A stretch of DNA of 64,000 nucleotides, taken from the NCBI GenBank assembly GCA_026413255.1, contig JAOCZO010000033.1, positions 31,801 to 95,800 of the forward strand, given 5' to 3'. The notes under the pieces were generated by a model that saw nothing but the letters and a program-made list of their open reading frames with translations, searched no databases and was not told the DNA's origin. Source of the DNA: Fereydounia khargensis. Taxonomy: Eukaryota; Basidiomycota; Ustilaginomycetes; Urocystidales; Fereydouniaceae. Positions within the stretch are counted from its first letter, which is position 1; each line of letters begins with the position of its first letter. The translations under genes were made by a program, and so were the position numbers. This document shows, one piece after another, positions 1 through 64,000 of this stretch.

Positions 1-27
1 GGCGTGCCTGTGTCAGGGCAGCGTAGC

Positions 28-924
28 ATGTCGACCTCTGCGTGTTCCGGTCGAGGCGGCAGTGGGCAGCGCGAGCTACCGCCAGTTCGCGTCGTGCGCA
101 TTCCACACCTGGTGCCGTACTCGCTCGGTCTCGCCCTCCAAGAGCACCTGGTCGCCACACGAGCCGCAGCTCGAGCTGTGCTGCGCGAGGACCCCTCCGA
201 TGCCCAAGCAGCCACAGCCGCAGGGACAGACACGCTTCTGCTCCTGCAGCACGCGCCCGTGTACACCGAAGGTCGACGCACGGCGACACTGACGCCTGCT
301 GCGCCTGGCCTGCGTGCGCTGGGTGCAGACTATGTGCTGACCAAGCGAGGCGGCCAGATCACGTATCACGGGCCCGGCCAACTGGTCGGCTATCCGATCC
401 TCGACACGGCGCGCATGGGTCTCTCGCCGCGGTGCTATGTCGACTCGCTGCAGACAGCCATCGCCGCCGCGCTGCCCTTCGCCACGGTCCCGCCGCCAGA
501 GGACCACACGGGCGTCTGGGCCGACGAGTACCACAAGGTAGCCGCGATCGGCGTGCAGATCCGTCACCGCATCACCAGCCACGGCTTTGCGCTCAACGTG
601 CACGACGAGGCGCTCAAGGGCTTCCGCCACATTGTCGCCTGTGGCATCCAGGGACGCTCCGTCACCTCGTGCCAGTCGAGAACCACCACCCCGCCCGTGT
701 TTGAGCACGTCGTGTCTACCGTCGTGCAACGCCTCGCGCAGACGTGGAAGCGCGACATAGTCACCGTCCCCGCTGACCAGGTCCAGTTCCACATCGACGA
801 GCACCTCGACGCCCACAAGCGCTGCGCAGGCCTCGGCATCGCACTCCCCGAGCACACACGCATCCTGAACGCCATCACAATCGACGGCACACGCATCACC
901 TCGCAACCCGAGCACGAGTCCTAG
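28..924 (+). CDS. LIP2: Octanoyl-[acyl-carrier-protein] transferase (lipoate-protein ligase B)
   Basis: This enzyme moves the octanoyl group from mitochondrial acyl-carrier protein to lipoyl domains, the first step of lipoic acid synthesis for pyruvate and 2-oxoglutarate dehydrogenases and the glycine cleavage system. The LipB hallmarks are in order: LLLLQHAPVYTEGRR, then TKRGGQITYHGPGQLVGYP (the conserved RGG-x-T-x-HGPGQ block), then GVWADEYHKVAAIGVQI with the catalytic-site lysine region, and SHGFALNV. Near the C-terminus, ACGIQGRSVTS carries the Cys that pairs with the Lys in this family. The first ATG in frame is at 28. The frame is also open to the left edge of the window, so an upstream start or exon outside the window is possible. 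The stop lies 72 bp from the convergent YAK1 stop. Confidence 0.93.
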   Translation: MSTSACSGRGGSGQRELPPVRVVRIPHLVPYSLGLALQEHLVATRAAARAVLREDPSDAQAATAAGTDTLLLLQHAPVYTEGRRTATLTPAAPGLRALGADYVLTKRGGQITYHGPGQLVGYPILDTARMGLSPRCYVDSLQTAIAAALPFATVPPPEDHTGVWADEYHKVAAIGVQIRHRITSHGFALNVHDEALKGFRHIVACGIQGRSVTSCQSRTTTPPVFEHVVSTVVQRLAQTWKRDIVTVPADQVQFHIDEHLDAHKRCAGLGIALPEHTRILNAITIDGTRITSQPEHES

Positions 925-960
925 ACTCTTTCCCAGCTCAACTCAACCACATTGTATTTT

Positions 961-968
961 TACTGTAC
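961..968. other. TACTGTAC motif between convergent stops
   Basis: This is one copy of a short palindromic motif that recurs in the intergenic DNA of this window. It lies in the 72-bp gap between the LIP2 and YAK1 stop codons, where both 3' ends must be made. Confidence 0.4.
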
Positions 969-996
969 TACTCCTGAAATTCGCATTCGTCATACG

Positions 997-5365
<4,369 letters not shown>

Positions 5366-5734
5366 GGCGTTGGCGGCGCGGTTCGCTGTGGTGGACGGGA
5401 GTTGTTGCGGAAGTTTGTGGCTGGATAGAGGTGAAGGAGGCGCAAACTACGACGGACGGAAAGAGATGGCGAGGACGGGGGAGTGCGCTGTAGGTAGTGA
5501 AGATGGGAAAGAATAAAAATATCGAGGCCGAGTCCAGTGAGGTCAATGAATGAGTGCGTGAGTGCGTGAGCGAGCGAGCCAAGGAACGAACGAGTGCAGT
5601 CGAGAGCAAAGCAGTTGAGTGCAATACGGTGCAGTCGAGTTGGCTGGACGGATTGGTCGATGGATGGAGATGAAAGAAGGATTGGTGGTGGTTGTGGTGA
5701 TGGCTGCTGCGATGGGATCAGACCAGCCGGAGAG

Positions 5735-5788
5735 ACTGACTGTGATTGACTGTGACTGACTGTGACTGACTGCAACTGACTGCAACTG
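5735..5788. repeat. ACTGACTGTG / ACTGACTGCA tandem repeat
   Basis: Five to six imperfect 10-11 bp units lie about 400 bp upstream of the YAK1 start. On the gene's own strand they read as CAGTCAGTCA blocks. Confidence 0.7.
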
Positions 5789-6963
5789 GCTGGCTGTGCG
5801 CGGTTGTCGATTTAGCCAAAAGTGCGTCGGGTGAGCGAGCGAGTGTGAGTAAACCAAAGTGAGCAGGCGTAGGCGTGAGTGTGAGTGTATAAAAGTGGGC
5901 GTGAGCGTCGTGTTAGTGTGGTGGGCCAGGCGGAGAGAGTGAGGGAGGGTGAGCGGCGTGTGTGTGATGTGTGTTGCTTGCCGAGTGCTGTGCGGTGCGC
6001 TACTGTGGATGCACATGGGAGTGAGTGGGATTCGGATTGGGATTGCAGTTGGGATTGACGCTTCCCACACCGCACCGTTGGTCACTTTTGGTCTCTCTTA
6101 CTGGCTGGGCTGGTTGGGCTGGGCCGGGCTGTGTGTGCGGCAGGGCCACCTAAACCCAATCCAACCCACTTGACACCACACCTGCGACTGCGACTGCGAC
6201 GCGGCTTGCTCCGTGAGATGCACGCAAAGAGGCGAGAAGCGCGGGCGTCGGGCGACGTGACTAACCCAGTTGGCCAGAGCTGCACTGTAGCTAGCTGAGC
6301 TTGACCCCTCTCTTTTTCGCTTTTTCGGGACGGCCGCTTGCAGGCCAGGTCGGCTCAGCCCTGCTGCTGCTTCTTTTTCTTCTTCAGGATCACCCCTTCT
6401 AGACAGGACTAGCTCAGATTCATCCGGCTTGACTTGTTTGCTCGCTGAAATCACAATGGACATTGTGCGCTTGCTTCTGCCACCTTGACGGACAGAAGAG
6501 GAGCTGGAGAGAGAGGGAGAGCTATGGGAGCGGAGAGGCCAAGGAAGGGAGGTCCGTGAGCGCGACCGGCCATGCAAGCCAAAGCCCAAAATGCGAATGG
6601 GTCCGTTCGCCCTTGTGAGACCAAAATGACTAGACTACCTACCGACCGACACCCGCGCGCCCAGCCAGCCAACACCGCACCGGGCATCGATAAGTTTACT
6701 CAACCAATTGCTGCTTCTGGGCACGCCAAGTAATCCGTCTTCTAGACCGCCTCAAACTCTGATTCCTGCCAACCCGTTCATATTCAGAAACTTATTTGCG
6801 ATCACGACTGCCAGTGTAGAGGTGATGATAGTTTTCAGTTGCGTTGAGCCAAAGGTGACACGGAGAGGCAACTCTCTCGAAGGGCTTCCGAGGGCGAGAT
6901 GCATAGGTAGGAATGGAATACGATGATGCGGTGCGGTGCGGTGAAGAACAAGGAACAAACTGA

Positions 6964-6975
6964 TACTGTACAGTA
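6964..6975. other. TACTGTACAGTA palindrome
   Basis: A perfect 12-bp inverted repeat 76 bp beyond the securin stop. It belongs to the recurrent TACTGTA/TACAGTA set. Confidence 0.5.
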
Positions 6976-7050
6976 AACGACAAGAACAGGACAGAAAGAC
7001 AACAGGCCGAGTCAAATGAATCAGACTCGGTGGGAGAGCAAGAGCACGCC

Positions 7051-8601
7051 TTAGGCCTCGTCGCCAAGCGCGAGACCCTCAAAGCCATCGCCTTCGCTGA
7101 GCTTCTTGTCAACAAACTCGCCCAGCTCGTCATTAGCAAGGTCTTTGAGCTTTGGGTTCATCACACGCTTCGCTGGCGGCTTGATGCTGGCCGGTGCAGC
7201 AGTACTTCGAGCAGGTGCACGGGTCACTGGAGTCGCGATCGAACGGCTCAGAGTCGAGCGTGGCGCGCCAGTCGTTGCTGGTGACGGACGGACGCCAACA
7301 CGAGCACTGGGCGCAGTCGAGCGCGTCGCCGCAGTTGCTGCAGACCTTGTCGACGCGGCAAGTCGGGAGGCGGCTGGAGTGCGAGTCGTCGTTGATGTCC
7401 CAGAGGTAGGTCGAGTTGCCGCAGACTTGGTCACGGGACGAGCACCGGCTGCGGCTGCGGCTGCGACCGGTCGACGGGCAGGCACGCCCGTTCGTGTCGC
7501 CGAGGGCGCCGTCACACTCTTGTGTGTCGAGGTGGGGCCCGTCGTTGTCGCCCTCGTCTCGACAGTAACATCCGGCCACAGATCGTCGCCAAAGCCGGTT
7601 TCGTCGTCGCTAGTCAGACTGCGCACTTCCAGGTCGAGAGGCTGATCGAGCAGCTCATCAAATCGGTCCGCACCAAATTTGTCCGTATCCACGTCTGAAT
7701 CGGAGTCGACAAGATCACCCGCTCGTACGAATCCAGCTGCGCGGAACTTGGCCAGCTCAGCTCCCAGCTCTTTGCCTCGAGGCAGGCCGTCCAGCTCGGC
7801 CGGAAACTCGTAAGGGGGGTTGGTTGCCCAGGTACTAGGGGGCATATACTCGATCTCAGGGTAGAGCTCCTCTTCCGTCATAGCTTGGACCACCGGCGCT
7901 TGCTCGACTTCGGGGGCGTCCATCTGATCAAGGTTAATTCCAAGTTCGGCATCCATCATCTCGCCCATCCTGGCTTTGATCTGACCTGCCTTGCCAATGT
8001 TGGCAGCAGGCGTAACAAAGCTGTTCTGCCTGCTGAGAAGACGCTGCTTTAGTGCTGATCCGGACGGAGCCGGTGTCATCATGGCCGACGCGTCGGTGGC
8101 ATACGACTGATCTGCTTTTGAGAACGGCGTGGCAGAACTCTCCTTGAGCTTGCCGTTGATGGAACGAAGGGGTGCCTTGGAGGAGCCCTTTTGCGGGCTA
8201 GCACTTTTGGCACCCTTCTCAGGAGATATGAGTGAGCGAGACTTGCCATTCTCCTTGAGTCCAAGCCCTTTGATCGGCGAGCCACTACCGCCACCCTTGG
8301 ATGGTGATCCTCCGTCAGGGAGCTGGGCGTTCTTGAAACGGAACGACGAAGGACCGGGAGTCTTGTTGGTTCTATCGCCAAGCGCCTTGGCCGGTGTCTT
8401 GAATGTCCCAGCGTCCTTGAAGAGCTGCTTTGCGCCGGCGTCCTGACCAAGCAGGTTGGACTTTTCACCAAAGGCCCGCTTGCCCGTTGTCATGGCTCTC
8501 GATCGGCCAGGCGACATGTGTGAGCGGGCTGGCCCTGGCGTTCGAGACTGGGACGCATAGGGCTGGTTCTCGTGTGGTGCAAAGCCACGCGAATGGAGCA
8601 T
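7051..8601 (-). CDS. Securin-like anaphase inhibitor (Pds1/Cut2 type), probable
   Basis: A single exon encodes 516 residues, mostly disordered. Three features suggest securin, the inhibitor and chaperone of separase. A KEN degron (GLKENGKSRS) lies near residue 115. N-terminal RAFGEKSN and KALGDRTN boxes look like the degron-bearing N-termini of APC/C substrates. An acidic segment at about residues 230-275 contains PEIEYMPP, which resembles the pseudosubstrate segment by which fungal securins occupy the separase active site; that match is from memory. The middle and C-terminus are Ala/Thr/Arg-rich and end in an acidic-basic tail. Securins are too divergent for a firm call by eye, and another APC/C substrate is possible. 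The start at 8601 is the only good ATG before the conserved-looking N-terminus. Confidence 0.55.
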   Translation of the reverse strand: MLHSRGFAPHENQPYASQSRTPGPARSHMSPGRSRAMTTGKRAFGEKSNLLGQDAGAKQLFKDAGTFKTPAKALGDRTNKTPGPSSFRFKNAQLPDGGSPSKGGGSGSPIKGLGLKENGKSRSLISPEKGAKSASPQKGSSKAPLRSINGKLKESSATPFSKADQSYATDASAMMTPAPSGSALKQRLLSRQNSFVTPAANIGKAGQIKARMGEMMDAELGINLDQMDAPEVEQAPVVQAMTEEELYPEIEYMPPSTWATNPPYEFPAELDGLPRGKELGAELAKFRAAGFVRAGDLVDSDSDVDTDKFGADRFDELLDQPLDLEVRSLTSDDETGFGDDLWPDVTVETRATTTGPTSTHKSVTAPSATRTGVPARRPVAAAAAAGARPVTKSAATRPTSGTSTTTRTPAASRLAASTRSAATAATRSTAPSARVGVRPSPATTGAPRSTLSRSIATPVTRAPARSTAAPASIKPPAKRVMNPKLKDLANDELGEFVDKKLSEGDGFEGLALGDEA

Positions 8602-9221
8602 GGTTGAGGTCGTAGAGTGTTGGAGCTCAAAGTCGTCTACTGTTAATATGCTAGCAATCTATGTTGTGAGAGAAAGAGTGGATGAAAGGGCTATATGGCA
8701 GTGACCGGCATGCGTTATTGTGAAGTTTTCGGTAGAGGTATGAATGGTGATGGTGATGGTGAGGAGGAAAGTATGGAGTGTCTTAGATGGGGGGGAGGTT
8801 GGTGGTGCCCGTGGCAGCTGCGTTTGTGTGAGAATGTGTCTGAATGAAATGCGCGAGTGTTGGATCATAGCACCAACTCCACCTCTCTCTCCCTCTCCGT
8901 GGGGCCGCGTAGGGCGCGCGAGAGGTCTCTGTCACGTGATACGACATTTTGGTTGGACCGAACGGCTCTGGTGGTTCCTCTCCCTCTGGCCTTGACTACG
9001 ACCCGACTAGGCCGCCATGTGTCGAGTCAAGTGATGAGCAAGACTCGCAATCAATCATCCGGGGTGGCCGTTATCGGACAATCCTAGCCCATGTGACGAG
9101 AGACGAGAGACGACCCTTGCTGACCCTAGCCCATTGAAGGTATGACGCACGCCGAATGCGCGAGCCGTTGGCTCATTTGATCGGGAAAAATACGAAGAGA
9201 GAGCTCGTTGGGTCTTCCCCA

Positions 9222-9248
9222 GGGCTGGGCTGGGCTGGGCTGGGCTGG
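9222..9248. repeat. GGGCT pentamer tandem repeat
   Basis: About five copies of GGGCT in the securin/kinase intergenic region. Confidence 0.8.
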
Positions 9249-10166
9249 TTAGCTGAGTCGAGCCGGGAAATTGGAAACGTGCCCATCCTCGGCGGCTTGA
9301 CCGCATAGCTTTGCTTGGCCCTGGCCCTACGCGCGTCCGAACTGTTTGCATTCCGGGGTTTGGATCAATGCTCAGTCACTAACACACACACTCTATTGCG
9401 AGACTCACCGGACGCAAGGTCAGCGTGGAGCCACGAAAGAAAGACTTGCTCAAGAAGCATGGGAGCTCTCAGTCTTTCGCGCCAAGACCAGGCTCGCTGG
9501 CATTGTTCTTCGTCTTCTTGTGATTCATTCACGGTCAGATGGGTGGGTGAAGGGTGAGCTGAGCGAGCGCAATAGAGATGCCCGGACTCGGCGTTCCTGC
9601 CTCCACAACGTTCCACGCTAGTAGTCGCAGCAGTGGGCGGCAGAGGGCTCTGTGATTGAATTCACCACTAAGAGTCGAGAACTGTACTGTACTGCATTGT
9701 AATGCAGGGTTGGCAGTGCAGGTGGGCTTTGATTCCTCTCCAGCCGCTTTGGGACAAGGGAAAAACTCTTGCGGAAGGCGAATAACGAATGCGAGAGAGT
9801 TCTGTATGGATAAGTTGGTCTCGTGCCAATCGAATCAACATGAGATTCCAAAGATGCGTGAGTAAGGAAGGCAGATGGCCGGCCTCAATCAGATCAAGTG
9901 CAACTGCTGCGTCTACATGCAGGGCCCACACCCAACCAGAGCGTTGGAGCAGCAAAGCTGACTATATGAGTCAGTTGGGAATGGAAAAAAAAAGGGGCAT
10001 ACAAACCGTATGATACGGCCCTGTCTGTTCCCGAGCCAAAGCAGCAAAACCGAAAAATGTGCCTGAACCTAGCCGCCGTGCCGGTGACCAAACCAAGGCA
10101 CACCCATACAAGCTCAACGAACCAATTTGTTTGGCTTTGGCGGAGCTTTTTGGGTTTCGGTATCAG

Positions 10167-10187
10167 CGAGAGAGAGAGAGAGAGAGC
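10167..10187. repeat. (GA)n microsatellite
   Basis: A simple GA dinucleotide tract upstream of the kinase gene. Confidence 0.85.
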
Positions 10188-10656
10188 CAGGCAGGCAGAG
10201 GCAGGGCGCGAGAGACCCCGGCTGAGCCGACCCGACCGACGGATGGATGGATGCTTGTCGCCCTCTTGCCCTCTCCGCATTTCGCAGTGCCGACCGAGTG
10301 ACGTGCCTGCCTCGCCGGCCTAATACCTAATGGGCCTGCTGACCACCGAATCACTGCCACTGCTGCTGCTCCCTGTCTGCCTGTCTTCTCATCCGGTTTC
10401 CCTTTTCCCTCCCTCGCCTCCCTCCATTTTCCCTTTAACTGTACCATAGACCCGTTCATCCCCCTCTCCACACCGTTATCCTCCTGAACTGCTTATTACT
10501 TGCTTCTCTCTTCCGCCTGTCTATTGAACCTCGCCATGCTGCTGGCCGACCCGTTTTAGGCATTCGTACCTACCATAATCACCCTCGGCGACCTACAGGC
10601 GACGCCACAACTCCAGCTCAGCACCGCCCAGCAGACATAATCTGCCCTCTGATCCC

Positions 10657-13425
10657 ATGGCCAACGCCGTGCGTGTCAGTTCCCCGCCCAATGTGCGAAG
10701 CCGCCCATCTGGGATGAGCCAGGCACAGTCGGCCCCCACTCGACTTTCGGAGGGCTCCGTCGCTCCCTTGCCATCGCGCCATACCCAGGGGACTCCTCCA
10801 GATGAAAGCCCCGAGCCCAGTCGCCCGGCGCCCCTCATTTCAGCCCGACGACCTTCGCGTCCAAAGGCACCCTGGCCACTAGATACCCTTATCACTGCCG
10901 CTCACAATGCTGGCCGCGTATTTACTAACCGTGATGAAAGAGGAGCAGATGAAAAACGCACCAACGCCAACAATAATCACCCATCAATAGTCCAAAACCG
11001 CACACGCACTGCGCAGGCAGCAGCAGCAGCAGCTGCTCTTCCAACTGCCACACCAACGCCCATCAGCTCTGCCCAGAGTTCTCGCCTCGTCTCCAATGCT
11101 GCCATCATCGATGTCCAAGCATCAAAACTTGGCCCGGCCTCGTCTTCCCCCGACTTTGCAGACCTCCCTGTCACTCCACCAGACGCGGGGAACAGTTCAT
11201 TCGCAATGCCGTCGGTGGCCGACCTGACGCAGCCACCGTTTGTTCCTCGTGGTCCATCCTCTGCCAAGTCAACCCCCTACGATGACTTTCACTTTCCCAA
11301 ACGCAGCTTACCATCACCAGCTCCAGCACCGGCACCGGCGCCAACATCCGCACCTCCTCGCTCTAGCCGAAACGACATTTTCAGTGCGCCTTCCCCAAAG
11401 ATTGTACCAGCTCCAAAACTCGGACCCGTCTCAAAAACTCAATCCGCGGGCCCTTCGCCATCCAAGAACTCACTCTTCTTCTCCAGAGCACAAGCACTCA
11501 CTCCGCCTCCATCAGCTCGCCCATCTTCTGCGCTGCGAAACGAGGCAACGCCTGGTTCAACCTCTACCTCTCCCGAGTCGTCACCCAGTGGCAGCACAGC
11601 ACGTGCGGCATCGCCAGCGCGTGGACACGCAAAGAAGCCCTCCTTGGGACGAGCGAGTACTGAAGAGCGCGAGCGCGAGCAGGCACGTATCCGGCAAGCC
11701 AAGGACGTCGAGTTCCGGCTCTCTCCAACCAAGGAGTTCCTCCTCGGTGAGGGTCGCCACTGTAATGTCTACCTCGGCTCGTACTGGGTAAAACCAAAGC
11801 CATCAGAACAAGACTCGGCATCAGAGCAGGCTCCCAACAGCGATAGGCCGGACTGGAAGCTTTGTGCCATCAAGCGCCTGCATGCAGACCGCCACAGCCA
11901 GCTTCTGGGTCTTGACGAGGCATTCGCGTTACGGCGCCTCGGTCCTCACCCGAATGTTGTTCGTCTGATTGATATTCGCGACGAGGTCGAGTTCACGCCA
12001 TCCCCATTGCCTTCTCCCAGGGCAGAGATGAGTGAGCTTGGTAAGGGCCTTCCGTCTTCGATCGCAGGCAGCCAAGATGGCAACGGCCTGGGGGCCAGTC
12101 ACCACGGCCGCTCGACAAGCGAAATGACTGGGACTGTCGAGGTACTGTCAGGAGCGGCGGTGCACAAGCAAGCTCTCGAGGCGGACAAGCGCATCAAGGA
12201 GGCGGTTGAGCGCGGGATCGAGGTCGGCGAGGCGCCCACGGGTGCCGGTGCGGGCGTCACGGCTGGACCTGGCAACCGGCACTCGAGCCTGGCGGTCCAG
12301 TCGCAATCGCTCCGCATCGACGGCCGCAATGCGAACCGGGCCGAGATTCCTACGTTCCGCGTCGCTGGTCCGGACGGTGAGGATTTGCGGGACGCAGAGG
12401 CGGTCCTGTACCGCGCACCGGTGCGCTCCAACTCGTCCACGACAGCTGACCCGCCACGGCTGCTGATCCTGCTCGAGCTGCTGCCGTACAGTCTCGCGAG
12501 CTACGTGCAGCAGAACCCGAACAGTGTGGACCTTGCGCAGTGGCACGCGTGGGCGGTGCAAATGGCGGAGGCGGTTGCGTGGCTCCACTCGCGCGGGTGT
12601 ATCCACTCGGACATTAAGAAGGAGAACATGCTGCTCACGCCCGAGCTGACGATCAAGCTGTGTGACTTTAACTCTGCGGTGTTTCCGAACCCAAGCGACC
12701 CGCCTACGGACGGCGTGGGGCTCGGCACGCCGGCGTACGGAGCGCCGGAGCTCTCGCGCGGCGCAGGCGAGCCGTTCTCGTTCCCGATTGACGTGTACTC
12801 GCTCGGCGTGGTGCTGTACTCGCTCGCGACGGGCGAGGAGCCGTTCAGCCAGGCCCGCAGCGTAGTCGAGATGATGCACCGCAAGCGCGCCTTCTTCGAG
12901 TCCGAGGAGAACGTTCGCGCCTCGCGGGCCGCTGTGTCGCCTACGCTCACACCTAGCCGCAGCAGCAGTCTGCGTAGCGGGCACGGGCACGGGCGCGGGC
13001 GCGGGCGTGCTGAGCCGCCGATCGAGCGTCTGCTCGCGCCCACACTCGACCCATGCGGCCTGCTCGTGCGCCCGACCGTACCCGTATCTGCACTCGAGCG
13101 CACGGCATCGCTCGGCCACGCACACCGCACCACCCCGCCGCTGCGTCGCACCTCATCCTACGGCGACCCTGCTGCACTCAGTACCGCCACCGCCACCGCC
13201 ACCGCCCCGACTGCCGCTGCGACTGCAACTGCGACGCAGCCCAAACCAGAAGCTCCCACGCACCCCTACGACGACGGCATACCCGCACTCCTCCTCCCAG
13301 GCGGCGGACGCCTCCCCGACGCCGCTCGCAACCTCCTCAGACACATGACCGCCGCTGACCCCGCTCGTCGCCCCACCGCGGCCCAGGTGCTCGACCGTCT
13401 GCGTGCCTTGCAAATGTATTCTTAG
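10657..13425 (+). CDS. Orphan Ser/Thr protein kinase with HSD and DFN variants
   Basis: A single exon encodes 922 residues. Residues 1-345 are Pro/Ser-rich and disordered. The kinase domain starts near 355 with a glycine loop GEGRHCNVYLG and the ATP lysine in LCAIKRLHA. A disordered insert of about 145 residues sits between the alpha-C/beta-4 region (PNVVRLIDI) and the hinge (LLILLELLPYSL). The catalytic loop is HSDIKKEN, not HRD. The metal-binding motif is DFN, not DFG, followed by GTPAYGAPEL. The catalytic Asp, Lys and Asn remain, so the enzyme is probably active. Loss of the HRD Arg argues against control by activation-loop phosphorylation. A second low-complexity insert splits the C-lobe before the final helix RRPTAAQVLDRL. 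I cannot place it in a named family. It is convergent with LSB6, with the stops 217 bp apart. Confidence 0.85.
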   Translation: MANAVRVSSPPNVRSRPSGMSQAQSAPTRLSEGSVAPLPSRHTQGTPPDESPEPSRPAPLISARRPSRPKAPWPLDTLITAAHNAGRVFTNRDERGADEKRTNANNNHPSIVQNRTRTAQAAAAAAALPTATPTPISSAQSSRLVSNAAIIDVQASKLGPASSSPDFADLPVTPPDAGNSSFAMPSVADLTQPPFVPRGPSSAKSTPYDDFHFPKRSLPSPAPAPAPAPTSAPPRSSRNDIFSAPSPKIVPAPKLGPVSKTQSAGPSPSKNSLFFSRAQALTPPPSARPSSALRNEATPGSTSTSPESSPSGSTARAASPARGHAKKPSLGRASTEEREREQARIRQAKDVEFRLSPTKEFLLGEGRHCNVYLGSYWVKPKPSEQDSASEQAPNSDRPDWKLCAIKRLHADRHSQLLGLDEAFALRRLGPHPNVVRLIDIRDEVEFTPSPLPSPRAEMSELGKGLPSSIAGSQDGNGLGASHHGRSTSEMTGTVEVLSGAAVHKQALEADKRIKEAVERGIEVGEAPTGAGAGVTAGPGNRHSSLAVQSQSLRIDGRNANRAEIPTFRVAGPDGEDLRDAEAVLYRAPVRSNSSTTADPPRLLILLELLPYSLASYVQQNPNSVDLAQWHAWAVQMAEAVAWLHSRGCIHSDIKKENMLLTPELTIKLCDFNSAVFPNPSDPPTDGVGLGTPAYGAPELSRGAGEPFSFPIDVYSLGVVLYSLATGEEPFSQARSVVEMMHRKRAFFESEENVRASRAAVSPTLTPSRSSSLRSGHGHGRGRGRAEPPIERLLAPTLDPCGLLVRPTVPVSALERTASLGHAHRTTPPLRRTSSYGDPAALSTATATATAPTAAATATATQPKPEAPTHPYDDGIPALLLPGGGRLPDAARNLLRHMTAADPARRPTAAQVLDRLRALQMYS

Positions 13426-13642
13426 CTCCTCTCTCTCTCTCCCACTCTCTCTCCCTTTTTGGTTGTACGCTACGCTGGATGGTATGGCATGATATGAAAT
13501 GGTTATCCTCACGCACGCTCGCTTCAGTGGCCACAGTTTGGTTCTCTTGGTGATGAATGATTCGTGAATGTATGTGTAGGTGAACAAGGTAGACGGGTAA
13601 CTTGGTATGGATAATGTTGGTATCACTGGCGAGTGAGGTGAA

Positions 13643-16600
13643 TCACAACCAGCTGAGCCACGCCTGTCTCGTGTCCGAGACAAGCCGCTCGACAATCACC
13701 TTGATCTTGCGAGCCTTCTTCGTCTTGGCCTTGGCCTTGGTCACTCCTGCATTTCCATCATCCTGGGTATCCTGACCAAACAGCGCCGCGCGATCCAGCG
13801 TCCAGCTCGCGTTGCTCGACGCCCTGCCCCGCCGCCACTGTGGCGCTTGCTCCTCCTCCTCCTCCGCAGCGCTGTCCTTCCCAGACGCACCAGTGCTCGC
13901 ACTCGCAATTGCACGTGCATGCGGCAGGTGCGGCACAAAGACGGTCTGCTTCGACTCGGTCTTCTTCTCTCCAGCTCGACACTGGTCCGCCTGCTGCAGC
14001 ACAGTCTCGATGCTCGGCCCGCCCGTGTCGGCATAGGGCCGCGCCTTGTGCTGTCCAAAAGCACCATAGCTCGAGGTCGCATCTCCGTTGCGCTGCTTGC
14101 CCGAGTCCGATGGCGACCGCCGCATCTCCTTGTCGCTCACTGCCTCTGCTTCGTCTTCGTCCTCAACTTCCTCCTCTTCTTCAGATAGAATGCTCTCCTC
14201 GAGGCCAGCCGAGGCAGTGCGTCTGAACTTGCCTCTCGAAGGAGTACGCCCATGGCTTCCGTACGAGCCTTGATTGGAAAAGCCCGGATCCGAGACAATC
14301 GAGCTGACCATGTTGGGGTCGACTTCGTTGTCGACTGCAGATGCACGACGGCTGCCACTGCCCGCGCCATCCCGTCCGCCTCGTGGTGACCCAACGTCCT
14401 TGCTGAGGCGCCGCAATCGCTCCTGCGCACTTTCATGCGTCGGAATGCTCGAGTCGTTGGCTTCACCTTTTCCAGCATCCATCGTCCAGGACCCAGAGCT
14501 AGAAGCAGTCATGGAGCGCTTCCGGCCACGGAAGAGACGCACCTTGCCTTCGTTGCGTCTTTGTCGGTCAATCTCTTCAAGCACCTCGATTCCGGTGCGC
14601 CCAAGGATGTCCTGCCGCGGTTTGGTGCCCGATGATCCACTCTCATTCCAACCGTCAGTCGAGATGCGAGAGTTGGTCATGGAGGGTTCTTGCAGAGAAA
14701 AGATGCGCTGATGACTGCTTGGCCTGCGCGTCTTGTCGACTGACGCTTGTCTGTCAAGCTGATTAGGGGCCACCTCGTGCTTCGGTCTTCGAAAGTCTGA
14801 GAAAGGGTCCAGGACAGTGTGCTCCGGCAAGGAGCGTGGATGGGCGCCTTCTGGAAGTCCAGTAAGTTCGCCAATGCTCTCATCAAAGTCCTGCTGCTCT
14901 TGTCCCTCGTCTTCGTAGTGATCATTACCGTTTCCGGCCGTGTGCTTGAGCGCCTCGCGATACGACATTGAGGTCCGAATGCCGATTGGACGTACCTGCG
15001 CATTTGCTTGTCCGGCATTCACAGCCTGCTGGGCAGCATTCTGCCCCATAGCTTCGGCACCTGGTTCCGCAAAGCGGAGAAGCTCGATCCGGAGGCGACC
15101 GTCTTGGGCAAGGGGGATCTTGGCGCCATCAAGGTCGTCAATCTTGTCCTCCACAACCTCCAGAGTCTCGCTCCGGACTAATTTTTTCTCGCGTGCACAG
15201 AGGTCTAGAGGGCCTTCTTCTTTATGCTCGAGGCAATGCACCAGGTTCCAAGCCTGGCCCTTCAGGACGCTCACCTGACGTTCAAATTTGCCCTGATCAA
15301 ACAGTGGATCCTGCTCAAAAATCTCGCGCAGGCCTTTGACCGTCGCTTGCCACCACACAGGGTCGTTCAGGATGGGCAAGAAGTGATCCCGTGTCTGACG
15401 AGAAAAGGGGAGGCCGATCAGATCCGAGGGAAGAAAGAGCCAGCCATAGGGATACTGCCGAATCTCGTTGGGATGCTTGATAGGGAAGGAGAGCGAATTG
15501 TCAATCGCACCGATCTTGATCTCGTCAGTTTCGGGATCGTGACGGATCATAAAGTTGTCCAGACCACGATCAGTGTTGCGCATGAGAAAGTCGAGGACCA
15601 CGAGTTTCTCCAGCTCGAGGCGGAAGAGATGCATGCGCTTAGGCGTCCAGTAGAAAGTAGGCGCAGGGTCAATGTGACTAGCTTCCCCTGGCATGGACCG
15701 GGCGCGCACGTCGTCACCGCCCTCATCGATGTCATGATCATCGTCGTCGAAGAGAGTGTCGTCGTCAAAGCTATGGCGACAGAGCATGAACCGCTTGAGG
15801 GCGATGCCGCACTTGCGAAGACGAGCCTTTTCCTTCTTGCGACTGAGTCGGTGTGCCATTCGCTCTTCGTCAAAGTCGCGCATCATGAGGCTGAGACTGC
15901 GAGATCGGGAGGGCCAAGGATGCCTGCGAAGGAAGTCGGATGCCATGGCATAGCCGTGGAGGAAGGTTTGGTAGCTGCCGACCTTGTCCGGGAGAGGCTT
16001 CTTGTCCTCTTCATATGCCTTCCTGTCAGAATAAGCATAGTGAAAGGTCGGAGAGGAAAGATTGACAAGCTCGGTACGAGGCACCATGCGGAGCACGAGG
16101 CGGCTGTCAAGGAAGGAGGCACCGACTTCGGAAAGATAGGAAAAGTTGGGGATGAGACAAGGTCGACCCATGGCCCACCAGAGGTATTTGCGGAGGAACT
16201 TGCGCTTAGGGTTGAGATTGCCGTAGGGCTCTTCGTCCTTGGGTTTGAAGACAGCGACTGTGGTGGTCTTGATGGTGAGTGGGGCGGCAGCAGGGTTTGC
16301 TGTAGCATGGTTCAAGCCGAGAAGAAGCTCTGGGTCGGAGGGGATCCTGACAAAGTATGATCCGCTCGAGCCAGTGGTGATCATCTTGGGGTAGATGCCA
16401 TGGGTGATAGCGGCCTTGACCTGTTGCACCTGCCGGTCGAATTCGCTGCGGGTCATGGAAGTGGCTTCAGACTGAGGCTTTTGTGGAAGTCGCTTGTGCT
16501 CTTCAGTCATGACGAGAATGTGAGGTGCGGCGCGGTCGATGCCATCGAAGAGAGTGACGAGTAGGCTGGGGTGGTCGGGACGGCTAGTCCGGGAGCGACG

Positions 16601-16756
16601 AAACTTGGCAGCCACGGCCGCCTTCCACTTTTTGAAGCGGGCATCAAAGTCGAGCTCATCTGGCGTTAGGTTGAGGCGGCTGCCACCACCATTGGAGGTG
16701 ATGGACAGCAGCGGAGTCCGCTCATCCTGGTCGGCGGTATGGTCCGTCATGGTCAT
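13643..16756 (-). CDS. LSB6: Phosphatidylinositol 4-kinase type II
   Basis: This kinase makes PI4P on vacuole, endosome and plasma membranes. A single exon encodes 1037 residues, longer than yeast Lsb6 because of a disordered C-terminal half. The catalytic part is at about residues 120-520: GSSGSYFVR (nucleotide loop), VAVFKPKDEEPYGNLNPK (the type II PI4K box with the ATP lysine), DFLMRNTDRGLDNFMI (catalytic motif) and IGAIDNSLSFPIKHP (metal-binding Asp plus the type II signature), then PYGWLFLPSDLIGLPFS. An insert of about 60 residues with an acidic run lies before the catalytic loop. After about 560 the chain is low-complexity with acidic clusters and ends in a Lys-rich helix. Two Met codons open the frame (16756 and 16750), and either could start. 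Confidence 0.93.
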   Translation of the reverse strand: MTMTDHTADQDERTPLLSITSNGGGSRLNLTPDELDFDARFKKWKAAVAAKFRRSRTSRPDHPSLLVTLFDGIDRAAPHILVMTEEHKRLPQKPQSEATSMTRSEFDRQVQQVKAAITHGIYPKMITTGSSGSYFVRIPSDPELLLGLNHATANPAAAPLTIKTTTVAVFKPKDEEPYGNLNPKRKFLRKYLWWAMGRPCLIPNFSYLSEVGASFLDSRLVLRMVPRTELVNLSSPTFHYAYSDRKAYEEDKKPLPDKVGSYQTFLHGYAMASDFLRRHPWPSRSRSLSLMMRDFDEERMAHRLSRKKEKARLRKCGIALKRFMLCRHSFDDDTLFDDDDHDIDEGGDDVRARSMPGEASHIDPAPTFYWTPKRMHLFRLELEKLVVLDFLMRNTDRGLDNFMIRHDPETDEIKIGAIDNSLSFPIKHPNEIRQYPYGWLFLPSDLIGLPFSRQTRDHFLPILNDPVWWQATVKGLREIFEQDPLFDQGKFERQVSVLKGQAWNLVHCLEHKEEGPLDLCAREKKLVRSETLEVVEDKIDDLDGAKIPLAQDGRLRIELLRFAEPGAEAMGQNAAQQAVNAGQANAQVRPIGIRTSMSYREALKHTAGNGNDHYEDEGQEQQDFDESIGELTGLPEGAHPRSLPEHTVLDPFSDFRRPKHEVAPNQLDRQASVDKTRRPSSHQRIFSLQEPSMTNSRISTDGWNESGSSGTKPRQDILGRTGIEVLEEIDRQRRNEGKVRLFRGRKRSMTASSSGSWTMDAGKGEANDSSIPTHESAQERLRRLSKDVGSPRGGRDGAGSGSRRASAVDNEVDPNMVSSIVSDPGFSNQGSYGSHGRTPSRGKFRRTASAGLEESILSEEEEEVEDEDEAEAVSDKEMRRSPSDSGKQRNGDATSSYGAFGQHKARPYADTGGPSIETVLQQADQCRAGEKKTESKQTVFVPHLPHARAIASASTGASGKDSAAEEEEEQAPQWRRGRASSNASWTLDRAALFGQDTQDDGNAGVTKAKAKTKKARKIKVIVERLVSDTRQAWLSWL

Positions 16757-17237
16757 TGCGGGACCAGGCTTGAGGAACGGGTTGAAGGGTGGCTGGAATG
16801 AGGTCGTGACTAGGGAGAAAAGGCAGACATGAGAGGCGGCTATCAGTGGGTCGGATCAAGAGATGCGAGTGAACGGGAGAAAGGGAGGAAGGGGAGAGGA
16901 GAAAGAAGGGAAGGAGGGAAAACGACGAGTGTAGGTGTGTGGAGGGAAAGTCAGGAATGCTGAGTCGAGTCGCGATGAAAAGAAGGGTCTTCTTAAACAG
17001 CCGCAATGGGCGGCGCTTTCTGTAGTCAAATGTGACTGACGGCTTTGATAACTTTACAGTGTAATGAGGCAAACTTTGGTTCCAACGAGCACCAGCCAGC
17101 CGGAAGCGATGTGACTTCAATACAGGATGTGACTGAACCATAAATAAGGGGGATGACTGGCGCTCAAGCGGCACAAGCCAAGCAAAGATGCGGGAAAGGG
17201 TCCTCCTCTCCTTCCCTGAACCTCTCTGAACCAGGCC

Positions 17238-17256
17238 CTACAGTACTGTACTGTAG
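17238..17256. other. CTACAGTACTGTACTGTAG near-palindrome
   Basis: One of the longest copies of the recurrent intergenic motif. It is a near-perfect inverted repeat of 19 bp. Confidence 0.5.
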
Positions 17257-17322
17257 TCTGTTCTGTGTCTCACACGCTGACGCATTGACCGATGCAAGTT
17301 GCCTTCTCCAGCAGAAAAGCGT

Positions 17323-17344
17323 GCGTTGCGTTGCGTTGCGTTGC
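17323..17344. repeat. GCGTT tandem repeat
   Basis: About four copies of a GCGTT pentamer in non-coding DNA. Confidence 0.75.
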
Positions 17345-17558
17345 GCACTGACCCGGCAGCCCGGCTGGGCCCCTTTTCGCCTCCACTTGGACAGAAACGT
17401 GGACCCCAACAGTAGTAGTGCACATCGCTCGCAAAAAAGCTCTCTCAACACCACCGCTCCCTTTAGCAGGCCAAGACCAAAAGTAGCCATGTCAACTCAC
17501 TCTATTCACCGCTCATGCTGTCAAGAGGCTTGGAAGAACAAAAGGATAAAAATTGAGG

Positions 17559-17570
17559 AAAAATGTAAAA
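17559..17570 (-). terminator. Pol III T-run terminator of the 5S gene
   Basis: Immediately after the 5S 3' end on the minus strand the sequence reads CCCTTTTACATTTTT. The T4 and T5 tracts are the expected RNA polymerase III terminators. Confidence 0.8.
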
Positions 17571-17573
17571 GGG

Positions 17574-17691
17574 AACTGCAGCACCTAGGATTCCCGCGTG
17601 GTCCCCCACCGCAGTACTGACTAGGCGATACCGTGCTTAACTTCGCAGATCGGACGGGATGCGGTGCTTTCACGGTTCTATGGCCGCAGAT
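17574..17691 (-). rRNA. 5S rRNA: 5S ribosomal RNA, dispersed copy
   Basis: Read on the minus strand, this 118-nt segment has the fungal 5S order: ATCTGCGGCCATAG at the 5' end, AAAGCACCGCATCCCGTCC, the internal-control-region core GATCTGCGAAGTTAAGC, AGTACTGCGGTGGGGGACC, and CGCGGGAATCCTAGGTGC near the 3' end. The 5' ATCTGCGG-type and 3' CTGCAGTT-type ends can pair as helix I, and T-runs follow directly. The copy stands alone, outside the rDNA array, as in several basidiomycetes with scattered 5S genes. It lies 163 bp downstream of the ataxin-3 gene and points the same way. It appears intact and functional. Confidence 0.93.
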
Positions 17692-17853
17692 AGTTGCATG
17701 CCAGCATGTTCAATACATATATGATTTATTCATGTTTTTTTTTTTGATGAGGGGATGAAGGCCATTGCAACACCAGCTAACAGGCCCACACAGACGCAAT
17801 AGTCGTAATCATTGGGTACCATAGCTTCATGAATTGCTCGCCCATGCCCGCAT

Positions 17854-19930
17854 TCATCCAAAGCGTGCCAGACGGCGGCGTCTCATTTCCTCGGCACTGA
17901 CCTCCTCCGCCTCCGCCTCTGACTCGTCATCCTCGTCATCTTCATCGTCATTGCCACTTGCCTTCTTTGCCCCAGAACTCTCAGTCGCCCCGGGCTGCTC
18001 GGGCTCCGGGCTGTCTTCGCCTCTTGCACGCCTCTCTTCACGCTCGCGCTCCTTGCGCTTTGCCTCTTCACGCATCTTAAAAATGCGGTCCACGTCAGCA
18101 GGCGGTGGCGTTTTCTCCGTCTCGTAGTCACCGTATGGCCAGTCTCGACTCGGCGCACTGGACGTGGACTCAAACTTGGCTGCCGCGGTAGGGTCGCCCA
18201 GACTAGCGGCCAGAGCGGCTTGAAGCTGCGCATCCTCATCGTCATAGTTGCGGTCCGCCCGTGGCCCGATAACCGAGCTGGCTTCTGGGGCTCCGGGGAT
18301 GCTGAATGGGTCTATAGCGTCATCGTCGCTTAGAATCTCCTCAACGTCGTCGTTGTCGCGGTTGGCCGCGGCCATCGCGGGACTGAGGAACGGTGATCGG
18401 TGCGGAAGGGAGGAGGACAAAAGCGAGTCGTCCTGGTCGAGCGAATCGTCGATTTCAATCGCATCATCCTGCGACAGCCCGCTGGCTTGCAGACCCTGTT
18501 GGATGCGTCGCGCCCGCCTCCCGAGTCTTCGTACAGAACCGTCAGCCGAGTCGGATCCAGAGCGGGCCATAGAAGTGGAGGGCGTCTCGGCCAGACTCGC
18601 CGCCATGGCCCTGCGCAGTTCATCTTCCTCGTCGTCTTCACCGGTACGCCGCTGCCCACTGCGCGCGCTCACGAGGCCATTAGGCGGCGTTGAGACCCAT
18701 GAAGAGGATGCAGTGGCTTCGCCACTTGTGTGATGCGTGCCTGCTCGTGGTCGTCGGCGGTTAGGGGCAATGGCATCAATCTCGGCATCATCCATGGAAT
18801 CGGTACCGGTAGCACTCCCGCTCCGGCCTCGCCTCCGGTTGTCTTTGACAGCGATGCCGGTTGATGACGAGGAAGCGCCATGATCGGCGAGACTGGCTCG
18901 GAGCGCCGCTTGCAGCTCTATATCTTCATCCGACATTGCGGGGGGTTGTCGAATGGGAGCCGACGTGCTGCCTGATCCGACTGGAAGAACTGAAGAAGAA
19001 GCAGTTGAACCTTGGGGCTTGAGGCCAAGTACAGCTTGGGAAGAGCTGGACGCTGGGCCAGGAGGCGGAAGAAGATCCGCGATCTGGTCCGCATCCGAGT
19101 TTTGAAGGCTGTCTCCGATGTTGCCTTCGCTAGCGTGCACGACAAATACCGAGTACCCTTCGGTTTCCGCCTGAATAAAAGGACGATATCAGAAGCTATT
19201 CTTTTACTTATGAGGAGATTGCAATGGACTCACGGAATGTAGAAGGGTGCCGAGGTAGTTTGGCCCGACCCAACTTGGCTCAGATAGGAACGAGTTGAGG
19301 TTGAACCAAAAGTTTCCGCTTGCGCCAAAAGCGCGGATAGTAAACCAGTGACTGTCCAAGTTGAGCACAAAGGCTCTCTCCTTCTCTGGCTGGGCCTGGC
19401 GAGACCTCATCGCCTCTGAGCGCCAGCTTTGAAGCCTGTTGATTCGAGGAATCCGGGTCAATTGATGGTCTCGTCAGAGAGTGCGACGGAATGAGACTTA
19501 CGTTAGACCCCATACTTGAAGCGCACGTTCTAGGACCGAGACACTGAAGAAGCCAGTGTCGTCCATGTTGAGGCTGTTTCGGTCCCTATTAGCAATGTCG
19601 TGGGCAGTGAGCCCCAAGTGTGTTGACTCGAGACCATCGAGCTCGTTTGCAATGTCACTGAAGCGCAGACGATTCAGTTACGTGACGAGATTGGGGATGT
19701 ATTGTATTGGTTTTACTCACGCAAGCTGGCTGGGGTCATAGTAGTTGCCCTGGAGCAGTGCATTGAGGGCATGCTGAGCACAGAGCATGCTTCCGTGCTC
19801 TTGTTGCTCTGTGGGTGGGCGGGAATACCAATTGGAAAGATGAGTGAGCGGGTTAGCCAGCCAGGGAGACATGAGCGACTTGAAACATACCATGGTGAAT
19901 ATGGGGCAGGAGCCGCTGTTGGGAGGTCAT
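17854..19930 (-). CDS. Ataxin-3-type Josephin deubiquitinase with three UIMs
   Basis: This is a cysteine protease that trims ubiquitin chains, usually as a Cdc48/p97 and proteasome partner. I read five exons on the minus strand: 19930-19891 (40 nt), 19808-19721, 19657-19502, 19435-19234 and 19170-17854. The phases join to 600 residues. The Josephin domain spans residues 1-185. It has EQQEHGSMLCAQHALN with nucleophile C23, the block NMDDTGFFSV, NLDSHWFTIR with H124 and FWFNLNS with N140, completing the triad. Three ubiquitin-interacting motifs follow, each with a central Ala-x-x-x-Ser core: EDIELQAALRASLADHG (about 240), EDELRRAMAASLAET (about 340) and EDAQLQAALAASLGDPT (about 473). A charged helix (MREEAKRKEREREERRA) and an acidic tail end the protein. 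There is no polyQ tract. Confidence 0.93.
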
Positions 19931-20408
19931 GGTAGCCCTCGGAGGGTGATTTGGTGAAGGAGTTGGAAGAAGTGAGGCAACCAGCGGCTCTCTATCAAGG
20001 AGCCACAAAGGGGACGACAGCCAGACAGACTGACGTACTTACGCGTCGATCTCAGTCCGTTGTCTGTCAATTAGGGTCGATTCGGTGGAGGCGTAGGCGG
20101 AAAGAAGACGCAAAGACCCAAAAAAGATGCACACACCGACGCAGCCACGCACGCGCCCAAGAAGTGGAGGCGAGGCGAGGACGCGTTGCCAAGCGGTTGG
20201 GTGAGGGAGAGTGCTGAGCTGTGAAAGGGGGGTGGCTTGGGCTGAGTGCGGTTTGTGATCGAGTAAGGGAGGTGGGTGATACTGTAAGTAATCGTGCTTT
20301 GCACTTTAACGACTTGCTTGATAGGTGCCGTGGCATCTTACCTGCGACATCACTCCAGCGCACACTTTTGCTAATCGGCTCGATCCGAGACACACGAGAA
20401 GATACGAG
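19931..20408. other. Divergent promoter of ataxin-3 and ATG27
   Basis: This 478-bp region lies between two start codons that point apart. The frame of ATG27 stays open up to 20325, but the Kozak-like context and signal sequence favour the ATG at 20409. I see no other feature. Confidence 0.5.
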
Positions 20409-21452
20409 ATGGCTTCCTTGAGATCACTGTCACACTCTCACGGCGAGGGGTCGTCAACCTCGTCACGGACGCATTCGCTACCGTCACGGCGTCGATCTTG
20501 GCGTCGAATGGTGGTGCTGGCTGCTTGCGCCTCTCTCAGTCTAGCAGCTCTAGCTCTGCTGACTGGTGCAGAGGCCAAGGAGACGCTGTCGCCCTTCGAC
20601 TGCGCCAAGGTCAAGCTGAGCAGCGCCCAGTCATTCGACCTTTCCCGCATTCCGTTCCCCGTCAGCACGAGTAATATCGAGTCGACCCCACCGAGCGAGA
20701 CACGGACAACCATCGACATTGACCTCTGCAAGCCGCTCGCCGCTAACCCAGACCGGAGTGAGGCTGACCAGTGTCCACGCGGCACACGCATCTGCATCAC
20801 CATTGAAAGCATCAAGGACGACCGCACCACCGTGATACAGGCTATCCCCGTCGCCTACTCTGGCGATGGCGGTGGATCGCGCATCCAAGCTGTCGCCGAG
20901 TTTGGTGACTCTCTCGATGGCGGTGAGCGTGCGATCAAGCTCGAGCTTCCAGGCGCTGACTATGCCGGTCGCAAGCAAAAGACCAAACTCGAGCTCGTTT
21001 GCGATAAGGCTGCCGCGCAGGACGCAAAGCCAACTGCTCGCAAGTACGACCGCGCCGATGGCCAACTCGAGATCCGCTGGCCTACCCGCTTCGCCTGCTC
21101 CAGTGATGGTGGATCTGGTGGCGGCTCAAATCCACCTCCATCTCAAACAGATCCCGGAAGCGGAGGTGAAATCGGCAGCGACACCGACACGGGCGGGTGG
21201 GGCTTTTTCAGCTGGCTCTTCTTCCTCCTTTTCCTTGGCCTCGCCATCTACATGGGCCTAGGCATGTACAACAACTACAACCAGTACGGCGCTACCGGCT
21301 GGGACCTCGTGCCGCACCGCGACTTTTGGCGCGAGTCGCCCTACATTGCCAAGGACGCTGCATCCCATGTCTGGCGCTCTGTCGCTGGCGGCAGCAGCTC
21401 TGGCGGTGGATTCGGCGGCGCTGGTGGTCGAGGTGCCTATGAACCTCTTTGA
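20409..21452 (+). CDS. ATG27: Autophagy-related membrane protein Atg27
   Basis: Atg27 is a single-pass membrane protein that cycles among Golgi, endosome, vacuole and pre-autophagosomal sites and supports Atg9 transport. A single exon encodes 347 residues from the ATG at 20409. A basic stretch (RRRSWRR) leads into a signal sequence, VVLAACASLSLAALALL, and cleavage is likely after GAEA. The lumenal domain (about 60-240) has the family's paired Cys (FDCAKVKL, DLCKPL, QCPRGTRICI, LVCDK, RFACSS). A Gly/Ser/Pro spacer precedes the membrane span FFSWLFFLLFLGLAIYMGLG. The cytosolic tail has the Atg27 signature YNQYGATGWDLVPHRDFW followed by PYIAKD. A shorter product could start at 20508, directly before the hydrophobic core. 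Confidence 0.93.
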   Translation: MASLRSLSHSHGEGSSTSSRTHSLPSRRRSWRRMVVLAACASLSLAALALLTGAEAKETLSPFDCAKVKLSSAQSFDLSRIPFPVSTSNIESTPPSETRTTIDIDLCKPLAANPDRSEADQCPRGTRICITIESIKDDRTTVIQAIPVAYSGDGGGSRIQAVAEFGDSLDGGERAIKLELPGADYAGRKQKTKLELVCDKAAAQDAKPTARKYDRADGQLEIRWPTRFACSSDGGSGGGSNPPPSQTDPGSGGEIGSDTDTGGWGFFSWLFFLLFLGLAIYMGLGMYNNYNQYGATGWDLVPHRDFWRESPYIAKDAASHVWRSVAGGSSSGGGFGGAGGRGAYEPL

Positions 21453-21735
21453 CCGTTCCATCTGTACTATCTTGTCTCTCTTCTTCTGCTCTACTGGATG
21501 CAATGAAACGTCCCCTCTCCTGTTTGCTTTGCTTGGCCCGTCAGCAACTTCGGAATACTTCTTGTCATTACAGTGATTTCGTATAAATGTCGTGACTCAA
21601 TAAGTATGCACAGGCCCGCGTGGCCTTCACAAGTGGGTATGCAACAAGGCCCAGCCCTTGGGCGCGAGGGGCTGGACAAGGTATCTCTGCACCATGACTA
21701 CTTCCCTTCTTCTCCCTCTTTCTTCGCAGCCGAGC

Positions 21736-24700
21736 TCAGAAGATCTCATTGGCATACGGGCACTCTTCAAAGCGATGTCCAACCTCCCCACAATCATCGC
21801 AAGGCTCGTTCACATCCTGTGGCGGAGGAGCTGACTTTGACGCAGCAGCTGTCGTGGAGGCAGGCGCAGACGCGGCCGATGGTTCCGGTGCTGATGCTGG
21901 TGCCGGTTGGGGCGCAGCCACGGATTGCTGAGGTTCGGGCTGAAGATGGGCCGCCGGAGGTTGTGGCGAGCGGCCCTTGGCGACCTTGCGGCGAAGGCGC
22001 TCCAGCTCGGCTTCGAGCTCTTCCTCGCGGAAGATACGTGCTTCGACAAGCGCCTCGAGTTCCGATACCTCCTTGCTGAGCACCGATACTTCACTCTCCT
22101 TCTCGCGTTCTAGCTCTCCCACCCGGCTTGAGAGGCGTTCCACCTCTCTCGTGCTCTCCTTGAACCGCTGTTCGAGCGAGGCAAGTGAGTCAGCCAGCTG
22201 ACGGCCACCTCCTGCAGCGCCATCGGAGCCCGCACCCTGCAGGGCAAGCTCGAGTGATCGCGCCTTCTGCTCTGCCTCACGCAGTTCGTCCCGCAGCTGA
22301 GCCTCAAGCAGCTTGTGCTTGGCCTTGATCTCGACGTTCTCATCAGTGAGCTGTCGCACGAGGTAGTTGAGACCGGAAACCTGGTTTGCCGACGAGGCGG
22401 CCGAAGCCTCGCTTCCTGCCACCCCGCCATTGATTGACATTCGGCTCGATCGTCGGTGCGTGCTGCTAGCGTTTGACATGACCGAGGCGCGTTTTTCGTC
22501 CTTACTTGGGCTCGGTGAGCCCGGAGATCCCGAAATTGCAAGTCCAGAGGTGCTGAGACGGTTTGAGGACGACTCGACTGATGCGTTCGAGACCAGCGAG
22601 AGCCGTGCTGAGTGACGAGCTTGCTCGAGTCGGTTCCGCAAATGTCGCAGCTCCTCATCCTTGGCTGCAAGCTCGCTGTCATACGTCTCTTTGGCACGCA
22701 GCACTTGCTCAGGTACCGGCAGGCTAGTTCGCTTGAGAGTCGCAATTTCGTTGGTCTTCTCCTCGAGCGCCCTTCGCAGCGATTTGATAACGGCATCTTG
22801 GTCCGTCTCGTCTTTGGACATTGCGCTGTCTTCCATCTTCTGACGAAGCTGAAATCATCAGTCAGGACGTGAAAGTGTCAGTGTATTGATCCGGCCACGG
22901 ACAGAGCACAGCTCCAAGATACATGTAACGTTACTTACGAGTGCTCTCTCTTTCTCTGTGCTTCGGAGCTCTCGGGATACCTCGGCAAGATCATCCTCTT
23001 TCTTTCGAGCCTCCTTCCTTGCTTCCTCAAGCGACTTGGACAGCTGCTCTTTCGCCTCTTTGGCAGCCGAAAGATCAGCCGAGAGCGCCTTGATCTTGCT
23101 CTCGAATGCTTCGGTCCCGTTTGTATGTTGGGATGTTCGATCAGTGGATGCCGCGCTTTGAGTACCGCTCATCGGTCCTACGTTCTCTGCATCCGCCCGA
23201 AGCATTTCCAGTTCCGCCCGCTCGCGCTCGAGAGCCACCTTGCTTTCCTCAAGCGCATGGTGGAGCTCCTCGACTCGTTCACGACCGTCCTGTTCGCTCT
23301 TGACCAGCCGATCAACTTCGGCCCGCAGTCTCTTGATCTCATTCTTGAGGCTTGCTTCGACTTCAGATGTCTTTTCCCGCCTCTTCTGAGAGTGCTCCTT
23401 CTCCTTTTCAAGCGCCAGAGCGGCCTCAGCAATCTGGTCTTCGTATTTGCCCATCTTGTCTTCGAGATGCGAGACTTGCTCGCGAAGGTTCTCGTTGTCG
23501 ATCTCGGCTGCTCCAGCGCTGCGTTGTCCCGATCCGGATGCCCTCTGGCTAGCCACAAGCGCGTCGTATCTGGATTCAGCAGCACCGATCGCCTCCTGGG
23601 CCTTCTCTTCAAGCAGCTGCATCTTTTCGAGAAGGTCAAGGTTCTCCCTTTCCACCTCTTCGATTCGTTGCTCGTAGAGACTGATTGTCTCGCGTCCCGC
23701 GTCTTTGAGCTCGTCGATCTGGCCTCCGAGTTCCTTGCGCTCGCGCTTAAGCTCAGATTCGAGTCGCGCTGTGCTGACTTTCAGGCTCTCAATTTCGCTG
23801 TCTTTCATCTTGATCTTGAGCTCGAGCGCCTCCTTTTCTTCTCCCTCTGCCTGTTTCTGCACTTGGGCATCAAGGTTACTTTTCATCTCGTCAATGAGTT
23901 TGGCGCTTTCCTCGATCTTGGCTTCCATGTCGCGCTTCTGGTTATCGTGATCGCCCTTGAGCTTGGTGTGTTCGTCTTGGAGCTTGGCCAGCGCCTTGGT
24001 TGCTTCGTCAAGCTTCTCTTTCGTCTCCTTTTCGCGACTCTCAATCTCCTTGCGGCGGCGGACTTCGTCATCGCGCTCCACCTTGCGTTCCTCCTCCATC
24101 TCCTTCTCGCGCTCGCGTGCCTCCGCTCGCATCTTGGCCTTCTCCTCCTCAAGGATCGCCTCGTTGGCACGGACCTCGGACATGCGCGCCTTCCTCGCCT
24201 GCTGGGCCTTCAGCAGCTCCTGGTTCTGCTTCTCCAGCTCCTCGACTTGAAGAACGAGCTTTTCGACCTCGTTCATCTGCTCTTCATAGAGAGACAGCGG
24301 CACGACAGCTTCGGCCACGGACTCACGTTGGAGCATATCGTCAGCCTCGTTAGGTGAGCCGAATCCAGGCAGTGAAGCACTCTGCTGGTGCTTGACTTGC
24401 CTGGTCGGACGCTTGGGTGTGAGATCCATTTCCTCGAGAAGCTTTTCCGCGCGATCGATGGTGCTGTTCGAGCTCACTGTCATGCTGTCGTGCGAAAAGC
24501 CCTCATCGCCCCCTTCAAAATTGTAGGAGGTGGTGCTTCCGAGCCGACTTGAGGACCTGACAGACAATGAGCTACCTGGTCGTTGTGCTGCCCCTTCTTT
24601 GGTTGGGCTAGGAGGTGGAGGCATCCCCGCACTAGCGCCTGTTCCAGGAGTACGAGCAAACATGGAGACCCGGCCCTTGGCTGGCCGCGGTGTCGCCACA

Positions 24701-26310
24701 CCACCAAGGCTTTTGCGAGCCTTTGGAAGACCGGGGGTGGAAGAGGCTGGAGGTGGAATACCAGTCATTGAGCTTCTTGGGGTTCTCAGAGCACTAGGAT
24801 TGGCTCTTGAACCAACCAGGGTTCCTTTTAGCGGACTTGACGGTTGAGCTTTGGTCGGACTTGCAGCTGTTCGAGCGGTGCCGTTCTCTTGTCGACTTTT
24901 CAGGTCTTTAGCCGTCATTGAGAGAAGCTTGTGGGCCCTGGTCCCGGCAGTGATCCTGCCTGCGGCCGCAGCAGCGTATTCGGCAGACGACTGGGCCTGT
25001 CTCTGTACAAGCAAGTCTTCTTCGTCATCCTCGTCATCGTCCTCATTGTTGTGTCGAGAAGTGGAAGCAAGCGGCATACTCTTGCGGCCAGAGAGGCGAC
25101 TACCTGGCCGCGAAAGACTGAGGGAGGAAGCGGGTCGACTGCCTGGTGTGGCCGAGGGCGGGCGAGCGCTGGCCCGCGATGAAGATCGCGAGGGTGTTGT
25201 AGACGGTGGGCGAGAAACGGTACTGGCTCGTCGTCTGGCAGGAGTTGTTGAAGGAGGACGATCAAAGACGTCAGACGAGCGACCTGATCGACTAGACATG
25301 GCAGAAGCGGGACGAGCTACTGCGTCCTTTGGGGGCTCGTCGCTGATGGCAACGACCTTGGACGCGGGGCAAAAGACGCCGTTTCCAGGAGCGCAAGCGA
25401 AGTATTGAACGCTGCAAGGATGAGAGGGATGAGATGGTGGTCAGCATTGGCAATCGACGCCACGGATCTTACAGGAACAAGGGACTCACCCGCCTACGCT
25501 ACCATCGTTCTTGCCTTTGCCCACGCTGTCGCCTGTCAGCTCCAAGCCAGCATAGAAGCCAGGCTTGAACTCTACAGGACCGAGGTGACGCAGAACACCG
25601 ATGAGTTCCGATCCCTCCATGCGGACAAGATCTCCAATTTCGAGGTCCCTCCCTCGTCGGGATAAACCGACCGCGCTTTCTCTCGCTCTGGATGCAATGG
25701 TTGGTGCGGCATGAGTAGAGAGTCTGCCAGGAGTCACGCCTGCGGTACCTATCCGCGAATGAACGTCAGACGGTCTCTTCGGAGTGACATAGCCGCGAGC
25801 GAGGGCTGTGTTGGTGCCCAGGCTACTGCCTGACCGAAAGGCAAGAGGGCTTTTTGAGCGAGCACCCTCATTGGCGGAGGATCTGGGCGAATTTCCGAGC
25901 CTGGATGTGGTGCTAGGAGAAGGAATGGATGAGCCACTGGTCAGGCCGGCAGTGGGTGTCTCTGACCTGGCACCGGTTCTGCCTCCTGCTGCGGGTGCTC
26001 CGACTCTGGGCAGCTTGCCAGGGACAAGAAGAGGCGAGTCGGCGTCGCCATCTTTGTGATCATCCCTCGCAGCCGTTCCTGGGGATGCGAAAGACGAGGG
26101 GGATCCTTTGCTGCGGTACTTTGCAGGGTCGTTGTGAGCGATGGCATCTGCGAGTGACTGCTTCTTATAGGCGGTGTCCGGACTGTCAACTGGGCTGGAT
26201 CCACTGCCAAGGGATCTGGCCAGCGAAGACCGCCGAGCGATGCCGGAGGGTGTCGGGAGACCCGAGCGAAAGGTGGAATGTGACGGTGTCGAGGGTTGCT
26301 GCCCACTCAT
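21736..26310 (-). CDS. CAP-Gly microtubule plus-end tracking protein (CLIP-170/Bik1/Tip1 family)
   Basis: This protein binds growing microtubule ends and links them to cortex, dynein and kinetochores. I read three exons on the minus strand: 26310-25490, 25411-22939 and 22848-21736, in phase and totalling 1468 residues. A Ser/Pro/basic N-terminus leads to a CAP-Gly domain at about 235-305. It holds GDLVRMEGSELIGVLRHLG, the GKNDGSVGG groove (split by intron 1) and VQYFACAPGNGVF. A Ser/Arg-rich linker, which would be expected to bind the microtubule lattice, is followed by a coiled coil of about 900 residues. The extreme C-terminus has a CCHC zinc knuckle, CDDCGEVGHRFEECP, which in CLIP-170 folds back on CAP-Gly or binds partners. 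The frame is open upstream to a TGA at about 26371, but ATG 26310 is the first Met. The 3' end converges with ATG27 across 283 bp. Confidence 0.93.
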
Positions 26311-28206
26311 GTTGCGGAGTGAAGCCAATTGAGAAACGTTCGGGTGATCCGACAAGAAGTGACTGAGATGTCACAGCTTGCCCCGTGAGATAGACCCTCT
26401 GTGCCTAGCTGGCTCTGGCAGCTTGGCTGTCGAGCGCTTTTCCCCTGACTAATGAGAGAGAATTCCAGGAGTTGGCGAGCGTGTCGTGTTGGGATCTGTC
26501 AGACAGGTGATGAGGTCGTAGAGAGAATGGAGAATTGGAATGTGAATGTGGAGATGCAATGACTCCGCCTCAATCGCTGAGGTTGCGTGTTCGTGAGAGA
26601 TTGAGAGAGAGCCCGAGAGATTGAGAGGGTGTATGGGTGTAAGTACGCAGCAATGTTCCTGTATGTGTGTGGAGTGATCAGGCGAGCATGTACAGTGAGG
26701 GATGTATGAACGGCTTGGTTGACCCAAGCCCCTGCCTGCGTCTGCGTCTGCGCCTGCGCCTGATGCTGTCGGTGCCTGCGCCAGCGCTTGTGACTGCGAA
26801 TGTGACGGCTGCTGTAAGTTCGCCTGCGCCTGCGCCTGAAGGTTGGGCTGCTCGCTCAATGTCGAGGTATGTGTGTAGGTATGGGTTGCAGGCTCTCGAC
26901 TCGTAGCGAGGTTGCTGTTCGCCGTGTCCAAAATTAATCAATCAATCGGGTCGGAGGAGGGAGGGTCCACTCTCAATGGTCAAGCCTCCCATTGTTGTCG
27001 CGTTCTTCTTCAGGGTGTCCCCGATGCCATCACGACGATCTAGTCACGTGATGTGACATTCATCCCCATTCGACAAATTGGGGCGCTGAGCTCTACGACT
27101 GAAGCTTTCCTCCATACATCCTCTCTCCTCTCGTTCGCCAATGGAGGAAAGATGAGGAAAGTGTGGAGCTCAAGCCGAATCCTGCCTTCAGAGCCATTGT
27201 AGTGGGTCTGGAGTGGGTTCTGGAGGGGTATCTGCACGTGACCGTCAACGCGTCAAACGCGCACTCGAGACGGACGCGCAGCGAATGAGGGGAGAGAGGT
27301 CCAGCCAAGGTGCTGCGTGCAGCTTTTCCAGGACGCGGCGAGCTTGACGTTCCCGCTGGAACGCCGCTCTGGATGACAGCTAAGAGTGATGAAGACCGAC
27401 ACGGCCAAAAAGACGTTAGCCCGGCGAACGCTCGTCGCATCGAGCTTCCCCGCTGATTTTAGTAGACTGACTTGGATGCCCGAGCAGAACGCGACCAAGT
27501 TGCCTGCATGGCATGCCAGCGCCACCGGGAGCAGCCCAGACCAAGCCCAGACCGCTTTCAACAACATTTCTTGATGGCATTATCTGTGGCTTGCTGTAGT
27601 CTTGGCTGTGAACACTGCCTAGTATTTCCTATCTGGCTCGTGAGAAATTCCAGGAAATCGGCTCAAAAGTCGAGCAAGAAGACAGGCTGCGTCTCAGAGA
27701 CATACCAAGAAGCGTGCCTTGCCGGACACATGCAACGCGCCCGTCTGCTTCCATACAGACCGTCCCAATCCAACTCTGTACTGCTGCTTGTCTTGGATTC
27801 TGTCTCTCTTTAAACTTGGGCTTGAGTCTTCTGCTGTTTGCTTGTCGGTCTCACAAGCGCCACCGCATCCGTGGCCATTGCCCGTCAGCACCAGAACGAC
27901 TGCTTCCAGTCAATCACTAGTTATGTCCTTGTCACAAGCCTTCCTGTGTCTTGCCTTGGCAGTGTGGCAAGAGGACCCTGGCAACCCTGTGCTCGCCATG
28001 AATTAGATCTGAACAAGGTTGTACAGTATGTCGATTTTGGCTCAAGCTGAGAGTACATCCTTTTGCGATGGTTATACATAGCAACACTGCAAGGCGCGCC
28101 AGAAGGGATGTTAAGTACAGTGCGTGATTGTGGCGTTAGTTGCACGAAAGGAAGACACCTGCACATGCTCGGCAATGCCGACGCAGTGCCAGACCGCTCT
28201 GACGGT

Positions 28207-29100
28207 TCAGACAGCGACGATCAGGGCTCCAAGACCCAAGCGCGTCGAGGCATTCCTCTTGGTCTTCGTCCCGTACATGATACACTGTAGGACATGGTCA
28301 GAAGGAAAAAGGCAAATCATGCAGCCGCTGGTATGCAAGGAGCGCCGAAGAGAGAAAAAAAGGGCGGCAACACTACATACGCTACTGCTACAACGGTTCG
28401 ACTTGCTTCTCCGAAACCCAGCGAGTCGGCCAGCAGCCGCTACAAGCCCAGCGGGTGGGGCTACCGTGCAGAATGACCATGCAGACCCGCTCGCTACCAC
28501 AAACGCAGCATCAAACCTTGGACATGTCGGTCCTTTTCCCGGAACTCTACGCGGCCCTGACAGCAGTCGACACACAGGTACCGTCAGTCTTGCGTATCCG
28601 ACAGAGGACGGATGACGCATTTGTGCACAGTGGTAGATGATACAGTACTTACATTTGTACGGCACACGTACCAAAGCTGAAGGCCCCTTTCCCGCACATG
28701 CCAGCATTACAGCGTATACCCGATGACATGGCGAATCATCTGTGAAAGTTGCGTGTTCTAGAATCAACGACACATTCAGAGTGAATTGACATTTACAGTA
28801 GCTGGTTGGCAGTCTGCGGCAGATTGGTACATTGAATCGGGCACGTTGGAGCTCCGTCTCAAAGCTCTGCCAGCCACATCTCTTCATCTCGAGGCTGTCC
28901 AGGCGGCGGTGAATGAATGAGCGATATCTGGAATCATCTGTTGCCCAAAAGATGGCCGAAGCATAGTGGCGAATCCCATCGGGGCTGGCCGGGTGGCTTG
29001 CAAGAGCAATCAGCCAGCCTAGTTGGCCCCAGGCCCGATAGACAAGGGAAGGGGTGGGATCCTGTAGAGAAAAGCGAACCAGGCAAGGACCCTTGCTCAT
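28207..29100 (-). CDS. Orphan open reading frame, doubtful
   Basis: A 297-codon frame starts with ATG inside the gene-poor interval. The translation is Cys- and Arg-rich, with no domain, signal peptide or membrane segment that I recognise. Its composition is unlike the Ser/Ala-rich proteins around it. A strong splice donor (AAATGTAAGTACTG) lies within it on the same strand near 28650, so the frame as it stands may not be translated. Its length is somewhat surprising for non-coding DNA, which is the only reason it is listed. Confidence 0.15.
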   Translation of the reverse strand: MSKGPCLVRFSLQDPTPSLVYRAWGQLGWLIALASHPASPDGIRHYASAIFWATDDSRYRSFIHRRLDSLEMKRCGWQSFETELQRARFNVPICRRLPTSYCKCQFTLNVSLILEHATFTDDSPCHRVYAVMLACAGKGPSALVRVPYKCKYCIIYHCAQMRHPSSVGYARLTVPVCRLLSGPRRVPGKGPTCPRFDAAFVVASGSAWSFCTVAPPAGLVAAAGRLAGFRRSKSNRCSSSVCSVAALFFSLRRSLHTSGCMICLFPSDHVLQCIMYGTKTKRNASTRLGLGALIVAV

Positions 29101-29619
29101 ACCTTGCCTGCCGTGGCCTGCCTGCCTGCTGGATTCAGTCCTGTTGAATTCCTCGAGAGGCCGTTCCGTTGTCCAGGGCTCGGCAAGTTACCCAGGCATT
29201 TCCTGCCTCGACGCGCCGCGTTACGCTAGCTGAACTTTTTTTTGTGATTGATTTTTTTTTTTGGGTCGGGGAAAGGGAGAGGGGGCGGAACAGCTACAAG
29301 CAGGGCCCTCCGTCACAACGCAACGCGACTCCACTGCGCCTGCCGCCTGGACTGTTGTTCGCGGCGCGTTGCGTCGACGAGCCGTAGGCGAGGCAGCAGC
29401 CGGGCAGTCAGGCGTGTGAGGCCCCTCACTCAGAAACGCCCCCTTCTCCCCCCCGTCACGTCGTCACCGTCCCGTCAATACCAGATTCCGACCCACAGTC
29501 ACAGTCGCAGTCACAGTCACAGGCCGACTCAACCCTAACTGAGCATCGAGCTCACGCTTTTGTTTCTCTCGTCCCTTTTTCACTCCCAACCCTACTCGAC
29601 TCGACTGCGCATTTTCTCA

Positions 29620-29700
29620 CCTATCACCATCACCACAACCATCACCATCATCAACATCATCACCTTCGTTCTATCAACATCAACACCATCATCATCACCT
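29620..29700. repeat. CAT/CAC-rich repetitive stretch in the WEE1 leader
   Basis: Imperfect CATCAC and CATCAA trinucleotide pairs over about 80 bp, pyrimidine/A-rich on the WEE1 sense strand. Confidence 0.65.
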
Positions 29701-29809
29701 TCACTCGGTCTACCCTACCCGTTACCGCTATCTTTCTACCTGCCTCCTAGTTCTCGGTCCGCAGCTCACTCTCTTGCTTACTCCCTAAATCGATCACATC
29801 CTGGTTCTT

Positions 29810-29831
29810 TCTCTCTCTCTCTCTCTCTCTC
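29810..29831. repeat. (CT)n microsatellite upstream of WEE1
   Basis: A CT dinucleotide tract in the presumed WEE1 leader or promoter. Confidence 0.85.
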
Positions 29832-30496
29832 GCTCACTCGCTCAGCTCAGACTCGCAATCCGCACTTGACTCTCATCGGCATCACTTGTCCACTTCAATC
29901 GGCATCACCATCCAGTCTTTCCTCCACAGACCCACTCATCCGCTCGAAGAAGCCATTCGGCTGCCGTCGAGGTCCTTGCCTTCCCTCAGCATCATTGATG
30001 TCTGGCAGCTCCTTCGACTACGACACCCTGCAGTGAGATTAGACAATCCTGTCATCGTCTCATCTTCCTGAGAACAGGCACGACCTCTTTCACTCTCAGC
30101 CCACAACTTTGACCCACACTGTCTCAGGTGAGTAGCAGATAAAAACCAGAACATTGGCCCAATTAGCGTACGGCCGCAGCAGGCTGACGATTGTTGTATG
30201 ATTGTCTTTCTTCCCTCCTTTTCGCATGACCGCGCGTGATGCGCAGCAATCTGTTCCGTCTGGCTTCATCAACGTGGCAAACCGCGCGACAGTCACGCTC
30301 ATGTTCTAATCGAGAATCTGGTCGGCCCCCAAAAGTCTCACTCCCTTGTTTTGATCAACGTCAAGCGCGGACCATCCGAAAGAGCCAACAGACACTTGTC
30401 GCAGACTTTCGCCTGCTTCTGCCTTGGCTCCCATACCCACAACCCTCACAAGCGCCTCCAACTTAGGCGGCGGGAGGTCAGTGTCTGTCGGTGGAA

Positions 30497-33400
30497 ATGT
30501 CCCTATCATTGTCCCCAGCACCTGTCTGTCACTCCGGCTCTTCCACCCCACGAAACTCGCCGCATCGCCACGTATCCCTAGGAACACCCTCATCCGCGAT
30601 ACCCTTTCCTCGCTCGCTCGGCGTCTCAGCAGATCCACGACGGAAGAGCCAAAGCCCGCGCCTGCTCAGGACATACCATTCACCCTCCTCCCAGCTGGAC
30701 GGTGACTCGCCTGGGCCGTCCTCGTTCACCCTGTCGCCCTCACCATCCGCCTCTCCTGCTAAGGAGGCGCGTGCTCGCAAGCAGGCCCGAGAAGCCGCCG
30801 CCGCTAGTCGCAGCAGTAGGCAAGCTTCCACGAGCCGATTGCGACAAGCGTCCCCCAACGATGCCTGGACACGCAGTAGGGCATCGGGGCATCAACATCG
30901 TCTGGACAGCAGCGGAAGTGACGACGTCTACGACGATCCCTCAACATTTGCTCTCGATCAGACCGACCTGTCCCCTGCTGCACCAACTACCACGGCTTCG
31001 GTCCGCACACCGCATTCGCCTACCACCGAAGCAATCGAGGCTCATCGCAGGATGATTGAGATGGTGCAGTCTGATCCGCGCAACACGCCCGCGCACCCCA
31101 TGGCTGCGCATGGCCTGGAGAGACACTTTGCCACGTATGTTAGCATGACGCCTCCCGCCAGCTTCGGGTCGCGAACCTCGAACGAAACCCCCTTCGCGTG
31201 GTCTGGCCAACAGGCTGCACCACCAGCCACTGAATTTCGCCAGGCTACCAACAACCGCGGGACCATCCCTCGTTCCCGTGCTTTTGGCCATCTTGCGCCG
31301 TTGACCCAGATCAAGGATCTCGAAACCGACTCTACGGACGAAGACGAGTCCTCGCATCAAGATACTGATCCAGCCGTTCTTGGCGAGTCCTCCTCCTCAG
31401 GGATTAGGAGGACTTTTGGCCTCCACTCTGTTACAAATCACGGTCTAGGCATTTCTGCCTCGGATGAGCACGGACAGTGGCCTGGGTCAACGTTGTCAGA
31501 CGGTACTGATGGCGACGTACTTGGTAGCAGGACTCGCTCTCGCCGCCAGAGCGTGGTTGAAGGTCTCGATGCTCCTTCAATCGCTAAGCGACGTGGCAAG
31601 ATGCCTGCCTTCCTCAACTCACGCTCGTCTGACGCCCTTGCTGATGAGATGGACGTCGACTCGGACACTGATGCAGATGTTCCCCCGCCACCATCACCCT
31701 CACCGATGGGAGATGGATCACTATCTGCCGAGCTTTCCAGGGGTTCACTGCATCAAGAGCAGCCATTTGGAGCGCTTCAGCCCGGTCTCGTGGCACGATC
31801 CACAAGACGTGCAGGTGGCACCCGCAGTATATCTGCTGGAGGTACGGACCCAAACGCTGGTTTGATTGATGCTCAGGCTGGGTTGCCACTCGCGTCTTTT
31901 GCGACGCCGGACCGAGTGTCTGTCAGGGCACAGTCCCGTGGACGAGCATTGTCATCCGCGAGCGCCCAAAGGCCACTCGTGGAATTCCTTACCCCTCGCA
32001 GCACCAGCTCCTCCGCGATCACAGACGAGAGGCTCGCGGGGAGCGCGACTTTGTTCGGATTTGCGAGCCAGCCAAGGCCAGTCACCCGTCCAATTCAGAA
32101 TGACACCACGCCAGAGACGACAAGGGAGTCAAAGCGACGATCAACGGGCTCGTCTCTTGCGTCCTTTTCTGCTGGCAAACTTTTCGAGAACGAGATTGCA
32201 GCAGCTCGCAGCGGCACAAGCCACTCCAAGTCACAGACTTTCAACGGACAGGACGACAGCCCGGCTCTCTGCACCCCCGCTCCCTCTCGCATTTCTCGCA
32301 GAGTCACCCCGGGCTCGTCGCATTTCGGAGACATGTCACGCAGCCTCTCGGACACTGGTCCCGACTCTCCTGCATACCACTTTGGTGCCGATGACAGTGG
32401 TGTGGCGTTCGGAGATGACGACGGCAAGTCGTCTCATCTGGGGCACAAGGACGCCCCGCCCTTGGCTTCACAGCTTGGGCTTCGCAAAGCAGCAGTTGCT
32501 TCGATGTCCCACATGGCGTTAGGGCATTCGCGAAAGTCCTTCTCAGCTGACAGCCTTTCTTCACCATCGAAAGCTGCCTCCATCACCTCCACTCCGCCGA
32601 GGCGAGAGGTGAGCTTCAATGGCAACACACCAGCGTCGCGGCCCCCAATCGCTCTGCATAATCCATTTGGTCCAAAGGAGAGGTCTGCGCTTGCGAACGA
32701 GACTCGATGGTCTGACGCCAGTTCAGCTGCCTCGTCACCCGAGCGCAGCCGAAAGGCATTCGCCAGTCCAGCTCGCAAGCCAAGCGGAATGCAAGGCCTC
32801 AATGCGAGCGAAGGAAGCAGCTACCTCACTCCTCAAAACTTCAAGAGTGTCAAGCCGCTCCAGGCAGCTTTCATGTCGACTGGTCTCGTCAGCAAAAGGA
32901 CGCGTACCCGCGGTGGCAGTTTTGATGCCGGTAGCAACGGCAACAGCACATCAATCTCAAGCACTTCCGACGAGCTACCTGTGCCTCCACGACCCAACTT
33001 TGGAAGTGCTCTTGGTCTACGAGAAGTGGTAGCAGCTGCAACTGCGCACGCTGTCGCTCACCCGGAGAAAGGCCACGCCATGCCCGATACACCTGTCAAG
33101 AAGGGCACGCCAGCAATGATGCCTTTTCCTGTCGCCGCTGGACCGCCTTCTTCGTTGAGGCCGCCATCCCAAGCCTCACGCCGCGCACCTTCGCCACTGG
33201 GCATGTATTCACCGGCTCAGGACTCGGTCTCAAGCGGTGGCAGCATCGAGTCACCTTTGCTACCCGGTGACTGCGACAGTCCGACGCTCAATCTCATGTC
33301 GCTCAGCCCTCCTTCTGCCCGGGATGCTTGCCATGCCACCAACGCCCACGGCTGGCCAGCCTTTAGCACTCTGCCGCGTAGCCGAAGGTCTCCGATGTCT

Positions 33401-35716
33401 ATTGCTCAGGCATTTCAACCATTTGCCTCTGGCGATGCAGACGAAGACGATGCGGTCGCTCCGGCCAGCCCCAGCATCCAGCCAAGCCAGTCGCCCCCTC
33501 CGACCACCTTGAGGCGAGGCAAGCTCCGGTCGCGCATGTCGGCACAGGCGCTTGGCCGCAAAGCTGCTCCGCCGAGTCTACCTACCTCTGACTCTATGCG
33601 GATGAGGTCGGCATCTCAAGCAGACGTGCAGGTTCATACCCCTGTGAGCACCGCTGCCGCTGCCTTGAACAAGACTGAAGCCAAAATCGGACACAAGCGT
33701 GGCCAATTGAGCGAAGTGGATCACACGAGCCGTCAACGACCTCCCTATCCCCGAAACCGAGGTTCAATCGGGCTTCAACGCAAGAACTCTTCCGCCAACG
33801 TTGTGGACAGTGGCGGCAGACCTCTACCCGTCCCGATGACGCCCACGCGGAATGCCGCACAGATCAAGTGGTTTGAAGGTAAGTTGGCCCTCTGCGCTCG
33901 TTGTCTCCCCATCGATTGTAGTTCCGAAACTGATCCCTCATTCGCATCCTTCTCTCCCTGGCTGCCAACAATTCCTGCAGCTGCCCAAGTGGTCACCACT
34001 CCATCTCCATCTTCAAGGCGACAGGCAGCACAGCAACTTCGAGCACAGCGCCGTGAGCTGCTGCAGTCCAAACGCACGTCACAGCTTTCCGACGTATCTC
34101 ACATTCACGACACACCTGTGAAGGCGTCGCTTCCGCCTGCAAAGCCAGGCCTCAGCATGGATCGCTTCAACCAGGCAAATGTGTCGATCAACGCTGGCAA
34201 GGTCGGTAGCCGACTCGAAACGTGCTTCACCATTGATTCTGTCATCGGCACTGGCGAGTTTAGTGAGGTGGTGAAAGCGGAGGACAAGGCGAGCGGTTGC
34301 GCATATGCGGTGAAGAGGATGAAGAAGGCCTACACGGGACCCAAGGACCGGCTCCGGCGTCTGGAGGAGGTGGACGTTCTTCGACACTTGGCGATCGACG
34401 GTCAGGCACACCCCAACATTGTCGGACTGGTTGATGCATGGGAAGAGGAAGGCCACCTGTTTGTCCAGCTCGAGCTTTGCCCGCTGGGAACGCTGGCCTT
34501 TTTCTTAGAGGAATACGGACGCCAGGTGGGAGCCCTAGACGAGCCAAGACTGTGGAAGATCCTTGCCGAGCTCTCCTCTGGGCTAGCGCATATTCACGGC
34601 AGCGGCATACTTCATCTCGACCTCAAGCCCGCCAACGTGTTTATCACCGAGTATGGCACGCTCAAGATAGGTGACTTTGGGATGGCGACTCGATGGCCCC
34701 CGCCGGATGCCTACACAATTCTGAACGGTGCTGCGATCGAGGCAACAGACCTCGCCTCAGCGCCAGGGCCATCAAGTGGGTCCAAGTCGACCCGCCCAGG
34801 CTTACAGCGCTCGTGGAGCCTTGAGAGGGAAGGAGACAGGGAGTACCTTGCTCCCGAGGTGATGCTGGCTGGCCGATATGGAAAGCCAGCTGACATTTTC
34901 AGCCTTGGTCTGATCCTTCTCGAAGCTGCGGGCAATGTGGAGCTGCCGGACAATGGCGAGCCCTGGCAGAAGCTGCGGAACGACGACTTTTCGGACGTGG
35001 ACCTTAGCTTCCTCTCTGGAAGCATGCTTAGGATGCTGGAAAGCCTGCTCTCCTCAGATGCGTCAAAGCGCCCAACGGTCGAGGAGATTGTCGAGCACCC
35101 AGTGATGTCGGTGGTTCGGTCACGAATGGCACGAGGCCTGCTGGCGAGCGAGCTAGACCAGCTTCCGGACCTGAACCTACCGAGCTCGGCATCGGGGCTG
35201 ACAGCAAGTGCATCGGGAAGTTCAGCATACAGCACAGCGTCAGATCGCACGGCCGGAAGGAGCGACAGGGACGACGAGGCGGATGATGGGATGAGGAGCG
35301 AGGGGGCAGAGTCGAGCAAAAGCAGTGCTTGGGGCTCTGCGCTCGGCCTGTCTGGGATCCCTACGTCGATTTCTGGATGCACGGCTTCGACGTCGAGCTC
35401 GATGAGCTCGCAGCTGGCACTCAAGGTGCGGGGAGCGCTGATTCAGGAGGCAGAGGAGGAGTTCATTCAAGCGGTGACAGATGCGGATCCGTTGGAGAGA
35501 CAGCTGCGCGAAGAGCCTAGCGTCTGTTCGTCGTCATTCTCGTCGCACTCGCGCTCGTCGTCATTCACATGCGGATCGCCATCGCCACTACCATTAGGAA
35601 GTCTGGCGTTGGAGGGACGAGAGGCTCTTAAAGAGGTGCAATCGCAAGGAGCAGGAAGGGAGGATGCTGACGCGGACGCGGATGCAGATGCAGATGCGAT
35701 GGATATCGACGGCTAA
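30497..35716 (+). CDS. WEE1: Wee1 mitotic inhibitor kinase
   Basis: Wee1 phosphorylates the inhibitory Tyr of Cdc2/Cdk1 and so delays mitosis. I read two exons: 30497-33878 and 33981-35716, giving about 1705 residues. The 102-nt segment between them has GTAAGT and CTGCAG ends, is a multiple of three and has no stop, so an unspliced product of 1739 residues is also possible. Residues 1-1200 are disordered and rich in SP/TP sites (e.g. STPRNSPHR), as expected for Cdk and Nim1-type control. The kinase domain is at about 1206-1510: IGTGEFSEVVKAED, YAVKRMKK, the Wee1-specific HLDLKPANVFIT, KIGDFGMATRWP and REYLAPEVM, with a 30-residue insert in the activation segment. The C-terminus ends in Asp-Ala repeats. 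The frame is open upstream of 30497, but that is the first ATG. Confidence 0.94.
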   Translation: MSLSLSPAPVCHSGSSTPRNSPHRHVSLGTPSSAIPFPRSLGVSADPRRKSQSPRLLRTYHSPSSQLDGDSPGPSSFTLSPSPSASPAKEARARKQAREAAAASRSSRQASTSRLRQASPNDAWTRSRASGHQHRLDSSGSDDVYDDPSTFALDQTDLSPAAPTTTASVRTPHSPTTEAIEAHRRMIEMVQSDPRNTPAHPMAAHGLERHFATYVSMTPPASFGSRTSNETPFAWSGQQAAPPATEFRQATNNRGTIPRSRAFGHLAPLTQIKDLETDSTDEDESSHQDTDPAVLGESSSSGIRRTFGLHSVTNHGLGISASDEHGQWPGSTLSDGTDGDVLGSRTRSRRQSVVEGLDAPSIAKRRGKMPAFLNSRSSDALADEMDVDSDTDADVPPPPSPSPMGDGSLSAELSRGSLHQEQPFGALQPGLVARSTRRAGGTRSISAGGTDPNAGLIDAQAGLPLASFATPDRVSVRAQSRGRALSSASAQRPLVEFLTPRSTSSSAITDERLAGSATLFGFASQPRPVTRPIQNDTTPETTRESKRRSTGSSLASFSAGKLFENEIAAARSGTSHSKSQTFNGQDDSPALCTPAPSRISRRVTPGSSHFGDMSRSLSDTGPDSPAYHFGADDSGVAFGDDDGKSSHLGHKDAPPLASQLGLRKAAVASMSHMALGHSRKSFSADSLSSPSKAASITSTPPRREVSFNGNTPASRPPIALHNPFGPKERSALANETRWSDASSAASSPERSRKAFASPARKPSGMQGLNASEGSSYLTPQNFKSVKPLQAAFMSTGLVSKRTRTRGGSFDAGSNGNSTSISSTSDELPVPPRPNFGSALGLREVVAAATAHAVAHPEKGHAMPDTPVKKGTPAMMPFPVAAGPPSSLRPPSQASRRAPSPLGMYSPAQDSVSSGGSIESPLLPGDCDSPTLNLMSLSPPSARDACHATNAHGWPAFSTLPRSRRSPMSIAQAFQPFASGDADEDDAVAPASPSIQPSQSPPPTTLRRGKLRSRMSAQALGRKAAPPSLPTSDSMRMRSASQADVQVHTPVSTAAAALNKTEAKIGHKRGQLSEVDHTSRQRPPYPRNRGSIGLQRKNSSANVVDSGGRPLPVPMTPTRNAAQIKWFEGKLALCARCLPIDCSSETDPSFASFSPWLPTIPAAAQVVTTPSPSSRRQAAQQLRAQRRELLQSKRTSQLSDVSHIHDTPVKASLPPAKPGLSMDRFNQANVSINAGKVGSRLETCFTIDSVIGTGEFSEVVKAEDKASGCAYAVKRMKKAYTGPKDRLRRLEEVDVLRHLAIDGQAHPNIVGLVDAWEEEGHLFVQLELCPLGTLAFFLEEYGRQVGALDEPRLWKILAELSSGLAHIHGSGILHLDLKPANVFITEYGTLKIGDFGMATRWPPPDAYTILNGAAIEATDLASAPGPSSGSKSTRPGLQRSWSLEREGDREYLAPEVMLAGRYGKPADIFSLGLILLEAAGNVELPDNGEPWQKLRNDDFSDVDLSFLSGSMLRMLESLLSSDASKRPTVEEIVEHPVMSVVRSRMARGLLASELDQLPDLNLPSSASGLTASASGSSAYSTASDRTAGRSDRDDEADDGMRSEGAESSKSSAWGSALGLSGIPTSISGCTASTSSSMSSQLALKVRGALIQEAEEEFIQAVTDADPLERQLREEPSVCSSSFSSHSRSSSFTCGSPSPLPLGSLALEGREALKEVQSQGAGREDADADADADADAMDIDG

Positions 35717-37005
35717 AGCACGGGAGAGATGGAAGGGAGGAAAAGTGGAAGAAGAGCAGCGGTATAGTAACGGTGGGCAGGACCCGCGAGCATGAACGAG
35801 TCTAAGCAGTCAAGCCTGCAACACACGTACAATAGTCAATACCATTGAATGGGTGCAAATCAAATGATACACACTCTCACTTTGCACTCGCACGATACAG
35901 CACGCGGTGCATTTGGAACCCATCTTACTCGAGTTAGAGTAGGAGCAGAAGCGCAAAGCACCATGAGAATACCACCAACTACAGTACTATCATTGTCAGA
36001 ATCAGCGGCGCCCATGTGGTGGTAGGAGTGCCAGTGTGTATGGGAATCATTGTACTGTGCTGCACCCTGTTGGAAATGTATGCGACCCACTTGACCCACT
36101 TGATCCCGTGTCCGAGGGATGTGATGGGAGATGTGCAGCATCACCTCGCAGGATTCTGTGCCGTATGCACTGCAATGCACAATTGAACGTCCTCCTCGCC
36201 GAGCGGCAGCTCAGGACGCGTCTCGGCCAAGCATGTCAGGAAGGGTGAAAGGGAAGGAAGGGTGCGCGACTCGACCTCGGTCCAGTCACCTCCTTTCAGC
36301 AGCTGCTGCTACTTCGGCATGGCAAGGCAAGTCTTTGATCATAGACCTTGTTTTGGCATGGCTAGCCGGCTTACTGGGGTCTGACAGCTGCCTCCCTATT
36401 TTGCTGACCTGAGTCTGTTCCGGGGCTGGCTTGGACCGGGAGTCCGGTGGCCCATCATACTCCGCCTCCCGCAGCCTTGCCATGGCAGGGCGAGTCAAGG
36501 CGAGTCAAGCCAAGTCAAGTCAAGGCATACACTGCACCTTTTCTCCTCAGAACATGTGAGGCCGAGTGGCTGGCACCCATGGACCCGCTCTACAGTAGAG
36601 TACAGTATCTCTATCCTTCACATGTTCCAGCCCCCTTGGCTATCACTTTAGCCCACGTCACGGCTAACCAAAACCACATTTACTGTACCTTCGGTATCTC
36701 CTCCATACTCTCCGCATCTCCGCTATACCACCAGCTTTAACTCCAGCTCCCCCCTTCTTTCGACTCGTTGTCTTCTTCTTCTTCTTCTTCTTCTTGACAA
36801 AGTCGTTGCATGCAATTCGACCCGTCACGCGAGTAGTGGCGCTGAGGTGGTACTGCCATCCAAGGCTAAGGCTGCCCTCTCTCCGCCTCGTTTACGGTCA
36901 CAGCATAAACACAAACACACACACGAGGTTTTGACTCATCCCTTTCTTTCCTACCACTACCCCTCCTCCAAACACACGCAAAGCAAGCATTATACCCATT
37001 CAGCT
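35717..37005. other. Intergenic: WEE1 3' side and GH26-like gene promoter
   Basis: No gene was recognised in 1.29 kb. It contains TACAGTAC at 35980-35987, TACAGTA at 36591 and 36601, and TACTGTAC at 36681. It also has AGTCAAGGCG/AGTCAAGCCA direct repeats at about 36494-36526 and a (TTC)n tract at 36771-36795. The last 150 bp are C/A-rich, typical of a leader. Confidence 0.5.
36771..36795. repeat. (TTC)n trinucleotide tract
   Basis: About eight TTC units 210 bp upstream of the GH26-like start codon. Confidence 0.85.
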
Positions 37006-38100
37006 ATGGTTCCATTCACCGGTAGCAGCCTCGCGGCACGAGCAGCCAGTAACACGTTGACTTTCAATGGTCTACCCCTCGGCTTTATCCCAGACGTTGG
37101 CTTTGATGGTGGCAACATTCAAACTATGTACGGAATCAACTCGATTCTGTCGGGTGCTGGACGAGCAGCGACATACGGATTCTACGATCAGGTGTACAAA
37201 GGGCAGCAATATACGGGCCAGAACCTTTTGCGCCATGCAAGCGACATTTACGACTCGGGTGCCATCTTTGAGGCGACCATCATGCCGATCGGCGGCTGGG
37301 ACGGTTTCACCCAAAAGGACAACAGTCAGGCGCTTGCCGTTTGTCGAGTGCTAAAGCGACTCACGGATGCCGGCGTTGAAGTTCGTCTGCGTTTTGCACA
37401 CGAGGTCAATTGGTACGTGGAGAATGGCGAGTACGACCGGGGCGACGATGACGGTGTGAGCGGGTTCAAAGAAGCCTTCGGTGTCGTCTCCCAGACATGC
37501 AAGTCGCTCTCGTCTTCCATCAAGATGTGGTATTGCCCCAACGCAGCCGACTTGACCGTGTACGAAAAGTACCTCCCCGACTCGTTCAACTCGACCGTTG
37601 ACATTATCGGTATCGACTTTTACCCAGAGACCGAGGAGGCATCGACGGCCAAAAACTTTATAGAAACGCTCCAGCCGTTCCATGACAAGTACACCTCGGA
37701 CACTACCAAGATGATGATTGCCGAGGCTGGATCACATGTCGTCAATGCTACCATTCAGCAGCGATTGGACTGGTTGACGGTGATCACGTCAGATCAAGTC
37801 CAACAGGCACTTCCCAACCTCGTCAGTGTGACGTGGTACAATGCCCTCCGACTATCTGACCAGCTGTCGTACGGCACCGGATCAGACTTCCGCATCGTTG
37901 ACCCCGGTAATGACCAGTTTGACAACACGGCGCTACTCAATCTCTTCCCTGATCGGAATGCCTCGACCCCCATCACCAAGACGGCTAACCTTCCAGCATC
38001 ACTAAAGGGTCTCAGCAACACGGCTACCCGCACCTCGACCTCTGGTGTCCTGTCGCTTGTGGCTGCGGGCTTGCTCGGCACCCTTGCTTTCATTATTTGA
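37006..38100 (+). CDS. GH26-like glycoside hydrolase, probably GPI-anchored
   Basis: This is probably a wall- or host-glycan hydrolase (the mannanase-type fold is inferred). A single exon encodes 364 residues from ATG 37006. A TIM-barrel pattern is visible. VRLRFAHEVNWYV carries the putative acid/base E133 in the HE-x-N setting of GH26 and clan A enzymes. KMMIAEAGSHV carries the putative nucleophile E240. The C-terminus has a Ser/Thr linker and a hydrophobic tail (VLSLVAAGLLGTLAFII) like a GPI-attachment signal. The N-terminus, MVPFTGSSLAARAAS, is a poor signal peptide for a GPI protein, so a short upstream exon may be missing from this model. The frame upstream of 37006 is open but carries no hydrophobic stretch. 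It is the first of five genes around surface glycans. Confidence 0.7.
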   Translation: MVPFTGSSLAARAASNTLTFNGLPLGFIPDVGFDGGNIQTMYGINSILSGAGRAATYGFYDQVYKGQQYTGQNLLRHASDIYDSGAIFEATIMPIGGWDGFTQKDNSQALAVCRVLKRLTDAGVEVRLRFAHEVNWYVENGEYDRGDDDGVSGFKEAFGVVSQTCKSLSSSIKMWYCPNAADLTVYEKYLPDSFNSTVDIIGIDFYPETEEASTAKNFIETLQPFHDKYTSDTTKMMIAEAGSHVVNATIQQRLDWLTVITSDQVQQALPNLVSVTWYNALRLSDQLSYGTGSDFRIVDPGNDQFDNTALLNLFPDRNASTPITKTANLPASLKGLSNTATRTSTSGVLSLVAAGLLGTLAFII

Positions 38101-38733
38101 AGAAAGAACCCCTTAGACTTGCTATTCGCCTATAGTTACGCATCCTGTATATCCCATATTTCACATACACTCGTTTGGGGCCCTGTTTGAATCTCACTCG
38201 GTCTTTGGCATCTTGAATGGAAAATCTGTCCCCCCGTGAACCCGGCTGAAGTCAACTCCGCTCCGTCCACTGACTTTAAATTTAAAGAAAGCAGCACCAA
38301 GATGAACATTGCGTGACGTGTGGCTTTCTGAGAGACGAGTTTCACACATTCTCATTATCCTGCCATATTTGCAAACTGTCATCTAAATTTTCGAAATCAT
38401 CATCCAGTGGCATCAGATCGAGTGTTGAAAAATTGAAGAAAAATCAGAAAGCGGAGAAAAAGGAATGAAGCACAAGAAACCAATCGGTCTGGTGTAGTGC
38501 GATAGACTGACTTGTGTTGGGGAGCTGAGAAAGAAAGCGGTCGATAGCTTTCAGCCAAAGCCAAGTGGGATGGCTGTATTTTGACAGGCGCGTTTTCAGT
38601 CTGGCTAGCGGGTCCGGTGAACGAAAACAAACGAGTGTGTGATATTCAGACCAGTCTACTGTAGCTAAAGAGTGTGAGTTGTGTGATACAAGAGAGAAGA
38701 GGCAAAAAAAGGAGAGTGTGGGTATGAATCCAC
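38101..38733. other. Convergent 3' region
   Basis: 633 bp lie between the GH26-like and AT3-like stop codons. AT-rich palindromic TTTAAATTTAAA-type sequence occurs at about 38275-38287, and a CTACTGTAG copy of the recurrent motif at 38657. No gene is supported. Confidence 0.5.
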
Positions 38734-40605
38734 TTACGCCTTGACAGGCGCAAGGGAAAACTTGGTTTGCAGGTGACCGAGGGTGGGTTTGTGGAGCCGG
38801 TATCCTGACGCCACAGCCTTGCGGACATCGTCGGCCTCGAGGATAGTCTGTTGGTGTACGGGGTCCTTTCCGCAGAAAAGAACAAGTACCGCGCGACCGA
38901 GAAGCTCGGAAGGGATTTCGAGCACGAAGCGGGTGGGGATGGCGAGTGCGAGTGCAATACCGGCTGTGGCGACCCAGATGAGACCGAGCGCGGCAGCGGG
39001 AGTCTTGGCTTCGATCGAGGACTGAGGGAACATGACGGGGATCACCGACCACAGCACGAGCGGGTGAACAGCGACAAGGGCGGCGGCAAAGTGCTGTCCC
39101 AGAAGGGCGATGGGTGCAAAACCAAGCACGGCGCGCAGCGGCATCGAGATGTCAACCACCGCCACGAGCAGAGCTGCACACAGCACGTCGGTGAACTTGA
39201 CCATGGCGTAGACGTTTGCACCGTCCTCGGCCTTGATGACTTGAATGTTGGCAAGGCCGCTGTTGATCGGGTCCCGGACTGCCGATACGAGGAGGAGTAC
39301 CATGGCCACGGCGAGCAGAATGGCTTGCAGAATCACGTTCCAGATCCCACGCACACGAGCAAAGCGGCCGCTCACATGGATCTCAGCTACCAGCAGACCT
39401 AGGATAGCGGGCGCGACGTAAGAGAGCGAGGTCCAGGACAGGAACGCGAGAAGTGCAAGCACGCTGACGCGTGCATCGTATTGAACCAGCGAGACGATGA
39501 GCGTCAGACCGTAGATGTAGAAGCTGTTCTGGAACAGCCAGGGTGTAGCCCACAGCGATCCGGTCTCGAGCTGAAGCGTCTGCGGTGTGTTCTCGACGGT
39601 GAACAGGTTGGTGGCGGTAGAGATCCACTGCGAGGGACTGTAGAAGCACCAGTAGGGTCTACCGCCAACGAGGTTAGCAAATGCCTCGTTTTCCGGGTAG
39701 TTGCTTGTCGCGTTGCAGATGCCGTACTGGATACCTGTGATAACGAGTACGGGAAAGAGGAAACGGAAGGGACGGAAGAGCATAGCAAGGCCGATCGAGC
39801 GGTAGTCGACTGTGTTCTTGGCCGTTTGTGGTACCTCGGGGGAAAGCCTAGACTTGGCGGCTGCGTCGTGCGAGTCGGTGCGACTGAGGAGCCAGTTGAC
39901 ACCGAGGGTCCTTCCGGAAATGGCAAGGAAGAGGATCAGGCCAAAGTTCGAGTTAAATGGGTAGAGCACACTGTTTCCCAAGGTCCACTTGCGCGTCTCG
40001 CTCGCGCACACGGTGGAAGTGAGTACAGCGAGGGCAGCGATGAAACGGAGACCGTCAATGTGTCGGAGGCGACGGTACTGGGGCTTGTCGAGGCTCGGCA
40101 CCTCGTCCTCAAGGGGCGGGAGGTGGTGGTTGACGGGGCTGTCAAACTTTTCCTGAGAATAGTCCTCGTCCTGGTGCGACTTGATGTAGGTGAGCCTCGA
40201 CTTGGGCCTGGGGCTTGTGTCTTCGCTGGTGCTCGTATCGGGCGAGTCGTCGTTGTACGCTGCGTGAGAGTAGGAGGAGGGCCCCGAATTGTATGCGGCC
40301 GTGGAGTGGCGACGAAGGTCAGCATACTGCGCCGTGTACTGAGTACGTTGTGACTGTTGCTGCTGCTGCTGTTGCTGTTCCTGTTGCTGCCAGCCGGTGT
40401 AGTGCTGCGAGTGACGCACGTCTTGAGCGTATCCAGCCTGGGGGACGTAGTCGGTCTCGTGCGGCGCGCCACCCTGTGGGTAGTAGTAGCTCATCTCGTG
40501 CTCGTTGGGCTGGTACTTGCTCCCTCGATTGTCTTGGAGCATGTTTTCCCTCGAAGCCTGGAAGTGGGGCTGCTGCATGATGGGAGAGGAAATGTAGCGA
40601 ACCAT
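38734..40605 (-). CDS. Acyltransferase-3-like multispanning membrane protein
   Basis: A single exon encodes 623 residues. Residues 1-165 are disordered and Gln/Tyr-rich, including a poly-Gln run. The AT3 domain begins with RLRHIDGLRFIAALAVLTS, then GLILFLAISGRTLGVNW, and about ten hydrophobic spans follow to about 590. AT3 proteins move acyl groups onto sugars or lipids, but the motif's conserved His (11 residues after the Arg) is Thr here, so activity is doubtful. The closest relative in the window is the N-terminal half of the fusion gene at 42426. The two genes are divergent, with a disordered Tyr-rich N-terminus and the same DGLR-x-x-AAL start, which suggests an old duplication. The stop TAA sits inside a perfect GTAAGT donor; splicing there to an AG near 38655 would change only a few end residues. 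Confidence 0.8.
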   Translation of the reverse strand: MVRYISSPIMQQPHFQASRENMLQDNRGSKYQPNEHEMSYYYPQGGAPHETDYVPQAGYAQDVRHSQHYTGWQQQEQQQQQQQQSQRTQYTAQYADLRRHSTAAYNSGPSSYSHAAYNDDSPDTSTSEDTSPRPKSRLTYIKSHQDEDYSQEKFDSPVNHHLPPLEDEVPSLDKPQYRRLRHIDGLRFIAALAVLTSTVCASETRKWTLGNSVLYPFNSNFGLILFLAISGRTLGVNWLLSRTDSHDAAAKSRLSPEVPQTAKNTVDYRSIGLAMLFRPFRFLFPVLVITGIQYGICNATSNYPENEAFANLVGGRPYWCFYSPSQWISTATNLFTVENTPQTLQLETGSLWATPWLFQNSFYIYGLTLIVSLVQYDARVSVLALLAFLSWTSLSYVAPAILGLLVAEIHVSGRFARVRGIWNVILQAILLAVAMVLLLVSAVRDPINSGLANIQVIKAEDGANVYAMVKFTDVLCAALLVAVVDISMPLRAVLGFAPIALLGQHFAAALVAVHPLVLWSVIPVMFPQSSIEAKTPAAALGLIWVATAGIALALAIPTRFVLEIPSELLGRAVLVLFCGKDPVHQQTILEADDVRKAVASGYRLHKPTLGHLQTKFSLAPVKA

Positions 40606-41555
40606 TATGACTGTGGTAGTGGATTAGTTACTGTAGACTAGACTGGAAAGTAACGGACGTGTGGAGAGTGTGAAGGGGTCTCGAAACGGGAAAAAAAAGG
40701 GCAAAGTAAACGAGTGTGGGACACTTGGTGGCAAAGCCAAGCGTAACAGAGAGAAACGAGTGTGTGGGCAAGGAAAAAGAATGGAGATGGTGGTGTTGCG
40801 GAAAGAGATGGACAGAAGGCTCTCGATGGATGGGATGACAGTACAGTACAGGACATCGGCTACCAGCGAGTGGATCCTGTTTTGCGAGATGAGCGGCGTG
40901 TATGGGCAAGGGCATTGCAAGAGCTCGTACAGGAAGCAAGGAAGAAGGCAGGCAAGCAGGCCGGAGGGGCTGCATACAGATGAAGCGTCAGCGGACGATG
41001 CAATCATGGCTGGTGGGAGAGCGAGTGCACGGGTAAAGAAAGTTCGATCGATGGAGAGGAGGATGCAAAGAGTGCAGCGGGGTGCTGTTGGGTGAAACGA
41101 CCACGGTACATGCACACACATAGTGAAGGGTACTCTGATAGGACTGACACTGTACTGTATCAAACAACAAGAACGATGCGTGGAGACCCTGCACGTGATG
41201 CACTTTACGCTGCCGTGACTGGCTGGGCTGGGCTTGTTTTGGAGATGGGTTGGCCGAGTGCGCTCGGTGTAGCGGCATGAAAAGGATATGGAGAACCGAC
41301 GACAAACTGCTGGCTGGCTATGAGACAGTGATTACCAGTGTGATGTTGGAGGGAGTGGCGGGGGAGAGAGGGGAATGGTGAGTCGAGCTGCGTTTGACAG
41401 GTGTGGGCCGACCCGACGCGCTTCAGTGGTATTCTTTCTTGGCTCCACTCCGAGTCGGATCTGTCAAGCACAGTACAGTACAGTACTTTGGCTGCACTGC
41501 ACTGCTGCGACGCGTCAAAGGAGAAGAGACCCGCTCTGGCTTCGGTCGGCTTGGA

Positions 41556-41583
41556 GGCAAATGGCAAATGGCAAATGGCAAAT
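41556..41583. repeat. GGCAAAT 7-bp tandem repeat, 4 copies
   Basis: Four perfect head-to-tail copies of GGCAAAT upstream of the AT3-GT2 fusion gene. Confidence 0.9.
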
Positions 41584-41686
41584 GCAGCTCGGACGTGTCA
41601 TGCAGTGCCAAACCGGACCGGAACAGGGGACGCGTCGCATTTCTCGCAGCACTCTTTCCCCTTCCTGGCCAATCAGCATACTGTAC

Positions 41687-41726
41687 CATCAGTGCATCAG
41701 TGCATCAGTGCATCAGTGCATCAGTG
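41687..41726. repeat. CATCAGTG 8-bp tandem repeat, 5 copies
   Basis: Five perfect copies of CATCAGTG, about 100 bp after the 7-bp array. Confidence 0.9.
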
Positions 41727-41825
41727 CTTCTCCGGGGCGAGGCCCATCCCAAGCCATGGTCATTGTTGCTGCCATGGCTCCCGCTCCCTTTGACAGCTAG
41801 CTCCTCGCTTCACTTGACCTGCTAT

Positions 41826-41840
41826 CCCTGTCCCTGTCCT

Positions 41841-41875
<35 letters not shown>
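41826..41875. repeat. CCCTGT 6-bp tandem repeat, about 8 copies
   Basis: About eight copies of CCCTGT with one CCTTGT variant, some 550 bp upstream of the fusion gene start. Confidence 0.9.
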
Positions 41876-42425
41876 GAGCTCGAGCCTCCCTAGCCGACCG
41901 ACCCCGAGACGCAGCTCCACCCACCACTAGCCGCATATACCCTACTCTTCTCCCCTGTCAGCCTTGTATGCCTCGTGGCAGTCAGTCCTTGCCCGCGTTC
42001 TTGTAGATCCCTGCATGAATCTACACTGGTCCTTACCATGGCGCCTCCTCCGAGACGGGCCCCTTCCTGTCCTTCTCAGAGCGAGAGACAAAGACAGAGG
42101 TGCTCGCATACACCTCTTGCCCTCCCTTCTCCCGTGTCTTGGCCCAGCTGACTGACCAATCTAGGAGATTCGCTTCGTATCCTGATAGAGTCCCTGCCCT
42201 GCGCTCTCTTCGTCCATTGAGCCTGGTGGTCGAGCCTAGATAGCTACAGTAGATCCTGCCAGCTGGCTCCTTGACCACCGTGCTCTTCTCTTCTACTTTT
42301 ACCACCACCACCATCTCTTTGGCCACTCGTCTTTGCACTCTATCCTGTTTTATCTTCCCCCTTTTGTCCTCAAGCAGAGCCACAACAAGCAGAAAAGTGC
42401 ACAAGTACGGCGGTGGCTACTCACC

Positions 42426-45400
42426 ATGAATCCCTCTGGCGGTCCACACCAGCCGCATGGCTACTACGATGCATCAGGCGGCCACGGCCACTTTTACCCT
42501 CGTGGCGATGCCTATCTCGATGTGCCTCATTCCCCATATACCCCGGATACCCCTACCTACGTTGACTCTAACGGTCCTGGCACTCCAAGAGACTACAACT
42601 TCCCAGAGCCCGATGGCATCTCTCCCGCTGGTCCAATCGACTACCACAAGGCATACATCCAGAATGCGAAAAAGCATCAGTCCCTATATGCTCCACCTGA
42701 AAAAGTCTCCCCTGAGCCCACTCCTCTGCCCTCAGAGACCTCGATGACCGCCTTGGTCCCCAACTCTGTTGTCGCTCACAAGGTTCAGCGCCTCGACTAT
42801 GCTGATGGACTTCGCGGTCTGGCTGCGCTAATGATCTTCAACATCAACTTTATGGACAATACCTTCCGCACATCCCATCCTGATGTTGTCAATCCCGAGA
42901 CCGCTCCAGGTATTCTTCGAAGTCCCATGGGTCTCCCGCTCCTCTTCATGATTTCTGGTCGAGTTAATGTCACCCCCTGGTTCCGCTTCAAGGCTGCCGG
43001 TCACGCTATCGAATGGGCCGCACTGCCCGATGCAATCATTCGACGTACTCTCCGTCTGCTCATCGTTGCGAGCTCCTGGGAGGTCATTCAGAAGATCGAG
43101 TGCGGTGCTGGTGCTTTCAAGCGTACCTACGAGGCTGAGCTCTTCCTCCAGACTGGTGTGCTCAAATACCCACAATGGTGCCGCCTCGATGACTCGCTCT
43201 TCTCCGAGGACCCCAGCAACTGGAACATCTATACTACCTTCCAGGACATTCTCAGTGGCGTTATCAGGCTTGCAACGAACCGCAACTATGATCAGCAGAG
43301 TGCTGGCAGCGGTCTACTCTGGTCCATGTTCCCACAGGTCTGGGGCATGATCTTTGTCATGATGCTCCTGCCTATCGTCATGTTCATGGATGGCTCTCGC
43401 CGCTTTGCCCTCTACGGCGCTCTCATGGTCGGCATGGGATGGACTTACTCAGGCAATCTGCCCTTCCTCATTGGTATGATGGCAGCCGATCTCTCCTCGT
43501 CTCGCTACCTGAAAAAGTTCCAGACCAAAGCACGCTGGCTCTACATCACCCTTGAGTTTGTCATGGCTGCTTTCCTGACCACGACCATCTGCTACCACCC
43601 CATCATCAGTGCAATCGACAATGCACTTGGTTCCATCACGAACCGCGATGGCAAGCTTGGTTACACCGCATCTGCCCCTTCTACGGGCAGCATGCCAGGA
43701 CCGCTTCTACAGGCTTCTCTTCTGTTCCTTTGGCTTGAGATGAGCCCTGTACTTCAGTGGCTTGTGTCCAACTTTCTCCTCAAGGCTCTCGGACGAAGAG
43801 CGATCGGCTTTTACTGTGCTCAGATGACCATGATCTATGGCTTGATGCCCCACCTCACCCTCCATTTCCGCGACCAAGGCTATACCTTCTTTGACAACAT
43901 GTGGAGCACCTGGGCCCTAACTTTCTTCTCGACGTACGCTGTCGCTTGGCTTACGGGTAAGACGCTTGACCGTGCCGCCATCGCATTCAGCTTGTGGTTC
44001 TCGCAGAAGCTACAGACTCGCTCCTCGTTGGGTATGTTGACCGACGCGGGTTTGGTCGTATTTGACACACTTGCCTACGGTCCTGGCCGCTTTGTCCGAG
44101 CTGTTCCTGGATGGTGTTCTCACAAGTGGGCCCGCACCAAGCACCTGACATGGACCCTCTTCAACTGGCGAGGCTTTGTCCAGCCTCCTCCGTTCCCGAC
44201 TCACCCTGGTGAAGTAGGACTCAAGTTCAAGGATCTCCATTCGACGCTGTTCGATGCCGATATTTCTGATGACGTTCAGGCCGTGCGCACTCGCCGCATC
44301 CTGCGAGTCCTTTCCTTCATGGGTCCCGTTCAAGTCTGCATCATTCTCGGTCTTGGGGCCACCTGGATGTTCTTCAATCCTTGGCACGACTTTGTCCTTG
44401 ATGGATTTGCTGACTTTAGCACTCTTTGGCGTGTACTCTGGGCACTGGCTCTGCCATACTGCATCATCACTACGCTTGGTTTCGCGACTCCGGACATTAC
44501 CCGCACGCCAGAGCAACAGAAGAACCGCAAGGTCGTCCGCGAGCACATCCACCGTCTCTTCATCGTGTCAGTCACGCGTGGTTCAAACCCAGAGACGACA
44601 CGACGTGCCCATTCGCAGCTCAAGCAGCTGGAAAAGTACCACCCTGCTGTGCGGGTTGTGGTTCTGACTGACGAGCCGTACGCCTACCCGGACTTGGACA
44701 ACATTGTGACTCCCAAGAACTACAACTCTGCGACTGGCAAGGCCAAGCACAAGGCCAAGGCGCTCGACTACTTCCGTACCACGATGAACCTCACTCCGTA
44801 CGACTGGATCCTGCACATGGACGAAGAGTCTACCATGGACGCCGAGTCTCTTCGTGGCTGCTTCGACTTTGTCCGATACAATGACGCACACATTGGTCAG
44901 GGTATCATCACGTACAACGGAAAGCGCGAGACGTACTGGAAGAACTGGTTCTTTGCTGTTGCTGACTGCATTCGTGTCGGCGACGAGCTTGCACGATTCT
45001 CGCTACAGACCAACATTATCAAGCGTCCCGTATTCGGTGTCCACGGCTCGTTCCTGTTCATCAATGGAGATGTAGAGAACCAGGTCACTTGGGACTTTGG
45101 CTCGCTGGCCGAGGACTTTGAGTTCTCGCAGGCAGCTTGGGCTAAGGGATACAGCGTGGGCCGCATCCACGGTGTCGTGCGTGAACAGTCGCCCGAAGGC
45201 TGGCAAGACTTTTTGAAGCAGCGCCGTAGATGGTACATGGGTATCCGTGAAATCGATGGACTCTACTTCCTGCCTCAGATCGCGATCAAGCTCTGGACAG
45301 CCGGAATTTTCTGTCTCGTTGCGACGATCATCAATATTCCCTTTTCGCTGCTGCTCGACTCTAGTGGCGCCACTCCGCGATGGCTGTACGTCATCTCGTG

Positions 45401-45617
45401 TTTCTGCTTTGGCAACTTTTACTGGCTCTACTACTCGGGCCTCTTCTTCTCAGAGATCGACTATGGATACGAGTGGAGCGAGATGTGGAAGATTCCCGTG
45501 CACGCTATCGCACTCTTCTTTATCCAGCCCGTCATGTCTTTCTTCGAGGGTTGCGCTGTCATCTTTGCCATGTCCACCGAGGAGGGCGAAGTCGGGTTCC
45601 AGGTCATCAAGAAGTAG
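42426..45617 (+). CDS. Fusion of acyltransferase-3-like domain with egghead-type GT2 glycosyltransferase
   Basis: A single exon encodes 1063 residues from ATG 42426 (TCACCATGA context). Residues 1-120 are disordered. The AT3-like domain (about 120-570) starts RLDYADGLRGLAALMIFN and GLPLLFMISGRVNVTPW and has roughly ten spans; its expected catalytic His is Asn. Two or three further spans (about 620-690) lead to a GT2 domain at about 700-1060. That domain shows FIVSVTRGSNPE, LHMDEESTMD (nucleotide-sugar/metal Asp cluster, about 797), GQGIITYNGKRETYWKNW, SLAEDFEF (catalytic Asp, about 895) and KQRRRWYMG (QxxRW, about 931). C-terminal membrane spans follow. The order of the GT2 motifs matches Drosophila Egghead and nematode BRE-3, which add beta-1,4-mannose to glucosylceramide; substrate here is inferred only. 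A plausible role is synthesis of an acylated glycolipid or wall glycan. Confidence 0.88.
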   Translation: MNPSGGPHQPHGYYDASGGHGHFYPRGDAYLDVPHSPYTPDTPTYVDSNGPGTPRDYNFPEPDGISPAGPIDYHKAYIQNAKKHQSLYAPPEKVSPEPTPLPSETSMTALVPNSVVAHKVQRLDYADGLRGLAALMIFNINFMDNTFRTSHPDVVNPETAPGILRSPMGLPLLFMISGRVNVTPWFRFKAAGHAIEWAALPDAIIRRTLRLLIVASSWEVIQKIECGAGAFKRTYEAELFLQTGVLKYPQWCRLDDSLFSEDPSNWNIYTTFQDILSGVIRLATNRNYDQQSAGSGLLWSMFPQVWGMIFVMMLLPIVMFMDGSRRFALYGALMVGMGWTYSGNLPFLIGMMAADLSSSRYLKKFQTKARWLYITLEFVMAAFLTTTICYHPIISAIDNALGSITNRDGKLGYTASAPSTGSMPGPLLQASLLFLWLEMSPVLQWLVSNFLLKALGRRAIGFYCAQMTMIYGLMPHLTLHFRDQGYTFFDNMWSTWALTFFSTYAVAWLTGKTLDRAAIAFSLWFSQKLQTRSSLGMLTDAGLVVFDTLAYGPGRFVRAVPGWCSHKWARTKHLTWTLFNWRGFVQPPPFPTHPGEVGLKFKDLHSTLFDADISDDVQAVRTRRILRVLSFMGPVQVCIILGLGATWMFFNPWHDFVLDGFADFSTLWRVLWALALPYCIITTLGFATPDITRTPEQQKNRKVVREHIHRLFIVSVTRGSNPETTRRAHSQLKQLEKYHPAVRVVVLTDEPYAYPDLDNIVTPKNYNSATGKAKHKAKALDYFRTTMNLTPYDWILHMDEESTMDAESLRGCFDFVRYNDAHIGQGIITYNGKRETYWKNWFFAVADCIRVGDELARFSLQTNIIKRPVFGVHGSFLFINGDVENQVTWDFGSLAEDFEFSQAAWAKGYSVGRIHGVVREQSPEGWQDFLKQRRRWYMGIREIDGLYFLPQIAIKLWTAGIFCLVATIINIPFSLLLDSSGATPRWLYVISCFCFGNFYWLYYSGLFFSEIDYGYEWSEMWKIPVHAIALFFIQPVMSFFEGCAVIFAMSTEEGEVGFQVIKK

Positions 45618-45760
45618 TCGCAAATACAGTATTGTATCACATTCATTTACCCGACATGGTATTTCTCCCTCGCTCTCTTTCCCTCACCTCTATACATTCA
45701 TTTTGGTCTCTAGTTTGTTTGAGTCTACAGTAGCTGTGATAGAAATTCAAGTGGTACCCC

Positions 45761-46663
45761 CTAGTCGAGTCTATTAGTGCTCTTCCACTCTCCCCAATTC
45801 TGTCTGACACCCAAGCAGCCCCAAGTAGCTGCGAGGATGATCTCAACAGCGGCAAGAAAGGCGAGCGAGTTGTCAAACTTGCGTACGATAAGTTGGGAGA
45901 GTGCTGCACCAATGAGGAGGGCGAGAATGCCTGCGAGGCGGAGTGCCTGTTTCGTGTTGAGCGGGTTGAGGTCTGCGCTGACGTTAGTCAGAGTGGCTGT
46001 GAACACGACAGTAGTGCTAAGTGGTGAAGGTAGACGGGAGGAGAGGCAGGACTGGATCCCCAGAGAGATAGAGAGCTGGCATGGCGTGCATTGCGTACGT
46101 CAGCAAGGTCCACTTGTCCGCTTTGAATCTGAGGACCAAACGAGATGTACTCACGAGAGCAAGGACGACAGGCGCCCTCTCGCCGTTCAAATTGAAGTCT
46201 GCGTAGGCGATTCCAACTAGTGTTAGTGTGAGCGTGAGGGCAGCACGCAAGATGCTCGATGCGATAAGGGCGGTGCGGCTGGGCTGGAAGCGGGCAGCGA
46301 GGTTGGCACCGATACTAAAGCCGCCGATGGCGCTCAGTGAACAGAGCAACCGACGCATCGTGTCTGGCAGCGAGAAGGCAGCCAGCACCAACTGGACCAG
46401 GTTGCCCGTCATAAAGCCGACCCATGTCTGCGTGGCACTGTACGCCAGACCATCCGCCAGCCCTGTCGTGAGGCACTGCAGGAGGAGCGCAGGTTCCACG
46501 GATGACGGGGTCGTCGAAAGGCTGTTCAGAGACGCATCGAGTGGCCCATGGTCAGTACCTGTGCCATGCTAGAGCAAGGGTGCGTGACTTACTGGTATCG
46601 AAGAAACGATAAGCGTGGCCGCGAGCGGTTCTGACGACCCAGCAGCGGCGCCTGCTCGTCCAT
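45761..46663 (-). CDS. DUF1275 (YoaK-like) membrane protein
   Basis: A small multispanning membrane protein of unknown function. I read three exons on the minus strand: 46663-46593, 46521-46099 and 46016-45761, giving 249 residues, the usual family length. The N-terminus MDEQAPLLG has an acidic dileucine-type sorting motif. Family marks are LTTGLADGLAYSATQTWVGFMTGN, ARFQPSRTALIASS, TTTVVFTATLTNVSADLNP and a final pair of spans. Phases join cleanly with introns of 71 and 82 nt. The piece STSRLVLRFKADKWTLL in exon 2 matches the family poorly. A 26-nt GTGAGT...CTCAG segment there would expose IQSGQVDLADV, which looks more family-like, but it breaks the frame of exon 3. Exon 2's end is therefore uncertain. 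The gene is head to head with the GH92 gene. Confidence 0.72.
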
Positions 46664-47036
46664 GATGCCAAATGGACCCTGGACGCTTTGGTAGGCGAAG
46701 GCGAAGGGTCAATTTTTCTCAAGAGCTGCATTGCGCGGCGAATTGCTCGGCTCGGCATATGCTACAGTACTGTACAGTAGCTTGGAACGCTCGCTGACCC
46801 CCGTTGATGAGGTCAATGTGGAGTCGAGACGACTGCCGCTTTACGCGAAGGGGGATGGTGCATATGAGCACCGCAGCCTCTGCTCCATTCATGCCTCACC
46901 GCGCTGTTCTTTCCCTTCCTGCCCCCACGGCTACATCCTTAGCGAGCGACACACAAGGTGGCTAGTGGCTAGTCTTACCGTCCTGGCCGACGAGAAGGGT
47001 CAATCGCCGCACAGCTCTCTAAGCTCACTGTCAGCC
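46664..47036. promoter_or_regulatory. Shared divergent promoter of DUF1275 and GH92 genes
   Basis: 373 bp separate two outward-facing start codons. Near the DUF1275 side is GCTACAGTACTGTACAGTAGC (46761-46781), whose core TACAGTACTGTA is a perfect palindrome. It is the best copy of the recurrent motif in the window and a candidate regulatory site for the pair. Confidence 0.5.
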
Positions 47037-49553
47037 ATGTCGTCACGTCGCTTGCACCACCATCACCGTCACCACATCATCACGCCTCGGCGACTGGCAA
47101 CCATGTGGCGCAACAGCGTTCCTATCCTTCTCGCGCTCGTGGCCTCGTGTCTAGGACACTCAGCGGTGTCGCAGCACATCTTTATGACTCCCCCCTCATC
47201 CGCATCCGACATCGCCGCTGTACCTCAATGCTATCCCTTCTGTGCCGCTGGCGAGGCACCTCCTGTCTCGCAGGTCGAGGCTGCGCGCTACGCCTCGCTC
47301 GTATCAGAACAACTGGCTCATGTCGATCCCCGCATTGGCACTAACGGACCAGACCCGTCCGAGTACGGCGGCATGGTACCCAGCGTGGCACTTCCCTTTG
47401 CCGCCGTTCGTACCGTGCCCATGACTCGCGAGAACCTCGTCAGTGGCTGCGCCTACCACGACAACGACACGGCCATCATCGGCTGGCTCGCAAGTCGTCA
47501 GCCCGCCATCTGGATGGGCGACTATGGCTTTGCGACTCTCTACACGCTCCCTGACGGTCAGATTGAGACGGACACCGAGAAGCGTGCACTGCCCTTCAAG
47601 CGCGAGAACGAGTTCGTCAGCCCCTACAAGCATACAGTCCGCACCGACGACGGCCTTTTCGCAGAGATGGCGGGAAAGAGCCGCTCGGCCATGTTTCAGT
47701 TTACCTATGAGAACGTCACCCAGTCGCCTGCTGTTGTGGTGCAGGCCACGCGCCCAGAATGGCGTGGTGCTGTCTACGCCAACCCCGAGCGCGGTGAGAT
47801 CACCGGGTACAATCCTGAGCGCATGGACTATCGTCTCGGCCCCAACCAAGCGCTCAATTTTAAGGGGCACTTTGTCTTCCGCTTTGAGCATCAGGCTGCC
47901 AACTCGTCCAAGTGGACTACAAGTCTTCCTGCTAACGGGCTCGGTACGATCCACACCAACGCAACGGGCAAGACCTTGCATCCCGGCGAGCGAGCGCGCT
48001 GGAACGAGCTGGGTGTCTACTCTTACGCCCGCTTCCCTGCCGGCACACACAAGGTGCGCGTCAGGCTCGGCCTGAGTCTCATCAGTGAGGAGCAGGCAAG
48101 GTACAACCTCGAACATGAAATCCCTGATGGGACCACCATGGACGACGTTGTGCACGAACTGATCGACGCCTGGAGTGACAAGGTAGACCGCATTCAGGTT
48201 ACGGGCGGCACTAAGAGCGACAAGCGCATCCTCTACACGGGCATCTTCCACTCGTCCCAGTATCCGGCTGAGCATGCCGAGCCGCTTCCACCGTCCAAAT
48301 CGCGCAGCATGGGATCCAACACGACGGCCGCGTACCACTACTACTCGGGCTACACTGATTCGGTGCACACAAGCCCTACTCAGCGTTATCAGTCGTGGTC
48401 CATCTGGGACGTATTCCGTGCACAGTGGGGCTACCTGATCCTGACCGAACCGGAGCGCATTGTCGACATGGTGCACTCCCTTCTTGATATCTACGACCAA
48501 AGCGGCTACCTACCCATGTGGGCCAATCTTGCCGAGACCAACATCATGATCGGCACGCACGCCGACAGCCTTATCGCAGAGGCAGCAGTCAAGGGTGTGC
48601 GCGGGTTTGACATGGACAAGGCTTGGTCCGCCCTGTACCGCGATGCAACTGTTCCTCCCGAGCGGGAGATTGAGCTGCGATACGAGGATCGCGAGGAATA
48701 TACTCCGCTTGAAGTGCGTGCTGGCCTCAGCGCTTACGACGAGATTGGTTTTGTGCCTCTGGATGGATGGAGCGAATCGAGTAGCCGTACGCTCGACTAC
48801 GCCTACGACGACTATGCCGTGTCAGTCTTTGCCAGACTGCTCAACCGGACTGAGGATGCGGAGCGTTTCCTCGCGAGGAGCAAGAACTACGCCAATGTCT
48901 TTGACCCCGATCAAGGTCTCATGGCCGCGCGGCTGCGAAACGGCACGTTCCTCCGCCAGCAACTCGAGCATCCGCTGGCACGCCAGGACGGCTTCACCGA
49001 AGGTAACCAGTTCGACTGGTCGTTCGATGTCGTGCACGACGTCGACGGGCTAGCCAAGCTGCTCGGCGGACGGGAACGTCTGCTGGCTCTGCTGGACCGT
49101 CACTTCCGCGAGGGTCACAACAACCAGAGCAACGAGCCGTCACACCATATTCCCTTCCTGTACGCACTGCTCGGCCACCCAAGCCGAACGCAGGAACTTG
49201 TCCGCTCGATTGCGCACGAGGCGTTCCACGATGAGCCGGATGGATACGCCGGCAACGAGGACTGCGGACAGCAAAGTGCCTGGTTCACATTTGTCTCTGC
49301 TCTCGGCGTGTACCCCGTTGATCCGCTCAGTGGTCAAGTTGTCGTCGGCGCAGGTCCCTTCTTCGACACCGTGCAGGTATCCTTGCCCAACAAGAAGCCT
49401 CTGCGCATCTCCAAGAAGGGTACCGGTGACTATGTGCGCACAGTCACGGTAGACGGCAAGGCACGAAAGGAGCCCACCATCCCATGGGATAGGATCGGAG
49501 ACAGCGAATGGGTGTTCGAGATGAGCGAGACGCCTGTGGCATGGAACAGCTAG
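47037..49553 (+). CDS. Secreted GH92 alpha-mannosidase
   Basis: This enzyme removes terminal mannose (usually alpha-1,2) from mannoproteins or N-glycans. A single exon encodes 838 residues from ATG 47037. A second ATG at 47103 starts directly before a good signal peptide (MWRNSVPILLALVASCLGHS), so either start sends the protein to the secretory route. GH92 marks run in order: VDPRIGTNGPDPSEYGGMVPS near the N-terminus, SIWDVFRAQ, MIGTHADSLIAEA (the G-x-H region), DGFTEGNQFDWSF (catalytic Glu region) and GYAGNEDCGQQSAWFTF followed by GVYPVDP. Several N-x-S/T sites fit a secreted protein. The length is near the family's 750-850. It is divergent from the DUF1275 gene and convergent with KMO (stops 121 bp apart). 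Confidence 0.94.
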   Translation: MSSRRLHHHHRHHIITPRRLATMWRNSVPILLALVASCLGHSAVSQHIFMTPPSSASDIAAVPQCYPFCAAGEAPPVSQVEAARYASLVSEQLAHVDPRIGTNGPDPSEYGGMVPSVALPFAAVRTVPMTRENLVSGCAYHDNDTAIIGWLASRQPAIWMGDYGFATLYTLPDGQIETDTEKRALPFKRENEFVSPYKHTVRTDDGLFAEMAGKSRSAMFQFTYENVTQSPAVVVQATRPEWRGAVYANPERGEITGYNPERMDYRLGPNQALNFKGHFVFRFEHQAANSSKWTTSLPANGLGTIHTNATGKTLHPGERARWNELGVYSYARFPAGTHKVRVRLGLSLISEEQARYNLEHEIPDGTTMDDVVHELIDAWSDKVDRIQVTGGTKSDKRILYTGIFHSSQYPAEHAEPLPPSKSRSMGSNTTAAYHYYSGYTDSVHTSPTQRYQSWSIWDVFRAQWGYLILTEPERIVDMVHSLLDIYDQSGYLPMWANLAETNIMIGTHADSLIAEAAVKGVRGFDMDKAWSALYRDATVPPEREIELRYEDREEYTPLEVRAGLSAYDEIGFVPLDGWSESSSRTLDYAYDDYAVSVFARLLNRTEDAERFLARSKNYANVFDPDQGLMAARLRNGTFLRQQLEHPLARQDGFTEGNQFDWSFDVVHDVDGLAKLLGGRERLLALLDRHFREGHNNQSNEPSHHIPFLYALLGHPSRTQELVRSIAHEAFHDEPDGYAGNEDCGQQSAWFTFVSALGVYPVDPLSGQVVVGAGPFFDTVQVSLPNKKPLRISKKGTGDYVRTVTVDGKARKEPTIPWDRIGDSEWVFEMSETPVAWNS

Positions 49554-49610
49554 ATCTGCCGACTAGTGCTGGGACGGATAATAATTGTATTTGCAACGGT
49601 GGCGGGATAT

Positions 49611-49628
49611 ATATTTGTACAGTACAAA
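49611..49628. other. TTTGTACAGTACAAA near-palindrome between convergent stops
   Basis: A copy of the recurrent motif in the 121-bp gap between the GH92 and KMO stop codons. Confidence 0.45.
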
Positions 49629-49674
49629 GTTGCAGTGCAAGGCCATGACAATTTTACGAAAAGCAGGGCAGGAA

Positions 49675-52146
49675 TTATGACAAGAGACGACCAACGACAC
49701 GGCTAGCCTCGTTGGCCACAGGCATCCAGATTGCGCGGGTCCGGTGGATTCCCCAGGCAATAGAGACAGCCGAGGCGGTAGCGAACGAGAAGCGCAGGAT
49801 GCGGTCCTGCCTCTGTTCTCTGCGCACGACTTTTGCGTAGCTAATGTTGGAGAACGTGACCATGCTGTACAGACTGCACCACGCTGAGGCCGGAAGCACG
49901 GCCATTAGGAGCGTATCGAGACGCTTGCGCCAGAGGTAGCTCGTCTTTACGACGCGTGTGGCCATCTCGGTGTAGTTGTTCTGCGCGAGCTGGTTGATCG
50001 CCAACAGGTCTGGGTGGCGTGTCTTTGTGTACGACTCGAGTGCGTCCGTGAGCGAATGGGAGGCGTCAATCGTCTCGAGGAGTACGCGCACATCTTCAAA
50101 GCCGCAGTTGAGGCCCTGTCCGTAGAATGGGAGCATGGCGTGCGCCGCATCTCCAATCAGCACCGCCCGGTCACGGTAGTGGTATGGGTTGCACTTGACG
50201 CTGCCGAGCGGGCTGGGCCGGCGCGATAGTACGTCCTCCACAAGTCGATCTGCGCCGATGAGCGGAATCGCGTCCGGAAAGTGGCGCTTGAAGAAGGAGA
50301 GAATGGCGTTGCGCGATGACAGTTCCGTGAAGACCGAAAAGGGCGCAAAGAGCGTCGATGTGAAACTGCCATCGCGGTTGGGAAGCGCGATGAGCATGAA
50401 CTCGTGCCGCGGCCAGATGTGAAGGTGGTGCGGATCGAGCTGCCAGGCGTCGTGTCCGCCCCGCTTGCCGTCTCCGCGCATGCGCTGCCCAGCACCGAGC
50501 GGTGTGCGCGCTGGGATCGACAGCTCAATGTAGCCGTTGTCAATATACTCGTGGCTGTACGTCATACGTACCATCGCACCCATGGCGCTGCGAACAGACG
50601 AGTGTGCTCCGTCGCAGCCAATCACGAGGCCGGCATAGCGCGTAGTGCTGCTCTTGCCCCGCCCGTGCGGATGGTGCTCAAAGTCGAGACGCACGCGCTC
50701 GCCAGAGGTGGCGGCACCATCCGCCTTCTTCTTGCCGCCGCGCGAGTCGTGGTCAAAGTCGAGCGTCTGGAGGCGGTGCTCAAAGTGCACGTCAATACCA
50801 GGGTGGCGCGACGCGTGCTCGAGGAGAATGTTGTTCAGGCGGCCGCGGTCGACCGAGTTGATTGCCTCGCCCTTAGTCCCGTAGGCCTGGCTAATCTGAG
50901 ACACATCACCGCTGCGGTTCGGAGCGGTGTGAATCATGCGCGAGTGCATGGGCACTGCTTCCTCGAGTACGAGGTCGGCGAGGTCGAGACCAAGACCAGT
51001 GACGCTGCGAAGACCGGTGATACCGCGGAGTGAGAGGGCGAGGTTGATGCTGCGCTGCGAGGCTCGTGCGACCGCTTCGGAGGTGCGCGGGTCGGGGCGA
51101 GACTCGTAAATGTCAACCTTGCATCCGCGCTGGGCGAAGGCCAGGGCAGCGAGGCATCCGACAGGTCCACCGCCAATGACGGCAATACGCTCAGGCAGCA
51201 TGGCACGAACAGCACTGTAGTCAACGCGCGGAGGGAACCTGGAGAGCGTCTCAGGCGTAGCGAGCACTTTACCCTGGGGCGAACCTGGCTGGCTGTCTTC
51301 TTCAAGAAGTGAAGCGTGCAGACTGGTCTTGCCAGACGCGACAGCGTGAGCAACGAGTCGCTCGAGCTCTGCGTTACGGCTAGTGAGGTAGTCGAGCTTG
51401 CTCATCACCGCAGCCATCTGGTCCACAAGCTGCTTCGTCTGAGAGGCGGTGTCTCCCAGTGCCTTGGACTGGTCGAGCAGACTCGACTTGCGGATTGAGG
51501 TCATCTCGGAGACAATAGATGCTTCTACACGCTGAGTTGTCGCTTGCATGGTCTCTTCAAAGTGAGGGGCAAGCACCTTGGAAACGACCTCGGTAGCAGT
51601 ACGCTGTACGGCCGGAAGGATGGTCTGGGCAATGTTGCGACTGAGGTGGTCTTTGAGGTCGGGCTTGCGGAGAAGCTTTTCGAGCTCAACAGGCAGGTGG
51701 GTTGAAAGGCTCTCCTGGACAGACGACAGGAGCTGTGCATTGGTCTGGTCGCGAACGGCCGCAACCAGCTCACCGCGCAGCGACTCGGCGATGTCGGCTG
51801 CCAATGAGCGCTTGAGGGCATCTAGAGCGGGAGAAGACTCAATGGCGGATGTGGGGGATGGACCGGCGGGTGGGTCTTGGTTGTGGGAGCCGTTCGCCTT
51901 GACAGTTCCCGAGGCATCCTTGCCATTGGCCACAGAGCCATTGCTGGGCTGGCGTGGCTCAGTCGGGGTCGCTGCTGAAACAGCGAGGGGCTTGAACGTG
52001 TGGGAGGTCTTGGATGTGGATGAAGAAGAGGAAGAAGCAGAGGTGGGCGACGTGATTCGCTTGGGCGCCCCTTCAAGGAGGTCCAAAAGCTGGTTGGAGG
52101 GCGCCCCAAGAGAGGTGCCGCTCAGGTTGTCGGAGCGGCCGGGCAT
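49675..52146 (-). CDS. BNA4: Kynurenine 3-monooxygenase with an N-terminal coiled-coil extension
   Basis: This FAD enzyme hydroxylates kynurenine in the tryptophan-to-NAD route on the outer mitochondrial membrane. One open frame encodes 823 residues. Residues 316-823, from an internal Met at 51201, are a complete KMO of normal length (508 residues): IAVIGGGPVGCLAALAFAQ (FAD GxGxxG), SQRSINLALSLRG, VIGCDGAHSSVR, IGDAAHAMLPFYGQGLN and a C-terminal hydrophobic segment (FATASAVSIAWGI) near 790. Residues 1-315 are extra. They comprise a Ser-rich start with LLDLLEG, then helices from about 110 to 275 (e.g. HLPVELEKLLRKPDLKDHL, TILPAVQRTATEVVSKVL, PHFEETMQATTQRVEA). They recall the C-terminal helical region of the decapping scaffold EDC4/Ge-1, a weak resemblance seen by eye. 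There is no stop or frame break between the parts. The frame stays open above ATG 52146. Confidence 0.9.
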   Translation of the reverse strand: MPGRSDNLSGTSLGAPSNQLLDLLEGAPKRITSPTSASSSSSSTSKTSHTFKPLAVSAATPTEPRQPSNGSVANGKDASGTVKANGSHNQDPPAGPSPTSAIESSPALDALKRSLAADIAESLRGELVAAVRDQTNAQLLSSVQESLSTHLPVELEKLLRKPDLKDHLSRNIAQTILPAVQRTATEVVSKVLAPHFEETMQATTQRVEASIVSEMTSIRKSSLLDQSKALGDTASQTKQLVDQMAAVMSKLDYLTSRNAELERLVAHAVASGKTSLHASLLEEDSQPGSPQGKVLATPETLSRFPPRVDYSAVRAMLPERIAVIGGGPVGCLAALAFAQRGCKVDIYESRPDPRTSEAVARASQRSINLALSLRGITGLRSVTGLGLDLADLVLEEAVPMHSRMIHTAPNRSGDVSQISQAYGTKGEAINSVDRGRLNNILLEHASRHPGIDVHFEHRLQTLDFDHDSRGGKKKADGAATSGERVRLDFEHHPHGRGKSSTTRYAGLVIGCDGAHSSVRSAMGAMVRMTYSHEYIDNGYIELSIPARTPLGAGQRMRGDGKRGGHDAWQLDPHHLHIWPRHEFMLIALPNRDGSFTSTLFAPFSVFTELSSRNAILSFFKRHFPDAIPLIGADRLVEDVLSRRPSPLGSVKCNPYHYRDRAVLIGDAAHAMLPFYGQGLNCGFEDVRVLLETIDASHSLTDALESYTKTRHPDLLAINQLAQNNYTEMATRVVKTSYLWRKRLDTLLMAVLPASAWCSLYSMVTFSNISYAKVVRREQRQDRILRFSFATASAVSIAWGIHRTRAIWMPVANEASRVVGRLLS

Positions 52147-53141
52147 CCTAGACTGATTCAGTTTGAGGTTGCGAATAGGCCGGGCTGAGTCGGGGGTCTC
52201 GCGCTGGATGGCAACAAGCTTTCGGCTTGATTGACGTCGTCTGGTGGCAGGTAAGTTTAGAGGCTGTGATGGTTGGGAAGATGTGATACACACTCTTAAG
52301 GGTGCGAGTTGGCCATGGAAAATGCTGAGCTTAGCTGAGCTTACTCTAGGTGCTGAGAGCAGGCCACTCGTCGTGTGGGTTGCTCAGCCCCCGACTCGGA
52401 GATTCCGGGTTCGTGGCTGCAGCGCGTTTGCGTGTATCTGATGCTCAACTCATCAAAATCTTCCACTTCTTCTTCGCCTACGGTTCCAGCCCACGGGACA
52501 TCTTCCGTTTCCTCCTCTCTTTTCGTCACTTCAATCTGTGTATATCAATTAGCAACCTTCTGGCAAGCGTTGATCTTTACCCTTCCCCTCCTATACCGTA
52601 CCTGCTCTTCTAGGATGGCTGTTCACTCTGGGTACCATCATTTTTCCTCAACCACTGTGTAGTTGGCGGGAGAAATCGATTTCTCCACCTCGGCAGCGGA
52701 CCGAGGAGGTAAGCAGGCAGACAGGCAAACAAAAAAAAAGTGCGTGATTTCATAGCCCAGCCTCGTGGGAGTCATCATCGCTAAGCCAAACGCGGAGAAT
52801 TCAAATCTTGCGACACACCAGTGAGGCAAAAACAGAGGGAAAGCCAGACTCGCTTCCACTCTCGAGGCCCGCTGCGCGGTTGGCTGCCGCTGACCTGATC
52901 TCGCGTGCAGTGGATCTGCGGAATCGGCGATTATGTTTTCCCCGATTTTTGTCCTCGGGATCGGGCAAATCGGTCACCCAGGGGGGTGTCACCCTACAAC
53001 ACTTCAGGGCAAGAATGGATAGACAGGTGTGCGTAAGTGCAAGGAATCACTTGCTGGCGTTGTTGCAAAGAAATATACTGATTGTAATGGTACAGGTATG
53101 ATGAATCCAGAGAGGCTCGTGCAATGGCAACTGGGCTGCTG
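52147..53141. other. Intergenic: KMO promoter and RPC6 3' side
   Basis: About 1 kb with no gene recognised. Just upstream of the KMO fusion ATG the minus strand reads CAGTCTAG|G ATG, so an acceptor and a 5' leader exon are possible. Confidence 0.45.
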
Positions 53142-54905
53142 CTACTTGTCATCCGCTTCAGCCTTGATCTCTTCGTCCTCTTCGCCCTCATCGTCTCCCT
53201 CCTCTGCCTCTTCATCCTCAGCGATCGCAGCATCAATCCATCCGTCCGATAGCTTTCGGCCGTTCTCGTCTTCCACGCCGCCATAGTACTGACAGGCCTC
53301 AGCGTTCACTGGCCCGGTCTCATCGCAAAAGTCAAACACAGGACAGTGTCCGCAAGGCGTCTCGGTCCAGCCGACCCGCACCGAAAGCGGACGCACTGCT
53401 CGGTAGACGAAGGGTGATGCGTCCGACGCCATTCTCTCCTCTTCGGCCTCCGAGTCCTGGTCTGATTCCTCCGATGAGCTCGATGGCGCTCGCGACTTGG
53501 ATCGGGACCGCGATCGTGACCTAGACCGTGAGCGGGACCGCGCTGAATGTTTTGATGACTTGGATCGCTTGCTCTTCTTCTTGGTCTTGGAAGACGAACG
53601 CTTCGACTTGGATCTGGATGAGGACACTTTCCTGCTTTTCTTGCTGCTACTCGACTTGGAACGCTTGCGCTTCTTGGACCCCACATCCTCGCTCTCACTG
53701 CCAGACGAGGCTTCGCTGTCGCTGCCGCTGCCGCTGCCGCTCTCCGATTCCGTCTCCTGCGCAGACTCGCTCTCGTCGCTGCTTGCTGATCCCGAGTCCG
53801 AGTCCTCGCTGCTGCTGCCACTTCCACCGCTGCTCCCGGATCCACTGCTCTGTTCGTAGTCGCTGTCCGCACCGCCATTGAGGCCAAAGCTCCTCTCAAG
53901 ACCTGCAGGAATCTTGGGAATCCTCTCGATCTGCTCGTCGTAGACCAAGATATCAAGAAGCGATACAACATGTTCAACTTCCAGCTGCGTCTCGGTCAGA
54001 CCCGAGTTGCGAAGGTATGAGTGAACGGTGTGTGCCGTGGGAAGATTACGTGTTTGTGACGAAGGAAACAGGGCCCGTGACTGTCCATTCTTGGGGAAGG
54101 ACTGTTGATCAGAGAAGCAACATGAAACATCAGCACTCATACACATTTGGGGCACATCAGGAACTTGGTCACTCACCTTGGACCTGATAAAGTTGAGACA
54201 TGCCATGGAGAGTTCGTTAATGAAGCCCGTGTCGAGCTCATTGTCCGTGTACCAAGGTCCACCAGAGAGGTCGGTCGAGGGCTGGAGACCAAACAGCATA
54301 TAGATCTTACGTGTAGGATTCTTGACCGATTTGACTGTCTTGACGAGCTGTTTCTGCTCGAGCGACTTGAGCGATCGGTTGATGATTGTCTGGTGCAAAC
54401 CAGTACGTGCTTTGAGCATCTTGGTCCAGATGCCCTCGTTACGAGAGTCTTTGATATGAGAGTAAACAATGTTCTCATTGTCGTCCAGCTTTCCCATCCT
54501 GTGTCAATTGTGCATCAGATGTCGTCAGTGTCCAAGCACCAGTAGTCAAGGGAGATCCTAACTTCCACTTACATGCTGGCTTCGGTCTTGGCGGTGGCCA
54601 CATACTGGAGGCTGTCGCCCACCTTTTGGACTGTGAAAAGATTCTAGAATGCGACGTCTCAGAGCCTCTGCACATATGATGCAAGGAATGTGTTGGCGTT
54701 AGCTTACCTTCCTTAGTAGGCCGTTGATGGCCACAAGGCGGTCCTCGACAGCAACATCCTTGAAGCGACTGTCCAGCTCATCCTGGGTGATAGTATTGTT
54801 CGCGCCGGCAAGGGCAGCCGAGTATAGCTTGGACTCGACGTCACTCAGCTTGCCGCCTTTGGACGAAGAGGCCGACGCCCCGGCTGATCTGGACCGCGAG
54901 GGCAT
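53142..54905 (-). CDS. RPC34: RNA polymerase III subunit RPC6 (Rpc34) with an RS-like insert
   Basis: This Pol III-specific winged-helix subunit opens promoter DNA with TFIIIB. I read four exons on the minus strand: 54905-54708, 54643-54573, 54498-54177 and 54101-53142, giving 516 residues. The last intron (75 nt, GTGAGT to CAACAG) is a multiple of three with no stop, so retention would add 25 residues. Winged helices cover about 20-190 (VQKVGDSLQYVATAKTEAS, GIWTKMLKARTGLHQTII, LVKTVKSVKNPTRKIYML), then SFPKNGQ and LPTAHTVHSYL. The C-terminal iron-sulfur motif is CGHCPVFDFCDET...EAC. Between the third winged helix and this motif lies a foreign-looking insert of about 160 residues: an acidic Ser/Glu/Gly run, then Lys/Arg-Ser and SRSRSRSR repeats. 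RPC6 is about 320-350 residues elsewhere. An acidic tail ends the protein. Confidence 0.92.
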
Positions 54906-55987
54906 CTTTGCTGAGCCCCTCTTAAAGCGCTGCTGCAGGTGACGGCCAACGGTACAGGCGAGAAAGATTGAGCCCCCAGCTTTGGAGCTGATTTGTGCTG
55001 GTTGAGCGTCGATAGATCAGAGGAAGGGTCAGGCTAGGGTTCAACTTTGTGTTTGTGTTAGTCGTGGCTGGTTGTCGTTGGCGTAGGAATGCAACTGCAC
55101 TAAGAAGGAGTGTGTTTTGCCGGAAAAAAAGCTGGCTGAAATGGAGAGGAAAAAGTGCAAGAAGTGCATTGGCGAGATTTTTGCTGATTTGTTCGGCTCC
55201 GTCACTTTCTCCCTTCGCTTGAGTTGCCCGAGTTCCGAAAAAGAGAGTGAGGCCTCAGAGAGTGTGTTTTGGGGTCTTTTGCGCCTATCCCAACCCGAAT
55301 GGCGCGAGTCACAGTCACGAAGACAGAGACAGGCAAGCGCGCGACAGGCGGCGGCGTCCACCGTCCCTACCCAACCCAACCCACCCACAGCACAGACAGC
55401 AGACAGACACGCACGCAAGAACCCTGAATTAGGCTTTCTCCACTGCATGCCGGACGGGGGTTGCATTGATTCTCGATCGGGACTTTTGAATATCACATTT
55501 CCATATCATCTACGGGACGGCGCTCTTCATCTTCATCATTCAATCTTAGGCTCCCACGTATTACACGCACGGACAGCCGAAAGTGGTCGAAGGTCTTCCG
55601 ATACTGTCTCAGCCCACCCCATTCGACCTAGTTGCTGCCTTTCTTCTTCATTATCACGTCACGTACGGGCCGCCGAGACAGACAGCATCCTTCTTCTCCT
55701 AACGACGGCGGCGCAGCTAGCAACCCGAACTATCACGGCAAATCCTCAACACCACTCGTCACACTTCTGACGCCTAGAGCAACAGTTGCCAGCTCATCAG
55801 CGCACCAACACACGACAAGAGTCTCGAAGCAGCACTCGACTGAGATATTTTCCCTGGCTGCAATTAATTCTCAGCTCTTTTCCCTTTTCCCCCCTTTCAT
55901 CGGCTCACACCATCTACCACCTGTATCGTCCTGTGAAAGGCCTCTAGAGTCAGCTCGCGGACCAGCTAACAGCCATTTTGGCTGATC
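54906..55987. promoter_or_regulatory. Divergent promoter region of RPC6 and DUG2
   Basis: 1.08 kb lies between outward-facing starts. There is ACAGACAGCAGACAGACA-type repetition at about 55393-55412. Open frames seen here lack a start in good context or any domain, and the DUG2 leader probably occupies the right half. Confidence 0.45.
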
Positions 55988-58900
55988 ATGTGCTCACCAA
56001 ACGTCCACTTTGAACAGCGGCACCGCGACTCTCACATCTCTAGCAACCCCTTTGCCTCTTTCTCTTCCTCCATCTCTCCAGACTCCTCCTTTGTTCCTGG
56101 TGTTCCTTCAAGTCACCTCGGCAAGGCCCTCGAGGGATCATCCTTTGATGCCTTTTACCGCTCTTCTTCGTCCTCGACTCGCCCAAATGGCATTCCGATA
56201 GAGCTCCACCACACTATCTCCAATTCCTCCTCGGTACTGTCTCTGGCTGTCGATGAGGCAAAGGGCCTCGTGTTTAGTGGCTCTCAGTCGGAATCCATCT
56301 GCGTCTGGGATCTACGCACCTATCGACAGCTTCCCACGCTTCAAGGACACACCGGCAGTGTTCTCGCCCTTGAACTAGCTCCCGAGAAGAACTGGCTCTT
56401 CAGCTCATCCGGAGACAACACTGTTCGCATTTGGGACACTAAGACCCTCAAGCCTCTCTATGAAGTCCATCCTGCTGAGGACAATGTCGGCGACATCTTC
56501 GCGCTTCAGTGGTGCGAGGAGCTAGAGACGCTCTACCTTGGCTGTCAGAACACGTCTATCCAATGGATATGCCTTTCTGGGCTCAAGTCTTCCGCAGCCA
56601 AGGCATCGAAAGCGAGAGGTGGCACTGACAGTCCCAGCTTGGCTGCACCCCAGTCGCTTCACTTTTCGAGGCCTCACAAGTTCTTCGACTCGGTTCCAAT
56701 CGCTGTCAGCCGCTCTGCAAACGGAACCAAGCCTAGCAGTGGTGGCTCGACACCCCGCATTCCTTCTCTGAGGCCAGTCGGCTCGAGCAGCACTCTCCCA
56801 TCTGAGGCCAAATTTGACCGTGGGAGGAACCTTGCCGTACCCGAGGTCATTGACAATCCTGCACGATCCAAGTCAACCGAAAGAGTCCTTCGTGGGGTCA
56901 CTGAGGCATTTGAAAACGTCAATGTTGCCGGAGACTCTGACGCAGCTATTCGGACGCCTGAACTTCACGGCTCTTACGATGCTGTGACGTCTTCTGAGGT
57001 AGAAGTCTTGGTCGTGCCATCGACCTGCTCGGTTCCCAGCGCGCATTTCGGCTACATTTACTGTTTCACCCTCCTCAAGCTTGAGGGTGATGAACCCTTC
57101 CGGACCGTTTTGGCATCTGGATCTGGCGACGAGTCAGTCAAGCTGTGGCATGCCACGCCCGAAGGTCTTGTGCATCTGGCCACGCTGGATAGCCCCAACT
57201 CTGACGGCAACGCGGTGATGGCACTGGCTTCATGGGATCGGACCCTGTTCGCTGGCCTGCAGGGCGGTGTTGTTGAAGTGTGGGATTTGGAGACGTGCAC
57301 TCTGGTCCGTACAATGCGTGCTCACGCGGATGATGTGCTCGGCCTTGAAGCCTCGTCTGTCGAAGGGACCCTGTTCACCGCCTCAGCAGACGGCCGTATT
57401 CGCAGATGGGATCGTTCCTTCCGATGCACCCACGAGTGGACTGCCCACGACGGTATAGTCTTGTCCATGACCTCAATCCGTAAGCCTGTTTCTCCAGTCA
57501 ATGGCAGCGAAAGTGGCTCTGGCTACGTCAAGACTGTCCGACTCGTGACAGGAGCCAGTGACAACAAGATCAAGATCTGGGACCTGCCTTCTGCGCTGGA
57601 CGAGGCTGGCCTAACTCGAAGAGGACCATCGAGCTTTGAAGACGATGTGTCTACCAAGCTAGGTCAGTCACTTTTCATCGAACGTCAAGGCCGTCGCGTA
57701 GCCGGGCCCTCCGCGCCCGAGTCAGTCACTCTGCTGTCCGCTCTGTCCAGGTTCATTACTTTCAAGAGCATCAGCTCGGTCGAGGAGAATCGCGAAGACT
57801 GTCGCCAAGCAGCACATTATCTGAAATCGTGCCTCATTGATCTTGGAGCCGAAGCAAAGATTCTTGCCAACAGGCCGGGCCGCAACCCTCTTGTGTTGGG
57901 GACTTTCTCCGCGAACATGCCTAGCCAGCGCCGCGACAGTTCACTAAGCCCCAATCAGATTGCCGGCGCAGGACAGCGCAGCTATTCGCAGAGCCGAGGC
58001 AGCAACAACCAGTCGACTGATGGCGATTCTCTCCAGGCCAGGCGCAAGCGTATCTTGTTCTACGGTCACTACGACTGCATTGCGGCTGAGGGTCAGTGGA
58101 ACAGCGATCCATTCCGCATGGATGGCCGAGACGGGTACCTTTACGGCCGCGGTGTCAGTGACAACAAGGGCCCGATCCTGGCCGCCGCTTGTGCTGCATC
58201 GCAGCTGCTGACTATGCGCCAGCTGGACGTGGATGTCGTCTTCCTGATTGAAGGTGAAGAGGAGACGGGCAGCGTGGGCTTTACCGAAGTGGTGCGCCAG
58301 CACAAGGCTGAGATTGGCCCGATCGATGTGATCCTGCTTTCCAACTCGTACTGGCTGGACGAAGAGACACCATGCCTTACGGTCGGTCTGCGCGGCGTCG
58401 TGCGAGCCAAGCTCTCTGTTTCCGGTGACGAGCCGGACGTGCACTCTGGTGTCGAGGGTGGAGCAGTTCAGGAGCCGATGATCGACATGGTCAAGCTGCT
58501 CTCCAGTCTCACTGACGGAGACCACGTCACGGTCCCCGGATTCTACGATGCGGTGCGGCCGGTCAGCGGGTCGGAGAAGACGCAGTACGATGCAATCGCC
58601 AAGCTGAAACAATCGACTACCGCCGAGTCACTCATGTCCAAATGGCGGTACCCGTCGCTGAGCGTGCACAACATCCGCGTCAGTGGACCAGGCAACTCGA
58701 CCGTCATTCCATCCAAGGTGGAGGCAACCGTGAGTCTGCGATTGGTGCCCGACCAGGGGATTGAGGACATTGAGGCCTCTCTGCGACAGCACGTTCAGGA
58801 TGAGTTTGCACGCATGCGCAGTCGTAACCGCGTCAGCATTGAGGTAGAGCACCGCGCAGACTGGTGGCTCGGCTCGACGGAGAGCGACGAGTTCCGCAGT

Positions 58901-59152
58901 CTCGAGCGCGCGGTGCGGCTGGAGTGGGAGCTGGGCAACGAGAGTCCTAGCATCATTCGTGAGGGCGGGTCGATCCCAGCTATTGCCATCCTGGAGAAGG
59001 AGCTTGGCGCACAGGCAGTCCACCTGCCCATGGGACAGAGCTCGGACCGGGCTCACCTGCCCAACGAGCGGATCAGACTGATGAATCTACAGCGTGGACG
59101 TAACGTTGTTCGCCGCTTTCTTGAGGCACTCGGGGGTCACCAGTCAGTCTGA
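55988..59152 (+). CDS. DUG2: Dug2-type WD40 plus M20 peptidase (glutathione degradation)
   Basis: With Dug1 and Dug3, Dug2 forms the cytosolic complex that degrades glutathione without gamma-glutamyl transpeptidase. A single exon encodes 1054 residues. WD40 repeats cover about 75-540 (VFSGSQSESICVWDLRTY, LFSSSGDNTVRIWD, LASGSGDESVKLWH, GVVEVWDLET, TASADGRIRRWD, TGASDNKIKIWDLP), with a 110-residue disordered insert after the third. The M20 metallopeptidase covers about 600-1054: ILFYGHYDCIAAEG (metal His and the Asp two residues on), LYGRGVSDNKG (bridging Asp), LIEGEEETGS (catalytic Glu pair) and LPMGQSSDRAHLPNERI near the end with the last metal His. The WD40-then-M20 order is the normal one for fungal Dug2, so the fusion itself is expected. 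Confidence 0.94.
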   Translation: MCSPNVHFEQRHRDSHISSNPFASFSSSISPDSSFVPGVPSSHLGKALEGSSFDAFYRSSSSSTRPNGIPIELHHTISNSSSVLSLAVDEAKGLVFSGSQSESICVWDLRTYRQLPTLQGHTGSVLALELAPEKNWLFSSSGDNTVRIWDTKTLKPLYEVHPAEDNVGDIFALQWCEELETLYLGCQNTSIQWICLSGLKSSAAKASKARGGTDSPSLAAPQSLHFSRPHKFFDSVPIAVSRSANGTKPSSGGSTPRIPSLRPVGSSSTLPSEAKFDRGRNLAVPEVIDNPARSKSTERVLRGVTEAFENVNVAGDSDAAIRTPELHGSYDAVTSSEVEVLVVPSTCSVPSAHFGYIYCFTLLKLEGDEPFRTVLASGSGDESVKLWHATPEGLVHLATLDSPNSDGNAVMALASWDRTLFAGLQGGVVEVWDLETCTLVRTMRAHADDVLGLEASSVEGTLFTASADGRIRRWDRSFRCTHEWTAHDGIVLSMTSIRKPVSPVNGSESGSGYVKTVRLVTGASDNKIKIWDLPSALDEAGLTRRGPSSFEDDVSTKLGQSLFIERQGRRVAGPSAPESVTLLSALSRFITFKSISSVEENREDCRQAAHYLKSCLIDLGAEAKILANRPGRNPLVLGTFSANMPSQRRDSSLSPNQIAGAGQRSYSQSRGSNNQSTDGDSLQARRKRILFYGHYDCIAAEGQWNSDPFRMDGRDGYLYGRGVSDNKGPILAAACAASQLLTMRQLDVDVVFLIEGEEETGSVGFTEVVRQHKAEIGPIDVILLSNSYWLDEETPCLTVGLRGVVRAKLSVSGDEPDVHSGVEGGAVQEPMIDMVKLLSSLTDGDHVTVPGFYDAVRPVSGSEKTQYDAIAKLKQSTTAESLMSKWRYPSLSVHNIRVSGPGNSTVIPSKVEATVSLRLVPDQGIEDIEASLRQHVQDEFARMRSRNRVSIEVEHRADWWLGSTESDEFRSLERAVRLEWELGNESPSIIREGGSIPAIAILEKELGAQAVHLPMGQSSDRAHLPNERIRLMNLQRGRNVVRRFLEALGGHQSV

Positions 59153-59274
59153 AAAATGAGGAGTCTTTCTAGATTCCTTGCTTAGATGCTCCAAGCAGCA
59201 TCAAGATACATTAGCCAGCTACATGATTTCCCGACACACATGCACGATATAATGCAATGCAATGCTCGACCTCT

Positions 59275-60297
59275 TCACAATCCAAGATCCTTTTGGACCT
59301 GTTCGACCTGGTCGGCAGCATGGCCCACCTTGGCGGGGTCGGATGCCTGTGGGTTGAGAAACCTGTTCTGTGCCGAGGCAAAGTGACGGTCGACCTTGGA
59401 TGCAAGCGAGGTGAGAGAGGAAGTTAGGCGGTTGGCCTGTTCTGTTCGCGCAGCGTCCTGGTTGGCAGCTTCATTGAGATTCAGGTTGAGGGCCTGGAGG
59501 GCATCAGCGGCCGACTTGTCCTTGGGGTCTGAGCCAGAGCGCAGAGCGGCGAGAGTGGACTTCCAGGCGCTGTCGAGCTCAGCAGGATAAGTCGCACTGT
59601 CACGGTAGGAGGAGTTGAACCCCTTTTCGGCCGCCTCGAGAACAGCATTCCAGTCCCACTTTTCGTCGGGCTGTTCGCAAGCGTCATTGTACCAAACGTA
59701 GCCGGTGCCGGTACCCTTTTCACGGAGAAGAAGGTAGCTCTGGATTGATTCGGGCGCCGCCGTCAGCAGGGCCGGAAGGATGGCAAGGTTACCTGGTGCG
59801 GCCGAGTTCTTGGAGGGGTCGACAAAGATGGCACGGTGGAAGATGGGCTGGACGAGTTCCTTCCAGATGTGGGAGAGCTGCTGCGAGTCATCGTGGGGTG
59901 CAGGGGTAGCAGCAAAGAGACGGGCGATGAGGATACCATTGGCGGCTGCGGTGTGGTAGAACTCGATCGGGAGACGGTTCTCCTCCTCGACGTTGGGAGT
60001 CTGGAGGGGCTGAGAGAAGGACCTGGACTCGGTTGCGATACGGTCGACAAGGACGCGTTTGAGCCCGATAGCAGGGTCTGCCTTGGCATCGAGTGTGTGG
60101 AGGAATTGCACGGCCTCGTCTGGGTGGGTAAGACCCTTGGTGTACAGATTCAGCGCGATCGCATCGGCCCAACGCTCGCGGAGCACGGGGGCACGGACAG
60201 GTGCAAGAAGTGCGAGGATGGCATCGGCGTCGAACGAGTTGACGGCTGCCGCAATTTGCGGGTAGGAAGGCAGCGTGAGTCCAGGGCGGTTTACCAT
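59275..60297 (-). CDS. Predicted helical protein of unknown function
   Basis: A single exon encodes 340 residues with a balanced, non-repetitive composition and a clean ATG, so it is very likely a real gene, but I do not recognise the family. The chain looks all-helical. There are short hydrophobic helices at 10-60 (ADAILALLAPV, VLRERWADAIALNLY), a helical middle (FYHTAAANGILIARLFAA, ELVQPIFHRAIF, AILPALLTAAPESIQSYLLL) and a charged heptad-like C-terminus (SSLTSLASKVDRHFASAQ, ADQVEQVQKDLGL). It has no signal peptide or clear membrane span. It is convergent with DUG2 (122 bp between stops). The regular helix pairs suggest a repeat scaffold, perhaps TPR-like, but this is a guess. Confidence 0.75.
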   Translation of the reverse strand: MVNRPGLTLPSYPQIAAAVNSFDADAILALLAPVRAPVLRERWADAIALNLYTKGLTHPDEAVQFLHTLDAKADPAIGLKRVLVDRIATESRSFSQPLQTPNVEEENRLPIEFYHTAAANGILIARLFAATPAPHDDSQQLSHIWKELVQPIFHRAIFVDPSKNSAAPGNLAILPALLTAAPESIQSYLLLREKGTGTGYVWYNDACEQPDEKWDWNAVLEAAEKGFNSSYRDSATYPAELDSAWKSTLAALRSGSDPKDKSAADALQALNLNLNEAANQDAARTEQANRLTSSLTSLASKVDRHFASAQNRFLNPQASDPAKVGHAADQVEQVQKDLGL

Positions 60298-60801
60298 GAT
60301 TGTGATATGGGCGCTTTACCTGGGGTGTGGATGATGGAGTCAGAAAAAGATGAGCGAGCGCCCTTCTCGTTCCTCTTATGAGGAGAAATGAAACGGTACG
60401 GTACAGCACAGCCCACTTTGCCGCACCAGCTTGTCTTTAGCCGAGACTCAGCACTTGACAGTGCGTTGGGTCGAGAAGCTTGACGACAGAGTTGCGGCTC
60501 GGAGGGCGCCGAAGCCTCTTCCTTCCAGATAGGGCGTTTTCAGCGCACACCTACACACAAGCGAAGTGAAGAGGCAAGCGAGAGAGAGAACGTGCACGCG
60601 CCCGCACCTCCCTCCACACCATCAATCACCCTTTTTAGAGACGCGGACACGTACCAATTGTGCACTCAGGCTCGGATTTCGGATTCAGCCGACTTTCGGC
60701 GGAGCGATACAGTCAACACAGAGGGAGCGAAAGAGTGAAAGGAGACAAGAAACAGCGGCAGGGCAACAACCAAGAAAGAGTCAGAGCCTACCAGCCACTC
60801 C
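60298..60801. other. Intergenic: upstream of the unknown helical gene, downstream of GLO1
   Basis: 504 bp with no gene recognised. A partial copy of the recurrent motif (GGTACGGTACAGCAC) occurs at about 60395. Confidence 0.45.
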
Positions 60802-61546
60802 CTACTGGGGACGCTGCGTGCTGATCACCTCAATCCAGTAGTTGTCCTGGTATTGGCCCTTGGCAGTCAGCAATCACCATCACTAGATTAAACTTCACTT
60901 GGCAGACTCGCCAAGATCGCGAATACTCACAGGGTCGAGGATGAAGGCAATGTTGTGCATCTTGCCGTCCTGGAGACGCTTCTGGAACTTGACACCCAGC
61001 TTTTCAAAGCGAGCACATGCCTCTTCCAGGTTGTCGACCGAGATACAGAGGTGGCCAAAGCCCTTGGGCTCGCCGTTGCCATTGTGGCTGCGCAGGGCGT
61101 GCGTCAGTCGTTAGATGCATATGACTCGAGGACTGTCACTACTCACTAGGCAAAGCTCTCGTCATTCTCCGTACCGTGGTTGTGGGTCAGCTCGAGAATC
61201 GCCTCTCGCTCACCACGAGACTTGCCATCCTGGTGGCCATACGCGAGGAAGTAGAGCGTAAAGTCACCACCGGCAGGCGAGTAGGTGTCGATGCGGTCCA
61301 TGCCCAAAATGTTTTCGTAAAAGTCAAGCGACTTTTTGGGATCCTTAACTCGGATCATAGTGCTGTCATGCATCTCAGCATCATGCGCTGATCAAATGCA
61401 ACGCAAAGCAAGAAGTAGACAATACTCACTGGTTGAAACGGTAACTGGCAGTCTCTATCAAACAAAGCAAAGCGCACACGGTGTATCAGCTTTGGCCCGT
61501 CACGAATAAAGGGGCAAGTAACAGACGTACCGGCGGTGCGTGGCAT
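60802..61546 (-). CDS. GLO1: Glyoxalase I (lactoylglutathione lyase)
   Basis: This enzyme converts the methylglyoxal-glutathione adduct to S-lactoylglutathione in the cytosol. I read five exons on the minus strand: 61546-61531 (16 nt), 61454-61430 (25 nt), 61362-61147, 61087-60931 and 60846-60802. The joins give 152 residues with no frame conflict, a single-domain enzyme. All four metal ligands are present at conserved positions: H14 in [13 protein letters not shown], the Glu of ILELTHNHG, the His of [12 protein letters not shown] and the Glu of DNYWIEVI. H14 itself is assembled across the exon 2/3 join. The last acceptor is ambiguous by 15 nt; the one giving DPDNYWIEV fits the family best. 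It is divergent from DPM1. Confidence 0.93.
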
Positions 61547-61983
61547 GATGGGCAATTGTCCAATGGTGGTATGAGAGATCAACCATGCGACCCTGATCTT
61601 CCCTTGGTTGCTTATATACGAGTAAACTGCATGCAATGTCCTGTCGTGTGCGCAAGTTTTCCCGCCGGCGTCTCAGCCATCCTATGTTTGATCAGTCAGT
61701 CCACATCAATCGTCAATCCGTCTCCCGCCCTCCACATTTCCCTCGCCAGCTTTTTAACCAACTCTCTCGTGCGAAACACGGCCACCGATGCTGCCTCTTC
61801 GGTACCGCGTAAAGTACCGCACAGCCCAGTTCCTGGAATTCTGCATTCCTTCTTGGCTCCCAAAAAGTTGCGCACAGGCACACGAGCTCGCCGTACGTTA
61901 CGCGCTGTGCTGTGCAGTCCACCTTGCCCCCTACGTTGACTTGCACTCATCACCACCACCATCTTTTTCTCTCTCACACCCCA
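61547..61983. promoter_or_regulatory. Divergent promoter of GLO1 and DPM1
   Basis: 437 bp separate the two starts. The DPM1-proximal part is C/A-rich (ACTTGCACTCATCACCACCACC) with a CACACCCCA just before the ATG. There are no other marks. Confidence 0.45.
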
Positions 61984-62949
61984 ATGTCCTTCTCCGTAGA
62001 CATGGATACCAAGGCCCAGGCGCGGCGCACACAATCCGTCTCCGCCTCAGGGCAACTCGAGTGCTCCATCATCGTACCCGCCTTTCGTGAGAATGGCAAT
62101 CTCCGTCCGCTCGTCATCCGCCTCTTTGATGCCCTCTCTGCCTCCCCGATCGGACCAACCGAAGTCGTAGTCGTGGATGATAACTCGCGCGATGGCTCGG
62201 AAGAGACTGTCGCTGCCCTTGCTGCCGAGGGATACGCTGTCCGCATCATCGTGCGCACTGCCGAGCGTGGTCTCTCTTCTGCCGTCGTTCGAGGTTTCCG
62301 CGAGGCTCGAGGCCAAAAACTCCTCTGTATGGATGCCGACCTGCAGCACCCACCAGAGGCTGTTCCTCAGCTTCTTGCTGCCCTTTCTGACAGCCGACCC
62401 TTCGTGCTCGGTACCAGGTACGGCCCCGGTGTTGAAATGGACAAGGACTGGCCCCTCCACCGACGCATCATCTCTTCCGGCGCACGAATGCTCGCTCTAC
62501 CCCTCACCACAGCGTCTGATCCAATGTCCGGATTCTTTGGTATCACAAAGCAAAAGGTATGGATTACAATCTCGCCGCTGCCTCTAGTGCTCTAACCCCC
62601 AGTGCTAACGATTCCTCGCTCTCGCTCTCTCTCTCTCTCTATCTATCTCTCACACACACAGTTTGAGCTAGCGGGCCCGATCAACGCTCAGGGCTTCAAG
62701 ATTGCGCTCGACCTCCTCGTCAAGGCCAACGTTCCCTCCCATGGGATTGCAGAAGTACCGTTCAGCTTTGGTCTTCGCCAGCAGGGAGAGAGCAAGCTCG
62801 ACTCTAAAGTCATGATCAAATACCTCGAACAGCTCAAGGAGCTATACATCTACAAGTTTGGCCTCCTCAACATTATTCTCATCCTCGCCTTGCTCTTCAT
62901 TGTTGCGCTCTATGTATGGGCTACTCTTGTCTACCCGCTTCTGTTCTAG
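61984..62949 (+). CDS. DPM1: Dolichol-phosphate mannosyltransferase
   Basis: This GT2 enzyme makes dolichol-phosphate-mannose, the donor for N-glycan, O-mannose and GPI-anchor synthesis on the ER. I read two exons: 61984-62556 and 62662-62949, giving 286 residues. The catalytic domain has CSIIVPAFREN, EVVVVDDNSRDGSEE, GLSSAVVRGFREARG, LCMDADLQHPPEAV (DxD) and VLGTRYGPGVE, and DPMSGFFGI near the intron. Exon 2 has GFKIALDLL, VPFSFGLRQQGESKL and SKVMIKYLEQL. It ends in a membrane span (LLNIILILALLFIVALYVW), so this is the single-subunit, yeast-like form that needs no DPM3 anchor. The 105-nt intron ends in CT and CA microsatellites. A second Met at 62002 is an alternative start. Confidence 0.94.
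62617..62660. repeat. CT then CA microsatellite forming the DPM1 intron 3' end
   Basis: (CT)n, then CTAT units, then (CA)n run straight into the acceptor CACAG, so the polypyrimidine tract and part of the acceptor are simple repeats. Confidence 0.85.
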
Positions 62950-63051
62950 TCAAGCATTAGTGCAATGGTCACATCTTTCAATTAATCAGAGCCGACTCGG
63001 GATAGATTGCTACAATTACAAGCATATCAATCGCAGGAAAGACTGTGCTTT

Positions 63052-63887
63052 TCAAGGCTGTTGGAATGCAGTGTAATCCAATGCTGAGTACCAGACTTTA
63101 AAGTCCTCTGAGGCAGTCAAGCCGTACATAAATTGTCTCGTTCTGTAGATGCACTTCAACGGGAGCTCCTTTGCCGGAAGTTTGAGTTCGACAGTCAGGG
63201 CGAACAGCATGTCGGGCGTGCTGTCGGCAGGGCATGCCACCAGCTTCCCTCCTCTCTTATGACAAGAGACGGCACCGTAGAATACCTTTAGACTGTCGGC
63301 GAAGCCACGAGGCACATCCTGGAGCTTGAGCTTAATGTTTCCAGGCTGTCGTAGCGGAAGGCAGTCCGCTCGTCAGTTGAACAAGGACATCAATACTTGG
63401 TCGTCACCTGCTGGCTACTCACTGTCTCCAAGTCATCGTCGAAAATCACAGCATCTCTTTCCTGGCCCTGAAATTCAATTCCCCACGTTCCACCAATCTT
63501 CATCGTGCCGTTAGAGTTTTAGACTTGGTCGTCCGCCTCGCCTGTAAAATCTATGTGGGCTTTACCGTCACGAGCAGCGTCTGGGCCAATCCTCCTCAAC
63601 AATGTGATTGGATTGTGCCAGAAACCATCGTCCGTGACCTTGCTTGCGAAACCAGCCAGAAGAGTCATGTTGCCCGCGTTTCCTAGGTCAGCGTCGACAA
63701 AGTTTATTTGCTCAAAAGAGTTTCCAGCAGGCTCTTCGACCCAGCAGACAAATCCTTTACCCGGCATGGTGTTCGGAAGATCCTCGTCCTTTGGCGGCGG
63801 CATATTGTTATACGCTGAAATTGCGAACGTGCCCAACGCACGCAGTGCAAGAACCATGAGGACAGCGTTTGTTCTCTGGGAAAACAT
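63052..63887 (-). CDS. Subtelomeric small secreted protein gene, interrupted by an in-frame TAA
   Basis: I do not recognise the family. Exon 1 starts at ATG 63887 with a signal-peptide-like stretch (NAVLMVLALRALGTFAISA). The frame reaches TAA at 63521-63519 after 122 residues. The same frame then stays open and protein-like (NGTMKIGGTWGIEF, RDAVIFDDDLET) to a GTGAGT donor at 63422. Exon 2 (63345-63052) joins in phase (PGNIKLKLQDVPRGF...) and has two Cys and a C-terminus YTAFQQP. The full reading would be about 250 residues. The TAA is either a nonsense mutation or lies in a 57-nt in-phase intron with a weak donor (GTCTAA...TTTCAG). Only about 37 bp separate the ATG from telomere repeats. A TTTGCAG just upstream could be an acceptor, so a first exon and the promoter may have been lost. 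Confidence 0.55.
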
Positions 63888-63923
63888 CCTTCTGCAAATG
63901 ATCGGTTGGTTGACAGAGAGTGA

Positions 63924-64000
63924 TTAGGGTTAGGGTTAGGGTTAGGGTTAGGGTTAGGGTTAGGGTTAGGGTTAGGGTTAGGGTTAGGGTTAGGGTTAGG
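63924..64000 (+). repeat. Telomere repeat array (TTAGGG)n
   Basis: About 12 perfect TTAGGG units plus a partial one run to the window edge. The G-rich strand points to the right, as for a true right chromosome end. There are no subtelomeric repeats or degenerate units between the last gene and the array. Confidence 0.98.

Follow-up and report, generated by a model that had tools for sequence, protein, structure and literature searches.

Does a smut fungus carry, within a single gene, an acyltransferase-3 (AT3)-like membrane domain joined to a family 2 glycosyltransferase (GT2), and what might such a protein make? The question arises from a 64,000-nucleotide stretch of the Fereydounia khargensis genome (hereafter the window), in which a first-pass annotation had read both domains in one uninterrupted frame. 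The features on which our analysis rests are as follows:

42426–45617 (+): AT3-GT2 fusion gene, 1063 aa, with no need of an intron; residues 1–121 are predicted to be disordered
42795–43955 (+): AT3 domain (PF01757; residues 124–510), hereafter AT3b; Pfam match, HGSNAT-like fold in the model
42813–42878 (+): codons of the TMH1 signature R130, N141 (His in 42/46 in the alignment) and H151 (His in 39/46)
43044–43055 (+): RxxR motif, R207 and R210 (46/46 and 45/46 in the alignment)
44805–45425 (+): GT2 domain (PF13632; residues 794–1000); Pfam match
44820–44831 (+): DEES, residues 799–802 (46/46 in the alignment)
45108–45116 (+): AED, residues 895–897 (E and D each 46/46)
45219–45233 (+): QRRRW, residues 932–936 (45–46/46 at each position)
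38734–40605 (−): AT3a, a 623-aa AT3-like protein without the signature His; divergent neighbour and probable partner
46731–49553 (+): GH92 gene (Pfam), listed for context only

A genuine and conserved AT3-GT2 fusion

The frame at 42426–45617 is free of stops and translates to 1063 residues, with its ATG in the context CTCACCATGAAT. Both Pfam matches lie well above their cut-offs (PF01757 at residues 124–510, E 4.6e-19, 69.1 bits vs. 31; PF13632 at residues 794–1000, E 5.2e-35, 121.5 bits vs. 27), which bears out the single-frame reading, and the strings on which it had been based (DGLRGLAAL at residues 127–135, FMISGR at 174–179, DEES, AED and QRRRW) are all present in the translation. In the model of the fusion protein the GT2 module, including its membrane helices, extends from about residue 617 to 1063. 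A separate record (P0002), 99% identical to the window protein, has the same start and frame.

A word-based search of ~5.8 billion proteins, in which the 7995 candidates sharing the most words were scored (E ≤ 0.001), returned 58 homologues. The first-pass annotation had proposed looking for the same domain order in fungal proteomes, and precomputed annotation finds both domains in 48 of the 58, GT2 only in nine and AT3 only in one. Among the named sources are smuts and their allies (Ustilago, Sporisorium, Violaceomyces, Pseudozyma, Thecaphora, Meira), rusts and red yeasts (Puccinia, Melampsora, Phakopsora, Austropuccinia, Rhodotorula, Sporobolomyces, Microbotryum, Mixia, Atractiella, Cystobasidium and others; P0022 is from R. 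toruloides), chytrids (Powellomyces, Fimicolochytrium, Geranomyces, Thoreauomyces, Quaeritorhiza, Blyttiomyces), and also Calocera and Paraphysoderma. Taxonomy look-up places Quaeritorhiza in the Chytridiomycota, Paraphysoderma in the Blastocladiomycota, and Testicularia (see below) and Calocera in the Basidiomycota. At least two of the AT3-GT2 proteins (P0044, P0045) come from Puccinia graminis, and no ascomycete was recognised among the named matches from these best 7995 candidates, several of the rows bearing no name.

That the frame merges two genes, one AT3 and one GT2, is very improbable. The ten single-domain homologue models (nine GT2 only, one AT3 only) would fit such a merge, but the 48 fused models are spread over at least three phyla, the frame here contains no stop, and some of the "GT2-only" models keep AT3 sequence (P0006 starts inside AT3, and P0055 has a DGIRG...HH motif). 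The fusion is genuine and conserved.

It is also uncharacterised as far as the literature searched goes, each half being of a known kind: among the matches listed, the open-access literature searched held no study of an AT3-GT2 fusion. The first-pass annotation had known of no fungal enzyme so built that had been described, which agrees with that literature; sequence databases nevertheless contain the architecture widely, with "egghead" names already given to records of Ustilago and Pseudohyphozyma (e.g., "related to beta 1,4-mannosyltransferase (egghead protein)").

Within the fungus's own genome (10.46 Mb, 40 contigs) the whole fusion protein matches its own locus only. PF01757 has two places in all, the other being the AT3 gene L002, and PF13632 has 12. 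A separate synthase-like GT2 frame (L027, C9:136392-136967) resembles models of poly-GlcNAc and cellulose synthases at scores far under their cut-offs, and a GT21-family place on C5 (C5:70738-71151), in two pieces, is as expected for a ceramide glucosyltransferase, so that a glycolipid acceptor would be possible.

Residues of the two domains

We counted residues in an alignment of 46 of the 59 proteins P0001–P0059 (P0001 being the window protein), leaving out 11 proteins shorter than 900 aa, the near-copy P0002, and P0054, a model without the AT3 start. The GT2 motifs are near-invariant in these 46 proteins: D799, E800, E801, S802, E896 and D897 are each found in all 46, and Q932, R933, R934, R935 and W936 in 45, 45, 46, 45 and 46, respectively. 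Profile, acidic motifs, QxxRW and GT-A fold all agree in placing this part in GT2.

The AT3 part is conserved at D127, R130 and R207 (46/46) and at R210 (45/46), the last two forming RxxR in TMH3. The FxxxxG site of TMH2 reads L173 F174 ... G178, with its Phe one residue closer to the Gly (F174 in 43/46, G178 in 46/46). Eleven positions past R130 there is a His in 42 of the 46 proteins, Gln in P0028, Ser in P0029, Ala in P0051 and Asn (N141) in the window protein; among the Paraphysoderma paralogues P0012, P0017 and P0029, which agree in the length of their longest contig (94870), the residue is H (in the second AT3 domain of P0012), H and S. The motif Arg-x10-His is termed absolutely conserved in AT3 domains (excerpt of PMC9833829), and because the window species has Arg130-x10-Asn141 in its place, we file its AT3 part, by sequence, as a divergent AT3 homologue and not as a canonical AT3 enzyme. 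A sequencing error at Asn141 is unlikely, the separate record P0002 having the same residue.

To call the domain dead since the His is lost would be too strong. HGSNAT is a human lysosomal transmembrane acetyltransferase, of a type that pairs an Asn in TMH1 with a catalytic His in the luminal loop after it. It has an important Asn at the AT3 His position (excerpt of PMC12423673); its N258 hydrogen-bonds acetyl-CoA while H269 is the catalytic residue (excerpt of PMC11357348), and GWT1 still acylates without HGSNAT's catalytic His (excerpt of PMC12423673). The window protein keeps H151, at a position that is His in 39 of the 46 proteins, ten residues past N141 (vs. eleven from N258 to H269 in HGSNAT). 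The loss of the signature His is thus no proof of a dead domain, and by analogy the His-to-Asn change in the window species may represent a switch to HGSNAT-type chemistry.

In every pair compared AT3 diverges much faster than GT2 (e.g., 52.6 vs. 84.3% identity between P0001 and P0003). The figures do not bear out a relaxation of selection on AT3 along this lineage: P0001 is barely further from P0005 than P0003 is (AT3, 49.1 vs. 54.1% identity; GT2, 71.5 vs. 73.9%).

The AT3-like neighbour and the surrounding genes

AT3a has no match in Pfam, and NCBIfam returned nothing for AT3a, P0001 or P0012. In a BLAST comparison with 11 other sequences it matches P0012 best, through that protein's N-terminal AT3 (E 4e-24); P0017 comes next (5e-16), then P0052, again through its N-terminal AT3 (3e-13), and the AT3 of the adjoining fusion stands at E 0.007; pairwise, E is 4e-26 with P0012 and 4e-5 with P0001. 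P0012 (Paraphysoderma) and P0052 (Quaeritorhiza) have the domain order AT3-AT3-GT2, and this extra N-terminal AT3 is found only in these two of the 46 aligned fusions. AT3a matches both AT3 domains of P0052 about equally (E 6e-15 and 3e-13). Three standalone homologues of it were found, one of them from Testicularia cyperi, and a profile built from the neighbour and these three gave 110.8 bits for the N-terminal domain of P0012, 62.8 for the best AT3b, 61.7 for the N-terminal domain of P0052 and -2.7 for L002.

In a tree, six AT3a rows part from the 20 rows of AT3b (support 100/99), with long-branch warnings attached, and the split persists, under the same warnings, when either P0052_a or P0012_a is left out. 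Among the four reruns, only these two bear on whether smut-type AT3a joins the fused form, each of the others leaving one half alone; the outgroup L002 forms a very long branch among the AT3b rows, so that the root of the tree is unsettled. In the alignment the signature His gives way to Thr or Ser in every AT3a row (6/6), and all six keep a TMH1 Arg or Lys and an RxxR.

These comparisons place the neighbour with the N-terminal AT3 of the AT3-AT3-GT2 proteins, the placement being clearer with P0012 than with P0052. It may be that the three-domain models wrongly join adjoining genes, but adjacency in phyla so far apart would carry the same message, namely that AT3a and AT3b-GT2 belong together. 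We therefore regard AT3a as a probable partner of the AT3-GT2 protein.

The AT3a and AT3-GT2 genes diverge from a 1.8-kb intergenic stretch that contains short tandem repeats (41690–41880, +). Downstream of the fusion stands one of the two GH92 places of the genome (46731–49553), GH92 being an alpha-mannosidase family, and on the far side of AT3a lies an open frame of 417 aa whose C-terminal tail is hydrophobic (36847–38100, +) and that we took by eye to be GH26-like (RFAHEVN, MIAEAGS). We do not claim a beta-mannan gene cluster from these two, since the frame has no supporting match: Pfam gave only DUF5710 at E 0.33, NCBIfam nothing near cut-off and the solved chains none; it has no second copy in the genome and no match in plasmids, PF02156 has no match in the genome, and the single-sequence model (mean pLDDT 38.1) is too poor to use. 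Neither the GH92 nor the GT21 places settle the product of the fusion. Elsewhere in the window are a short frame matching part of DUF1275 (46017–46499, −), a fragment or exon; a frame with WD40 repeats and an M20 peptidase (55988–59152, +), presumably Dug2-like; and a 1741-aa frame with a protein kinase domain at its C-terminus (30491–35716, +).

Structural likenesses and candidate roles

Predicted-structure matches liken the AT3 part of the fusion model to HGSNAT, and the GT2 part, which is followed by three helices, to cellulose and hyaluronan synthases and to the archaeal mannosyltransferase PcManGT (6yv7), a non-processive enzyme without AT3. Against solved chains, P0001 and the family profile A2 had no match, HGSNAT included, and the GT2 profile A1 matched three cellulose synthases over a short and weak stretch of ~53 residues (E 0.006–0.007); the best match in the viral structure library was ESV-1-84 (E 1.5e-08). 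Processive synthases (BcsA, CesA, HAS) usually carry the motifs TED and QxxRW, and the fusion differs from them in having AED for TED, with QRRRW present. On the model, polymerases and single-sugar transferases cannot be told apart by fold.

The AT3 part is like OafB-type AT3 O-acyltransferases in its PF01757 score over cut-off and in keeping the TMH1 Arg and RxxR, and unlike them in its Asn for the signature His. It is joined to GT2, whereas in AT3-SGNH proteins AT3 is joined to an SGNH domain (excerpt of PMC9833829). For a system that works alike, we can point to the IcaA-IcaC pairs, which combine GT2 polymer synthesis with an AT3 protein and with which no common descent is claimed: they are separate bacterial genes, the fusion one fungal chain. 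IcaA is a GT2 polymerase paired with IcaC. IcaC is proposed to O-succinylate the polymer (excerpt of PMC12423673).

GT2 relatives also occur alone. A search with the GT2 part matched 24 proteins, among them P0069, P0071, P0072 and P0074 (430–467 aa, 31–38% identity), which lack AT3, and a genome search found relatives encoded at 17 bacterial or archaeal loci: one in a Xenococcaceae cyanobacterium (86% to P0071), one in a myxobacterium (46%), and 15 others with 25–47% identity, mostly across shorter stretches. An IMG/VR viral contig (L021, 5001–6062) likewise codes for a GT2-domain relative (32% identity), and plasmids gave no match to the GT2 part. Two AT3 profiles run over 784 frames of loci L004–L021 found no convincing AT3 beside these relatives (best E 0.012 and 0.049), which implies that this GT2 type occurs without an AT3 partner too.

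The reading we prefer, at a probability of about 0.45, is that the fusion protein acts as a membrane glycan synthase carrying its own acyl-transfer module, with AT3a as a non-catalytic partner. The cytosolic GT2 module would add sugar from a nucleotide donor, a step strongly suggested by motif and fold. A polysaccharide or lipid-linked sugar, with mannose as our best guess, would then cross the membrane through or beside the GT2 helices, and AT3 would thread acyl-CoA from the cytosol and acylate the sugar on the far side, using the usual His in most relatives and here, presumably, an HGSNAT-like pair in which Asn141 holds acyl-CoA and His151 is catalytic. AT3a, in which the arginine motifs persist without the His, may act as a non-catalytic subunit, as its adjacency here and fusion elsewhere suggest. 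Counting against synthesis plus acylation are the loss of the signature His in the window species, the Asn-His spacing of ten vs. eleven, and a fold that fits a polymerase and a single-sugar transferase alike; counting against the AT3a part are its equal matches in P0052, the long-branch warnings, and the small numbers of fusions (2/46) and standalone proteins (three). Still, the coupling of acyl handling to sugar transfer proposed by the first-pass annotation is plausible from the domain content.

The same residues could be read as those of a retired acyltransferase, in which GT2 does the chemistry and AT3, at least here, serves as a scaffold, assembly or translocation module. This is a real if minority possibility: the signature His is replaced in four of the 46 proteins (N, Q, S, A), Thr or Ser stands there in all six AT3a rows, and AT3 changes much faster than GT2 throughout, but 42 of the 46 keep the His and 45–46 the arginine motifs, and both the Asn-bearing HGSNAT, which is active, and GWT1, which acylates without HGSNAT's catalytic His, argue against equating substitution with retirement (excerpt of PMC12423673). 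Slightly less likely is an Egghead-type glycolipid enzyme, whose GT2 would mannosylate glucosylceramide and whose AT3 would acylate the resulting glycolipid. Egghead turns GlcCer into MacCer (excerpt of PMC6202054), and the "egghead" record names, the GT21-family place on C5 and the presence of non-processive PcManGT among the best structural matches all speak for this reading. The fusion shares its GT2 type and record names with the beta-1,4-mannosyltransferases Egghead and BRE-3, and the first-pass annotation had noted a motif likeness to them. Egghead itself is not known to have an AT3 domain, and neither an Egghead nor a BRE-3 sequence was among the hits of the whole-protein and GT2-part searches. 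The GT2 motifs do not single out Egghead, because cellulose and hyaluronan synthases match the fold equally well, and the GT2-only relatives in a cyanobacterium, a myxobacterium and archaea indicate a broader family.

Returning to the preferred reading of a synthase with an acyl-transfer module, one lead concerns fungi that lack ZtGT2. According to an excerpt of King et al. (2017; PMC5653360), neither Puccinia graminis nor Ustilago maydis has a ZtGT2-like protein, and some fungi may use another route; the AT3-GT2 proteins of P. graminis and smuts bear on this point, as a lead only. A simple replacement of ZtGT2 by AT3-GT2 is weakened by the other GT2 places in the window's genome, among them the synthase-like L027. 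It is tempting to speculate further, though we hold the whole of it to be unlikely, that the fusion is a dedicated early-fungal surface-glycan machine that couples sugar transfer or polymerisation to acylation across the membrane. Such a machine would have been kept in chytrids, Blastocladiomycota, rusts, red yeasts and smuts, with a non-catalytic AT3 subunit that is adjacent here and fused in Paraphysoderma and Quaeritorhiza, and with a switch from His to an HGSNAT-type Asn/His in this lineage. A conserved synthase and acyltransferase common to early-diverging fungi, rusts, red yeasts and smuts would represent a new route to acylated surface glycans.
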